Shown here piece by piece: positions 1 through 64,000 of a DNA stretch of 64,000 nt. The stretch is from assembly GCA_947650365.1 (NCBI GenBank), contig OX393550.1, positions 66,829,744 through 66,893,743 of the forward strand, given 5' to 3'. The stretch's first letter is position 1; every line of letters starts with the position of its first letter. Position numbers and translations under genes: made by a program. This DNA is from Chamaelirium japonicum. Taxonomy: Eukaryota; Streptophyta; Magnoliopsida; Liliales; Melanthiaceae. The notes under the pieces are model-generated. The model saw only the letters and a list, made by a program, of their open reading frames with translations. It was not told the DNA's origin and ran no database searches.

Positions 1-520
1 TGTGAGCTCCTTCTTAATTGATGACCCATTAGAAGATTGGTTTCAAGAGGAGAAACAAACTGACCTCAAGCAAGAAGATGCTGAAATGATACTTGGTCGT
101 GAAGCAAATATTGAGGTTGAAGAGAATATCAACGACGACACTTCCCCTCCCCATGTCAAAGAACCGGTAGATCCACCATCTACCTTTAATAACAATGTTT
201 ATATACCATCCACATGGGATATGCCACGGGTTGGAGAACAGGACCTAGTCCCCGAGACTTTCTATATATGATTTCTCTCATTTCAATTTAAATGAACAAC
301 TAAACTTTAAAGCACCGCCGCCACCTTTATATAGATACGGTGGTGCTTGGGCTAGTGGATATGGTGGTACTTTTGCTGGTGGTGGAGCACGTGAAACTTC
401 ATATTGGTTTAGAGATGGTGGGACTAGTGGTGGAGCTGGATATGGTGGCGACAGTAGAAGAGGTGGTGGCAATAGTGCTGGAGATGGTGGTGAACGCACA
501 AGACATGCAATGTCATAACA
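1..520 (+). pseudogene. Probable transposase C-terminal remnant (hAT-like?)
   Basis: The window opens inside an open frame that ends at 271; it is acidic and contains DDPLEDW and a run of Glu and Asp. After the stop a second frame (about 310-520) encodes a Gly-rich tail with repeated GGAG and GGGN, ending HAMS. Acidic plus Gly-rich tails of this kind follow the dimerisation domain in many plant hAT-like transposase genes, but no diagnostic motif is visible here. The start lies upstream of the window. It could equally be the end of another host gene; I rate it as probably transposon-derived and no longer intact. Confidence 0.35.
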
Positions 521-1215
521 GCTGGTTTGGAGTTAATCCAACAGGATGGGATGTGGATCAATAAATTACTTTCAACTAGAAAAAAAAATAAAAAAAGTAT
601 TGTTATTCCTCAGTGTATTTTCTTTTAGATGTAGTCGTTTTTATTTATTTGTGATGAAATCTTCAATGAAGTTCTTTTTATTGATGTTCCGTAGTTTTAT
701 TTGTTTGGTTTGTCAATGATATAGTCATAATCATTTGATATATTATGATTATCTTTTTATATTGTTTTATATTTTTATTTAATTAATTTATTAAATAAAT
801 TTTTACATATTATTAAAAATTTAAGAACCGATATTTTGCCCATCGAAACGTCGTGACGATCCCGTTATGACGTCCATTAAACAACATAATAACATGAATA
901 AAAAAAATTTAATTTAATTTTATTAACTTTTAAAAATCTTTATACTGTCGTGACGTCGGTCATGATGGTCTAGTGATAACATGTTATGGACCAAAATAGG
1001 TCTAGAGATAATATGTTATGGACCGAAATAACATCATTTAAAACTTTACTTTATCATTGAGGAGTCTGCTGAAAGTTTTTTTTTTTTTTTTTTTACGATT
1101 ATGGGACTGACTGATTTGAGGAGGCTGCTGTGCATGCTCTCACTGCTCCCTATCAGAAAATTCTGCCTGCTCCCTGGCTGCAGTGCAGAGCTTTGGAATC
1201 CATCAGCTCAAGGCC
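521..1215. other. AT-rich intergenic stretch
   Basis: No gene is seen. The stretch is strongly AT-rich and has poly(A) and poly(T) tracts near 580 and 1077-1094. A short imperfect direct duplication sits at about 970-1030, two copies around the words ATGTTATGGACC, separated by roughly 38 bases. It probably holds the 3' end of the preceding element and the upstream region of the glycosyltransferase gene. Confidence 0.5.
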
Positions 1216-1221
1216 CCACAC

Positions 1222-1229
1222 CTATATAC
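1222..1229 (+). promoter_or_regulatory. Candidate TATA box of UGT gene 1
   Basis: The word CTATATAC lies 126 bases upstream of the chosen ATG at 1355. That places a transcription start near 1255 and leaves a 5' leader of about 100 bases, which is ordinary for a plant gene. The assignment rests on position and sequence only. Confidence 0.45.
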
Positions 1230-1354
1230 CCTACACCCAATGAATGGGTGCCACGTTCAATACAATAATAGAGGGCTACACGAGGGTGCAGACTTATAAG
1301 CCCAGCGGATCCAGCCAAACCCTCGAGAACACACGCACACACGGTGGGAGCGAG

Positions 1355-2887
1355 ATGGCTTCAACGACAGCGGCTAAGCCACACGCAGTGTGCGTCCCCT
1401 ATCCATCCCAAGGCCACATTACCCCGATGCTAAATGTGGCGAAGCTCCTCCACTCCCACGGCTTCCACATCACCTTCGTCAACACCGAGTTCAACCACAA
1501 CCGCCTCCTCAAGTCCGGAGGCCCCTCCGCCCTCGAGGCCCTCCACGACTTCGTGTTCGAGACCATCCCCGACGGCCTCCCCCCCTCCGACCACGGCGCC
1601 ACCCAGGACACCCACTCCCTCTGCCGCGCCGTCGCCACCAACCTCCTCGCTCCCTTCCGCCACCTACTCCAACGGCTCAACGGGCCCGCCTCCTCCTCCC
1701 CTCCTGCCACCTGCATCGTCGGCGACGGGGTCACGAGCTTCACCCTCGTCGCGGCCGAGGAGCTAGGCGTCCCCGTGGTCGTATTCTGGACCACGAGCGC
1801 CTGCGGTTTCATGGGCTACCTCTACTTCAAAGACCTCATCGATCGAGGCCTCGTGCCCCTCAAAGGCGAGCAAGCATTAACTAGCTTAGCTAGTCTCCTG
1901 CTCTCCTTCTCCTTCGCAACTAATTACCGTTGCTCTTGCACAGACGCGGCCGACCTTAGCAACGGATATCTGGACACCCCCGTCCACTCGGTTCTGGGGC
2001 TGAGGAACATGCGGATGAGGGACTTCCCGAGCTTCGTCCGGACGACGGACCCCGACGAGTTCATGCTCAACTTCATGTGCGGCGAGGCGCAGAGAGACCG
2101 CGGGGCGGCTGCGATCGTTCTGAACACCTTCGACGATCTGGAACGCCCCGTCCTCGACGCGATGCAGTCGATCCTCCCTCCCGTCTACACCATCGGCCCT
2201 CTTTCCTTACTCTACCGCCGCATGGCCGAGGGGCAGCTGACGTCCCTTGGCTCGAGCCTTTGGAAGGAGGAGACGAGCTGCTTGCGGTGGCTGGAAGGAA
2301 GGGAGCCACGGTCCGTGGTCTATGTCAATTTTGGGAGCATAACGGTGATGACAAGGGAGCAGCTGATGGAGTTCGCGTGGGGGCTGGCCAACAGCAGCCA
2401 CTACTTCCTATGGGTGACCAGGCCCGACCTTGTGATGGGCGATTCCGCAGCGCTCCCGCCGGAGTTCTTAACCGAGACGAAGGGGAGGGGGCTGCTGGCG
2501 AGGTGGTGCCCGCAGGAGGAGGTGCTGTCCCACCCGGCGGTCGGAGGGTTCTTGACGCACAACGGGTGGAACTCGACCATCGAGAGCATCACCGGCGGGG
2601 TGCCGATGATCTGCTGGCCCTTCTTTGCGGAGCAGCAGACCAACTGCCGGTACGCGTGCACCGAGTGGGGCATCGGGATGGAGATCGACGGTCGTGTGAG
2701 GAGGGAGGAGGTGGAGGGGCTGATCAGGGAGGTGATGGGCGGGCAGAAGGGGAAGGAGATGAGGAGGAGGGCGGGGGAGTGGAAGGAGGCTGCGGTTAGG
2801 GCAACGGAGCCGGGTGGGTCTTCTTTCCTAAATTTTGAGAGACTGGTGGAGGAGGTACTGTTGCGTTGCCCACAGAAGAGGGAATGA
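1355..2887 (+). CDS. UGT85A-type UDP-glycosyltransferase (gene 1)
   Basis: Family-1 glycosyltransferase that moves a sugar from a UDP-sugar to a small acceptor in the cytosol; UGT85 members act on cyanohydrins, terpenols and cytokinins, but the acceptor here is unknown. The ATG at 1355 is chosen because MASTTAAKPHAVCVPYPSQG matches the usual UGT85 N-terminus; the frame is open 37 codons further up without family similarity. Catalytic His is residue 21 (PSQGH) and the partner Asp is about residue 124 (IVGDG). The 44-residue PSPG sugar-donor box spans residues 358-401 of the spliced protein, from WCPQEE through HNGWNS to the final Gln. Exons are 1355-1865 and 1944-2887 (phase 1), giving 484 aa; without splicing the frame stays open and adds 26 aa. 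The gene is intact, about as long as family members, and is a tandem duplicate of the gene at 16329. Confidence 0.93.
   Translation: MASTTAAKPHAVCVPYPSQGHITPMLNVAKLLHSHGFHITFVNTEFNHNRLLKSGGPSALEALHDFVFETIPDGLPPSDHGATQDTHSLCRAVATNLLAPFRHLLQRLNGPASSSPPATCIVGDGVTSFTLVAAEELGVPVVVFWTTSACGFMGYLYFKDLIDRGLVPLKGEQALTSLASLLLSFSFATNYRCSCTDAADLSNGYLDTPVHSVLGLRNMRMRDFPSFVRTTDPDEFMLNFMCGEAQRDRGAAAIVLNTFDDLERPVLDAMQSILPPVYTIGPLSLLYRRMAEGQLTSLGSSLWKEETSCLRWLEGREPRSVVYVNFGSITVMTREQLMEFAWGLANSSHYFLWVTRPDLVMGDSAALPPEFLTETKGRGLLARWCPQEEVLSHPAVGGFLTHNGWNSTIESITGGVPMICWPFFAEQQTNCRYACTEWGIGMEIDGRVRREEVEGLIREVMGGQKGKEMRRRAGEWKEAAVRATEPGGSSFLNFERLVEEVLLRCPQKRE
1866..1943 (+). other. 78-bp GC-AG intron in UGT gene 1
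   Basis: Exon 1 ends CTCAAAG and is followed by GCGAGC instead of GT. The acceptor is TTGCACAG, preceded by a pyrimidine-rich run and a CTAAT branch-like word. Splicing here restores the family sequence PLKD-AADLSNGYL, exactly parallel to PLKD-MADLTNGYL of gene 2, whose donor is a normal GT at the same phase-1 site. The intron is 26 codons long with no in-frame stop, so retention would not break the protein. Donor positions other than +2 fit the U1 consensus well. Confidence 0.85.
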
Positions 2888-3589
2888 CCGTCAGATGCCC
2901 CCCCCCACCCCGGTTGATGGACTCCGTGGCTCGCACCCACGGGTGGCCCCCACGGACGACGATGTGTACTATCTGAGTATATTAAGACTTTTCAAGGGAT
3001 CTTCGGATACCTTTAGGATATTAGCCACTAAAGGTTTTATCGGTAAACTGGTAATTAATCCCTCACAAAACAAACCTCTAACCCACAGGCCAATAAAAAA
3101 TTATTGTTAACGCGAGATTTCTGACTTTTCAAAAATCCGAAAATATACACCTCTTCTCTTATCTCTCTCGGTCACAGCAACGGAGGTGACGGCCAGCGGT
3201 GGCGGAAACAGGTGCGAGCATCAGATGTGGCAATGGCGAATCATCAGCAGGTGCGACCTCAAGTTGCAGCTGGCGAGCAACGGAGACGAGAAGGAACGGG
3301 GGACGTAAAGGTTTGGTTAGGTGTAGGTTCCTAGGTGGCCTATAGATCTTGGGTTTAGGTTGGGTTAGGTTTAAGTTCGGTTCGATGGTAGCGAGCGGCT
3401 TCGATGGCGGCGAACAGTGGAGGCGAGAAATTCAGGCGGAAGGTTCGATCGGGTTCAAAGAAAGGGATGGTATTCAAAACAAAAATTTTAAATACTATGG
3501 AGGTATTTCGTCCACAAGACCACTCACCAACAACTCCACGTTTTTTTTTTTTTGGACAAAGAACTCCCTCAAGTTTTATGTTTACATAT
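2888..3589. other. 3' flank of UGT gene 1 and unclassified sequence
   Basis: A possible poly(A) signal AATAAA lies at 3092-3097, 205 bases after the stop. The segment around 3300-3400 (TAGATCTTGGGTTTAGG and neighbours) resembles, in reverse complement, the segment at 39600-39740, so both belong to one unclassified repeat. Short open frames here show no family features. Confidence 0.45.
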
Positions 3590-4285
3590 GGAAGCTCGGA
3601 ACAGATGGAAAGCTTGGAACAAAGCGGCTTTTGAATTGTCCAATCCGGCGGTTCAAGATACTTTTGAACAGTGCATGCAGTAGGCAGTTCATGCATACCC
3701 TTTGACACATATGGAAACTCGGAACAAAGCGACTTTTGAATTTTTGAATTTGGCGGTTCATGCTACTTTTGAACTTCTTTTTGATGATTTCAATTCCTTT
3801 TGTGTTGCTAACTCTGATCCCTAAAACTCTATGCTCTACCCCTAGCCAAAGCATGCTCGAGCCAATCCCTATCCGATGGATGCCTCGAAATGAATATGAA
3901 TATAAATTGATCACTTTGATGGTTCAGTGGATCACTCATTTTCAGTGGCTGGTGCGGCCTTTATTATCCGAGACCATTATGGATCAATCTTGTTAGCATG
4001 TGCAATTCATCTAATTACGAATTCTGTGCAGGTGACGGAATCTAGGGCCCTATGGGAAGGTCTTCGATTTAGTTGCAACGACTTTGTTATCGGGGCACGC
4101 TTTGTGGATAGAAGGAGATTCTCAATGTGTGATCTCACAATTGGCTTCACCCTCCACCATATCCCTTCTTCTTCAAGATTGCAAGCTTCTTAGTCAAAAG
4201 TTCGGGTGCGTCCGGACCTCACATATATACTGGGAAGGTAACTCTGTGGTGACTGGTTTGCTTGTTATGCTTGGACGATAGGACA
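3590..4285 (+). pseudogene. LINE 3' fragment with RNase H-like domain
   Basis: The 3590-3780 part repeats an IWKARNRW-like phrase twice, a pattern seen at the end of plant L1 reverse-transcriptase proteins. From about 3925 a frame encodes an RNase H-like domain: SVAGAAFIIRD, then ESRALWEGL. After a frameshift near 4085 the domain continues in the next frame with LWIEGDSQCVISQL and a closing HIYWEGNS. The 5' part of the element is absent. It is a dead fragment of a non-LTR retrotransposon. Confidence 0.7.
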
Positions 4286-5230
4286 GTCCAGGTACTGAAC
4301 ATGAAGCTTCCCTTCTGATGTCATGCGACGTGCACGTGATGATTCTCGTCCAATGAATGTCCAAACAATGATGTAATTATTACATTTTATTAGTGCAATA
4401 TTGGTATAAAAATAAAAAGTTTTATGTTTACATATCAGATCACTGAAATCTAGATTAGTCATGCATATCCGTTAGCATGATGATGTGCTCATGAAATGCT
4501 AGCTTACCTTTATCTCTTGCCAGACGTGGAAAAAAATTTCAGCACATCCTGCGTACTCTACTACCACGGGCCCACGACCATTCAAGAACATAGGGGTACG
4601 GCCCAGAACATTGAGGGTAGTGGCTCCCACCGTAGTGATATAGGTTATGGGGCAGTGGGACCCGCGGTTGTATGGTACCCAGGAAGTGCTGAAAGTGGCA
4701 TGCACAAAAAGGCCCAATCATACATGCATGGCCATAAGGGCTGGCGATCGAGAATATCGGAACTCGGTCCCCCCACGTGCTTATCACGTGATCGAGCAGT
4801 CATAGATTGTACTAACTGGAGTACGTGATATTATCTGGCGAGTGCTAACAAGTTGATAATTAGCACGATCACGGGCTTCTGTGCGTTCCTTGGCCCAACT
4901 CGGTTTGTCGTTGACTCGTTGGCCGGGTCGATCTCGTCTGGGACCCAGCTGTCCAAGGCCCTGAGCTCTTCCAAAGCTCCGTTGTCACCCCGTGCTCTCT
5001 CATTGGATGATGCTAGGGTTTTGACCTTTCCTTAGCAGGATCTTGAGGTTATGTTCTTGACCTTTCACTAACTATCTTATGGCTATGGCAAGTTGGTGAT
5101 GGAAATCATCAAACGATGCCATTTAAAGAAATAACATTATTTACAGCTAAGAAGAAGAATCTTTGGAAAGCTTTCTTTTTTTTTGGAGAGACATCATTAA
5201 GGTGGTCAAAGCATTCAAGTTACGGAGTAG
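4286..5230. other. Intergenic, nothing recognised
   Basis: Mixed-composition DNA with several short open frames on both strands, none showing family motifs. No tRNA-like, splice-bounded or terminal-repeat structure was found by eye. Confidence 0.4.
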
Positions 5231-5326
5231 GATCAGGTCAAGAAACGAGATGTTGTAGTTCGTATGTTCTAAGCGTGAATAGATCAGGAAACGAGATGTT
5301 GTAGTTCGTATGTTCTAAGCGTGAAT
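5231..5326 (+). repeat. Tandem duplication of about 46-50 bp
   Basis: The word GATCAGGAAACGAGATG followed by TTGTAGTTCGTATGTTC and AAGCGTGAAT occurs at 5231-5280 and again at 5282-5326. The first copy has a 4-base insertion (GGTCAAGAAACG). The second copy leads straight into the LTR-like sequence that follows, so the duplication sits on that element's 5' boundary. Confidence 0.8.
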
Positions 5327-6676
5327 TTTTTGTATTACGTATCATTAAAATAAAGATGACGTTGTTTATTGATTTAATTAGAATACTATTTTGGTATATG
5401 TTAATCCATATATAATAAGGACCCTAGGGAACACAGTAGGACGTCATTGAGGTGCATGGTGGATCCATGCTTAAGAGACCCATTGTACCAGTCCTGTGTA
5501 GACCTATACTGAGCTCACAGCTTTGGTGATGCTGGTCGTTTCACTTGGAATAAGTTGTTGGCAAATAGAGGTATGTGGCGAAGTCTTCACCATGGGGACA
5601 TTGGATCTCTATTCACCTAACGAAGTACAATGATCGTGTTGAACAGGAACCAAGACGGTGCGCAGACCAGTCTATAAAAGCCTGGTGCATAAATCGTCTT
5701 ACTACTATAAATAATCTGTCATCAACCATGAGGGACCATGCATACTGACCCAACCGGCTGTGTGGTGCTTTGATATGCCAACATGTACGAACCTTTCATA
5801 GTCCAATACCACGGTACATTGGGTTACCTAGCTGGCGCTGGAGTGGCATGCAACCCCTATAGGTTATCCGATATTCAGAATTGGATGAGTGCGTTTTGAT
5901 GAGTCAATCTATCCACATGATTAATCCAGGCTTGGTGGTTGTTAATATGACTGACGACGTTCCATATGCTAAACATAGTACCAAAAAATGTGTGGTGTTA
6001 TAGATGATAAGTCATTAAATTCTAGTCAGATAATCGATCGGGTCCTGACAGTGCTCCCTACCGCCCGAGTCGAATCATGGCACCAGTAACATGATATACT
6101 AAAGATTATCAGAGTATGATAGAGAACAGGGTTACGAGACAGTAACATAAGTTTAGGATCACTAGAGTTCAACTTGCGTCGCACTCTGAGTGACTACACG
6201 GGTTAATCGGATTAGGGTTGATTAGCGAAACTTTCAGTGTGTCACAAGAATAGTTAATCAGGGATCCGATTGGAGCTACAGATCCTAAACCCTTAAAGTT
6301 TCATCATGTCGTTGCATATAGGAATTGTTCCCTGACTCAATTGGATACGTTAGATGCGAAGTGGCGCGATGGAGCGCAAGCCCGAAGCTTAAGAACCTAA
6401 TTCACATAGTTAAGGAACCATAGGTGTATTTTGGTCAATACTAAAATATGGCTCAGAACATATTGAATATAGATTTAAAATAAACGAAATAATTCCAGGA
6501 GCTCATAGGCGCTGACGGAACTCGATTCCGAGTAGTGCACCTCACTCTATCTCTCTTACTGTGCTCTCCCTATTTGAGAGTGTTTTCATCCAAGGCATCA
6601 CGAAAGATAGGAGAAGCCTTAATCGACCTCCCCCTTATCCTTATCTCTAAGGGGGTCAGGCCTAGCTTGCGTATGC
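5297..6676 (+). mobile_element. Degenerate LTR copy (family of the 28534-30664 solo LTR)
   Basis: This stretch matches the solo LTR at 28534-30664 in inverted orientation. Clear anchors are the start (ATGTTCTAAGC, then AATAAAGAT), the CGGTACATTGGGTTACC segment near 5812 and the CACTCTGAGTGACTACACGG segment near 6185. The copy is diverged and has no coding sequence. Its right part is cut by the gag-only retrotransposon at 6677 and appears to resume at 14358 with GGCCGACCC-rich sequence. I cannot place its far end. Confidence 0.7.
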
Positions 6677-7290
6677 TGTGGGGGGAAATTTCCGAGCCGC
6701 CTTGATCGGGAACCCCACCCCACAGCCTTGATTGAATGTTGATGGTTTGTAGAGTTAGAGAATTGGGAGAGTAGATAAAGAGAGTATAGAGTGATGACAC
6801 AAGGATTGGTGACGGAGTTCAGTCATACGACCTATGTCTCCGGGCGAGAGGTGCCACCTGATCTTCACTATAATTTGAGTAAATGAGGGTTGAGCGTTCT
6901 CTCGACAGGCCGAGAGAAGCTTCTTGCAATGTGTTTGCACGGAGCAATTAGAAGAGTTCAAGAGGAAGAATGGAGGGCTCTGGCTCTGGATCTGGAATCC
7001 TTCTTCCTCTGATCGAATGACCAACCCACTCCCTGGATGCCTTGGGGGTCCTTTTATAGCGTAGGCATGTGCCCGATATGGCAGTGATGACGTGGCGCTG
7101 ATGATGTGGTACTGGTTCTGGGCCTCCTTGCTAGGCCCTTATTGGGCCGTTGTTCGGGCCCAATAAGGGGGAGGGCTTAATCTACGAGCCCCGTAGAGTG
7201 GGCCCATGAACCCGGGCGGGCTTACCCACTTGGGCCGTTGCGCGGGCCCATGCCGCTCTGATCCGGTCCGGTATAATTTTTGCATCCACA
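6677..7290 (-). repeat. 3' LTR of gag-only element 1
   Basis: 614 bp, plus-strand ends TGTGGGGGGAAATTTC and TTGCATCCACA. A TATAAAA box on the minus strand lies at 7052-7058. It differs from the other LTR only at scattered single bases, which suggests a fairly young insertion. Confidence 0.95.
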
Positions 7291-7308
7291 GTTACCCCCT
7301 CCCAGTCG
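7291..7308 (-). promoter_or_regulatory. Polypurine tract of gag-only element 1
   Basis: Read on the minus strand, CTGGGAGGGGGTAAC directly abuts the 3' LTR. This is the usual place and composition for the plus-strand primer of an LTR retrotransposon. Confidence 0.8.
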
Positions 7309-7399
7309 GGTCAGGACCCTCTGGGTCGGCTGGGATTCCAAGGTGCAAACGCCTCAGGATTCTAGCATGGTTGACAAGGGTCGTCGGTGTCGCGGTTCG

Positions 7400-8270
7400 T
7401 ATTAGTAGAGTCTCCTTCTGCCGATGCCGCGATCCTTTTGGCGCGAGCCAAAAAGTCTCGGTTTTGCAAGTGGGCGTATCAGAAGAAGCAGTGTGTTTTC
7501 CGACCGAGAGGATACCGAGAGGATACCGAGACCCTTTTGCCTTTTCCCGACCGAGAGGATGCCGAGACTCCTTTGCCTTCTGCCGATACCGAGACCCTTT
7601 TGGTGCGAGCCAAAAAGCCTCGGTTTTGCGATGAGGCGTTCTCGAAAAATTAGTGTATTTTTCGACCGAGAGTATACCGAGAGGGTACCGAGAGGATACC
7701 GAGAGGGTACCGAGACCCTTTTGCCTTTTTCCGACCGAGAGGATGCCGAGACTCCTTTGCCTTCTGCCGATGCCGAGACCCTTTTGGTGCGAGCCAAAAA
7801 GTCTCGATTTTGCGAGGAGGCGTTCTCGAAAAATTAGTGTATTTTCCGACCGAGAGTATACCGAGAGGATACCGAGAGGGTACCGAGACCCTTTTGCCTT
7901 TTCCTGACCGAGAGGATGCCGAGACTCCTTTGCCTTCTGCCGACGCCGAGACCCTTTTGGTGCGAGCCAAAAAGTCTCGGTTTTGAGAGGAGGCGTTCTC
8001 GAAAAATTAGTGTATTTTCCGACCGAGAGTATACCGAGAGGATACCGCGACCCTTTTGCCTTTTCCCGACCGAGAGGATGCCGAGACTCCTTTGCCTTCT
8101 GCCAACGCCGAGACCCTTTTGGTGCGAGCCAAAAAGTCTCGGTTTTGCGAGGAGGCGTTCTCGAAAAATTAGTATATTTTCCAACCGAGAGTATACCGAG
8201 AGGGTACCGAGACCCTTTTTCCTTTTCCCGACCGAGAGTATACCGAGAGGGTACCGAGACCCTTTTCTTG
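7400..8270. repeat. Tandem array A (about 160-186 bp units)
   Basis: The phrase GCGAGCCAAAAAG followed by TCTCGG recurs near 7442, 7602, 7788, 7960 and 8123. Between copies runs CGACCGAGAGTATACCGAG with an inner 11-bp microrepeat of the type GGGTACCGAGA. Unit length varies because the number of inner microrepeats varies. Overlapping open frames on both strands are by-products of the repetition. Confidence 0.9.
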
Positions 8271-8840
8271 CTGTCCTGGTTTTGCACAGGAGATCCACGG
8301 TGTTTTTATTGTTGCAAGAGATATAGAAATCCAAATGATATCAAACTAGATTCAAAAGTTGTGTATCGGAGTTCTTTATATACAGTCCAAATTTCAGCCC
8401 AATCGGAGTTCGTGACCAAAAGTTATGGCCGTTGTACCGAAGCCTCTCTGAGCAGATCCGCTGTCCAGATTTTGCACTGAAGATCAACGATGTTTCTATT
8501 GCTGCAGGAGCTATAGAAGTTCAAATGACCTCAAACTAGATACAAAAGTTGTGGCTTGTAGTTCGCTATTTACAGTCCAAATTTCAGCCCAATCGGAGTT
8601 CATGGCCAAAAGTTATGGCCGTTGTACCGAAGCGTCTCTGAGCAGATCCGCTGTCCAGATTTTGCACTGAAGATCAACAATGTTTTTATTGTTGCAAGAG
8701 CTATAGAAGTTCAAATGTCCTCAAACTAGATGCAAAAGTTGCGGCTCGTAGTTCTCTATTTACAGTCCAAATTTCAGCAGAATCGGAGTTTATGACCCAA
8801 AGTTATGGCCGTTGTACCGGAGCTTCTCCGAGCAGATCCG
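8271..8840. repeat. Tandem array B (three units of about 190 bp)
   Basis: Units begin at about 8271, 8461 and 8651 with CTGTCCAGATTTTGCACTG or a variant, and share CAAACTAGATTCAAAAGTTG, ATTTCAGCCCAATCGGAG and AAAGTTATGGCCGTTGTACC. No coding potential is apparent. Confidence 0.9.
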
Positions 8841-9640
8841 TGCTAGGCTGTTGTAGACACCGAGACCCCCTCCCCTCTCGGTTTTTGACGAAACCGAGGG
8901 GTGGGCTGTTGTTGATGCCGAACACCCACCCTCTCGGTTTTCTGACGAAACCGAGAGGTGGACTATTGTTGATGCCGAACACCCCGACCCTCTTGGTTTT
9001 TTTGATGAAACCGAGAGGTGGACTGTTGTTGGTGCCGACACCCCCTCCCCTCTCGGTTTTTTGCAAAACCGAGAAGTAGGCTGCTGATGGTGTGTCATCA
9101 CCCCCTCCCCACTCGATTTTTTATGCGAAACCGAGGGGGGGCTGCTCGTTGATGCCGACACACACCTCTTCTCAGTTTTCTGACGAAACCGAGGGGTGTG
9201 CTGCTGATGGTGTGTCGTCACCCCCTCCCCACTCAGTTTTTGTACGAAACCGAGGGGGGGCCGCTTGTTGATGCCAACACACACCCCCTCTCGGTTTTCT
9301 GACGAAACCGAGGGGTGTGCTGATGGTGTGCCGTCACCCCCTCCCCACTCGATTTTTGTACAAAACCGAGGGGGGGTTGCTTGTTGATGCCGACACACAC
9401 CCCCTCTCGGTTTTCTGACGAAACCGAGGGGTGTGCTGATGGTGTGCCGTCACCCCCTCCCCACTCGGTTTTTGTACGAAACCGAGGGGGGGTTGCTTGT
9501 TGATGCCGACACACATCCCCTCTCGGTTTTCTGACGAAACCGAGGGGTGTGCTGCTGATGGTGTGCCGTCTCCCCTTCCCCACTCAGTTTTTGTGCAAAA
9601 CCGAGAGGGGGCTGCTTGTTGATGCCGACACCCCATTATT
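8841..9640. repeat. Tandem array C (about 60-bp units in 120-bp pairs, hairpin-bearing)
   Basis: A roughly 60-bp unit carries CTCGGTTTTCTGACGAAACC followed by GAGGGG, so each copy contains the inverted repeat CTCGGTTT / AAACCGAG around a short loop. In the second half alternating unit types (GTTGATGCCGACACAC and GCTGATGGTGTGCCGTC) form a higher-order repeat of about 117-120 bp. Confidence 0.9.
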
Positions 9641-10124
9641 GGGGCTGCTAGAAGAGGCCAAAAAGTGTCGGTATTGAAAATAGTGTGTTTTTCGAATTTC
9701 AGCCCCATTTGAAACTGACACTTTTTCGATAAAACGCTGGTGCGCGGGGATGTCGGCGAGGGACAATGCTATATTCGAGGGGATTTCTTAGAGATAATCT
9801 AGGATGACGCCGAATGATGGCCAGCCGGTCTTCACCCAATGTATTACCGCACCTGATTACTGTATTCACCAGGTACTACGGTCACGTGAGGGTGTTGACT
9901 TGGCTAGGATCAAGGAAGCACCATTTTATCCCGTGTTACCCACCGTCGACTGCACCAGTATGGAGACACGCACTGATAGAGTCAGACCAACCACCCCCTG
10001 ACCGGTTTGGAACCGTTAGTCATCGAAAAAAGGTGATGGCTAGTGACAATCTGATGCTTGGACCTGAGTGACAAGACTAAGCTTGGACTTTTGATTGAAT
10101 ACCAATACGTCGACGACGACGTCT
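9641..10124. other. Non-repetitive spacer inside gag-only element 1
   Basis: No repeat or gene is seen. It contains a short quasi-palindrome around CCAAAAAGTGTCGG and CTGACACTTTTTCG. Confidence 0.5.
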
Positions 10125-11015
10125 CAGACTTTGTCTTCGAATGCCAAGGGTTGGGCCTTGGGCTTGTAGAGTGCCAAGGCGTTGGTCGCCTCGAACTTTG
10201 TCTTCAAGTGCCAAGGGCTGGGCCTTGGGCTTGTAGAGTGCCGAGGCACTGGTCGCCTCGGACTTTGTCTTCGAGTGCCAAGGGCTAGGCCTTGGGCTTG
10301 TAGAGTGCCGAGGCATTGGTCACCTCGGACTTTGTCTTCGAGTGCCAAGGGCTGGGCCTTGGGCTTGTAGAGTGTCGAGGCATTGGTCGCCTCGGCCTAT
10401 GTCTTCGAGTACCAAGGGCAGGGCCTTGGGCTTATAGATTGCCGAGGCATTGGTCACCTCGGACTTTGTGTTCGAGTGCCAAGGGCTGGGCCTTGGGCTT
10501 GTAGAGTGCCGAGGCATTGGTCACCTCGGACTTTGTATTCGAGTGCCAAGGGCTGGGCCTTGGGCTTGTAGAGTGCCGAGGCATTGGTCACCTCGGACTT
10601 TGTCTTCGAGTGCCAAGGGCTGGGCCTTGGGCTTGTAGAGTGCCGAGGCATTGGTCACCTCGGACTTTGTCTTCGAGTGCCAAGGGCTGGGCCTTGGTCT
10701 TGTAGAGTGCCGAGGTATTGGTCACCTCGGACTTTGTCTTCGAATGCCAAGGGCTGGGCCTTGGGCTTGTAGAGTGCCGAGGCATTGGTCACCTCGGACT
10801 TTGTCTTCGAGTGCCAAGGGCTGGGCCTTGGGCTTGTAGAGTGCCGAGGCATTGGTCACCTCGGACTTTGTCTTCGAGTGCCAAGGGCTGGGCCTTGGGC
10901 TTGTAGAGTGCCGAGGCATTGGTCACCTCGGACAGTGCCAAGGGCTGGGCCTTGGGCTTGTAGAGTGCCGAGGCATTGGTTACCTCGGACTTTGTCTACG
11001 AGTGCCAAGGATGTC
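10125..11015. repeat. Tandem array D (67-bp units, about 13 copies)
   Basis: The 67-bp unit contains GAGTGCCAAGGGCTGGGCCT, then TGGGCTTGTAGAGTG and CCGAGGCATTGGTCACCTCG. Copies are closely similar and evenly spaced from about 10154 to 10890; the last step is shortened by about 14 bp. Each unit holds two inverted repeats: CCAAGG / CCTTGG and CCGAGG / CCTCGG. Because 67 is not a multiple of three, each copy shifts frame, giving a ladder of 62-65-codon spurious frames. Confidence 0.95.
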
Positions 11016-11094
11016 TCCTTGAACTTGGTGCATGTCAAAGCGGCGACGTATGCCTTGGACTTATTCTCATCACCTCGGATAAGTATAGTTGATA

Positions 11095-11770
11095 GTTTAG
11101 CTTGAATTGGATATTCAGGAGCATTTTTATCTGACTTTCGCCTTGAAAGGGCGTAGCCGAATTGCCTTCAAGCTTCCGACTTGAATGGGTGGAATCGAAG
11201 GTCTTTGGTTGACCTGGGTTGCCAGGAGCCTTTTATCGAACTTTAGCCTCGAGAGGGCGTAGCCGAATTGCCTTCGAGCTTCCGACTTGAATGGGCGGAA
11301 TCGAAGGTCTTTGATTGACCTGGGTTGCCAGGAGCCTTTTTATCGGACTTTTGCCTTGAAAGGGTGTAGTCGAATTGCCTTCGAGCTTCCGACTTGAATG
11401 AGCGGAATCGAAGGTCTTTGGTTGACCTGGGTTGCTAGGAGCCTTTTTATCGGACTTTAGCCTCGAGAGGGCGTAGCCGAATTACCTTCGAGCTTCCGAC
11501 TTGAATGGGCGGAATCGAAGGTCTTTGGTTGACCTGGGTTGCCAGGAGCCTTTTTATCGGACTTTAGCCTCGAGAGGGCGTAGCCGACTTACCTTCGAGC
11601 TTCCGACTTGAATGGGCGGAATCGAAGGTCTTTGGTTGACCTGGGTTACCAGGAGCCTTTTTATCAGACTTTAGTCTCGAGAGGGCGTAGCCGAATTGCC
11701 TTCAAGCTTCCGACTTGAATGGGCGGAATCGAAGGTCTTCGGTTGACCTGGGTTGCCAGGAACCTTTTTT
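11095..11770. repeat. Tandem array E (107-bp units, six copies)
   Basis: The phrase GGAATCGAAGGTCTTTGGTT recurs about every 107 bases (near 11191, 11297, 11404, 11511, 11618, 11725), followed by TGACCTGGGTTGCCAGGAGC and ending CTTCCGACTTGAATGGGCG. Copies differ by a few substitutions. Confidence 0.95.
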
Positions 11771-11945
11771 TTTATGCCTTAACATGGTGGAATCGAACTT
11801 CGAGAGATTTGATTTTGAGAAAAAAGAGATACTTTATTGATACAACAAAGTAGCGGTTACACTTTTTCAGAAGTTGCCCTGCGGACGTTATGATTATGCA
11901 TCCATGTATTATATTGACTTTTTTTCTCCACTGTTGCTGCCTCTT

Positions 11946-13598
11946 CTACTCTCGACCTGGTTCCTTATTAGCGAGGTAGCCATCGAGCCACCCTTTTTGG
12001 ATTAGGTCTTCGATGTGATGCTTTAGCTTCCGACATGTAGAGGTTGGGTGGCCATGGCTGCGATGAAACTCACAGTAGGCTGTCGTATCTCCTGCCTAGT
12101 CGGAATTTGGAGGGAGAGGTTGTGGCCACTTGCAAAAAGGCTCGTTCTGCAAGTAGGCGAATATGTCTTCAATGGAGGTGTTCAGCTCAGTGAACACCCT
12201 TTGCTCCCTTGGAGTTCGCCTCTTTTCTGTTGGAGGGGCTTTCGGATCTTCATTGTACCTTTTGGCCTGGGCCTTTTGGTCGGATGCAGCATGGGCAGAC
12301 TTCATGTAGCGTGCTTCATTCGAAGCTTCATCATCTTTCTTATGTCGGGAGTCACGAGACTCGCGAGGCTCGCGTAGTCTTCTGGCCTGCTGATTGTCTT
12401 CCACCTCTATCTCCCGCTGTACGCGCTTGAACATTGCCTCTAAGGTACTGGGAGGATACCGGATGAAGTCGGTGTAGACGTGGAGCTCTGGCCGGATAGC
12501 ATTCTGGAATGCCAGCATGATGGCCTCCTCATTATGCGACCGACTTGTGAGCTCAGAGTGCTCATTATGAAACCTCATCGTGAAGCTCCTTAGAGACTCA
12601 TCGGAGCCCATCTTCAGCCGGTAGAGTGTATCCAGCTTCTTTTCCGGCTTTAAGTTTAGCCGGTAATGGTCCATGAAGAGTTCAGCCAATTCTTTGAATG
12701 TGGTCACCGTACCAGTAGGCAGTGTGTAGTACCAGTCGAGGGCAGGTCCCTCGATGCTTCCCGCAAACATACGGCAAAGAACATGGTTCTCATACTCGTA
12801 GGGCGTCAGGGCCTGCTTGTAGGGTAGGATATGGAGAGCAGGGTCTCCCTGGATGGAGTTGAACTTTGGCAGGCTCGGTGTTCGCCAACCCATAGGAAAT
12901 GGTGTTGCAAGAACCTTGGGATGCAGTGGCCCCACCGAGGTGATTAGCTGCCTACGGTCTTGATGGCGGCGTCCCACGTCGACAATATGCCTTAGTCGGT
13001 TGAGCAGCTCACGGGCATCTGTTGCTTTCGTGTGCGAAGGGATAGAATGTCTAGTAGACCCAGTTGACTGAGGTAATCCTTCTTCGCGATAGCTGGGCGC
13101 ATTATTGACGTCGAGGCGATCCCACACCGTTTGCCTTGGTGCTTGTGTGGATACCTGACGCATCTCGATACGCGGCACATGTGGTTCTTCAAGATGATGA
13201 CTCACGGCTGGGCAAGTCCTTGGTTGGTCTTCATCAGTAGCTAGAGAGTTGTGGGCCACAACCCCCACTCTTTCAGCCGCCTTCTTTAGGGAATCCCTCT
13301 CTTGCTCGAGGGCCGCATTCTTCTTGAGGAGATTTAGTAGCTGAAAATCAGCAGTCGAGATCTCGTATGTAGCCTGAGGCTTGCTCCATTGAATAGTGTG
13401 TTCTTTGCCAGATCGACGCCTCGGGGATGACGGGTCTCGCTGATCACTGTGCCCTTCTGGATGGCTGCCTTGCGGCCCCAGCCGCTCCCGAACATTTCTT
13501 TGATTGGTTGCAACCGAGACTTCTTCTTCTTCTTCGATCAGCATATCGTTTGTTCGTTCAGCACCCGCCTTTGGTGGGTTGGTGCTAGCCTTCACCAT
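11946..13598 (-). CDS. gag: Gypsy-type Gag with an internal TAG codon
   Basis: Structural protein that would form the virus-like particle and bind element RNA. The ATG at 13598 is the first in this frame outside the LTR. The product has 500 codons to a TAG at 12096-12098, then the same frame runs 49 codons further to a TAG at 11946-11948. Upstream of the internal stop are a charged coiled-coil-like stretch (LNLLKKNAALEQERDSLKKA) and the retrotransposon gag fold with MFAGSIEGPALDWYYTLPTG. Past the stop lies a zinc-knuckle-like C-X2-H-X4-H-X4-C (CEFHRSHGHPTSTC) and a LKHHIEDLI helix as in plant Gypsy Gags. The internal stop is therefore either a disabling mutation or a readthrough point; no protease or polymerase follows. 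Confidence 0.88.
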
Positions 13599-13717
13599 CG
13601 AGCGTGTTGATGTCGGCGTGATAAAGGCGTTGATGTTGATTTGGATGAGGACTTGTGGCTCGTCACCGCAAGTTGAATAGGAGTCGGTAGAGGTGTGGGT
13701 AAGACCTCTAACAATAT

Positions 13718-13733
13718 CCCACAGACGGTGCCA
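13718..13733 (-). promoter_or_regulatory. Primer-binding-site-like sequence of gag-only element 1
   Basis: Five bases from the 5' LTR end the minus strand reads TGGCACCGTCTGTGGG, close to the TGGCGCCGTCTGTGGG motif common after plant Gypsy 5' LTRs. I cannot say which tRNA primes it. Confidence 0.7.
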
Positions 13734-13738
13734 AAGAT

Positions 13739-14352
13739 TGTGGGGGGAAATTTTCGAGCCGCCTTGATCGGGAACCCCGCCCCACAGCCTTGATTGAATG
13801 TTGATGGTTTGTAGAGTTAGAGAGTTGGGAGAGTAGATAGAGAGTGTATAGAGTGATGACATAAGGATTGGTGACGGAGTTCAGTCTTACGACCTACGTC
13901 TCCGGGCGAGAGGTGCCACCTGATCTTCACTATAATTTGAGTAAATGAGGGTTGAGTGTTCTCTCGACAGGCCGAGAGAAGCTTCTTGCAATGTGTTTGC
14001 ACGGAGCAATTAGAAGAGTTCAAGAGGAAGAATGGAGGGCTCTGGCTCTGGATCTGGAATCCTTCTTCCTCTGATCGAATGACCAACCCACTCCCTGGAT
14101 GCCTTGGGGGTCCTTTTATAGCGTAGGCATGTGCCCGATATGGCAGTGATGACGTGGCGCTGATGATGTGGTACTGGTTCTGGGCCTCCTTGCTGGGCCC
14201 TTATTGGGCCGTTGTTCGGGCCCAATAAGGGGGAGGGCTTGATCTACGAGCCCCGTAGAGTGGGCCCATGAACCCGGGCGGGCTTACCCACTTGGGCCGT
14301 TGCGCGGGCCCATGCCGCTCTGATCCGGTCCGATATAATTTTTGCACCCACA
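13739..14352 (-). repeat. 5' LTR of gag-only element 1
   Basis: 614 bp, ends TGTGGGGGGAAATTTTC and GCACCCACA on the plus strand; followed by the TSD TATGC at 14353-14357. A minus-strand TATA box (TATAAAA) is at 14114-14120. Confidence 0.95.
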
Positions 14353-14888
14353 TATGCAATTAAGGGGCCGACCCTATACGAGAAAAAGGAGGGGGAAAGG
14401 CCGGCCCTAACTCTCCCTTCTCTTGGAAAAAAACTATTGGAAGTAAATCCTTAGTAGAGGCCCACATCGGAAGCAAAGAGAAGATCCGAAGACCCAAGAC
14501 TTAATTGGTAGTTCCAACTACTTTGTCGACTAGAGGTTTGAACATCACTGTATTCACTTTGGATGAGGAGAGGGGAAGACCCAAGACTTAATTGGTAGAA
14601 TCCCCAGCATGATTCCCAAATCAGTAATCTCTGAGTAGAAGTTCTCAAAGGATCCGGAGAGAAAAACTTGCCTCTTATCTTTGTTAATCACCAACCCTGA
14701 CTTCTCCCCGAAAGTCCTGAGTAAGCTCAAGAATATCTTTGATCCTGAAAGACTGTGTTTGAGAAACACCATCAAGTCATCTGCAAAAATAAAATGGGAA
14801 ATGGGATGGTCGCCTCCTAACCCGAAGCTTTTCCAATCACCTCTGTAACATCCGCCCCAAACACACAAGATATTATCCGTTTTGCCCG

Positions 14889-14990
14889 TGCCCGCATAAG
14901 GACTTCCCAGGGTGGTCACCCATTCTAGTACTACTCTCGCTCTAGTATGCATAACTACGGAGTTCTTATGAAATTCGTAGCGGCGCACAG
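14889..14990 (-). other. 5S-rRNA-like sequence in left Cassandra LTR
   Basis: The plus strand reads GGACTTCCCAGGGTGGTCAC, then CCATTCTAGTACTACTCTCG, the reverse complement of the 3' half of plant 5S rRNA including the internal RNA polymerase III promoter region. It is more diverged than the right copy (GCTCTAGTATGCATAACTAC against GCCCGAACACGCTTAACTAT). It belongs to the LTR and is not a 5S rRNA gene. Confidence 0.9.
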
Positions 14991-15292
14991 TTTTAAAACA
15001 CGTCTTCTATGTTTAGAAGGAAAAATTATATAAGTAGCTCAGGATCTCCTTTTCTCCAGGCGATGTGGGGCTAACTCATGGCCTTGTACACCTTACCTCA
15101 CCTCATCAATCTTGGCATCATAGCCTTAGGAGTCTTGGCTTTTGGCTATTGAATCTTGGTCGTCACAATCCTCTCGTCTTAAGGGCTACACGTCCATGTA
15201 TGGGTTCGACCCCCCCATTGCAAGGAGAACCGGCTCTGATACCATTTTGTAACATCTGCCCCAAACACACAAGATATTGTCCGCTTTGCCCG

Positions 15293-15395
15293 TGCCTGCA
15301 CGAGAAATTTCCAAGGTGGTCACCCATCCTAGTACTACTCTCGCCCGAACACGCTTAACTATGGAGTTCTTACGAAATCCGTAGTGGCGCACGGT
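15293..15395 (-). other. 5S-rRNA-like sequence in right Cassandra LTR
   Basis: Contains GGTGGTCACCCATCCTAGTA, then CTACTCTCGCCCGAACACGC, matching the reverse complement of 5S rRNA through the box C to box A region. It is the better preserved of the two copies. Confidence 0.9.
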
Positions 15396-15885
15396 TTTAA
15401 AACGCGTCTTCTATGTTTGGGAGGAAAAATTATATAAGTAACTCATGATCTCCTTTTTCTCAAGACGATGTGGGGCTAACTCGTAGCCTTATACACCTCA
15501 CCTCATCCATTTTGGTATCACAGCATCAGGAGTCTTGACTCTTGGTTATTGGATCTTGGCCATCACAACCTCTCATAATGCCCCACTCAATCTCCAAACA
15601 AAGACATTCCATGACTATGGTGAACAAGTATGTTAAGAGTGGATCACCTTGTCTGAGACCTCTGTTAGCTTTGATCATACCTGTCAGAGAACCATTGACC
15701 ATACTGGAAAAGGAGCGTGAACAAATACAAGCTCGAATCCCTTTGATCCAAGTTTCATAAGATCCCAAACATCTGAGAGCGTGAAGTAAAAACTCCCTAT
15801 TGATTGAATCGTATGCTTTTATGATATCTAGCTTCAAGCACATCCTCCGAGCACGGACTTTCCAATGGAATCCCTTCACAAGTTC

Positions 15886-16250
15886 ATGGAAGAGTTGATA
15901 TATCCAAACCAATCAGCATTCATAGAGGGTAGAAGAATCACTGATAACATCCTATTGGTCCGAGGGGAGGTGGCGTGCAGGGATTGGTGAAGGGTAGCCT
16001 CAAAGTATTGTTCATCAAAATATGCGTTTACTAGAGATTTTGGACTCTTCTAGATAGACCGTCTTGGTTCGGATTTTTGTAAATATAATTTGTGCCATTT
16101 GGACATAGGTTCTATTTTTTTTAATAAACAGTTATGGGTCTAGGCCGACCCCCCACTCACTCACCAAGAGGGATTAAAAAAAAAAAAAAAAGACAGTAGA
16201 GTACATAGGGAGTACATTGCAGCTCGAAGTATACAACAACCACAGAGCCA
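15886..16250 (+). pseudogene. Inverted LINE piece and A-tailed sequence
   Basis: From 15886 to about 15955 the plus strand encodes PNQSAFIEGRRITDNILL, the RT motif that normally lies just upstream of the ELVKG segment found on the minus strand immediately to the left. The orientation flips at about 15885. Beyond 15960 no family motif is seen; a pure A-tract at 16176-16191 may be a LINE tail in plus orientation. The rest is probably the upstream region of UGT gene 2. Confidence 0.6.
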
Positions 16251-16253
16251 AAC

Positions 16254-16270
16254 GAGAGAGAGAGAGAGAG

Positions 16271-16322
<52 letters not shown>
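16254..16322 (+). repeat. (GA)n microsatellite in the leader of UGT gene 2
   Basis: About 70 bases of almost pure GA, interrupted once by AAAA, ending 6 bases before the ATG. It lies in the expected 5' leader of the glycosyltransferase gene. Confidence 0.95.
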
Positions 16323-16325
<3 letters not shown>

Positions 16326-16328
16326 GTG

Positions 16329-17884
16329 ATGAGTTCAGTAGCAGCCGATAAGCCACATGCAGTGTGCGTCCCATACCCGTCCCAAGGCCATGTAACCCCC
16401 ATGCTAAAGCTAGCCAAGCTCCTCCACGCCCATGGCTTCCACATCACCTTCGTCAACACCGAGTTCAACCACAACCGCCTCCTCAGGTCGAGAGGCCCGT
16501 CCGCCGTCGAGGGCCTCGACGACTTCGTGTTCGAGACCATCCCCGACGGCCTCCCGCCCTCCGACCTCGGCGCCACCCAGGACATCCCCACCCTCTGCCA
16601 CGCCATCACCAATAACTTCCTGCCTCCCTTCCGCGACCTCCTCCAACGCCTCAATGCCCCCTCTTCCCCTCCAGTGACCTGCATCGTAAGCGACGGGGTC
16701 ATGAGCTTCACCCTCGACGCCGCAGACGAACTCGGCATCCCCGACGTCGTCTTCTGGACCACAAGCGCTTGTGGCTTCATGGCCTACCTCAACTATCGCC
16801 AATTCACCGACCGAGGCCTCGTGCCCCTCAAAGGTAATTCAGCAAGCACCTTATAGACCGTTGGAGCTCCTTTCTCCATTGCCCATCCTCGTTTTCGAAA
16901 TCGTTCTGCTTTGGCCTGTAAGCAGATATGGCCGATCTCACCAACGGATACCTTAACACCCCCATCGATTGGGTCCCTGGGCTGAAGAACATGCGGCTGA
17001 GGGATTTTCCGACCTTCATCGTCCGGACGATGGACCCGAAGGACATCATGCTTAACTTCATGGGCAGCGAGGCGCAGAGAGATCGCCGGGCGACTGCGAT
17101 CATCTTGAACACCTTCGATGATCTCGAGCGCCCGGTCCTGGACGCGATGGCCTCCCTGCTCCCTCCTGTCTACACACTGGGTCCTCTGTCCCTGCTCTCC
17201 CGAAATCTACCTGAAAGCCCGCTGTCGCCCCTCCGATCGAGCCTTTGGAAAGAAGAGACGGGTTGCTTCGAGTGGCTGGAAGGAAGGGAACCCAGCTCGG
17301 TGCTGTACCTTAATTTCGGGAGCATAACGGTGATGACCAACGAGCAGCTGGTAGAGTTCGCGTGGGGGCTGGCTAACAGCAGCCATGACTTCCTGTGGGT
17401 GACCAGGCCCGACCTTGTGATGGGTGGTTCCGCTGTGCTTCCACCGGAGTTCTTAGCTGAGACCAAGGAGAGGGGGCTGCTGGCGAGGTGGTGCCCGCAG
17501 GAGGAGGTGCTGTCCCACCCGGCGATCGGAGGGTTCTTGACGCACAACGGCTGGAACTCGACGATCGAGAGCATCTCAGGCGGGGTGCCGATGCTGTGCT
17601 GGCCGTTCTTCGCCGAGCAGCAAACCAACTGCAGGTACGCATGCACCGAGTGGGGCAACGGGATAGAGGTCGACAGCCATGTGAGGAGGGAGGAGGTGGA
17701 GGGGCTGATCAGGGAGCTGATGGGAGGGGAGAAGGGGAAGGAGATGAGGAGGAGGGCGGTGGAGTGGAAGGAGGCTGCAGTTAGGGCAACGGCGCCAGGT
17801 GGGTCGTCTTTCCTAAATTTTGAAAGAGTGGTGACGGAGGTGATGCGTTGCCCAGCACCTAAAGAAGAGAGAATGACCGTCTGA
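16329..17884 (+). CDS. UGT85A-type UDP-glycosyltransferase (gene 2)
   Basis: Paralogue of the gene at 1355, with the same two-exon design: exons 16329-16833 and 16926-17884, phase 1, 487 aa. The ATG at 16329 follows a GA microsatellite and gives MSSVAADKPHAVCVPYPSQG. Catalytic His lies in PSQGH (about residue 19) and the partner Asp in CIVSDGVMSF. The PSPG donor-sugar box covers residues 357-400 (WCPQEE to the terminal Gln, with HNGWNS and CWPFFAEQ). The intron has a normal GT donor and an AAGCAG acceptor. Differences from gene 1 cluster around MADLTNGYLNTPIDWVPG, in loops and at the C-terminus (PAPKEERMTV). The gene appears intact. Acceptor specificity cannot be read from sequence. Confidence 0.94.
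16834..16925 (+). other. 92-bp GT-AG intron with tandem NAGNAG acceptor
   Basis: The donor is AAG/GTAATT. The acceptor region reads CTGTAAGCAG, so two AGs three bases apart are available (ending 16922 and 16925). Use of the distal CAG gives PLKD-MADLTNGYL as in the family; use of the proximal AAG would add one codon. Confidence 0.9.
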
Positions 17885-19299
17885 TATCCGCTCTTCAGTC
17901 CGTCTGATGTCATCACTGACAACTTCAGCTGCTTACGTGTCCAATAATGGTCGGCTGTGGGGCATATGTCCCCAAGCTTCTGTCCACATATCCATCAAAA
18001 TTTAACTTTTGCAAACAATATGGATTCTATGCCAACACAATACCAGAAAGAATCAACAATTAAATCAAACACAAAAGAGAAGTTGACAAGCAAACAACGG
18101 AAAGAGACTCAGAGACTTAGGTGATTCGGCCTTTGGCCAATATCCACCGGAGGCAGCACAGAGAAATCGATCCACAATCAAGACCCTCAAGCAAAGTCCC
18201 TGGCGACGGCTCTCCAAAACTCTCTCAAGGGTCTCTCGCCAAAATTCAACATCTAGAAACCCTAGGCCTCTCCATTTATATAGTAGGAAGAGACATACAA
18301 CTCTCCAAAAGAGTCCCAACTCCGTCCTTTACCAAATCAGAAACAGACCAAAATGTCAGAAATCATCATGCGTGCGATGGGGCATGAAAAAATTTCACAC
18401 ATCGGATGAATGTAGCAGGGACGAGGACATTAACCGATAAAACTAGGATTGATAAGGTTAGAAATGAGGAAGGGAATCTGGGAGTTTCTTCGCCACATAA
18501 TTGCATATCAGTATGGGGATAATTGCTCATATATACCCAAAACGAAAAAAACTGACCCGTATAAACTCAAAACCCTACCATAATCCGTCAATTAAATCTC
18601 TCAATTCGATCTCTCACTCTTTTGTCTCCCCTCCTTCACCAAGGTCGTCTTCCGTCCGAGAATTCTAGGCTTTGCTACTTCCGGTCACATCCCATACTGC
18701 ACACATTACTTCCCTCAACTCCCCTTTCTTGACTCTCGATCTCTCACTCAGTGGCTCTCCCTTCCTCACTGAGGCCTTATGCCGTCTAGGCCAACTGAGA
18801 ACTCGAGGGATGTTGGAATTCTGAAATACAACTTTGAAAATAAATCTACTGAAAGCATGATAGTATTTAACTAAAACACTTCCATTATTTTCTTTCTCGT
18901 ATAATGTTTTTCATCAAACAAAAACACTTCCATTACTTCAGTTTTCTTAATATGGGCAATGAGGAATGTTGCAGTGATCTTTCCTCTGAGCCATCATGAA
19001 AACCCCGGAATCAAAGATGGTGATGATGACCTTAGGGCCACAACACAACTTAGACCTCTCAACCCACATGCCGGCCACTTCCTTAATTCTTTTTTATTAA
19101 GTTACCTCAATCCTTTAATTATTGCAAGCTATTGCAAATATGTAAGACACACGTTTCAAACACCTTTTATCTTTTTTTTAATCTTGGCAAAGAGGAACAA
19201 TTGTGTCATCTTACTCTTTAGTGATTCATGTCATACATAATTATGAAAAATATTTAAAAACTAAGTAGAAAACAAAAGAAAGTAGGCAAGAAAACTTAC

Positions 19300-19300
<1 letters not shown>
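17885..19300. other. 3' flank of UGT gene 2; possible LTR fragment
   Basis: No gene is recognised. Around 18000-18420 the minus strand carries CTATATAAATGG (near 18265) in a CT-rich context, and the plus strand carries CACACATCGGATG, features typical of plant LTRs. No partner repeat or TSD was found, so I call it only a possible LTR fragment. 18430-19300 is AT-rich with nothing identified. Confidence 0.4.

Positions 19301-19301
<1 letters not shown>

Positions 19302-19397
<96 letters not shown>
19302..19397. repeat. (TA)n microsatellite, about 96 bp
   Basis: Nearly pure alternating TA. It produces an artefactual Ile-Tyr frame on the minus strand. Such tracts can extrude cruciforms and vary in length between individuals. 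Confidence 0.97.
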
Positions 19398-19398
<1 letters not shown>

Positions 19399-19850
19399 TC
19401 TGAAGAAAGCTATGCTGAAATGCAAACATAGTAGAAAAGCTGTCATGGTAGCTAGGATCAATACAAGCCATAAGGAGGGTATTTTCTGTGCTCTGGATTA
19501 CTGAAAACAAGCAAAAGCATGCCATACACCCATGGTCAAACAGTGAGTAGGCCAAAATTTTCACATTTAAGATAAATATGTCATACTACAAAATAAAACT
19601 ATAACAAAAGAGCATCCCCACCATATCAAAATCCCTCCCAAAATGGTAGATGTGGCTCGAGCCAGCTGTTTCACGTCATGAAAATCTCAAAAGCCACAAT
19701 CATCATCACTGAAATAATCTGTGACCGTGAAGCTGTTACAGCCAATATCACAGCCAACACCAATCTCAGGCAAATGGATCGTGTTCCATGGATTCTAGTC
19801 TCGAACGACTGCTTAGGCAAGGAATATATCTTACATCATAAGCATGTATC
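19398..19850. other. Intergenic, nothing recognised
   Basis: AT-rich DNA without repeat structure or coding motifs visible by eye. Confidence 0.4.
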
Positions 19851-19862
19851 AATTTTGTATAT

Positions 19863-20015
19863 TTTTAATTTATTTTATTTTATTTTTAGAACCCTGCAGT
19901 ATCTCATCTAAAGGAGGGTCGGCAAACTCCTGCCAGTGGTGAAGGCTGAATTCTATCCCAGATCCCTAGTACAAGCACCATGAAACTTTGCCAACTAAGC
20001 TAGCTGACACCCTCG
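19863..20015 (-). mobile_element. tRNA-derived SINE, 153 bp, with 12-bp TSD
   Basis: On the minus strand the sequence starts GGGTGTCAGCTAGCTTAGTT. It contains a perfect RNA polymerase III box A (TAGCTTAGTTGG, 19991-20002) and, about 33 bases on, a degenerate box B (GGATAGAATTC, 19948-19958). It ends in AAAATAAAATAAAATAAA. The flanks are a perfect 12-base duplication AATTTTGTATAT at 19851-19862 and 20016-20027. No coding capacity; mobilisation would rely on a LINE in trans. Confidence 0.9.
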
Positions 20016-20027
20016 AATTTTGTATAT

Positions 20028-20332
20028 TGTAACTACTGGGGATATAGTAGTGTTTCATGTGCTAAAGATAGCTATGCTGAAATAAAAAACACGTAGAGAA
20101 ATTAAGACCAAAGCAAAGCACCTACCATTTATGATTCTTCTTTCTGAGCAAAGGCAGGGAAGAGGAGCAAAGAACATCAAGTTAAGCATGAGGTAGTGTC
20201 ATTGAAGATCCAAGTTGGTGATATTAATTCGTTTGTTGTGCTGCAGAACAGGCTTGGGGTGCCTAACCAAAGTTAAGTTGATGGACAACTATAGCAATAT
20301 CTTCAAGGAAAAATAAACAGTAGAGAGGCTCA
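20028..20332. other. Intergenic, nothing recognised
   Basis: Short non-repetitive stretch between the SINE and the hAT element with no motif seen. Confidence 0.4.
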
Positions 20333-20689
20333 CCATAAGTCAGTGTTTTCATATGAGGGGGCATAAGGCCGGACGTTTTGCCTACCGTGGGGTGTGGCGT
20401 AAGCCCCACGAATTTTTAATATTTTATTTTTTTAAAATAAAATATTAATAATAATAGTTTACAAAAATTCCCATGGACATATTAGGCCTATAAACATGAT
20501 TGATAAATCACAAACATACAATAAAGATAAGCAAGTAATTCTAACCGAAGTCCATGATATTCATACTCTTTTTTGATATATTCTTCGCACATGACATAAA
20601 GAAAAATGACATACTGAAGTTCCAAAAAACGAAATCAAATGGTTGCACGAATTCACGATCACATGAATTCAATATCATCCTCTAGAACT

Positions 20690-22534
20690 TCATCGTCTTC
20701 CATTGGGTATATGTCAGAGAAGGTTCCACCATGAACTTCCACCACGTCATTTATGCGTTCCTCAATAGGAGTCCATCTAACTGCCTTGCCACTTCCTCCA
20801 TCTTTACCTAACATTAATGAAAATTGAGAATCTTTTAATCATACAACTTTTTTTTTTCCTTACTTGTGCCTTCACTAGTATTTCACTTCTTTGAAATCGA
20901 AGAGAATTAAACATTCATTGTAGCCTCCACATATGCTTGAATCTTTGCTTGTCTTTCATACACGGTCACCGGCACGGTCCTAATGGCATCAAACATTGAA
21001 AAGGTCATCCTCGTTAAGACAAGATTGATCCATTGGGAGGGTGGGATCTTCCTTCTCCATAATCCATTCGTCGTCGGAATCAACTTCCTCAACTAATATT
21101 GGATCAATATTTTGCCTCCTTTTAATACTTCTTTCCCTTAGTCTAGTGTTGCACTTCACATAAACTAGGTCATTCAACCTTTAGTGCTCGAGCCTATTTC
21201 TATTTTTTGTATGAATCTAGCATTATCACGAAAATTTTTTTTGAATATTTAAGTATTCAGATAATCATATATAAGTAACAAGATCCATTAAAGAAACATA
21301 CCGAAGAACTCAAAGCCTATTTTTCTGAATAGAACATAGCTTGAAGGGGTTGCTTTTGGTTGTAGATGCTTTGAAGGGTTAAATAAGCTGTAGCAAAACG
21401 AGTTATTGCAGGCCGGAGAAGCTCATGGTTCTTTGTGAAAGTTCTCATCAAGTTAAGAACCCATGCATGACCATAGATAAACTTCACTACTTGCCTTGCC
21501 GCCAAAAATGTCTTGATGAACCTTCAACTTTTCAATGTCCTCTAGCATTAGATCAATGCAATGAGCCATGCATGGGGTTCAATACAACCTCTCTCTTCTC
21601 CATAATACTCTTCCTTACATTCACGTAGTTATTTGCACTATCCGTGATAATCTGAACAACATTATTTTCACCGATTTCTTCAACCACATCATCAACATAC
21701 TTGAACATTAGCTCACCATTTTTTATTGTATCTGATGCATCAATTGACCTTAGAAACCAAGTTTCGGTGGGGTTATTCACAAGAAAGTTGATAAGGCATC
21801 TGTTTTTCCCATCTGTCCAACCATCGGACATGATTGAGCACCCATATTCTTTCCAAGCTCTTTTATGTTCTTCCATTAGGATATTGATGTCGACAACTTC
21901 TTCTTTGAGGATCCATGTCCTCAACTCATGCATAGATGGGGGTTTGAAGCCAATCCCATAACTAGCAATGCCCTCAACCATGGGTATCCAATAAGGATCA
22001 TTCATTGTAGTGAATGGAAGCCCTTTGGAAAAAATAAAGTGACCAATTTTTCAGCACACCTCTCTTCTTTCATCTTGCTTCCACTTGTTGTTCAATGTAC
22101 TTTGTCGGGCTTCAAAAATATGAACTTATCCATTGGCCCCCTCGGTCTAGTACCAATCTGACTCCCACTAGTTATGCTTCCACTCCCACTAATTATGCTT
22201 ATGTCTCCACTCTCACTTTCTGACATGGTTAAATTCTAAGTAGAAAAACCGTCACTTCTCCATGCAAGACCCATTCCAATCTCTTCAAGTAACTCGTTTT
22301 GCATGGACATTTTTTCGAGGAAAGTGGACAAAGCATCTTTTCATTCTTTTCTTACATCATTGGGAACTTTGGGACATGCTTTTATCCATGTTATGTACCG
22401 GTTAGATGATGTTTGAAACGGTTCACTGTACCACTACATTGTTGGTCACAAAATATACACCGAAAATACTTTTCTTTATCAATAGTCTTTGCATATTTCC
22501 ATGAAAAACCTTTCTTCACCACGGCATCTGACAT
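20690..22534 (-). pseudogene. hAT transposase (BED finger, DUF659, C-terminal tail), broken
   Basis: From 22534 the minus strand encodes MSDAVVKKGFSWKYAK and a BED-type zinc finger (CIFCDQQC with a following KHH), then hits stops and frameshifts. A linker encoding VPNDVRKE and LSTFLEKM follows in another frame. At 21553-22005 a continuous frame carries the DUF659 transposase domain (SCSIMSDGWTDGKNR, VVQIITDSANNYV). After a frameshift the hAT region continues at 21317-21505 (KFIYGHAWVLNLMRTFTKNH). The C-terminal tail at 20690-21177 includes LNDLVYVKCN and DSDDEWIMEKEDP. Several stops and at least two frameshifts make it a pseudogene. Confidence 0.85.
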
Positions 22535-22739
22535 ACCTATCAAAGAATCAAATAACAATTAGCATATCAATAAAAAGATAATTGATCACACATTTGCATT
22601 CTATAAAATCATATAAAAAAATGTAAGCTATTATCTTTTAGTATTAATAATAGTTTGCTTTTGGTCTACAGATTCTTTTACTTGCATTGTTATATGTTTC
22701 TATAATTTTTCCAGGGCTGAATTATGATGTCTGCAACAC

Positions 22740-23200
22740 TGCTAGAACAAGGTGGAGGGGAAGAAGAGGAAGAACAAAGGAGACAGAAAAAAAAAAAAAC
22801 CCTTGTTGTTGTGCTATGACTGTCTCATGTCTGCAACTCTACGGCAGGAGGGGAAATGGAGGTGGAGGAAGGAAAGAGGAAAAATAGAGGAGAAAGTTTT
22901 TTTTAAAAAAAAAAACTTTTTTGCTGGCACTGCTGTGATGTTTGCGAATCTGCGGGAAAACAGAGAAAGAAAAAAGAAAAAAACAAAGCCAAAACTATTC
23001 GCAGAAAAGAGAGGAAAAAAAAAACCAAAACCATTGCAGGAAAACAAAGAAAGAAAAAAAAAACTATAGGAGGAGGAGGGGAAATGGAGAACGAGGAAGA
23101 CCAGAGGAGAAGGAAGAAAAAAAAACCCAAAACCAATGCAGGAAAACAGAGAAAGAAAAAAAAAACCTGCGAGAGCAGGAGGGGAAATGGAGGAGGAGGA
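22740..23200 (+). repeat. Purine-rich low-complexity tract in hAT arm
   Basis: Runs of A and G with repeated phrases such as GCAGGAAAACAGAGAAAG and GAGGGGAAATGGAG. It yields Lys/Glu-rich frames on one strand and Phe/Leu-rich ones on the other, neither with protein-like complexity. Confidence 0.8.
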
Positions 23201-23544
23201 TACCTATTGGTGCTCCGACGATGACACGAGAGGAGTCGAAGACGCAACTGCAGTTGGGACTCGAGAGGCAGAGGGCCAGAGGCAGTGTAGTCGAGACTTG
23301 GGAGACAGAGCCGACTACCTATATCGAGCAATTAGGGTTTAATGTTTAAACTGCGGCCCAATGGGGCAACCGCCCATACGATCGGGGCACTGAATACGTG
23401 CCCCCGCGCTCGTAGTGTACGCCCAATTCACCAGGGCGTACGCCTTTGTGGAGTTCCGCCCAAATGTGAACCGTACGGGGCTTTATCGGACCGCCTCGCC
23501 CATGGGCACGCCCTGAGCGCGTTTTTTAAATCATTGTCATAAGT

Positions 23545-24930
23545 AGAACTATCCTCGGATCCTAGAACAATTGAAACAAGTTAACCACAATCAAAGGTAT
23601 CCAAGTTGTGCCAACTATCCATCATAAAGAAAGTAGCACAGATTTTGCATATAATAGAAGAGCACCTTGTTAAGCCTACACTATTTCGCCCCGCTTGTGT
23701 TGAGCCAAGTGCTCGAGGCATTCAAGTAAACACCTAAGGAGCACTTGGAGAACGAAGGTTAACCTAAAATATTCTAGAATCCTACGGAGCCATCCTAGGT
23801 TCTCTAGAATATTTTAGCCCATTGTAAAATATCTTGTATAGCATTAATGATGGTGGAGAACTCTAGAATGTTTGCATTCGTTATATTGGTGACAAGTGGC
23901 ACAATCATGGCCACACTTGTACACCCTTGTAAACTATAAATAGGGGAGAGGTCTCATTTGCTCCTCACATCAACGAAGTGTAATTCTCAGAGGTGATAGT
24001 GTTCTGTCTGAGTAGATAGTGATTTGTCCCCCAATTATGGTTATGGTTATTGTAACACTACATCAAATGAACCTTTTATCCAACCATTTTTCTTCAATCA
24101 AGCCATTGGTCCAAGTAGATAGTGATTTGTCCCCCATTACCATCAAGCCATGTCCCATCTACTTGGGGTCTGTAAAAAGGGGGATAGTGATATGCTTTAA
24201 TCATTACCCAATCAAAACTTCAACATAGTTTTACAATAACTCTTGCTCTCATGATGTGAAAGTTACCGTGTATCCTTGAGTCACAATTTGGTTGTGCAAG
24301 GCTCCTGGATTTCATTTTTAAAACTCAATATACCTATAAATTAATATTATACAAAAACTGAAGAAATAGACAAGTAGAACACACTAAAACCAAAGAATTA
24401 ATTGTTTAGAAAACGAGAACCAAAAAAGTTAAATTCCTGATGGCACCCCTATTCAAATGGCACACATTATGTATAATAAAGCTCTTACTTTCTCAAAACC
24501 TTTTTTCATAATTTTTGCAATAGGCAATATTTCAATTTGATATTACTTTCTTTAAAAATATTCAATATGTAAAAACGAGCCTCTGAATAATGAATTCCTG
24601 CACTCGTTAACTCAGTCTTTGAGAAGCAATTACTACTTCAACTCTACTGCCTTATGACCACATGCTACCCCACTCTACTACTCTACTAGACATTGATCTT
24701 CCTACATATCCAACATTTTTTACTTAATGAATCCCAACCATCAAATTCTAGAATTTACATTCTTGTACTAAGCAAGGGTTTGATTTCCATACCTCTTCGT
24801 AGCAGACAATGTCACGAACCAACTGGTCTCTGGGTAGGTACTCCCGTATCCGTATGCTAGTTGATTTGATCTTCTCATCCAACCGACTCAATAGGCAACG
24901 CGCATAAATACATGAGCTCAATCTTTCAAT
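23545..24930. other. Intergenic; LTR-like piece and short direct repeat
   Basis: Around 23690-24010 there is CTATAAATAGGGGAGAGG (near 23934) preceded by three CTAGAAT words (near 23772, 23803, 23860), resembling a plant LTR promoter. No second copy or TSD was found. A direct repeat of AGTAGATAGTGATTTGTCCC occurs at about 24012 and 24114. The rest to 24930 is AT-rich and includes the 3' flank of the PPR gene. Confidence 0.45.
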
Positions 24931-26712
24931 TCACTCTTGCAGGTAGAAATCATCCGGACCAAATAATGTGTGAAGACAAGGATGATCGCATATGCATGAA
25001 TTCAATCTACTACAGAGGTCATGTACCTCCTCCATGCTAGGGTAATCCATTCCCTCTCCTGCTCTGAATTTGTTTACCACACCACCAATTTCAATCCAAC
25101 TATAACCAGGATCTTTCCTTATTCCCCAAGCGCCCATCATTTTTCTGACCGCATTGGCATCATCCCACCTTTTATTTGCCGTGAAGATGTTGGCCAAAGC
25201 AATGTAGGATCCTGAGCAATTTGGCTCCAGCTCAAACAGCTTCCTTGCAGCAACTTCTCCTATCTCAGCCTCCCCCCAGACCCTGCAAGCACCCAGTAGA
25301 GCCCCCCAGACAGAAGCTCTGAATTCACAGTTACATCGGTAGATAAACTCATAAGCCACGCGAACCATTCCGGCGCGCCCCAAAAGATCCACCATACAAC
25401 AGTAATGCTCATCCCTAACTGGAATCTCATAAACCTCGCTCATCAATTTAAACAATCTCCAACCTTCATCAACTAATCCTGAGTGGCTGCAAGCCGAGAG
25501 GAGGCATGTGAAAGTAATATGATCCGGAGGAATCTGAGCCAATTCCATTGCATGGAAGACCTGAAGCGCTTCATTGGTGCACCCGTGCTTCCCATAGCCA
25601 CAGATAAGTGAATTCCATGCAACAATACTCCTCTTGTCGTTTATTCTATCAAAGGCAGCACGGGCAGCTGTCAAATTCCCACATTTCGCATACATGACCA
25701 CAACGATCCCTTGAACAACTCCATCAGAACTAAAGCCTCTCTGGATGACATGGGCATGAAATTGCTTTGAAAGACCCATGAATCCAGAATTAGCTACCGC
25801 ATGAAGCAATCCTACAATAGTAGACTGATTTGGCACCAATCCTACCAAGCCCATTTCCTTATATACAGAGATGAGGCCCTCTCTATTCCCAATTCTACCG
25901 TACCCTGATATCAAGCTATTATAGCAGACCACATCTTTATGCTTAATCCTATCAAAAACCAAGTGGGCAGCACCCCAAATCCCATTTCTAGCATAGAAGT
26001 CCACCAGTGAGCTTCCGACAAAGGCATCCGAAGCCCAGCCGCTCTTCATGATGTGGGCGTGGAGTTGTTCCCCTTGTTTCAGTGTAACACAACGCAGCAC
26101 CACAGTGAAGGTGTGGCCATTTGGCGTGACGCTGCCCGACAGCATTTCCTGCAACAAACCCACCAGCTCTCCCTCGAAGCCATCTGCATCAGCGTAGGCC
26201 ATCAGCATGATGGTCCAGGCGACCACGTCTCTCTTGAGCATTCTGTCGAACACCTTCCGGGCTAACAAGACAAACCCACACTTAGCATAGAAACCCATGA
26301 GGGCGCTCTCGGAGCAGCAGGCAGCCGCCTCACTTCCGGAGTTGCGAACCATGAATCCGTGCACCTCCTGCCCGGATCGGACGGCCCCCAGCGAGGCGCA
26401 GCAACCCAGCACGGCAGCGAGGGCGGGTTCGCTGGGATCGTGGTGGTGGTCGACTGCCATCTCGCGGAATAGGGCTAGGGCCTCGTGTGGCCGGGCGTCG
26501 CGTGAGCAGCGCTGGATACGGGAGTACCAGTCGGAGGAACCTCGATCGGGCAGTTGGCCGATAATGGGTCCGGTGTTGGAGCTGGAATGGAAGAAGTAGG
26601 AGGCGGCGGTGCCTCGCGAGAACCAGGAGACGCCATCGCCAGCAGTGGAAGGAGGGGTGGGTTTGGGGGGTTGGGGAACGGTGGTCGGAGCACCGGAGTG
26701 AATCAATATCAT
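24931..26712 (-). CDS. PLS-class pentatricopeptide repeat protein, E subgroup
   Basis: Single-exon gene, 593 aa. PPR proteins of this class bind organellar RNA and mostly serve C-to-U editing. Residues 1-55 are rich in Ser, Thr, Pro and small residues, consistent with an organelle-targeting peptide though not proof of one. PPR motifs run from about 60 to 460 (for example VVAWTIMLMAYADA, VVCYNSLISGYGRIGN, IVAWNSLICGYGKHG, HITFTCLLSACSHSGLVDEG). An E1-type domain follows at about 468-535 (VWGALLGACRVWGE, ELEPNCSGSYIALANIF) and an E2-type segment at about 536-570 (GYSWIEIGGVVNKF). No DYW deaminase domain follows, so an editing role would need a partner. The ATG at 26712 is the first in frame. 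The gene appears intact. Confidence 0.93.
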   Translation of the reverse strand: MILIHSGAPTTVPQPPKPTPPSTAGDGVSWFSRGTAASYFFHSSSNTGPIIGQLPDRGSSDWYSRIQRCSRDARPHEALALFREMAVDHHHDPSEPALAAVLGCCASLGAVRSGQEVHGFMVRNSGSEAAACCSESALMGFYAKCGFVLLARKVFDRMLKRDVVAWTIMLMAYADADGFEGELVGLLQEMLSGSVTPNGHTFTVVLRCVTLKQGEQLHAHIMKSGWASDAFVGSSLVDFYARNGIWGAAHLVFDRIKHKDVVCYNSLISGYGRIGNREGLISVYKEMGLVGLVPNQSTIVGLLHAVANSGFMGLSKQFHAHVIQRGFSSDGVVQGIVVVMYAKCGNLTAARAAFDRINDKRSIVAWNSLICGYGKHGCTNEALQVFHAMELAQIPPDHITFTCLLSACSHSGLVDEGWRLFKLMSEVYEIPVRDEHYCCMVDLLGRAGMVRVAYEFIYRCNCEFRASVWGALLGACRVWGEAEIGEVAARKLFELEPNCSGSYIALANIFTANKRWDDANAVRKMMGAWGIRKDPGYSWIEIGGVVNKFRAGEGMDYPSMEEVHDLCSRLNSCICDHPCLHTLFGPDDFYLQE

Positions 26713-27119
26713 TATTCGCTAGCTTTACAACCATCCGATCCGATACACTGATCAGAAGTGTCATTAAAAAAAAAAAATGCTATTGGGCCGGAAGGTTTTC
26801 CCCATTTTGCCGGCTGATTGACATGGCAGCGTGCAACTGGTGGCTGAAACCACTACCGACATTTAAGTCTTTTACATCATCAGTTGCACACTACCACGTC
26901 GATTGGGCTGAGCAGAATCGAAAAACCTTCGATCGGTTGAAAGGTTCGCTCATTCCCAACCTGACCACACACACCTCAATCCGTTTTGCTTGTCGAACCA
27001 GCCGAGGAAAAAATCTCGTTGGTGAGGTCGCTCGACCTGTAAGACAAAGAAAACATGAACGGCTGGCTCCGTGAGGAGCGCATATCCTCCGACGCTCAAG
27101 TCAATCAAGGTTCGAAAGA
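26713..27119. other. Upstream region of the PPR gene
   Basis: Contains an A-tract at 26766-26777 and no recognised gene or repeat. The PPR promoter presumably lies here; no clear TATA box was identified. Confidence 0.4.
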
Positions 27120-28528
27120 AGAAGAGCGCTAGTAGTTGGAAAATGTCTGGGTTTTGAGTTTTGAACCTGTACTTTGGAGCCGAGGATCGTATCTTTATAG
27201 ACCTTCTACGGACCGCCAGAGTTCAACACGTGACCGCTCTTTCCCGCACCTTCTATACTTTCACGTGCCAACCCACATGGGCCCTTGTCTTTTAGCCTTC
27301 CAGGCGGTGGCGGTTTAAGCCAGGTGGACGTTCTGCAAGGCTCTAGTCTGGGGTGTTCTAAACCGACCTTGACCGACGAATGTGGCTCGCAATCATCCAC
27401 ACAGTTCCACAGGGGTAGTGACATCTGTCAATTTGTTACCACCTTACTGTAGGCGACCCCCGCGGGGAAGTAGGCGAACTCCCTTGCTGTTACATGATCA
27501 GGCAAGCTGTGGGCGTTGAATCTTCTGAGGGGTTCTTCAAACTACGCCAGGGTCGACCTCTTCTGCGCGTGAGCCGATCGCGTGCGGTCAGGGCGAGCTG
27601 TGGGCGTTAGCCAGAGGCGACCTCTTCCGCATGCGAACCGATCGTGTACGGTCAGGGCAAGCTCCTAGGCGAGCTGTGGGCGTTGCCAGGGGCAACCTCT
27701 TCTGAGTGCAAGCCGATCGCGTGTGATCAGGGCGAGTTGTGTCTCGCAGTACCTCATGAATAAGACCTATCAGCAAGAGACAATCCCTCTGTCTGCGAGC
27801 TGATCCCTATTCGGGCTGCGTGCGAGCTGATCGCGCATGAGCTGCTTGTGAGGGCGGAGGCCGGCTTCGTTGGGAGTGTTCTTTGAACTCCAAGTCCTAT
27901 TTTGGTTACAATGTTGTTTACCCAAAAATTGGGATTGGCATTGAACCCCGAGCTCATCTGGGGGGAGGGGGCTCCTTCTTTGGCCTCCTGAGATCACACA
28001 GGATGCTTCCAGAGATAAGGGCAACCTCTTGGAGGACTCCTGTTTGTCTCGTCGTGCTCTCTTGCTGCTACCACGTGGATGACGAGTCAGTGATATTTTT
28101 TAGCACCATCATTACCCCCCTCCCAAGGGAGTGGATGGAACTAGCCCCGCTTGCTTAAGAGCCCGGCGAGGTCGTCTACATAGAGTTGCGGGCATACGAG
28201 CTGGTTCTCTGACTTGGTTGAGTACGAGCTGATCACTTTACAGGTGTTGCGTGTGAGCTTATCGTGTGCGAGCCGTTTTCAAGGGCGAGGTCGCTACCAT
28301 GAGGATTCACGTTTTTGCCAGTCATATCTCATTAATGTGGCGCCGGATCAAGACCCGAGGAGCTAAATCTCATCACGGGTATCACGGGATCTTGTGCGGC
28401 GCCAAGCCACGCGTCGCTCATTGGTTGGTCAGAGACCCGACAAAGGGGACACCACTGGCGTCGTCTCAGTTCTCGCACATGCGCGAGGACACATGGCGTG
28501 CTTTGATTGGGAGACGGATTCTGTCGTA
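27120..28528 (-). mobile_element. Left (3') part of a Tat-lineage Gypsy element
   Basis: No coding sequence. Between 27480 and 27760 a degenerate unit of about 75 bp recurs three to four times (GCGAGCTGTGGGCGTT, then CGACCTCTTC, then GAGCCGATCGCGTG). The phrase GCGAGCTGATC recurs here, near 28210 and again at 34185-34225, tying this stretch to the element on the right. It would correspond to 3' untranslated or LTR sequence. The left boundary is not resolved. Confidence 0.5.
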
Positions 28529-28533
28529 TCAAC

Positions 28534-30664
28534 TGTTGGATTTAAATCCATGGTAGAGGCTCACAGCGGAAACGATTTGGCGGTCGAAAGACCGTTCATG
28601 GTGCACGTTACACGATTTGAACTTTCATTGAAACTAATCTACATATGTGTGCATGTGTATGCACATGAATCGAACACCCTATCGGCAATCTAGCGTAATG
28701 ATTAACTAGCATGGATGCAAATCATAATGCTTGCTAGATCTACATGTTAGATTACACATACCTTTCGTACGGATCTTTTAACCGCGGGGAATTGTCTTCT
28801 TTGTCGATGGATCGGAAGATCGTTCGCGAAGATGCCGATGGTGCGAATAGAGACGATGCTTTCTTGTTCACCCGATCTCACACGATGCACGGAACGTCGC
28901 TCTCGGATCTCTGAGTGCCTCCGAAGAATGACCATTTTTCCTTCTTCAGAACGCCACGCGAGGAAGACGAAGTTGCAAGCGAAAACGGGAGATGGATTAG
29001 GGAGAGAATTAGAGAGATGAGAGAGGGAGGGGGTTCGGTTTTTGCCATCTATATGGCCGGCCCCATATAGCCCTTTATATAGGGCCGGCCTACCCCCTTG
29101 GATAAGGATCCAAGGGGATAAAGACCTCCCACAATTATCTCTCCATTTTTGCCCTATTTATCTCTTCTTCTATTTATCCGTTTTCCCACTTTTTAGGGTT
29201 CGATTTGACCGTTTCAAACCCTTATCCCTATCCATATGGCCGGCCCTATAGATAAGGGATTCTCATCCCTACAACATAGGGCCGGCCCTAGCAAGGTCTC
29301 CCACTGCTAGGGTCGGCCAAGAGTGAGGTCCGGCAGAGTGAGGTTTTTACCAAAACGTCCTGACGCCTCATTTTGACCATTTCTAGCGTGCGATACCTAG
29401 CGGCCATTACTTAACTGATTTACACTAGTTACTTACTATTAACTGAGGCCACCGAAGGGTGCCTCTAGCAAAGTCAACTAGTCAACTCGCAGCACATCTC
29501 GGTGCATTGCACCTATGCAGCGAAGTTCACTTATGGCTAGGGATTACTACGTGCGCCTCTGTACTAGTCTCGGGCTTAACCCTTAGTACTCGCATGTAGT
29601 TACGCATCTACCGTGCTCTAGTGCCAAGCACACACGGAGCGTATACTTCTTTCTTCCTCTTAATGATAATGGTGTTCCGAGGAGATGGTTCATGAACCGT
29701 ATATAATGTTGATAAGGTGGAACCATCAGGGACCGGGGTTCATGGCTTCCAACTCAAGCTCGATCGACACACTACCCGAGTGTACCATCGATCCTCTGAG
29801 CTCGAGTTAACCTGCGTAGCCACCCAGAGTGCGATGCAGGCTGCACTCCAATTCACCCAGACTTACTATGTTCTCCATCATACCCCTGCTCTCCGCTTAG
29901 TAGTGGTAAACCCGCTGTCCCTCCACTTGATGCCATGATTCACTTCGAGTGGTGGAGACTACCGTCAGACTCGAATGATCATATGACTTGGTTCCTTCCA
30001 AGTTGACCTATACATCATACCTCTGATTACCCCGTCGAGTAATCGAACCCGGTCAACAGTCAAACTGGCGACCACCAGGCCTGGGTTTGGTACAGTGTAA
30101 GTCACACCAAGGAACGCACCTCCCTTCAGGGGTGTGGATGGCCTACAGGAGTGACACGCTAATGCAACGCCAGCCGGGTAACCCAGTACACCGTGGTTTT
30201 GGATCACTGCATACGGATCCTCACACATTGGTGCGCCAAAGCACCACGCAACTGGTTAGTCCATCAGACGTGGTTCCTCAGGATTTAGGACCGTTTTACC
30301 CTAAGCAGAAACACGGCTTAGTGTACCAGTGTCTGCTCACTGATCTGTACACCGTGTTAGTTCCGTTCAGCCACAGACACTGTGCCTGGTGATGACCATG
30401 GTGAAGACATCCCATGAACTGTCATCGCTAACAGCTTAACATGATGAGGCAACCAACCTGATCATAGCTGCGAACTGATTTAGATTATATGGGACCAATC
30501 CACTCAGTCTTCTACTCAGTGGACTACCATATAATCATGGCTCTCTGTTCTTAAAAGAACACGTAACTATGTTACGCACCTATATGTATCTCATATAATA
30601 ACTATCAATCTTTATTAGACCAAAACATAAAGTTTTACAAGCTTAGAACACATCAATTCTAACA
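28534..30664. mobile_element. Solo LTR, 2131 bp, TSD TCAAC
   Basis: Begins TGTTGGATTTAAATCC and ends ATTCTAACA, with perfect 5-bp duplications TCAAC at 28529-28533 and 30665-30669. No internal coding region or second LTR is present, so it looks like the product of LTR-LTR recombination. The TGTTGG/TAACA ends are of Copia style. A diverged copy lies inverted at 5297-6676. TATA-like CCTATATAAAGGG occurs on the minus strand near 29070-29090; orientation is not settled. Confidence 0.88.
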
Positions 30665-30739
30665 TCAACCGCCGCTGTGTCGCCTTGCACGCCACGCTCG
30701 TCATTAAATATTGATCGCTTCGCCTGTCTTTATTGAGCT

Positions 30740-30747
30740 TATAAATA
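30740..30747 (+). promoter_or_regulatory. TATA box of the antisense additional ORF
   Basis: TATAAATA in the context GAGCTTATAAATAGAGGGTG lies 96 bases upstream of the ATG at 30843 and is followed by a CT-rich leader. It is a good candidate plus-strand promoter within a minus-strand retrotransposon. Confidence 0.65.
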
Positions 30748-30842
30748 GAGGGTGGGTAAAGATTTCTACCCCTCTTTACTGCGAACAACTCTCCCTTCCA
30801 GCTTGATCTTGCATCTAATTCAACTTTCTTCTCTTCTTTCTG

Positions 30843-33481
30843 ATGGTGACCTCCGCTGCTTCCGGTTCTGAGGTGGTGACGAGCACGACTGTGACTCCTG
30901 CCGTAGTCCCGGTCGTTCCCGCCTCTGCGCCAGATCTTCCTATCTAAGAAGTTCCTCCACCTCCGGAGACCGAAGTTTCGGCACCGGAGCAGGAGACAAC
31001 GGTGGTCTGGCTCAAGAACTCCATTGGCTTGTCGATTGCCGAGAGTATCCACGTGGCCATCGACCTCCCCACCAACCTCCTGGTTGTCGAGATGCCAGTC
31101 TTAGGGAGACCGCGGACAGGGACCGTGATCTCCGTGGGGCTACTATGATCGGAACTCAAGCTCCCCCTGAGCCACCTAACAGGCGAGTTCCTGGAGTTGA
31201 CGAGGCTGTACCCTGCTCAGCTCACCGGGAACTCCTGGGAGGTGTTGTACGGGCTTTCCCAGATTAAGACCGCTCTCAACGTGAAGATCCCCTTAAGCTA
31301 CCTGCTCAAAAGTGGCTCCTAAAGCCAGGGCCAGTCTAAAGTGATGTCAGATGCGACGTCTTCTACATCGTCGAGCGGCCAGGCGAGATACTTCCCTTAT
31401 CCGTCATCGAGGGCAAGGACCGCTACTGGAAGGATTTTCCTTTCATGGCTGTTGGGGGTGGCGGGGGCGACACAGCGTGGTTCCCGCTTATCCGGGCTGA
31501 CCCACCCAATCCGTCTTTAGAGAGATCGCCCTCTTTGGGCCGGAAAGAGGAAGTGTATCAAACCAGGCAGTGAGCGGTCACTTGACGAGGCCATCCTACA
31601 CTACCTGGGAGGGCGAACCCTTGAGAAGGTCGTTGCTCTGGACTTCCCCTTCCAGCTCAAGGATGCGAGGTCAGGGACTATTCTACTGAACCAAAAGGTA
31701 ATCCGCAAGAAGAAAATCGTCGCTCCCCCTAAGTCCGGAGCAAACAAGGGAGGTAAGGGTGCGGGGAACCCAGGCGACAACCCCTGGAAGAAGACGGGAA
31801 GGAAACGGGCTTCCCCCATCAACATCGCCAATCCCGACACACTGGAGATGCGCAGCCAGGCCGACGTTGCACCACCACCGCCACCTCACGGTGACCCCAC
31901 CCCAGGTCAGCAACACGCCCCTCTCATCCATATTGCTTCTTCCATTGCTTCTACTGTGGGCCCTATTCGGGAGACACCCATAATCAAATAAATATTATGT
32001 TTCCTCGAGCCTGATGATCATGATGTCGAGCTCCTGCTAACCATAGCGGAGGTTGAGTCTGGAATGACACACATTCTGATGGGAAATTTTCCTGGTGATC
32101 TTTCAATTCCTCTCTGGGTCATCGTGATAACCCCCAAGATGGAAGCTCAAGGGAAGAGGAAGCCCGCTTGACCATCCACCCCCGGCCGTCGAATAGATAC
32201 CGGGCTCGCCGATCCTATATGCCAAGATCACGAGGCATTCCTTAGCACACAGGTGGAGCAGTAGTAGCAGAAAGCCTTCCAAGAGGCGGGGCTCGATTCA
32301 GAGCTCGACTGGACGAGCTCGGACGATGAAGAGTCCGGTCAACCCGAGCCTCCCCCTCAAATCACCCTCGGCACGCAAGCAGCGGGCGAGCGGCCTCAAG
32401 TGCCGCCTCCAACAACTCCCTCAGTAGGGATTGAGACCCCACAGGGCGATGTTCCGCCGCCTACCTCAGATGCGAACACCCTAAGGGAAAGTGAGCTGAA
32501 TGCTTCTGCCTTTGCTGTGGCCCTCTGTCCTTCCTCTCTGCCCAGATCGGCTCCTCCTAGCCCGCCTTGCGAAGGCAGACCAGGCCGAGATCGATCCCCT
32601 AGGGGATATTGGATCCGAGTCGTCGAGCTCGTGCTCAGAGACTTCGAGCTCGAAGTCGGAGCCCGAAGGCCAAACAGGCGATCTCGGCCTAGCAGGTGGA
32701 GAAGGCCGCCTCCCAGAGATTCCCAACCCCCCCCCCCCCCCCCAACAGCCACAACGTACGCCTGCCCCTAACGTTGCTTCCACCTCTGGTCCCGGCGACC
32801 AAAGTGGTCCGGGGACTCAGCTTTCTTCGGGCGAAGAGACCAGGGCACCTCACTATCGTCGTGAGATCTTCAGCCGCAATATCTTCACTTGATCTCCGTA
32901 CGTCGCCCTCTACAATAAGCTTGCCGAGGTAACACTCTTATCTTTTCTCCTTTCCTTTAGTTTCATTCCTTGATCACTTTACTTGCCTTTTCAGGTAGAG
33001 AAACAGAGCATGACCCTTGCCACAAAGGTTGCCACCATCAGTGGAGACCTCGTTGCCTTGTTCGACGATTCCCTTCTGGGATCTGAATGCAAGGTGGACG
33101 AGCATATCCATCGACTCCACCAAGCGGACCGCTCCAGTGAGCTGAGAGTCCAGGTGGAGGAGCTGAGAGCGGAGCTGGAGCTGGTAGAGGAAGCTCGTGC
33201 CCGATCTGCCATCAAGCTCCAAGAAGCTAAGACGGTTAAGGAGATGGCACAAGCGAAGATAGCCAAACTCCTGAGCAAGGTAACTGCCTCGAGGGCCGAA
33301 ATCGCCGCAAATGAAGGAGGCACATTCCAAGGGCCTGGAAGCCCAGCAAAGCCGACTCCAAGCCCAGCTGGAGGAGCTCCTCAAGAAGGGCGCTGCCGCT
33401 GCTGTTGATAAATATAAGGCCGATAGGTCGAAGAAGCGGCTCCGAGGGGATGACAGTGGGGCGGACATGAGTAAACTATGA
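30843..33481 (+). pseudogene. Additional antisense ORF of the Tat-lineage element (putative gypsy-type transposon domain), broken
   Basis: The reading frame from ATG 30843 runs antisense to pol. It is rich in Val, Thr, Pro and Ala, then resembles the plant putative gypsy-type transposon domain: ELKLPLSHLTGEFLELTRLY followed by LTGNSWEVLYG. A TAA about 35 codons in, a TGA ahead of the domain and later frameshifts break it. The C-terminal part (32983-33408) is a clean coiled coil (LRVQVEELRAELELVEEARA), then KKRLRGDDSGADMSKL and a stop at 33479. Antisense additional ORFs between pol and the 3' LTR are known for Tat-lineage elements such as Grande and Retand; their function is unknown. Confidence 0.7.
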
Positions 33482-34318
33482 GCTCGCCGTCCCTATCTTT
33501 GTAATTGTTCTTTCTTTTTGACATAATGAAATCTTTTTAAGTCCGTTTTTGTCTTTGATGCTTTCCTCTTTACTGTCTGTGAGTTACCTGATGTGGTCGT
33601 TTCAGCGGTCTCGAGGGTCCTACCCCGGGCAAGGCAGCTAAATCGTATAAAAAGTTATAGTTTTAAAAAGAAAATGGTATGCAAGCGGGAAACACGATAT
33701 GCTCGATAAAGCACAAATTGATCATTGAGCTTGGAAAATCAATAAAAACACAAATCTAACAATTCAAAACTTCTAGAACTCAAGGATTGAATATTTTATT
33801 AAAAAAAAAACAAATTAAGAGCTAGCTGCCCCCGCTCGGCTAAGTTCCCTCTGCAACCCTGATTACTGGACATGCCCTTAGCTCGGCCATTGGCGACATT
33901 CATACCTCCTGGCGGCCTCACCTAATCCGAGCTTTAAGAGGTTATCAAGAGATTTTCAGGTCGCCTAAGTGGGTGGTCATCCCTTTAGGTCCCCCTAGAT
34001 CACCCCGGGGTGCTTCCTATCATGGCATGTGAATGCAAAGGATCCTGGTCATGTTTAAAGTCCTCTAGACAGCGGATTACCTCGGTGATCTTAAAGTCGT
34101 TCAGAACAGCCACTAAGAACCCCGGTCTTGCTTTAAGTCTGCATGTCAGTGGACTGTCCTCCGAGGGAACTGCATGCGAGCTGATCTGATTCTTTTATGA
34201 AAGCTGTGTGCGAGCTGATTATTTTATATCACAATCGAGCATAAATTTGAAAAACAACTCATTCAACTTCAAACTCCCTTTATTCCACAAAAATGATCTA
34301 TAAGAGGGCATCTACGTG
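33482..34318. other. Convergent junction between additional ORF and pol
   Basis: No gene. The two transcription units point toward each other here. The GCGAGCTGAT phrase near 34185 and 34220 also occurs at the element's left end. Confidence 0.5.
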
Positions 34319-37300
34319 CTATGGATAATATTTTCGAAGATGGATGGCATTCCAGGGTTGCTCTAGGAGGTCATCGTCTTCGGTCATCAACCTATACGCA
34401 CCTGATCCTCCCGCGTCGTGTACGATATAGGGGCCTTCCCAGTTTGCTGCGATCTTCTCAGCGTTAGGCTCTTGCGTGTTAGCGAACACCTTTCTCATTA
34501 CAAAATCACCATATCTGAACGCCCAATGGCGAACTCTCTTGTCATAGACACGCTTCATTTCTTGTCTATAACTGACAAGATGTAGGTTCATAAATTCTCT
34601 CCATTCCTCAAGCTGGTCAAGGGAATCGATGAGTAGGTCATCATTGTCGACCTTGCCTACGGCGAGCATCCTTTCCGAAGACACCCTCGCTTCTATGGGT
34701 AAGACAGCTTCGCAACCATAGGTGAGGCTGAAAGGCGACTCATTTGTTGAGCGACGTGGAGTGGTTCAATAAGCCCACAATACTCTGTCAAGCTCTTTCT
34801 CCCATAGCCCATTTCTTCCTTCCAGCCTCTTCTTGAGGTTGTCCAGATTACCCGATTAGTCGCTTCGGCTTGCCCATTGCTCTGGGGGTACCTCAGAGAG
34901 GAAAATCTCAGATCAACTTCATGCTCGGCACAGAAGCTTTTGATCAAGCGACTGTCGAACTAGCACCCATTATCCGTGATGAGTACACGAGGCAGGCCGA
35001 ATCTACAAAAAATATTCTTCCACATGAAGTCCTTCACTTGTTTCGCTGATCTTGGCCAGCGGGATTGCTTCCACCCATTTGGTGAAGTAGTTCGTGGCGA
35101 CCAAAATGAATTTCTTCTACTGTGTAGACATAGGAAAGGTTCGACTAGGTCGAGCCTCCACTGTTGGAAAGGCCAGGTGCTTACCAGAGGGTGCAGCTCT
35201 TTTGTGGGCAAGTGGTTGATGGTGGCATGATTTTGACATTGAAGGCACTTCTACACTGTCTTGACTGCGTATTGAGCAAGGGTGGGCCACCAATACCCCT
35301 GCCTCTTTATTTTCCTGGCTAGAGACCGCCCACCGGAGTGATTGCCGAACTCTCCAGTGTGAAGGCGATCTAGTACTTCATCGGCTTCTGAGGGCTCTAC
35401 ACATCTGAGGTTGGGACCGCTAAAAGACTTTCTAAAAAGGAGACCCCAACGGATGAGATACCATTCTACAATCTTCTCTATTCACCGAGCTTCTTCCCTA
35501 TCGCCGGCGAGCTCGCCTTCTAAGAGGTTGCGAAAGATTGGCGCTGTCCAACCGGCGGGGAGTACCTCGGATGAGATCTTACCAAGTTGGATTCGGGGGC
35601 GATCTTGCACTTCGATCACTATCTGCCAAACTTCAAGACCTCCAAGTAGGGAGGCAGTATTGGTGAGGGCGTCAGCTCGCTTGTTGTCGGACCGAGGGAT
35701 TTACTCGAAAGAAATCTTTCCGAACTTCACGGTCATGCCCTTTACGAGATCTATATAGCTCGTCATTCGTGTATCCCGGGAGACGCAGTCATCGTTGACT
35801 TGGCAAATGATTAGCTGAGAGTCACTAAAGACTTCAAGCTTTCTCACACTGAAGTCACTAGCGAGCTCCAAGCCAGCTAAGAGTGCTTCGTACTCCGCTT
35901 TGTTGTTCGTGACTGCAAAATCTCGCCGAACGGATTTTTCAAGGATTACCTCTTTGGCGATTAGCACGACCCCGATCCCTACTTCATAGACGTTGGACGA
36001 GCCATCCACGAAAAGCTTCTAGTATCCAGCGGCTGCCAATTTGGTTCGAAAAGCGATCGCAAGGCTCCTCAAGGAACCTCACATTCCCTGGGTACACTTC
36101 CGTCGGCTCATCCTCTTGCAGTGGGATTGGCTCTTCAGGCGGGAAGTCCGCTAAAAAATCAACAAGATCTTGCCCTTTGATAACTGTTCACGGCGCATAC
36201 TCCAATCCATAGGCAGCGAGTTCAGCAAACTAACGGTAAAGCCTCCCGCCCACCAAAGGTTTTGAGAGTGCGCTCTTCATGGGATGCTCGGTGATGACTC
36301 TGATGGAATGCGCCGAAAAGTAAGGATGGAGTTTTCTTGTAGTCAGGACCAAAGCTAGGGCGACCTTCTCGATGGGTTGATACCGCAGCTCGGTAGGGAG
36401 CATGATGTGGCTTATGAAGTATACGAGCTTCTCCAGCTTTGCTTCCTCCAAGACGAGGACTTCGCTCACCGCATGCTTGGTCATAGATAAATAGACGCCG
36501 AGCTCGTCTCCAACCCTGGGCGTTGCCAGAATAGGAGGATATGCTAGGTAATCCTTGACTCTCTGGAACGCAAGCTCGCACTTCTCATCCCAACGGATGG
36601 CGGCTCCTTTGCGAAGCAGATCGAACAAAGGTCTGCAATTGTTGGAAGATTTTGAGATAAAGCGACCCAGTGCTACGATCCATCCACTCCATATCTGGAC
36701 TTCGATGAGGGCATCTTGATGAGCGCTCTGATTTGTTCGGGGTCGGCCTCGATCCCGCGATGGGTGACCAGATACCCCAGGAACTTTCCAGTGTTCACTC
36801 CGAATGCACACTTCGTCGGGTTAAGCTTCATTTTGAATTTCCTCAAAATATCGAACACTTCTTTGAGGTCGACAACATACCCTTCTTGTTCCTGACTCTT
36901 CACCAAGAGGTCATTTACATAGACCTCGATGCTCTTGCTGATCTGATCTTTGAACATGTTGGTGTCTAACCTTTGGTAGGTTGCTCTGGCGTTTTTGAGC
37001 CCAAATGGTATTACTCGGTAGCAGAACAACTTCTGGTACCCCCGCTCCGGATTAGAAAGCAATATTTTCTTGATCGTCATGATGAAGAGGTATCTGGTTG
37101 TATCCAGAATACCCATCCATGAACAAGAGAGCCCGAAATCCAACGGCGGTGTCTAACAGAGCACCGATTCTAGGGAGCGGGAATCCATCTTTCAAGCAAG
37201 CTTTATTGAGGTCGGAGAAGTCTATGCATACTCAAACGGCTCCACACTTCTTCGGCACAGCCACGATATTGGAGATCTACTCAGAAAAATGAGCCTTGCG

Positions 37301-38320
37301 AATGAAGCCAACTCGCTCCAGCTTTTCCACCTCTGTCGCCACCGTTGCGGCCTTTACAGTCGGATATGCCGAGCTTTCTGCTTGACCGGAGAGAAATTGC
37401 ACGACGTGTGCAGATGATGACAGACGACCTTGGGGTCGATCCAGGGCATATCGGTGAAACTCTAGGCGAACATGTCCCAGTATTCTTTGAGAAAAATCGT
37501 TAAGTGGATGACTTTAGCGTTGGTTAATGTTGTCCCAAGGTGGGTAACCCTTGGAATCCCATCATCTCCGATGTCAATATCTTGGAGGGGTTCGGCAATA
37601 GGGGACCTCTTCCTCGCAGTACCCGCAGGGTGCCCGTCTGCACAATGCTCTTGACAAGCACCGCTTCCACCCGTGTCGGCTAACCGCTTGGGTGAAGGGG
37701 CAGGATTTGGCAGCTTGACTGCATGTGGAAATCCTTTATTGGTAACGCCCTCTTCGTCCACTTCGGTTGTCCGCTTTGGACTAGAGAGTGATTTCGATCA
37801 CTCGGTAACAATCTCCTCCCCTCCCATGCCAGCTTTCCGCTTGGGTGAGGCGGGGTTCTCATAGGGTCGGAGAGTCCCTACAATCCCTGCCTTAGGATCG
37901 CCAGGAAGCTTGCACGGAGAAGCAGCTAATTGCTAAGAGGGTGCCAATCTCTTGGCCTTTCTAGGAATACCGGTGTCAGAGAGGTAATAGACATTCTGCT
38001 CACACCGGGTTGCGGCGATATGATCACCTCGAATGACCATAGATCCCAAGGGAATAGGGAACTTGAGGGCTTGATGATTTGGTGAGGATACCGTATTCGT
38101 CTGCCAAAGACAAGGTCGCCCGAGGGTGGCATTGAAGGCGGATTGTTCATCCACGACAGCGAATCGGGTTTGCCGAACTTCGGGGCTAACTGTCACGGTC
38201 AGGGTGATCTCCCTGACTACCTTAGCCACTTCGCCAGTGAAACCACTCATTGAGCCTGCTGTTGGAGATAGATTGGCTCGCCGCAGTCCTATTCGTTGGA
38301 AAGCCGATAGGAACAACATG
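34319..38320 (-). pseudogene. pol: Tat-lineage Gypsy pol (PR-RT-RH-aRH-IN), broken
   Basis: Domains in order on the minus strand: aspartic-protease region (37930-38320), reverse transcriptase (about 37450-36670, with LFCYRVIPFGLKNARATYQ), RNase H (36670-36222, ELAFQRVKDYLAYPPILATP), a second RNase H of the archaeal-like type (36009-35701, TNNKAEYEALLAGLELAS), integrase zinc finger and core (35350-34700, VLITDNGC and YPQSNGQAEATNR) and the integrase C-terminus (34684-34319, NWEGPYIVHDAGGSGAYRL). The RT catalytic motif reads YVND at 36910-36921 instead of YVDD. Many stops and frameshifts separate the pieces. The extra RNase H and the antisense ORF place it in the Tat lineage. The element is dead. 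Confidence 0.88.
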
Positions 38321-38449
38321 TCGACAACACTTTCATAATCGACTAAAATATGTCACACCTCAATATTGACCATCATGAGGCGTATGACCAGAGGGTCATT
38401 GTGCGGAGTAGCGACTCTGGCCATATCATCTTCTGAGAACCATATGAAG

Positions 38450-38784
38450 TCATAGGCTCCCAATCGGGGGGTTTGAAGCAAAGTAGATAGTAGCGAGATA
38501 AAGTGCACCTTTTGTGTTCGCTCCACCTCTCTTACTTACCGCCATACTTCGTTGCTTGGCCCGTCCGGGGGAGGTAGTGGTAGCACGGGCTCTGCTGGTC
38601 CCAGCCAGTCTCCTTCTCTTGGGACCGCGGCGACAACCTCGAATCGTCGAGGCTGTGAGATGAACTGGTCTAGATGACCCAACCCGATGAGGTCCTCCAA
38701 ATGGTTCTTTAGAGCTTGGCACCGGTTGGTGTGGTGTCCGATGCCTCTATGGAACGAACATCGCCTGGTGTTGTCGGTGGATTC
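38450..38784 (-). pseudogene. gag: Gag C-terminal remnant of the Tat-lineage element
   Basis: Encodes ILLAMEGYNLTRESTDNT and the zinc-knuckle-like CSFHRGIGHHTNRC (C-X2-H-X4-H-X4-C) followed by LKNHLEDLIGLGHLDQFI. The frame is cut at about 38784 by Cassandra sequence. The rest of gag and the 5' LTR are not in the window, so the element is 5'-truncated here. Confidence 0.85.
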
Positions 38785-39547
38785 ACGTGTAAGGTTATAC
38801 CCTTCCATTGCGAGGAGAATTGGCTCTAATACCATTTTGTAACATCCACCCTAAATACACAAAATATTATCAACTTTGCTTGTGCCCGCACAAGGACTTC
38901 CTAGGGGGGTCACCCATTCTAGTACTACTCTCGCCCGAGCATGCTTAACTACAAAGTTCTTACGAAATCCGTAGTGGCGTACAGTTTTGAAACGCATCTG
39001 CTATATTTAGGAGGGAAATTATATAAGTAGCTTATAATCTCCTTCTCTCCAAGTGATGTGGGGCTAACTCATGGCCATGGACACCTCACCTCATCTCATC
39101 CATCTTGGTATCACTACCTCAGGATTCTTAGCTATTGGCTCCTGAATCTTGCTCGTCACAATCCACTCCCCTTAAGAGCTACACGTCCACGTGTAAGGTT
39201 AGACCCCCCCCCCCCCCCATTGCGAGGAGAACCGGCTCTGATATCATTTTATTAAATCCGCACCAAACACACAAGATATTGTCCGCTTTGCTCATGCCCA
39301 CATGAGGACTTCCCAGGGGGATCACCTATCCTAGTACTACTCTTGCTTGAGCACGCTTAAGTACGGAGTTCTTACGAAATCCATAGAGGCACACGGTTTT
39401 AATGCGCGTCTGGTATATTTGGGAGGGGAAATTATATAAGTAACTTAGGATCTCCTATTCTCCAAGCGATGTGGGAAAAACTCGTGGTCTTGGACACCTC
39501 ACCTCACCTCATTCATCTTGGCATCACCGTCTTAAGAGTCTTGGCTA
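38785..39547 (-). mobile_element. Cassandra: Rearranged Cassandra: interior-LTR-interior-LTR
   Basis: A Cassandra interior fragment with a primer-binding site (38823-38834, read TGGTATTAGAGC on minus) precedes a full LTR (38838-39160, TGTAACATCC to CGTCACA). A second interior follows, with a C-homopolymer near 39210-39225 and a primer-binding site at 39235-39246. A second LTR from about 39250 is truncated near 39547. 5S-like sequence occurs in both LTRs (about 38885-38985 and 39298-39398). The leading interior without its own left LTR suggests unequal recombination between copies or truncation of a tandem. Confidence 0.88.
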
Positions 39548-39906
39548 AAGGACAGAGGACAAAATGCCCCTCAATATTCTTCAAATTTTCATTTGGATGC
39601 CACTCCCTTTAAACTAAACCTAATCCTAAAACCTAAGATCTATAGACCATGGGGTGAACCCTAGACCTAACCCTAAACCTAATATGAATCCTAAAACCTA
39701 TGATCTATAGGCCATGTGATGAACCATAGACCTAACCTTAAAACCTAATCTGAACCCTAGACCGCTGCTCATCGCGCCGCTGATGCTGTCATCGACACTA
39801 CTCGAGAGAAAACAGGGGAAGGGGGGCAATTTCGGATTTACAAAATGAATTTGGAACCTCCCCTTAAAGGGAACTTGTGAGTTATGTTTATTAACCCGAT
39901 CTGTTG
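39548..39906. other. Unclassified repeat with CCTAA-rich words
   Basis: A unit of about 70 bp (CCTAATCCTAAAACCTAAG, then ATCTATAGACCATG) is present two to three times with drift. The same segment occurs inverted near 3300-3400. The CCCTAAACC words are irregular and not a telomere array. Confidence 0.55.
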
Positions 39907-39914
39907 TCTGGGAT

Positions 39915-40463
39915 TATGGTGTGCAGGATTCAAACCAAACCGACTAAACTGACCAAACCAAACCACACAAAACTGACTGATTTTGATCGGTTTCGACACA
40001 CTTAATGGATTGGATTGGATTGGGTTTTTAAAAACCGACATGAATGGATCGGTTGACGGAATTGTAAATTTAAAACCAATCTAAACCGAACCGACATATT
40101 TATATACATATAATATCTTATTAAATATACCATATGTCATTATATACCCTTGCTACCAACAACGTTTGTAATACTGTAGGATGACTCAAATTCAGTTAAA
40201 AATCTTATTTAGGCCTAATGATTTGACAAAATTTATTATTTTTTAAGTTGAAACTAGGTCCTAATAGAAGGGGAAAAAAACCCAATAAGCATATGGGCCA
40301 AAGCCCAGACCAACCATTCAATCCAATCCAATCCAAACCAATTTTAATTAGATTGAATTCCTATCTCAGTTGGGTTTGGATTGGATTGAAAATCCTCAAA
40401 ATCGACCAAGGATGGATTGGTTTGGATTTTGAATAGGTTGTTTTGAGCCCATGCACACCCCTA
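39915..40463. mobile_element. Non-autonomous hAT-like MITE, 549 bp
   Basis: The left end TATGGTGTGCAGGATTCAAA and the reverse complement of the right end TAGGGGTGTGCATGG(G)CTCAAA form imperfect terminal inverted repeats. The flanks TCTGGGAT (39907-39914) and TCTGGAAC (40464-40471) agree at 6 of 8 positions, fitting an aged 8-bp TSD. The interior is rich in GGATTGGATTGG and its complement and has no coding capacity. Confidence 0.65.
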
Positions 40464-40471
40464 TCTGGAAC

Positions 40472-40789
40472 CTAACATCCATTTCCCCGTTTGATTGGTT
40501 GCCCCGGTTGTTTTAGGTATATAGAACTTTTTTTCTTTTTTAGAACTAAATAGACTATCTAATCCGCTTCTCTCAGCCACTCTCTATCAAGATACTGGGT
40601 ACCAATCCCAATGGGTTGTCTAGAGCCAGTAGATCCAGATAGAGAAGAGAGAGAGCAACGGATCAGCTGGAATCACTTCTTACTAATGATATTCAACATC
40701 CTTACAAAGAATCTCTTCAAAGAGAGAGAATACACATAGGGGACTCAAAAAAACAAAAATATGAATTACAATGAAGAGCCTGAGAGGAT
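40472..40789. other. Probable 3' end of the adjacent LINE
   Basis: No gene. A T-rich tract at about 40528-40545 could be the LINE's poly(A) tail, since the LINE reads on the minus strand. I could not find a flanking duplication. Confidence 0.4.
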
Positions 40790-43700
40790 AAGAAGTCCGC
40801 CGCCTGGTTGCAGTCACTACTCACATGACGCAGCTCACAAAAAGCAAATAACTGAGATATATAGTCTCTAGCATTCCATAATTGTTGTATGGATTTTCCA
40901 GGGAGGAGGTGTATCCTTCTCCAACAGGAGTGTGATAACTGAGAGGCTGTCGCCCTCCACTATTACATTGCTTACTCTAAGTTGTAAGTAGAGCTTAAGT
41001 CCTTCCAAGATAGCCAACGACTCCACTTCAATAGGTGAGCAATTTGGGAGGGATTTACTTGCAAAGCATATCGGATGTCCCCTATCATTGCGAAAAATTA
41101 GGCCACAAAGCAGAATGGTCCTCCCCTACCAATGCATCAATATTTAGTTTTAGGAAACCTTCGCGGGGGGGGTTGCCATGGAGGGGATGTGCTATCCTCC
41201 GCTCTACTTCTATCACCGGGCATAGTAGCAGATAGGAGCATAAGATTTCATGCCATTAATATGATCCTTCTTGAATTAGGTGCAACACTTTAAAAAATAG
41301 TATTGTTCCTTTCCTTCCAAATCACCCGAAGGACATAAGCAGCTTGGAGAAGTCGCTCGGGATAGCGGTGTGCAGATTCCCAAATGAGGTTTATCCGAGA
41401 AACAATGGATGTCGCATGGATGTCAGGTGGGTAAGGGTAGTACGAGCCAGGATGCAATCAAAGAAGAGGTGGACCTCATCCTCCGCATGTTGGTTGCACA
41501 TCAGACATAGAGGAGAAATATGGTTAATAAAAGATGCCAAACGATTCCCGAGTGGAAGACTCAGGGCCAGGAGTCTCCACAAAAACATCTGTACCCTTGG
41601 CATCAACCCTTGTAGTTTCCAAATTTTCTTCCAATTGAATCGACTCCGGTGAACATCCAATCGTGTGCTGGTATCCCCAAACTTTTACTTAATGATATGC
41701 CTATATCCCGAAACAATCGAATACCTCCCCGACGTGGTTCAAATCCAATCCATAATGTCACTGTAATCCTCCATGCAAAGTTTTAAGCAATTAATTTGGG
41801 CACATGTAGCTTCATCAAGCCCAAGGTCTGTGAGGAGGGTTTGGTTCCATGTGCCCAAGTTCCGATCAAAGAGGTAAGCTACAATGAAGTCCTCTACCCT
41901 ATGCCCATTGATATGTAGATCCGAAACATTGGGTGGTAGGGAAATCCGAAACCCGTTACGATGGGGTATCCAAGGATCTTTGAAAGCCCGGATCGATCGG
42001 CCATTTCTTAGAGCCAACATAACCCATTTTCGAAAACTTGACAGACATTGAGTCAAACTAGACCACACCTAGGAGTGATAAGGTTGCACTTTGTGCTCCC
42101 CAAAATCTGATCCATGTAGATATTTCCTCTCTAGAATTCGGGCCCACCAATTATCCTTGTCGGTCAAGAATCTCCAGCAAGGTTTCATAAGGAAAGCAAG
42201 GTTCATGGCTCCGAATTCATGAATACCCAGCCCCCCTCCTCTTTGGGAAGTTGAAAAAATTGCCAAGCCTTTGTGTACAAATGTTGTTTATCATCTTTGA
42301 AACCCCAACAAAAATTCCTCACGATGGCGTTGAGTTTATGAGTAATGAGTTTGGGCAACAGGATCGTAGCTATGAAATAGGGGGGAATAGATGCTAGTGA
42401 AGACTTAAATAAGAGTCGTCTGTCCGGTATGGGATAGAAGCTTTGACTTCCAACCTTTTTAGCTTCGACTGTATTTTATCAACAATGAACCTATAAGTAG
42501 CCGCTTTAGATCTCCCAACAAACAGAGGGTTGCCCAAATACTTTTCATTTTTTTCCATATCTTTAACCGATAAAGTCTCGGTCAAAGCCTCTCTATTATG
42601 CCTGTGGTCATTGTTGCTGAAGAGGATGTTTGATTTATTATAATTCACCACTTGCCCTGAATAACGTGAGAAGATCTCAAGTGTAACTTTGACCATGGAA
42701 GTTTCCTCTTGATTAACTCAACAAAAAATGAATAAATCATCTGCGTATAAAAGATGAGTAGCAACCTCGCTCCCCTACCAAGGCGGATCCCGTGCAGTTT
42801 GCATTGGCTCTGGATTGCATATAACAACTTGGATAGAAATTCAGTGTATAACAAAAATAGGAACGGGGAGAGAGTACAGCCTTGCCGAATATCCCTTTGA
42901 GGCCTGATAAATCCATGGGATTCGCCATTTATGATGACCAAAAATGTAGGTGAAGAGATGCATTGAGAAATCCACCCCAGGAAACGAGCAGAGAAATTGA
43001 AACCTCTCATGATAGTGATAAGAAAGTTCCATTCTAATATGTCGTAAGCTTTTGCAAAGTCAAGCTTGATAGCCATTTAACCCGGTGACCTGAGGTGTGC
43101 TTGATTGTGTTCAGGACCTCTTGGGCTATAACAACATTATCGGTAATATTTCTCCCTTGCACAAAAGCACTTTATTGGGGCGAGATGCATCTAGAGAGCA
43201 GGGGCTTGATCCTGTTGGCCAAGATATTGGTTGTGATATTATAGAGAACGTTGCACAAGCTAATAGGTCTGAAATCTGTCGGGGATTCCATAACATCTTT
43301 TTTCGGGATAAAAGTGATCAAAGTATGATTAAACAAAGTAGGGAGAGACATATCTCGAAAGAAGCTCTGGATAGAGGCCACTACCTCATCACCAATGGTA
43401 CTCCAACAACTCTTGTAGAAACCCGCATTTAGCCCATCTGGACCCGGGCTTTTCATAGCATCCATATTATGCACAATAAAATCAATTTCCTCTCTGGAAG
43501 GTAGTTACACAGTTGGGATCGCTCCTCCTCCGAAAGAAGGGGTGTAATACAAAACTTCGACGGTATGCAGGGAGGGGGAGAGGAGGTAAAGAAAATAAAG
43601 GAAAAATATTCGATGAAGGAGTCTCCGATGGCAGCTTTATCAGTAAGCCAGTGACCTTCATTATTTTTTATAGTAGCAATAGTATTTTTCCTTTTCCTGT

Positions 43701-43942
43701 TAAGGGTGGCCAGATGGAAGAACCTGGTATTGTGATCACCTTGAGAGATCCAATGAGCCTTAGATCTCTGTTTCCATAAAAGTTTCTCCTTAGGTAGAAG
43801 ATCTTCAATTTTACCTTGGTAGGATCGTTCTAAAATGAGATTTCTTCTGTAGATGGTCTAGACTGAATTTGCTCAAGAATCGGTTATTCGCTATGAGCTT
43901 TGGAAGACTTATGAACATCTTACAGTGCCATTTACATAGATC
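40790..43942 (-). pseudogene. LINE (L1-type) ORF2, broken
   Basis: Minus-strand pieces of one plant L1 ORF2: the region before RT (near 43900-43500), RT start (43474-43172, KSPGPDGLNAGFYKSCW, FRPISLCNVLYN), RT palm (43076-42700, KLDFAKAYD, catalytic YADD intact at 42736-42747 but in a shifted frame), later RT (42696-42394, NYNKSNILFSNN), the GGLGIHEFGAMNLAFLMKPC region (42266-42069), a zinc-binding domain (41660-41391, CLMCNQHAEDEVHLFFDC) and an RNase H-like end (41280-40790, VESLAILEGLKLYLQLR). Stops and frameshifts between pieces show it is dead. Its 5' part, including the endonuclease, is separated by the Harbinger insertion at 43946. Confidence 0.88.
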
Positions 43943-44459
43943 TTAGAGCATCTCCAACGACCTCCGAAGACACCTCCGAAGGATGATGTGGCACTTCGAT
44001 CCAGAATCACCGCTCCAACCGGCTCTGAAGACACATCAGAAGGATGACGCGACGCTACTTTTGATTGGGACCTCCGAAGGCCTCCACATACAACAGAGGT
44101 CCTTTGAAGGCTCCCAAGGAATTAAAAAATATTTGTTTTACCAAAACGCCCCTATCATTTTAGAAATTATTTTTTATTTGTCAAACATTGTATACACTAT
44201 ACAACGGCTACTTTTTGCTCGTTTGAGAGGCAACGGCTAAATTTTGGACAGTTGCCCCAATTTGGATGTTTGTGGTTGGTTTAAAACAAAATAAAAATAG
44301 GTTAAAATTCTAAAAAATATAATTTTTTAAAAAAAATCTATAAATACCCCCTTCTACCCACCATTCTTCATTCTTCCATCATTATTCATTCTCCCACCCA
44401 CCATTCTTCTTCTCCCACCTAACTTCAAAATAAAACTTCTCTCGCCCACCAACGAGTAT

Positions 44460-45575
44460 ATGGATCCATATCAAAAAATTTCCTACTCACAATTTCTCAC
44501 CGGTGATGAATCGGCCTGCAACGCATACATGAGTAGCGGTCGAGTCGATGGGAACCCGATGTTCTCGATTCCGAAAAAGGAGTCAACGACGCAAGGAGAG
44601 GAATCATCCGAACAAGCATCGATCATGGGGAAGAAGAAGTCTTACAAACGGGGAGAAACTGGACCATCCCCGAGGATAAATCGCTTGTGTCCGTATGGCT
44701 CAACATGAGCCAAGATACAATCCAAGGTACCGGCCAACCACGACTTTATTTTTGGGCAAGAATTTATGAATATTACACCAAGTACAATACCTACTGTATG
44801 ATCGAACAGACCCAAAGCCAAATGATGCATCGATAGTTGGCCATTCAAATGGCGGTCAACAAGTTTTACGAGTGCGTTAGCCAAATCGAAAGACGACCGA
44901 GATCCGGTACTAGACTTGTTGACCAGGTAAATACTTAGCGGGTAATTTTGTTTAGATAATTATGTCATCTATGGTTTTAATTTATTTTAAATTATTTATG
45001 CAGCTGCAGATGCAAAACTTTTTTACAACGATCTCTACCACGAGGCATTCAAATTCAAGCATTGCTGGGTGGAGCTACAATATCAGCAGAAATGGATGCA
45101 GCAAACACAATCCTTTCATCAAGTACGGACAGAGTCGAGGAGAGGGAGGGAGTCTGATTCGTCACCAAATATCTCCTCTCCAGCAACCCCAGATGTTATA
45201 AGCCTCAGGGATGAAGATGACGGTCCTATTGAGATGCAAAGGCCGGAGGGGAGGAAGGCAGCAAAATTGATAAGGAAGCGTAATGGTCAGGTGGTAATTG
45301 ACGGAGGAAGCAGCGAATCTACCTCCGACCTGTTCAAGGAGGCATTCGCATGGATGAAGATGAATAAGGAACAATCCAGAAAAGAAAGAAAAGAAAGAAG
45401 GGATAAGAATACTGAAAACGCAACTATGGTCGAAGTCGCAAAGTTGCAAGCACAAACCGAGTCTCAAAAGAAAATACGAAAGCAACAAAAATTGGATGAT
45501 GCGGTCATGATGAAGGATCTCACAGGCCGGCCTCTCACAGGCAGAACGAAAATACTTCGAACTGTGCAAGTCTAA
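44460..45575 (+). pseudogene. Harbinger ORF1 (Myb/SANT-like plus NAM-associated domain), broken
   Basis: Harbinger ORF1 proteins bind DNA and help bring the transposase into the nucleus. ATG 44460 begins MDPYQKISYSQF. A Myb/SANT-like region follows across a 1-base frameshift near 44660 (NWTIPEDKSLVSVWLNMSQD, IYEYYTKYNTYCMIEQ). A TAG interrupts it near 44833. An intron with GT-AG ends is likely at 44927-45003. The second part encodes FKFKHCWVELQYQQKWMQQ and the NAM-associated C-terminal domain at 45069-45575 (RPEGRKAAKLIRKRNGQ, then a Lys/Glu-rich helix). The C-terminal half is still open. Confidence 0.8.
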
Positions 45576-45823
45576 GATTAGAGTTCGGAAAGGATTATGA
45601 TTTCTTTGAGTTATAATATATAGTAGCTTTAATTAGGGTTGTGATTTCCTTGAATTACTTGAATTATATAATTTTTAGTAGATTGTATTAGGTGTTGAAC
45701 TCTTTCGGCATTCAATAAAAGTACTTTTATTATTGAAATTGAAAGCGTGTATAAAAACTTGAATAAGTTTGAGACAATTACATTAAAATAAAAAACATAA
45801 TCTTAAACTAGAGATCCCATGAG

Positions 45824-46990
45824 TTACCACAAATGATCGATCAAATCATTTTGAAGTTGGTCGTGGGTTTCCCTGCTCCTTATCCGATGATAATTCTGGA
45901 TAAACTCCATCAGATATACCGTGTGCTCGTGAAAAGCTTCTACAGTTGGCGTTATATTGGGGACGTTAAAGTCGAGATCGTGGTGAAGATCATGTTCATC
46001 TTCAACAATCATATTATGCATTATAATGCAGGCTGTCATGATGTCTATAAGCACATTCGGCTATCAAAAATGTGTCGATCCACTTACTATCGCAAATTGG
46101 GCTTGCAACACTCCAAAAACCCACTCGACATCCTTCCTTGCCCCCTCTTGTTGTTGAGCGAAGTACTTATTATTGTTTCCTTGAGGGTGCTGGGATGGTC
46201 TTCACTAATGTTGACTATGAGGGATAAATCTCATCGGCGAGATAATACCCCATATTATAGTCATGACTGTTGATTGTAAAATTACATGGGGTTGCTCTTC
46301 CCTCTGCAAGTTGCTTAAAGACAGGTGAGCGATCGAAGACGTTAATGTCATTGTGCGACCCTGGCAGCCTGAAGAAGGAGTGTCAGATCCATAGATCTTT
46401 ACTAGCTACAGCCTCTAAAATAATATTGGCTCGTGAATATGGTCAGTGTACATACCTTGCCAGGCTGTTGGGCAGTTCTTCCACTTCCAGTGTATGCAAT
46501 TTATGCTTCCGAGCATGCCTAAAAACCTTCGTTGTTCACCTTCTGTGAGGAGTCATGCAATATCTTCGTTATTGGATGAATAAAAATACTCCTCCCCAAA
46601 GACGTTGATGACCGCTCGAACAAACCTCTGTAAGCTCTCGATCGAAGTACTTTTTTTGATTCGAACATAGTCCTCCACGAAATCGGCGGATGCTCTATAC
46701 GCAAGCATCCGCATAGCGGCGGTAATCGTTTGAAGACTGGATAGTCCTAATTTTCTAGCATTGTCCCTCTTTTGGATGATTTAGTTGTCGTGGTCCACGA
46801 CTGCGTCGTGGATCCGCAGGAAGAGAGGACGACTCATCCTGAATCTCCGCTGGAACTGGTAAGGAAGATAAGTCGAATGATCGACAAAGTAATCTTGGAA
46901 TAGCCAATTATGACCTTCCAGTCTACTACGATCAAGCACGATATGGCCTGGTACGAAGTCACGTCTTCTACGTTGGTGTGAACTTTCAGT
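45824..46990 (-). pseudogene. Harbinger transposase (DDE_Tnp_4 type), broken
   Basis: Minus-strand pieces follow the plant HARBI1-like order: YLPYQFQRRFRMSRPLFLRI near 46860, LSSLQTITAAMRMLAYRASA near 46700, LGSINCIHWKWKNCPTAWQG near 46490, a nuclease region, and the end LIDIMTACIIMHNMIVEDEH with LQNDLIDHLW at 46054-45824. Several stops and frameshifts interrupt the frame. It converges on ORF1, the usual Harbinger arrangement. Confidence 0.85.
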
Positions 46991-47547
46991 TTGCTGCTTT
47001 TCCTCACAGAAGAAATAAGGGTGGAGCTATCGTTGATGTTGCTCGACGTATTATCAGTGGGGCTCAAACCAGACAAAGTGTTTGGAGAGTGGATGGTTTG
47101 GACAAAGTATGAATGTGTGATGGTGTGATGAGAGAAGCGATATCTTTATATAAAAAAAATTCCAACGAATAGATGTCTATCCTTTGGTGGTGGTAATGCA
47201 TGCCACCTCGCATGTCATGCCCAATGGATACAAATCTATCAGTTTGGCTCTTGAAATACGAGCCACCTCTCATATTGTGCCCAATAGATAGAAATTTATA
47301 AGTTTGTCTCTTGAAATGTGCGTGTAGACACACGAATTTCGTCGGACCCGAACCCGACTTACGTGTGCCGACGCGGATGCAAACCCGACGCGCGGACTCG
47401 ACTCGCGCGCGCCGACGCGGATGCAAACCCAACATGCGGACCCGACTCGTGCGCACCGATGCGGACCCGGACCCGACTCGCACCTAGCAAAGAGGAGCGG
47501 ACCCCATTGTGGGCACCGAAATTAGCCCACGAATTGGACCCGACCCG

Positions 47548-47830
47548 CATGCGAAACCTGGCCCACACACAATGGCCCGCATGCGAAACCTGGCCCACAC
47601 ACAACGGCCCGCATGCGAAACCCGGCCCACACACAACGGCCCGCATGCGAAATTAGGCCCGCGCACAACGGCCCGCATGCGAAATTAGGCCCGTGCACAA
47701 CGGCCCACATGCGCAACTCGGCCCACACACAACGGCCCACATGCGAAATGCGAACCTCGGCCCATACACAACGGCCCGCATGCGGAATTGGGCCCGCACA
47801 CCAATGGCCCGCATGCACACTTGGCCCGCG
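47548..47830. repeat. 30-bp minisatellite in U3 (5' LTR)
   Basis: Roughly nine copies of a unit of the type CACACAACGGCCCGCATGCG followed by AAACCTGGCC, with length variants. Each copy holds the palindrome GCATGC or a variant. The same array is at 57516-57800 in the 3' LTR. Confidence 0.9.
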
Positions 47831-48337
47831 TGCAAACTCAATCCGCGCACCATGGCCCAACTCAAAGCAAACGGGTCCCACCGGACCCGTGACTCGAACA
47901 CAAAGAGGGGGGCCCACCGGCCCCCCTTCTAGAAAACCGTGCCCCCTCCCCATGGGGAGGTGGGGCCGGCCATAAAGAAAAAGAAAACAAAAAAGGAAAA
48001 AAAAAAAAGAAAAGAAAAGAAAAGAAGAAAAAAATCAAAACCGTCTTGATGCGGGGGGAGGTGGCGTGGATGTCTACACAACCGTAGATCCGCGACGATC
48101 CCTCGATCCAACGGACAAGATGACGTTGTGTCGCCATCTGATCCAAAAGTGCAACAAAAATAACAACTCGATCTTTAAAGATCGAGTCACATCTAGCCCA
48201 TAACCACTCCAACTAAAAAGGAGGAAATCGGGTTTGTTTCCCCAAATAAGGGAACGATATCTCGATGGTTATGAGGGGAGATATTGGAGGAAACAAAAAG
48301 ATTTCAGCAATATCTCCCCCAACCGCCCCCCTTTGCC

Positions 48338-48345
48338 TATAAATA
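48338..48345 (+). promoter_or_regulatory. LTR TATA box (inner element, 5' LTR)
   Basis: TATAAATA in TTGCCTATAAATAGAAGG. The equivalents are at 58316-58323 in the 3' LTR and 60446-60453 in the outer element's LTR, in the same local context. Confidence 0.85.
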
Positions 48346-48720
48346 GAAGGGGTCGGGGAAGGCATCAAGGGACAGAAAAGCTGAAGACGAAAGGGCTCTG
48401 CAAGAGAAGCTCCAACGCTTGAAGACCGGAGGCTTCACGAGGCATGGCAAGCACGTCCTACGGGAATCCTTGGCCCTTCAAGTCCTCAACAACGTGAAGA
48501 CCTTGCACTCGAAGATCAAAGCTTCGACTCCTTGCACGAAGAAGAAAGCTCGGAGAAGAAGACCCGGAGTTGTCGTCATCCCGACTCCTCCAACGATCTT
48601 CATCAGCTCCGAAGACGCCATAAGCAAAGGCCGGAGAAGAAGATCGAAGCCGACAACACCCGTCATCTTCAACAAAGGCGTCGACTCCTCGCACGAAGAA
48701 GAAAGCTTGGAGAAGAAGGC

Positions 48721-49200
48721 CTGAAGCCGGTGCTACCCCTGCCGTCTTCGTCAACAAAAGCCGACGCTACAACCGTCGTGCGGAGATCGGTGCTACCCCC
48801 ACCGTCTTCACCAACAAAGCCGACGCTACAACCGTCGTGCGAAGATCGGTGCTACCCCCGCCATCTTCATCAACAAAAGCCAACGCTACAACCGTCGTGC
48901 GAAGATCGGTGCTACCCCCGCCATCTTTATCAACAAAAGCCGACGCTACAACCGTCGTGCGAAGATCGGTGCTACCCCCGCCATCTTCATCAACAAAAGC
49001 CGACGCTACAACCGTCGTGCGAAGATCGGTGCTACCCCCGCCATCTTCATCAACAAAAGCCGACGCTACAACCGTCGTGCGGAGATCGGTGCTACCCCCG
49101 CCATCTTCATCAACAAAAGCCGACGCTACAACCGTCGTGCGGAGATCGGTGCTACCCCCGCCGTCTTCATCAACAAAAGCCGACGCTACAACCGTCGCAT
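48721..49200. repeat. 60-bp minisatellite in the transcribed LTR (5' LTR)
   Basis: Eight units of GATCGGTGCTACCCCCGCCA, TCTTCATCAACAAAAGCC, GACGCTACAACCGTCGTGCG type; the second unit lacks one A. Since 60 is divisible by three, several frames stay open through the array. The 3' LTR carries the same eight-unit array at about 58699-59178. Confidence 0.95.
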
Positions 49201-49947
49201 AGAGATCGGTGTTACACCCACCATCTCCACAAGAAGCCTTCAACTCCGATCAAACCAAATACGCCCGGAGAAGAAGCCAGCCGATGTCACAACCGTCGAG
49301 GAAGCCGGAAGAATAAAGAAGCCCTGAAGAAGTAGCCATCGTCGTTCGAGAAGAAGATCGAGTCAAAGCTAAAGTCAAAGCCGACGCAAGAAGCCAAAGC
49401 AAACGCCCCGGTAAAGCCCGCGCTAAAGCAACGCATGTGCCAAAGCCAAGCAACTACGACGGTCACGAGCAAAGCACCGCACGTTCTAGCCGATACGACG
49501 CGAAGTCCGAAAGAACTAAAGCATCGCAAGCCTCTACCCGCCTACGTTCAAGCGCAAGCGCCAAAGCAAAGCAAACGCCAGAGCCACGCCAAAGCTACGC
49601 CAAAGCCGAAAGCTAAAGCCAAAGCTGACGCCAAAAACACGATCGACGCCGCGAACCGACGATCAAGGACGCTGAGGTCAAGCAAGGATCGAGGAAGACA
49701 CGAAGACCGAGGAACGAAGCCCAAGGCCTCCCTAGCCGAGAAAGTGCGAAGCACGGACGGGACAAAATCAACGGCAGAAACTCCTTAGCCTCTCAAAAAC
49801 CCTCACCCTGTAAAGACCTCTGTCCTGGGCAACCCCTTCAGAGCTCTCGCACGAATACCACGTGGAGACGCGGATCAAAGGGACCCTCCAGAGGATCTCT
49901 CCCACAATCTCCTGATCAAAGAAAATTTGTAATCTCGTGTGATCCGC

Positions 49948-49953
49948 AATAAA
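49948..49953 (+). terminator. LTR polyadenylation signal
   Basis: AATAAA in GATCCGCAATAAAGACGACC, 29 bases before the LTR end. It is repeated at 59926-59931 in the 3' LTR and 62282-62287 in the outer LTR. Confidence 0.8.
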
Positions 49954-49988
49954 GACGACCCGTATCTTTTTCCACGACCACAGATTTC

Positions 49989-50006
49989 TGGCACGCCCGG
50001 TGGGAC
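49989..50006 (+). promoter_or_regulatory. Primer-binding-like site of inner element
   Basis: TGGCACGCCCGGTGGGAC begins 6 bases after the 5' LTR (spacer GATTTC). The outer element has the same spacing and a near-identical site. The priming tRNA is not identified here. Confidence 0.75.
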
Positions 50007-50054
50007 CTCCTCTCCTTTCATCCGTACGTTTGAAGAAGTTGCTTCAAGTTCGCC

Positions 50055-53000
50055 ATGGCCGGGACGAACGATGATACGTTTGCTCCAACAAGCCTTTCAC
50101 CTATCGCCGAGTCTCCACTACTCCAACACGGTGATCCAGAAAACCCGGAGGATGTCATTCCCCCGGTAGTACGTGTCTACACTCGGTGTACTCAAACTCT
50201 TGCGGACTTCTTCACGCCAGAAACTGTTACCGAAGATGCCCGCCAAGGCGCCAATGAGGCCTTGGTGCATGAAGAAACGAGCCTCAATCCTGGAACATCT
50301 GTCCAGAAGTTTGGGGAGGACCAGCCCCAACCCCGAACCCGTTCGGGTTCTCCAGCGGACTTTGCACCTCCCTTGCCGGGGGCAAACATCCGTCATCAAG
50401 CAGAAGCAAGTCAGCGTAACTACGTCTCCGACGACGATGGCGAGGTTGCGGGAGTACAACATCAAGACGTCCTGCGACATCATCCTCCGTCCGTTCTCCA
50501 GCTCCAAGTCATGCAAATGGGTGAACACATGGCTCAGCTCACCCGACTAATGGAAGAGAAAGATCGTCACATCAACACCTTGCTTCAAAGGCTGAGTACC
50601 AGGGATGCCGTAACATTCGGTCAACCTCTTGCTTCTCCAGTAGCTGCTCCAGCCCCGTCTCCAACTCCTGCTCTTGCAGAAGTTGGCCCGGCAATACTAG
50701 CAACTACTCCTGCACTTTCCTTGGCTCCCGTGCCAGCCTCGGCAGCCGCGCAACCTTCGATGGCAGTGACGATGAATGCCCAGCAGATACAAGCACTAGT
50801 GGCAGACATGATGCGTTCCCACGGCAGCAGCCTACCTCCGATTACGGCGGCATATTCAAAGCCTTACACCACAAGGATCCAACAGCTGCGCTTCCCTACC
50901 GGGTTCCAGCCACCAAAGTTTCAACACTTCGACGGGAAGGGAAATCCAAGACAACACATTGCCCACTTCGTCGAAACTTGCAACAACGCCGGCACATACG
51001 GCGACGCGATGGTGAAGCAGTTCGTTCGCACCCTCAAAGGTAATGCTTTTGACTGGTATGTTGATCTTCCTCCAGGATCCATTGATAGCTGGGATCAAAT
51101 GGAGAGGGAGTTCCTCAACCGCTTCTACAGCACTCGGCGCATCGTCAGCATGACCGAGCTTACTACTACCAAGCAAAGGAAGGATGAGCCGGTGATCGAC
51201 TACATTGATCGTTGGAGAAACCTTGCGCTAAACTCGCGAGATCGCTTGTCTGAAGACTCAGCCATCGAGTTGTGCACCCAAGGCATGCACTGGGGCTTGC
51301 TCTACATCCTCAAAGGGATCAAGCCTCGGTCCTTCGAAGAACTGGCGACTCGGGCTCATGACATGGAGCTCAGCTTAGCAAATCACGGGGACTCAAAGGC
51401 CAAAGCCTTCCTGAAGGTGGAAGAGGAGGACGAACCGGTGGCATCAAAGCAAGTCAACGTCACCGACCTCGCTTCGACTTCCAAACCACTCAAGATCGGT
51501 GGCAAGCCGGACAAAGGCAAAGGAGTCGCCATACCACCTCCTCAGCCTCAACGGCCACCAAGGATGACTCTCGAGGAGCTTGAAGCTAAGGAGTATCCCT
51601 TCCCAGACTCGGAAGTTTCCTCCATGTTTGATCAATTGATGCAAGAAAAGATGATCAAGCTTCCGCCACCAAAAAGGCCGGAACAAGCACATCGAGTCAA
51701 CGATCCGCTCTTCTGTAAGTACCACCGGATGGTCAGCCATCCCATCGAGAAGTGCTTTGTCTTCAAAGATAAGATCATGGCACTCGCTAAGCAAGGGATG
51801 ATCGAGATCGACTCTGGTGATATCGTCGAGTCAAATATGACGTCAATCACCTTCGATTCCTTCCCGCCAGTGCTGACTGCTCCACAATGCACTTCAGCAA
51901 GGCTGCGCATCGCCTGTCAAAGATCCATGGCAAAACCAGCTCCAAGAAGACGACGACGGTATGCTCCTACAGTGCCCTGGGCCAAATCCTCACTGCCTTG
52001 GGGGCAACCGCCTCTCGTGCAAACACTCCCTCTTCCAAACAAAGCTACATCCCAGCATGTGCTCAAAGCAAGAGACGAGCAAAGAGACCCTGAAGTCAGC
52101 CTGCTAGGCCAGCCATCAGGTAAGTTCGACTTCTACGTCTTTTACTCCAAGCCTCCTTCGATCCCAATGAAAGAAATCAAGCCAACCGGCTGGGGATCAG
52201 AAGATGAGTCGGTAGAGCCTCCAAAAGAGCAAGTCCTTCCGATCAAAGAAGAGTCGTCGGTCACGGCACCAATTCTTCACCCTGGCGAGGAAGATCTTCT
52301 TGATAAAAATGCATGGGCTATGATGCCTCGAAGGAGAAGGCCACGACGATCAAACTACCAAATAGCACGTCTGGCCAACCACGAGCAAGATCGGGTGACA
52401 ACAAAACTCCCCGAAAGAAAGACCTTCAAGGAAAAGAGTGAAGCTCCAGAAAGAAAGACGTCCAAAGTACCTCCAGCAAGTCCGAAAAATCATCTCCAGC
52501 AAACACGCCTAGAGCTAGCAACACTCCAGGGGTTCTTTCCCAATCGCTTCCTTGAAGCTGATCAAAACTTCAAGGTTTCCTGCTGCATGATGGAAGTTCA
52601 TCAAGTGCTCCAGGAAGACGATAAAGAAGGCAGCTCCAATATCGAAAGCATGGAGAGAAGCATCGCCGCAAACGGCAAGCCGTGTAACGAGGCCAAAGCA
52701 TACCTTACTGACGTCAAGTTCCACCAGGTCAAAGACCTCATTGCAGAAGTTCCTCCAGTAAAAGCTCCACGAGCCCAGAAAGTCAAAACAGCTGTGAGGG
52801 ACAAAACCTCTCCACTTGCAAAACCCGTGACATCCTCCGGCCAAATGGTGCACGAAGATAAAGAAGCGCCAGCATCAAAACAGAAAATTCACATCAACTT
52901 CAGATCAAGCTCAATGCCACACGTTCCGTTGCTTGCTCAAGCTGCTTCAGTCCTGCGACTCGAATCTCAATGGCTTCGCAAGCCAGGACGATCACCTTCC

Positions 53001-53474
53001 ACTCCAGCAAAAGAACCAGCGTCACCATTCTCCGAGGCCAACTTCATCACTTTACAAGAGATGACACTACCGTTACATGGTCTGTTGCACGCCTCGAGCT
53101 CAACCCAGTCTTCTGAGTACACCAGCTCCGAGCAACTCGCAATCAAGCTAGGAAATACTCGGGGGCAAAACTCCACCGAGCTGGTGTTCAAATCCAGCCG
53201 CAACAAAGAAAGCACAGAGCATATGGGTTCATTACCCTCAGTTGCGATACCACATCGCCTGACAAAGACTCAAGCTCGTCTCTCCAAAAGCGACGAACAA
53301 ATTCTTCTAAACCACCGAGACATCGACTCCAGTCAAACTCCAGCAATTATCAAAACTCCAGGCAAGAAGATCTTCACTTCTAACTACATTGAAGCAAAGA
53401 AGGCGGATGGAAACTGCGAACCAGCAGCGACTCTGCCTACTAGCGGCAAGTCCCTCAAAAGGTACTTTGCCTAG
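50055..53474 (+). CDS. gag: Large intact Gag polyprotein (1139 aa), gag-only element
   Basis: Capsid/nucleocapsid precursor. The ATG at 50055 sits in CGCCATGGCC, a good start context, 72 bases past the 5' LTR, and the outer element starts at the same place. Residues 1-145 are acidic and Pro-rich. About 148-180 is a predicted coiled coil (QMGEHMAQLTRLMEEKDRHI). Ala/Pro linkers follow to about 235. The retrotransposon gag fold spans about 265-445 (PKFQHFDGKGNPRQH, RTLKGNAFDWYVDLPPGS, QMEREFLNRFYSTRR). A zinc-knuckle-like C-X2-H-X4-H-X4-C is at 554-567 (CKYHRMVSHPIEKC). The last 550 residues are Lys/Ser/Pro-rich with an Arg patch (RRRRPRR); no protease or RT is recognised. The frame ends cleanly, so there is no Gag-Pol fusion. 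Confidence 0.92.
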   Translation: MAGTNDDTFAPTSLSPIAESPLLQHGDPENPEDVIPPVVRVYTRCTQTLADFFTPETVTEDARQGANEALVHEETSLNPGTSVQKFGEDQPQPRTRSGSPADFAPPLPGANIRHQAEASQRNYVSDDDGEVAGVQHQDVLRHHPPSVLQLQVMQMGEHMAQLTRLMEEKDRHINTLLQRLSTRDAVTFGQPLASPVAAPAPSPTPALAEVGPAILATTPALSLAPVPASAAAQPSMAVTMNAQQIQALVADMMRSHGSSLPPITAAYSKPYTTRIQQLRFPTGFQPPKFQHFDGKGNPRQHIAHFVETCNNAGTYGDAMVKQFVRTLKGNAFDWYVDLPPGSIDSWDQMEREFLNRFYSTRRIVSMTELTTTKQRKDEPVIDYIDRWRNLALNSRDRLSEDSAIELCTQGMHWGLLYILKGIKPRSFEELATRAHDMELSLANHGDSKAKAFLKVEEEDEPVASKQVNVTDLASTSKPLKIGGKPDKGKGVAIPPPQPQRPPRMTLEELEAKEYPFPDSEVSSMFDQLMQEKMIKLPPPKRPEQAHRVNDPLFCKYHRMVSHPIEKCFVFKDKIMALAKQGMIEIDSGDIVESNMTSITFDSFPPVLTAPQCTSARLRIACQRSMAKPAPRRRRRYAPTVPWAKSSLPWGQPPLVQTLPLPNKATSQHVLKARDEQRDPEVSLLGQPSGKFDFYVFYSKPPSIPMKEIKPTGWGSEDESVEPPKEQVLPIKEESSVTAPILHPGEEDLLDKNAWAMMPRRRRPRRSNYQIARLANHEQDRVTTKLPERKTFKEKSEAPERKTSKVPPASPKNHLQQTRLELATLQGFFPNRFLEADQNFKVSCCMMEVHQVLQEDDKEGSSNIESMERSIAANGKPCNEAKAYLTDVKFHQVKDLIAEVPPVKAPRAQKVKTAVRDKTSPLAKPVTSSGQMVHEDKEAPASKQKIHINFRSSSMPHVPLLAQAASVLRLESQWLRKPGRSPSTPAKEPASPFSEANFITLQEMTLPLHGLLHASSSTQSSEYTSSEQLAIKLGNTRGQNSTELVFKSSRNKESTEHMGSLPSVAIPHRLTKTQARLSKSDEQILLNHRDIDSSQTPAIIKTPGKKIFTSNYIEAKKADGNCEPAATLPTSGKSLKRYFA

Positions 53475-55690
53475 CGCAAGATTACCCCCCTTGCCAAAAA
53501 AAAAAAAGGAATAAAGGAACTACGTGTGACTTGATCCCTCTCAGTAGGGTACGTAGGCAGCCTGTAATGGTTCAGTCCAAACAAAAAAAAAGTAAACCAC
53601 CATTCCAGAAAAATAAGCCCAGAAAAGACGCAAGTCCAACTCCGTGGGACGAGAAGCCGTCAGCCTCCGTCAAGCCACCAGCTCCCGGAGCTGCCATAGC
53701 TCATCTCTCGAGGCACCCACACGGTGCAACTCCGAAAGGGAAGAAACCACCAGCTCTCGGCGATTCGTAAGCTCCTCCCGCTGCTTTGCAAGCTCCGTTA
53801 CAAAAGTCTTCTCGGTTGCTCGAGCTTTCTCGAAACGGAACTCCAGCTTCTGAAGCAATGCATGAGTAGCAAGTCGAAGTCCTAGAGGCGCTGAAGCGGC
53901 TCGCCTCCCGCAGCTTACACGCGCTGCAACTCCAGTGGTAGAGAAACAGTCAGCTTCCGACGCGTCGCCAGCTCTGCACGCTGCTTCGCAAGGTTCGCTA
54001 CAGAAGCCTTCTCGATCGATCTACCAGTTCAACGCATCGCCAGTTTTGCACGCTGCTTTGTAAGGAGGGACTCCAGCTTCTGAAGCGACGCGCAAGTAAT
54101 CTTCACCTTCTTCTGCACCCGAACAAATTCTGCAGTAGCAAACGTGTGAAGCCCCTCCAGTCGACATTCCTCTTCCTCGGCCTTTGCCAACGCCAAGGAA
54201 GCATCCTCCTCTAGTGAAGCCCGTTGCAAGCAATGAGCCTAGCTATCCGCCAAAAGGGTGCACATATGCTCCTCAAACAAGGAGCCATCCACCAGGAAAC
54301 CCACCAGCTACTCAAAGCGTCAAGACCCTCCTACTCGAAGGGTGCGAGCGTCGTCTGGATAAACTTCCAGCACAACTCTCCAAAAGAAGCTTAGAAAGAA
54401 GGCTCTGCGATCCACACTTTCGCTGGCAAGCCTCTGAGTGCTGAGACAAGGCGCGCGCGATCCTGTCCTGAAGACCCAAGCACGGGAACCGCCTCCTGAA
54501 CCATCGCCGTGACGGCTGTCAAAGACGCCACAGGAACTGACAAAGAAGCTGCGGCCAAAACATCCGTGGGAACTGACTCCTGAATGGCAACTCCGGACTC
54601 GGTCGAACGATCTGCCGTGAATATCCCTCATCGGTGAGAATGAGCTCGTCCAACTTCAACACACGCTTCCTGCTTCGAAGTACGGCGGCCGAAGACTTGC
54701 GCAAAGGGAAACGAAGATGCGTACTCCCGTGGGAGACCGCATCGACGATCCATCCAGAAGTCGGAAAGCTCTCGTAACGGTGGCAGAAGACTTGCGCAAA
54801 AGGGAAACGAAGATGCGTACTCCCGTGGGAGACCGCATCGATGATCCATCCAGAAGTTGGAAAGCTCTCTTAACGGCCGGCCCTGAAGAAAGAAATGAAG
54901 AAAAGCACGAATCAGTCACGCATACGGACACAAACAAATCAAGTCAAGGCACAAAAAAAAAAAAAAAAAGGGCCCCGAGCCAAGGACTGCATCCTTCGTG
55001 ACCTCCACGAAGCCAAAAGGGTTGTTGGAGCAGTCACCAAGGTCAAGATCGGCAAGCAAAAGACGACCAAAGCAGGCTGCTCCTTGTCAACGCTAGTGGC
55101 TTTGTCTTGCTCCTCGTCGAACTCCAGAACGCCCGTCTCGACGTCCTTCAAGCTGATGTCACCACCAGGAAAGCTCTCTCCATAGGCCTCCAGCGACCCA
55201 TGGTCGTCTAGAGGAAGATCCAATCCACCTCACTCAGCCTGCCCAGGTGCAACCTCGCTAGTCGCTCTGCTCCCGCGATAGGCCTCCTCAATGATCCAGC
55301 CGGCCTTTAGAAAGCACTCGAAGGGACAAGTCCTGCAAGGAAACGAAAAGTCCAAGTCAAATCAAGATGCACAATCAGTTCCAGAAGAAAAGACAGATCA
55401 AGTCCAGAAGTCAAAAAAAAAAAAAAAATCCGAAGAGAAAAAGGCAGTCAAAATATGGGAAGAAAAGTCAAGACAACTGAAAAAAAAAAAAAAAAAAGAA
55501 GAAGAAGAAGAAGAAGAAGAAGAAGAAGAAGAAGAAATAAGGCCACAGCCTCGTAAACACGTGGAAACGGCGGGACACAGCCACAATTTCCTCAAAAAGG
55601 CCAGCACCCCCTTCTCTGCGAAAAAAAAAAAAAAGGTCCCTGTTTGCAAAAAGGGAAACTGAGAGGGGGGCCACAGCAAAAAGCCGCAGC
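53475..55690. other. Post-gag region with antisense coiled-coil remnants
   Basis: No plus-strand gene. On the minus strand short frames at 53670-53858 and 54029-54229 encode helical Glu/Lys/Leu-rich segments (VTELAKQREELTNRRELVV; DASLALAKAEEEECRLEGL) that look like parts of one coiled-coil protein. A direct duplication of about 88 bp occurs at 54704-54880 (ACGAAGATGCGTACTCCCGT). Several A-tracts occur, for example at 54951-54969, and a (GAA)n tract spans 55499-55537. Confidence 0.6.
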
Positions 55691-56810
55691 ACCCCCTCTC
55701 TCCTGCTAAAACCCGGCCGAGCCCGCCTCCGGCCTGCGCCCTTCCGCGCCACCAGCCTGCGCGCCGGCCGCACCCTGCAGCCCCCGGCCGCGCCCCGTCT
55801 CTGGCTCGTGCGCCGGCCGCACACTGCAGCCCCCGGCCGCGCCCCTCCTCCGGCCACCGTCGCTGTCGTACCACTCGTGCCAAGCCTGGCCACCACAAGT
55901 CATTGCTGCACCGGCCACCGCGCTCGAGCGCAGCACCGGCCACCGCTCCCCACATGTGACGCACCACAGCCGCCGCCGGTGACGCACCGCGTCGCCCAAC
56001 GACCACAGCACCGGCCACCGCGCCCCGCATGCAACGCAACACAGCCGCCGCCGGTGACGCACCGCGTCGCCCAACGCCCTGCAGCCCGTGCCTGCGCTCG
56101 TCGCTACGCCCACACCCGTGCCCGATCGTCGCCGCTGTATCGCCGCTGTAGCCTGAGCCCATGCGACCCATGAAAAAAAAAAAAAAGAGAAACAAAGAAA
56201 GAGAAGGGAGAGAAGAAAGAGAAATGGGAAGGAGACCCCGCCCGTCGGCCAACTCCATGCGACCAGCCCGCCTGCTGCCTCGCCCCGCCCGGCGGCCCCC
56301 GGCCCGTCCCGCCTGCCACCGTGCACCGGCACCCTGCCCGCCGGTCTCCGGCCTGTCCCGCCTCCCACTGCGCACCGGCGCCCCGCCCGCCAGCCTCCAG
56401 CCCGCGCCCGGCTACTGCACTCCGGCCCGCGCCCGGCTGCTGCGCCTCGGCCCGCGCCCCGCGCCCCGCCACTGCACCCCGGCCCACGCCAACCGCCGCC
56501 TGCCACAGCGCACCGGCGCCCCGCCCGCGCCCAGCTGCTGCACCCCGGCCCGCGCCCGGCTGCTGTGCCTCGGCCCGCGCCCCGCCACTGCACCCCGGCC
56601 CAAGTCGACCGCCGCCTGACCTCCGCAGCCGCCCGCACCGGCCATTGCACCTGGCCCGCCTGGCCTCCATGCCCCGTGCCTGCTCCCCGCGCCCACCGCG
56701 CCCCGCTCGCGCCGCGCCCTCCTGCCACGCCGGCCACTGCAGCCCCGCGCCCGGCCGCCACAGCCCCGGCCCGCGCCGCCGCTGCCGCTCCCGTAAACCA
56801 GAACCCGACG
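55691..56810. repeat. Very GC-rich low-complexity block
   Basis: About 1.1 kb dominated by CGGCCCGCGCC, CCGCGCCCCG and CACCGGCGCC words, partly arranged as a degenerate repeat of about 50-60 bp (56390-56600). Few stop codons occur by chance, so long Arg/Ala/Gly- or Pro-rich frames appear on both strands. It is bordered by A-tracts. Confidence 0.85.
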
Positions 56811-57475
56811 GCAGAGACGAAGAAGAAGAAAGAAAAAAAAAATGAAAGCTATTTTTCATTAACCCCCTATAAATAGCCATAATCGGTTATTGGGATAGAG
56901 ACGGGGTAAACTTTCTATCCCATAATCTAGGGGTCTATATCCAAAGTGCATCCCGATCCGATGCAACCACCGTTTCATAGCAAAAAAAAAAAAAAAAAAA
57001 AAAAGAAGGAAGAAGAAAGAGGAGTAGGAAGAAGAAGGAGGGGACCTACGGCGTCTTCAACCACTCTGCCTCCTCCGCTCGATGCTTCATCCGCTTCGTC
57101 ACCACCATCGGCCGCGACAATCGGCTTCCACCATTGCGCTCCACCACCAAAGAAGGGCAACAACCCTCCGCCAAGGCGCATCGCGGCCGTCCTCGCGCCC
57201 CCGTCACCTTGCTGCCCTGGGACTCCGCGCAGCGGCCGTCATCAACGTTCGCGCCATTCTCAAAGCAAAGGAAGTCCGCGACAATAAGGGCGATCGAAAT
57301 CATAGAAGAAGTCTTCGACTACAGGCTGCCAGCGCCCTTCATCTTCCACGCTAGCAACGATAAGGGAAAACAAAAAGGCAGGGGTCCCTATAAAGACCTA
57401 AATTCCGCACAAATACGTGATCAAGGCCAATTGCTACGCGTTTCCCGCGGGCGCACTTGACCTTGAGGGGGCATT
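56811..57475. other. Region before the 3' LTR with polypurine tract
   Basis: Contains an A-tract at 56981-57004 and mixed-composition DNA. Immediately before the 3' LTR the sequence GACCTTGAGGGGGCATT provides a purine-rich plus-strand primer site. No gene is seen. Confidence 0.6.
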
Positions 57476-59960
57476 TGTGGGCACCGAAATTAGCCCACGA
57501 ATTGGACCCGACCCGCATGCGAAACCTGGCCCACACACAATGGCCCGCATGCGAAACCTGGCCTACACACAACGGCCCGCATGCGAAACCCGACCCACAC
57601 ACAACGGCCCGCATGCGAAATTAGGCCCGCGCACAACGGCCCGCATGCGAAATTAGGCCCGTGCACAACGGCCCACATGCGCAACTCGGCCCACACACAA
57701 CGGCCCACATGCGAAATGCGAACCTCGGCCCATACACAACGGCCCGCATGCGGAATTGGGCCCACACACCAATGACCCGCATGCACACTCGGCCCGCGTG
57801 CAAACTCAATCCGCGCACCATGGCCCAACTCGAAGCAAACGGGTCCCACCGGACCCGTGACTCGAACACAAAGGGGGGGGCCCACCGGCCCCCCTTCTAG
57901 AAAACCGTGCCCCCTCCCCATGGGGAGGTGGGGCCGGCCATAAAGAAAAAGAAAACAAAAAAGGAAAAAGAAAAAGAAAAAAAAAAGAAAAGAAAAGAAA
58001 AGAAGAAAAAAATCAAAACCGCCTTGATGCGGGGGGAGGTGGCGTGGACGTCTACACAACCGTAGATCCGCGACGATCCCTCGATCCAACGGACAAGATG
58101 ACGTTGTGTCGCCATCCGATCCAAAAGTGCAACAAAAATAACAACTCGATCTTTAAAGATCGAGTCACATCTAGCCCATAACCACTCCAACTAAAAAGGA
58201 GGAAATCGGGTTTGTTTCCCCAAATAAGGGAACGATATCTCGATGGTTATGAGGGGAGATATTGGAGGAAACAAAAAGATTTCAGCAATATCTCCCCCAA
58301 CCGCCCCCCTTTGCCTATAAATAGAAGGGGTCGGGGAAGGCATCAAGGGTCGGAAAAGCTGAAGACGAAAGGGCTCTGCAAGAGAAGCTCCAACGCTTGA
58401 AGACCGGAGGCTTCACGAGGCATGGCAAGCACGTCCTACGGGAATCCTTGGCCCTTCAAGTCCTCAACAACGTGAAGACCTTGCACTCGAAGATCAAAGC
58501 TTTGACTCCTTGCACGAAGAAGAAAGCTCGAAGAAGAAGACCCGGAGTTGTCGTCATCCTGACTCCTCCAACGATCTTCATCAGCTCCGAAGACGCCATA
58601 AGCAAAGGCCGGAGAAGAAGATCGAAGCCGACAACACCCGTCGTCTTCAACAAAGGCGTCGACTCCTCGCACGAAGAAGAAAGCTTGGAGAAGAAGGCCT
58701 GAAGCCGGTGCTACCCCTGCCGTCTTCGTCAACAAAAGCCGACGCTACAACCGTCGTGCGGAGATCGGTGCTACCCCCGCCGTCTTCACCAACAAAGCCG
58801 ACGCTACAACCGTCATGCGAAGATCGGTGCTACCCCCGCCATCTTCATCAACAAAAGCCAACGCTACAACCGTCGTGCGGAGATCGGTGCTACCCCCGCC
58901 ATCTTCATCAACAAAAGCCGACGCTACAACCGTCGTGCGAAGATCGGTGCTACCCCCGCCATCTTCATCAACAAAAGCCGACGCTACAACCGTCGTGCGA
59001 AGATCGGTGCTACCCACGCCATCTTTATCAACAAAAGCCGACGCTACAACCGTCGTGCGGAGATCGGTGCTACCCCCGCCATCTTCATCAACAAAAGCCG
59101 ACACTACAACCGTCGTGCGGAGATCGGTGCTACCCCCGCCGTCTTCATCAACAAAAGCCGATGCTACAACCGTCGCATAGAGATCGGTGTTACACCCACC
59201 ATCTCCACAAGAAGCCTTCAACTCCGATCAAACCAAATACGCCCGGAGAAGAAGCCAGCCGATGTCACAACCGTCGAGGAAGCCGGAAGAATAAAGAAGC
59301 CCTGAAGAAGTAGCCATCGTCGTTCGAGAAGAAGATCGAGTCAAAGCTAAAGTCAAAGCCGACGCAAGAAGCCAAAGCAAACGCCCCGGTAAAGCCCGCG
59401 CTAAAGCAACGCACGTGCTAAAGCCAAGCAACTACGACGGTCACGAGCAAAGCACCGCACGTTCTAGCCGATACGACGCGAAGTCCGGAAGAACTAAAGC
59501 ATCGCAAGCCTCTACCCGCCTACGTTCAAGCGCAAGCGCCAAAGCAAAGCAAACGCCAGAGCCACGCCAAAGCTACGCCAAAGCCGAAAGCTAAAGCCAA
59601 AGCTGACGCCAAAAACACGATCGACGCCGCGAACCGACGATCAAGGACGCTGAGGTCGAGCAAGGATCGAGGAAGACACGAAGACCGAGGAACGAAGCCC
59701 AAGGCCTCCCTAGCCGAGAAAGCGCGAAGCACGGACGGGACAAAATCAACGACAGAAACTCCTTAGCCTCTCAAAAACCCTCACCCTGTAAAGACCTCTG
59801 TCCTGGGCAACCCCTTCAGAGCTCTCGCACGAATACCACGTGGAGACGCGGATCAAAGGGACCCTCCAGAGGATCTCTCCCACAATCTCCTGATCAAAGA
59901 AAATTTGTAATCTCGTGTGATCCGCAATAAAGACGACCCGTATCTTTTTCCGCGACCACA
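57476..59960 (+). repeat. 3' LTR of inner element
   Basis: 2485 bp, same arrangement as the 5' LTR: 30-bp array, TATA box 58316-58323, eight-unit 60-bp array, AATAAA 59926-59931. It is 10 bp longer, largely from a longer AG-rich stretch near 57965-57990. Followed by TSD CCCAT. Confidence 0.95.
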
Positions 59961-62316
59961 CCCATGCTTCAAGGGGGGCCGGCCCCTACTAGGGTCCGAA
60001 CCCCATGGGGCTGGCCCCTACTAGGACCCGAGCCATATGGGGCCGGCCCTATTGGGACCCGAACCCCATGGAGGGGCCGGCCGGCCCTGCAAGGAAAGAG
60101 AAGAAAAGGAAAGAAAAGAAAAGAAAGAAAAGAAAAAGAAAGAAAAGAAAGGAAAGAAAAGAAAGAAAATGAAGAAAATACCGCCATGCGCGGGGGAAGG
60201 TTGCGTATGACGTCTGCACACACGCGGATCTGCGCCGATCCCTCGATCCGACGCACAAGAAGAAGCGCCCGATCGCCATCGATTTCGTGTGCAAAATCCA
60301 GCCATAATTGCACCCGCCAGAAAAGGAAAACAACTAAATATTATTCCCCTCATCAATGGATGAATAAATCCCGGGTAATTATGAGAGAGATACAAAAGGG
60401 ATTTAAAATTAAAAGTTCCCATATCTCTCTCCCCTCCCCTTTGCCTATAAATAGAGGGGGTGGGGGAATGAAGAAGAGGTCGAAGACTGAAGACGAAACG
60501 CTGGAGCTCTGCAAAAGAGGAGACGCTTCTTCACCGACCCAAGGCTTCACGAGGCACAGTCAAGCCTGTCCCGAGGGATCGGCTTACTGAAAGTCCTCAT
60601 TAATGTGAAGACCCTTGCACACGAAGATCATCCCTTCGACTCCGTGCACGAAGAAGAAAGCTCGGAGAAGAAGAACCCTTCGACTCCGAAGACGCCAGAA
60701 GCAAAGGCCGGAGAAGAAGATCGGAGCGGCACTACCCCGTCGTCTCCAACAAGCCTTCGACTCCGATCAAGCCCAAAAGCCCGAAGAAGAAGAGGAGCGG
60801 CACTACCCCGTCGTCTCCAACAAGCCTTCGACTCCGATCAAGCCCAAAAGCCCGGAGAAGAAGAGAAGCGGCGCTACACCCGTCACCTTCAACAAAGCCT
60901 TCGACTCCGATCAAGCCCAAAAGCCCGGAGAAGAAGAGAAGCGGCGCTACACCCGTCGTCGTCAACAAGGCCTTTGACTCCGATCAAGCCCAAAAGCCCG
61001 GAGAAGATGCCGACACCATAACCGTCACCGAGGTCGGAAAATTGAAGACGAAACGCCGGAGCTCTGCAGAAGAGGAGACGCTTCTTCATCGACCCAGGCT
61101 TCACGAGGCATAGTCAAGCCTGTCCCGAGGGATCGGCTTACTGAAAGGCCTCATCAACGTGAAGACCCTTGCACACGAAGATCATCCCTTCGACTCCGTG
61201 CACGAAGAAGAAAGCTCGGAGAAGAAGAACCCTTCGACTCCGAAGACGCCAGAAGCAAAGGCCGGAGAAGAAGAGGAGCAGCACTACCCCGTCGTCTCCA
61301 ACAAGCCTTCGACTCTGATCAAGCCCAAAAGCCCGGAGAAGAAGAGGAGCGGCATTACCCCGTCTTCTCCAACAAGCCTTCGACTCCGATCAAGCCCAAA
61401 AGCCCGGAGAAGAAGAGGAGCGGCACTACCCCGTCGTCTCCAACAAATCCTCGATCCCGATCAAGCCCCAAAGCCCGGAGGAGAGAAGCGAAGCATCATC
61501 ACCCCGTCGTCTTCGACAAACGCCTGCCCCATCCACGAAGAAGAAAGCCTGGAGCAGATCGTCTGAAGCGTCGCTACCCCGTCGTCTTCATCAACAAAAG
61601 CCGACGCTACAACCGTCGCACGGAGACCGTCGCTACCCTCGTCGTCTTCATCAACAAAAGCCGCTAAAGCCAACGCAAGAAGCCAAAGCAAAGCCCCAGT
61701 AAAGCCCGCGCCAAAGCAACGCAAGTGCCAAAGCCAAGCGACTACGCCGACCACGAGCAAAAGCACCGCACGTTCTAGCCGATACGACGCGAAGTCCGGA
61801 AGAACGAAAGCATCGCAAGTCTCTCCCAGCTACGTCCAAGTGCAAGCGCCAAAGCAAAGCAAAAGCCAGAGCCACGCCGGAGCCAAGCCAAAGCCAAAAA
61901 GCCAAAGCCAAAGCCAACGCCAAAAGCTCGATCGACGCCACGAACCGACGATCAAGAACACCGAGGTCAAGCAAGGAACGAGGAAGACGCGAAGACCGAG
62001 GAACGGAGCCGAAAACCCCCTAGCCGAGAAAGCGCGAAGCACGGAAGGGATAAAGCAACGGTGGACATTCCTTAGCCTCTCCAAAACCCTCTCCCTGTAA
62101 AGACCCCTGTCCTGGGCAACTCCTTCAGAGCTCTCGCACGAACACCACGTGGAGACGCGGATCAAAGGGATCCCCCAGAAGATCTTTCCCACAATCCCCT
62201 GATCAAAACTCGCCGCAACCCGGACTCGCTACACCCGAGCCACCCGGGTCCCGGCCACACTTGTAATCTCGTGTGATTCGCAATAAAGACGACCCGCGAT
62301 TTTTTCCGCGTCTACA
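59961..62316 (+). repeat. Continuation of the outer element's 5' LTR
   Basis: Resumes after the inner element with CCCATGCTTCAAGGGGGG. It contains GGGGCCGGCCC-rich U3 sequence, TATAAATA at 60446-60453, repeats of about 72-75 bp (CTCCGATCAAGCCCAAAAGC) between 60720 and 61480, AATAAA at 62282-62287 and the LTR end CGTCTACA. The 5' part of this LTR is 47323-47507. Confidence 0.88.
60491..61590 (+). repeat. Tandem duplication of about 553 bp in the outer LTR
   Basis: The block starting GAAGACGAAACGCTGGAGCT at 60491 recurs at 61044 as GAAGACGAAACGCCGGAGCT. Both copies continue through CCTGTCCCGAGGGATCGGC and GCACACGAAGATCATCCC and then into the 72-75-bp repeats. The inner element's LTR lacks this duplication. 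Confidence 0.85.
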
Positions 62317-62388
62317 GATTTCTGGCACACCCGGTGGGACCTCTTCTCCTTTCATCCGTACGACTGAAGAAGCTGCTTGAAGTTTGCA

Positions 62389-64000
62389 ATGGCCGGAACA
62401 AACAACGATGCATTTGCTCCAAGCCTCTCACCAATCGCCGAGTCTCCTCTACTCCTACACGGTGATCCAGTAAATCCGGAGGGTGATGCTCCTCCAATGG
62501 TGCGCGTCTACACTCGGCGTACTCGGACTCTTGCGAACATCTTCGTGCCAGAAGCTACTACCGAAGATGCTCGCCAAAGCGCCGACGAGGCCCTGGTGCA
62601 TGAAGAAACGAGCCTCGATCCTGGAGTCCATGTCCAGAAGTTTGGGGAGGACCAGCCCCAACCCCGAACCCGTTCGGGTTCTCCAGCAGACGTTGCCCCT
62701 CCTCTGCAGGGGGCAAACATCAATCATCAGCCAGAAGCAAGTCGGCGTAATTACATCTCTGATGATGACGGCGAGGATACGAACATGCAACACCGAGACG
62801 TTCTCCGTCACCACCCTCCGTCCGCTCTTCAGCTCCAAGTCATGCAGATGAACGAGCACATGGCGCAAATTACTCGGCTGATGGAGGAGAAGGATCGTCA
62901 CATCAATACTCTACTTCAAAAGCTAAGCGCGAAGGACGCTGCAGCAGTCAGCCAACCCGTCGCTTCTCCGGTAGCTGCTCCAGCTCCGTCTTCAACTCCC
63001 GCTCCTGCATAAGTTGTTCCGACGATTCAAGCAGTTACTCCAGCGCTCTCCTCGGCTCCCATCCCAGTGGAAGTCGTCTCCCCAGCGCCAGCCTCGGTGG
63101 CCACACAACCTCCGGCAACAGCAACGATGAATGCTCAGCAAGTCCAAGCATTGATAGCCGACATGATGCGTTCTCACGGCAGTGGCCTTCCTCTGATCAC
63201 GGCGGCATACTCGAAGCCCTACACTGTGAGGATCCAGCAGCTACGCTTCCCAGTCGGATTCCAGCCACCAAAGTTCCAGCACTTCGACGGAAAGGGAAAT
63301 CCAAGACAGCACGTCGCCCACTTCATCAAGACCTACAATAATGCCGGCACATATGGCGACGAGATGGTAAAGCAATTCGTTCGCACCCTCAAAGGTAACG
63401 CGTTCGACTGGTACGTTGATCTTCCTGCAGGGACCATCGACAGCTGGGATCAGATGGAGAGGGAGTTCCTCAATCGCTTCTACAGCACCAGACGAACCGT
63501 CAGCATGACCGAACTCACCGCTGTCAAACAAAGGAAAGATGAGCCGGTGATCGACTACATCGACAAGTAGAGGAACCTCGCGCTGAATTCACGAGACCGC
63601 TTGTCTGAAGACTCGGCCATCGAGATGTGCACCCAAGGCATGCACTGGGGTCTGCTCTACATCCTCAAAGGTATCAAGCCTCGGTCTTTCGAAGAACTCG
63701 CAACTCGGGCTCATGACATGGAACTCAGCCTAGCAAACCGCGGGGACTCGAAGAACAAGGACTTCTTGAAGGTGGAGAAGAAGGACAAGCCACCGGCACT
63801 GAAACCAAAGCAAGTCAACGTTGCTGATGTCGCTCCAACCTCCAAGCCGCTCAAGATCGGTGGCAAGCCAGATCAGAAGAAGGGCGTCACCGTACCGCCG
63901 CCTCCGAGACAGAGGATGACTCTAGAAGAGCTCGAAGCCAAGGAATACCCCTTCCCAGACTCGGAAGTCTCCTCTATGTTCGACCAACTGCTGCAAGAGA
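62389..64000 (+). pseudogene. gag: Outer element gag, two in-frame stops, cut by window end
   Basis: Starts MAGTNNDAFAP, closely matching the inner Gag. The frame is unbroken by indels to 64000 but carries TAA at 63010-63012, where the inner copy has GAA, and TAG at 63568-63570, where it has TGG. The gag fold follows between and after the stops (FQHFDGKGNPRQHVAHF, TLKGNAFDWYVDLPAG). As read, it cannot give full-length Gag. The zinc-knuckle region and anything downstream lie outside the window, so whether this element has pol is unknown. Confidence 0.9.

Follow-up and report, generated by a model that had tools for sequence, protein, structure and literature searches.

A gag-only LTR retrotransposon family with five tandem arrays in Chamaelirium japonicum, very probably derived from a Retand-like element

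How does an LTR retrotransposon come to combine a gag, no pol and five distinct tandem arrays, and do such arrays give rise to genomic satellites? This question is raised by a complete LTR element lying on the minus strand, at positions 6677-14352, of the window analysed here, a 64,000-nucleotide stretch of Chamaelirium japonicum DNA. Very probably, the element belongs to a gag-only family that is mobilised in trans and descends from a Retand-like Ty3/gypsy retrotransposon. Formal Retand membership is not claimed, because the RT is unplaced on a tree and the TRP28 frame is lost.

Structure of the element

The completeness announced by the first-pass annotation is borne out by matched LTRs of 614 bp each, with 13 mismatches between them and TG...CA ends, and by a TATGC target site duplication. 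As gag is on the minus strand, the 5' LTR is that at 13739-14352 and the arrays truly lie 3' of gag. The features are the following, in the sense of the element:

14353..14357, strand not applicable: target site duplication TATGC, right
13739..14352, minus strand (the sense of the element): 5' LTR
13717..13733, minus strand: putative primer-binding site TGGCACCGTCTGTGGGA, 5 nt inside the 5' LTR
12096..13598, minus strand: gag, from the likely first Met (read from the frame) to the stop; PF03732 Retrotrans_gag, E 1.1e-7
11945..12092, minus strand: C-terminal part of gag beyond the stop, cut off here, with a zinc knuckle at about 12030-12074
11871..11894, strand not applicable: pol deletion scar; homology to the gag end of the relative L041 stops at 11894 and post-integrase homology starts at 11871
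11116..11769, minus strand: 107-bp array, x6.1 (TRF and repeat search)
10123..11010, minus strand: 67-bp array, x13.4 (TRF and repeat search)
9770..9930, minus strand: remnant matching, at 86% identity, the margin of the antisense TRP28-type frame in the relative L043
8865..9631, minus strand: 58/116-bp array, x6.5 of 116, units with a short inverted repeat (TRF and repeat search)
8270..8840, minus strand: 190-bp array, x3.0 (TRF and repeat search)
7414..8266, minus strand: 162-184-bp array, about 5 copies (TRF and repeat search)
7291..7303, minus strand: polypurine tract GGGAGGGGGTAAC, adjoining the 3' LTR
6677..7290, minus strand: 3' LTR
6672..6676, strand not applicable: target site duplication TATGC, left

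The open frame of gag spans 13880-12096 on the minus strand. The single gag previously described is present, but in this copy it is broken by a stop just before the zinc knuckle, and in all of 14 copies examined the longest frame falls short of covering the complete gag. An AATAAA lies downstream of gag. When the element is compared by tblastn (E 0.001) with the RT/RNase H and integrase frames of pol-bearing relatives, no match is obtained, and Pfam detects no retroelement domain in its nine other open frames. The Pfam matches of these nine frames are weak, below cut-off and to unrelated families only. GAG is the only domain found between the two LTRs, as in a TR-GAG element; the element is not a LARD, i.e., a large LTR element without coding domain, since it has gag.

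All five arrays reported earlier are found, although the one given as 60/120 bp is better named 58/116 bp. They occupy about 3.7 of the 4.8 kb 3' of gag, and their TRF scores of 890-1524, far over the cut-off of 50, together with their recurrence in siblings, exclude chance.

A family sharing one scar

The element belongs to a family and is not a one-off copy. The 67-, 107- and 58/116-bp arrays are present in 17/17 full-length copies sampled, as is an array of the 162-184-bp type, sometimes weak, and the 190-bp array in 12/17. In four of the five copies devoid of the latter, other DNA takes its place, including host-gene fragments in two of these four. A primer-binding site of the same kind as TGGCACCGTCTGTGGGA is found in 14/14 copies and in a further element (L033). 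The annotation had proposed a non-autonomous, gag-only element of TR-GAG type, a reading that pol domains in intact siblings, or arrays unique to a single copy, would have contradicted. Neither was found: the arrays are family-wide, and matches to RT, RNase H and integrase are obtained in 0/17 full-length copies sampled, versus 3/3 positive controls. Exact-word counts in the genome are 154 for gag versus 38 for the RT of the relatives, and 0/70 hits of the 190-bp unit fall within 15 kb of these 38 exact RT places.

Two candidate groupings were discarded. An LTR pair spaced by 11.8 kb (L035/L036), considered as a pol-bearing sibling, proved to be gag-only: its extra length comes from an LTR of another family nested within it and from a longer insert. 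Four LTR pairs spaced by 7538-7540 bp do not form one young group: their equal spacing is a coincidence, as the two fetched (L037, L038) differ in contents.

A search for an autonomous relative, as the annotation had suggested, reveals pol-bearing relatives in the same genome, L041/L043 and L042, with related LTR, primer-site leader and polypurine region. L041 is identical to the element at 86% in the LTR, 94% in the 5' leader and 81% in gag, which is followed by RT, RH and INT (Pfam rve, 1.9e-14); for L042 these values are 90, 93 and 82% (RVT_1, 1.4e-30; RT_RNaseH_2, 3e-22). The polypurine region of L043 is 89% identical to that of the element, which also shares its polypurine tract and LTR tips with the element at L033/L034, whose tract is GGAGGGGGTAAC. 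In L041, a 107-bp array, 81-83% identical to that of the element, directly follows the integrase, and an array of the 162-184-bp type lies ahead of the 3' LTR in L041/L043. The 67-, 58/116- and 190-bp arrays have no match in this copy, the only pol-bearing one of the group read to its 3' end. L041 has decayed: its gag and pol frames are disrupted, and 341 bp are duplicated internally. L042 is read no further than into integrase, so that no intact helper is shown; none closer than 86-90% LTR identity was found.

At the position of the scar, L041 holds about 4.8 kb of pol, of which about 0.8 kb is absent from L042, so the deleted pol would amount to about 4-5 kb. The scar region aligns through in 17/17 full-length copies; one search aligned it in 15/17, the L009 piece ending ahead of the scar and the L010 piece missing it. 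This common sequence indicates that pol was lost once, prior to the spread of the family. Each gag-only copy could instead be a separately deleted pol-bearing element, and deletion derivatives do exist (L039, about 3.7 kb; L040, about 3.6 kb, with a gag of the pol-bearing type and no arrays). Such independent decay is nevertheless extremely improbable, as it is contradicted by the identical scar in 17/17 copies, and the order of the arrays is also the same across full-length copies. With one common scar and pol-bearing relatives, this is a well-documented case of the origin of a gag-only family.

The element has also lost most of its antisense TRP28-type region, of which a 161-bp remnant is left. 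Copies vary both in the extent of this loss and in the arrays or pieces of host genes that they acquired. They differ by whole repeat units, the 67-bp array having 4-21 units among 14 copies. The nearest neighbour of a unit lies in its own element at a rate of 0.06 for the 67-bp units (chance, 0.08) and 0.01 for the 107-bp units (chance, 0.06). Since units resemble the others in their own copy no more than chance predicts, the arrays seem to have been inherited rather than expanded locally.

Spread of the arrays and role of Gag

In the trans-mobilised family that we favour, the element would make Gag, and its RNA would be packaged and reverse-transcribed by enzymes of full-length relatives. 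Arrays could gain or lose units through slippage or template switching of the reverse transcriptase. The 3' region would act as a tolerant slot where repeats and captured host-gene pieces are exchanged, and repeats would spread by retrotransposition, not as satellites.

The element had also been proposed as a source of genomic satellites, its units then forming long stand-alone arrays as well. Such seeding is documented for Ogre elements in Lathyrus (in the relevant part of PMC7004042), and the units are numerous (4208 exact 67-bp words, 3157 exact 107-bp words), but exact unit searches with all five units reveal element-sized clusters only, and no stand-alone array, among the matches listed. 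The longest cluster is 1.58 kb for the 67-bp unit (100 of 4208 matches listed), 1.44 kb for the 107-bp unit (100 of 3157), 1.67 kb for the 58/116-bp unit (100 of 789) and 0.55 kb for the 162-184-bp unit (100 of 219). For these four of the five units, the long contiguous arrays of satellite DNA are thus absent among the matches listed. All matches are listed for the 190-bp unit: 70 hits at 51 loci, with at most 2 per locus. Moreover, 24/24 of the 67-bp clusters among the matches listed lie less than 4 kb from a 107-bp array, and the genome totals, 4208 and 3157, stay within the 4400 and 3491 expected from the density of the listed stretch for the 67- and 107-bp units, respectively. Diverged units escape exact-word searches, and satellites may be collapsed in an assembly; within these bounds, the results make satellite seeding very unlikely. 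The family makes it testable why some element-borne arrays turn into satellites and others do not.

The arrays could alternatively be functional RNA structures, for example series of hairpins for Gag binding or packaging. In the sense strand, 116 bases taken from the 58-bp array indeed fold well (z -3.55), and among 164 hairpins located 3' of position 4600 across 14 copies, 131 have an 8-bp stem with all its pairs intact. However, the samples from the other arrays give weak sense folds (z -1.93 for 67 bp, -1.48 for 162-184 bp, -0.74 for 107 bp and 0.10 for 190 bp). The opposite strand, which is not the element RNA, folds equally well or better (67 bp, -4.45; 58 bp, -3.72). Only 2/164 hairpins are altered in both arms and still pair fully, in each case through G-U pairs, and hence there is no real covariation. 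As array sizes also vary widely and one array is missing from 5/17 copies, a structural role is highly improbable.

Whether Gag stays selected once pol is gone also becomes testable. Most of the changes that separate gag from that of the relatives are silent (dN/dS of 0.13-0.23 in pairwise comparisons and of 0.12 for fixed differences). The tests are mixed: for two post-scar lineages, the differences fixed between them (S13:N9) compared with singletons (S130:N241) give p 0.038, but variants shared by at least three copies give p 0.22. These results weakly support that Gag still mattered after the loss of pol. It is very doubtful that the lineage persisted without pol through its own Gag, the hairpin-bearing arrays serving as multivalent sites through which this Gag would favour its own RNA and so enabling the gag-only family to outnumber its helper.

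Comparison with known systems

TR-GAG elements were reportedly described by Chaparro et al. in 2015. They are defined by two LTRs and a GAG, or GAG and protease, domain only (definition given in PMC6022998), and evidence for their transposition is presented in part of PMC8704663. The present element resembles them by its two LTRs, its gag as sole domain and a pol-bearing relative in its own genome; it differs by about 3.7 kb of tandem arrays and by the host-gene fragments of some siblings.

With Retand elements, as characterised in the pertinent sections of PMC11963269, it shares tandem arrays 3' of the coding part and an antisense TRP28-type frame, here a remnant; it differs by the loss of pol and of most of TRP28. 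In Retand, the region from pol to the 3' LTR is 2.9-6.6 kb long, often with arrays, and that of L041/L043 (7615 to 13803, about 6.2 kb) also contains arrays. An RT is recognised by Pfam in L042, the element itself being without RT. Of the antisense TRP28 frame that lies between pol and 3' LTR in Retand, the element keeps only the 161-bp remnant; a 374-aa antisense frame of L043 scores 17.1 bits against PF04195, below the cut-off of 26.2, which the element at L033/L034 passes with 34.9 bits (L029). Arrays number five here versus at most three in Table 1 of the Retand paper, and units reach about 190 bp versus 8-100 bp (PMC11963269).

The closest parallels for the arrays are Ogre-type. Soybean Gmr9/GmOgre has five distinct minisatellite families 3' of its coding region, differing among copies and 90% associated with the element, but it exceeds 21 kb with gag-pol and its repeats are interleaved, versus five separate arrays here (as detailed in part of PMC3305785). 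The pol-less Ogre of Lathyrus sativus with FabTR-54/57 likewise has pol deleted and gag close to arrays; its repeats also form long satellites, unlike here among the matches listed (corresponding part of PMC7004042). In view of these two elements, "extreme" and "unreported" were overstatements. No report of this particular family was found in the literature consulted. Set apart on literature descriptions, the family is a new one of an already known kind, gag-only with arrays, and its origin is well documented.

The element in the window and its setting

The first-pass annotation described a gag-only LTR retrotransposon at 6677-14352, with five tandem arrays, and this description is borne out. 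The LTRs (6677-7290 and 13739-14352) mismatch at 13 of 614 sites, the TSD is TATGC, gag lies on the minus strand and matches PF03732, and five arrays (units of 162-184, 190, 58/116, 67 and 107 bp) are recovered by repeat detection. The absence of pol is confirmed as well: neither the RT/RNase H nor the integrase frames tested match the element, and among the nine frames scanned, no retroelement domain besides gag was found. K2P between the LTRs is 0.0216 (range across 14 copies, 0.008-0.039). At the substitution rate of rice, 1.3e-8 per site and year, which may not be that of the host, the insertion would date to roughly 0.8 million years ago.

The element landed between gene paralogues. It is flanked by two UDP-glycosyltransferase frames, whose regions (1368-2896 and 16342-17885) are approximately 82% identical:

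1244-2884, plus strand, UDP-glycosyltransferase frame (PF00201)
16922-17881, plus strand, UDP-glycosyltransferase frame (PF00201)

The window also contains a PPR protein frame with an E motif (24934-26718, minus strand) and another LTR-type element (47507-59960), with 2.49-kb repeats that are 98% alike and each hold a 60-bp array of 8.3 units, and with a 1146-aa frame containing a gag domain. Sequence related to this element recurs from about 60.5 kb to the end of the window. The PPR frame and the two UDP-glycosyltransferase frames are in keeping with a plant genome.

A family of gag-only copies and its arrays

The assembly searched comprises 1.52 Gb in 3253 contigs, apparently 12 of them long. 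The best 40 of 3805 first-look candidates were scored with the LTR; they comprised the window pair, 8 other LTR pairs and 22 places with a single LTR. All 8 pairs were examined, as were 6 of the single places on both sides, and this yielded 13 full-length copies plus an LTR lacking an adjacent internal region (L017/L018). Exact LTR words were found 152 times, with 36 pairs among the first 100, and five of these pairs, picked for odd or equal spacing, gave the full-length copies L035/L036, L037 and L038 and the short elements L039 and L040. With the window copy, 17 full-length gag-only copies are thus available. At E 0.001, neither these 17 nor L039 and L040 match RT/RNase H or integrase, a test in which three positive controls do match. 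Of 14 copies, 13 have matching TSDs (11, plus L021 and L027 from reading the flanks), the exception being L023, whose flank lay outside the piece examined.

The 67-, 107- and 58/116-bp arrays are present in all 17 copies, in constant order, with 4-21 units of 67 bp and 5-8 of 107 bp across 14 copies. The 162-184-bp-type array is also found in all, weakly in L015, L021 and L038, and in L037 a related LTR is nested within it in inverted orientation. The 190-bp array is present in 12 of 17 copies, reduced to one unit in L013, and missing from L009, L015, L021, L038 and L035/L036. In the last four, it is replaced by 1.7-2.7 kb of other DNA, partly common to them and partly like the pol-bearing element described below, whose 158-bp repeat is also found in the replacement DNA of L021, L038 and L035/L036. 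A Pfam scan of the inserts of L015 and L035 revealed host-gene fragments in this slot (L015:7515-8324 and 8547-8780; L035:1794-2279):

L015, OPT transporter fragment (PF03169, E 9.9e-51)
L015, terpene synthase fragment (E 8.4e-6, 26.0 bits, cut-off 37.6)
L035, terpene synthase fragment (E 4.6e-9, 36.7 bits, just below the 37.6 cut-off)

Exact unit words occur genome-wide 4208 (67 bp), 3157 (107 bp), 789 (58/116 bp), 219 (162-184 bp) and 70 (190 bp) times, and words of gag and of the RT of the relatives 154 and 38 times; such words undercount old copies, and their ratios are only rough. Extrapolation from the listed stretch gives about 1000-1060 loci with the 67-bp unit and 1330-1470 with the 107-bp unit. 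Among the 100 places listed for each of the 67-, 107-, 58/116- and 162-184-bp units, only clusters of element size were seen and no free-standing satellite, the longest cluster reaching 1.58, 1.44, 1.67 and 0.55 kb, respectively. The 190-bp unit, listed completely, has at most 2 matches per locus.

Pol-bearing relatives and the loss of pol

A search with the L040 gag (best 40 of 3782 candidates) gave 40 places, and in 24 of these the relatives' RT word lies at most 6 kb downstream. One relative, L041/L043 (C2:27.83 Mb), was followed through to its 3' LTR; it resembles the window element in LTR (86%), leader (94%) and gag (81%), and its own frames are broken. RT/RH/INT extends to L041:7614. Next come, in order, sequence matching the stretch beyond the pol-deletion scar described below, the 107-bp array and an antisense frame that matches TRP28 weakly, and further 3' the 158-bp repeat, a 162-184-bp-type array, a polypurine region and the LTR. 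No match to the 67-, 58/116- or 190-bp arrays was found beyond its integrase. A second pol-bearing copy, L042 (C4:11.05 Mb), was examined up to a point within integrase. In L042:1-958, an LTR joins the 3' end of one element to the 5' end of the next; these are tandem elements with a common LTR. L040, an element of about 3.6 kb without arrays, looks recombinant: its LTRs are 92% like those of the window element and its gag is of the pol-bearing type (81% to that of the window).

In the window element, the gag end of L041 can be aligned down to position 11894 and its post-integrase stretch from 11871 on. The stretch spanning this scar is aligned throughout in all 17 copies, so pol was lost once, ahead of the diversification of the family; in a separate check the scar was reached in 15 of the 17 copies, and the pieces searched for L009 and L010 fell short of it. 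Gag distances among the gag-only copies reach 0.13. The remnant of the antisense region is longer in L035/L036 (427 bp, 83%) than in the window (161 bp, 86%).

Just after gag (window 11770-11894), an AATAAA lies in T-rich surroundings; in L041, similar sequence is found past integrase (near 7625-7705). Of 14 copies, 11 retain an exact 30-mer containing this AATAAA. The motif could possibly mark an RNA end sparing the gag message the arrays.

Selection on gag and comparison with known elements

Pairwise dN/dS of gag is 0.13-0.23 between 16 gag-only copies and L040, L041 and L042, and 0.12 for the fixed differences between these groups. To the gag-only branch, 19 synonymous and 2 nonsynonymous changes (S19:N2) are assigned, the outgroup being distant and the majority of changes impossible to polarise. 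Among 14 gag-only copies, mean dN over mean dS is 0.52. Fixed post-scar differences (S13:N9) differ from singletons (S130:N241; p 0.038), and variants in at least three copies give S30:N40 (p 0.22). Selection on gag after the loss of pol is only suggested by these results.

At the level of titles and abstract openings, no description of this gag-only family was found among the papers listed in literature searches; the reports used for comparison were PMC11963269, PMC3305785, PMC7004042, PMC8704663, PMC6022998, PMC10552921 and PMC4608283. A TRP28 search (137 matches among the best 150 of 5978 candidates) led to an element at C2:91.59 Mb (L033/L034). This Retand-type element has 118-bp (12.4 units) and 154-bp arrays whose units are partly palindromic, and its LTRs contain a 43-bp array. 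It shares its primer-site type and its polypurine tract with the gag-only family, and its gag is 68% identical over 515 bp. A Retand-like Ty3/gypsy ancestry is proposed for the gag-only family.
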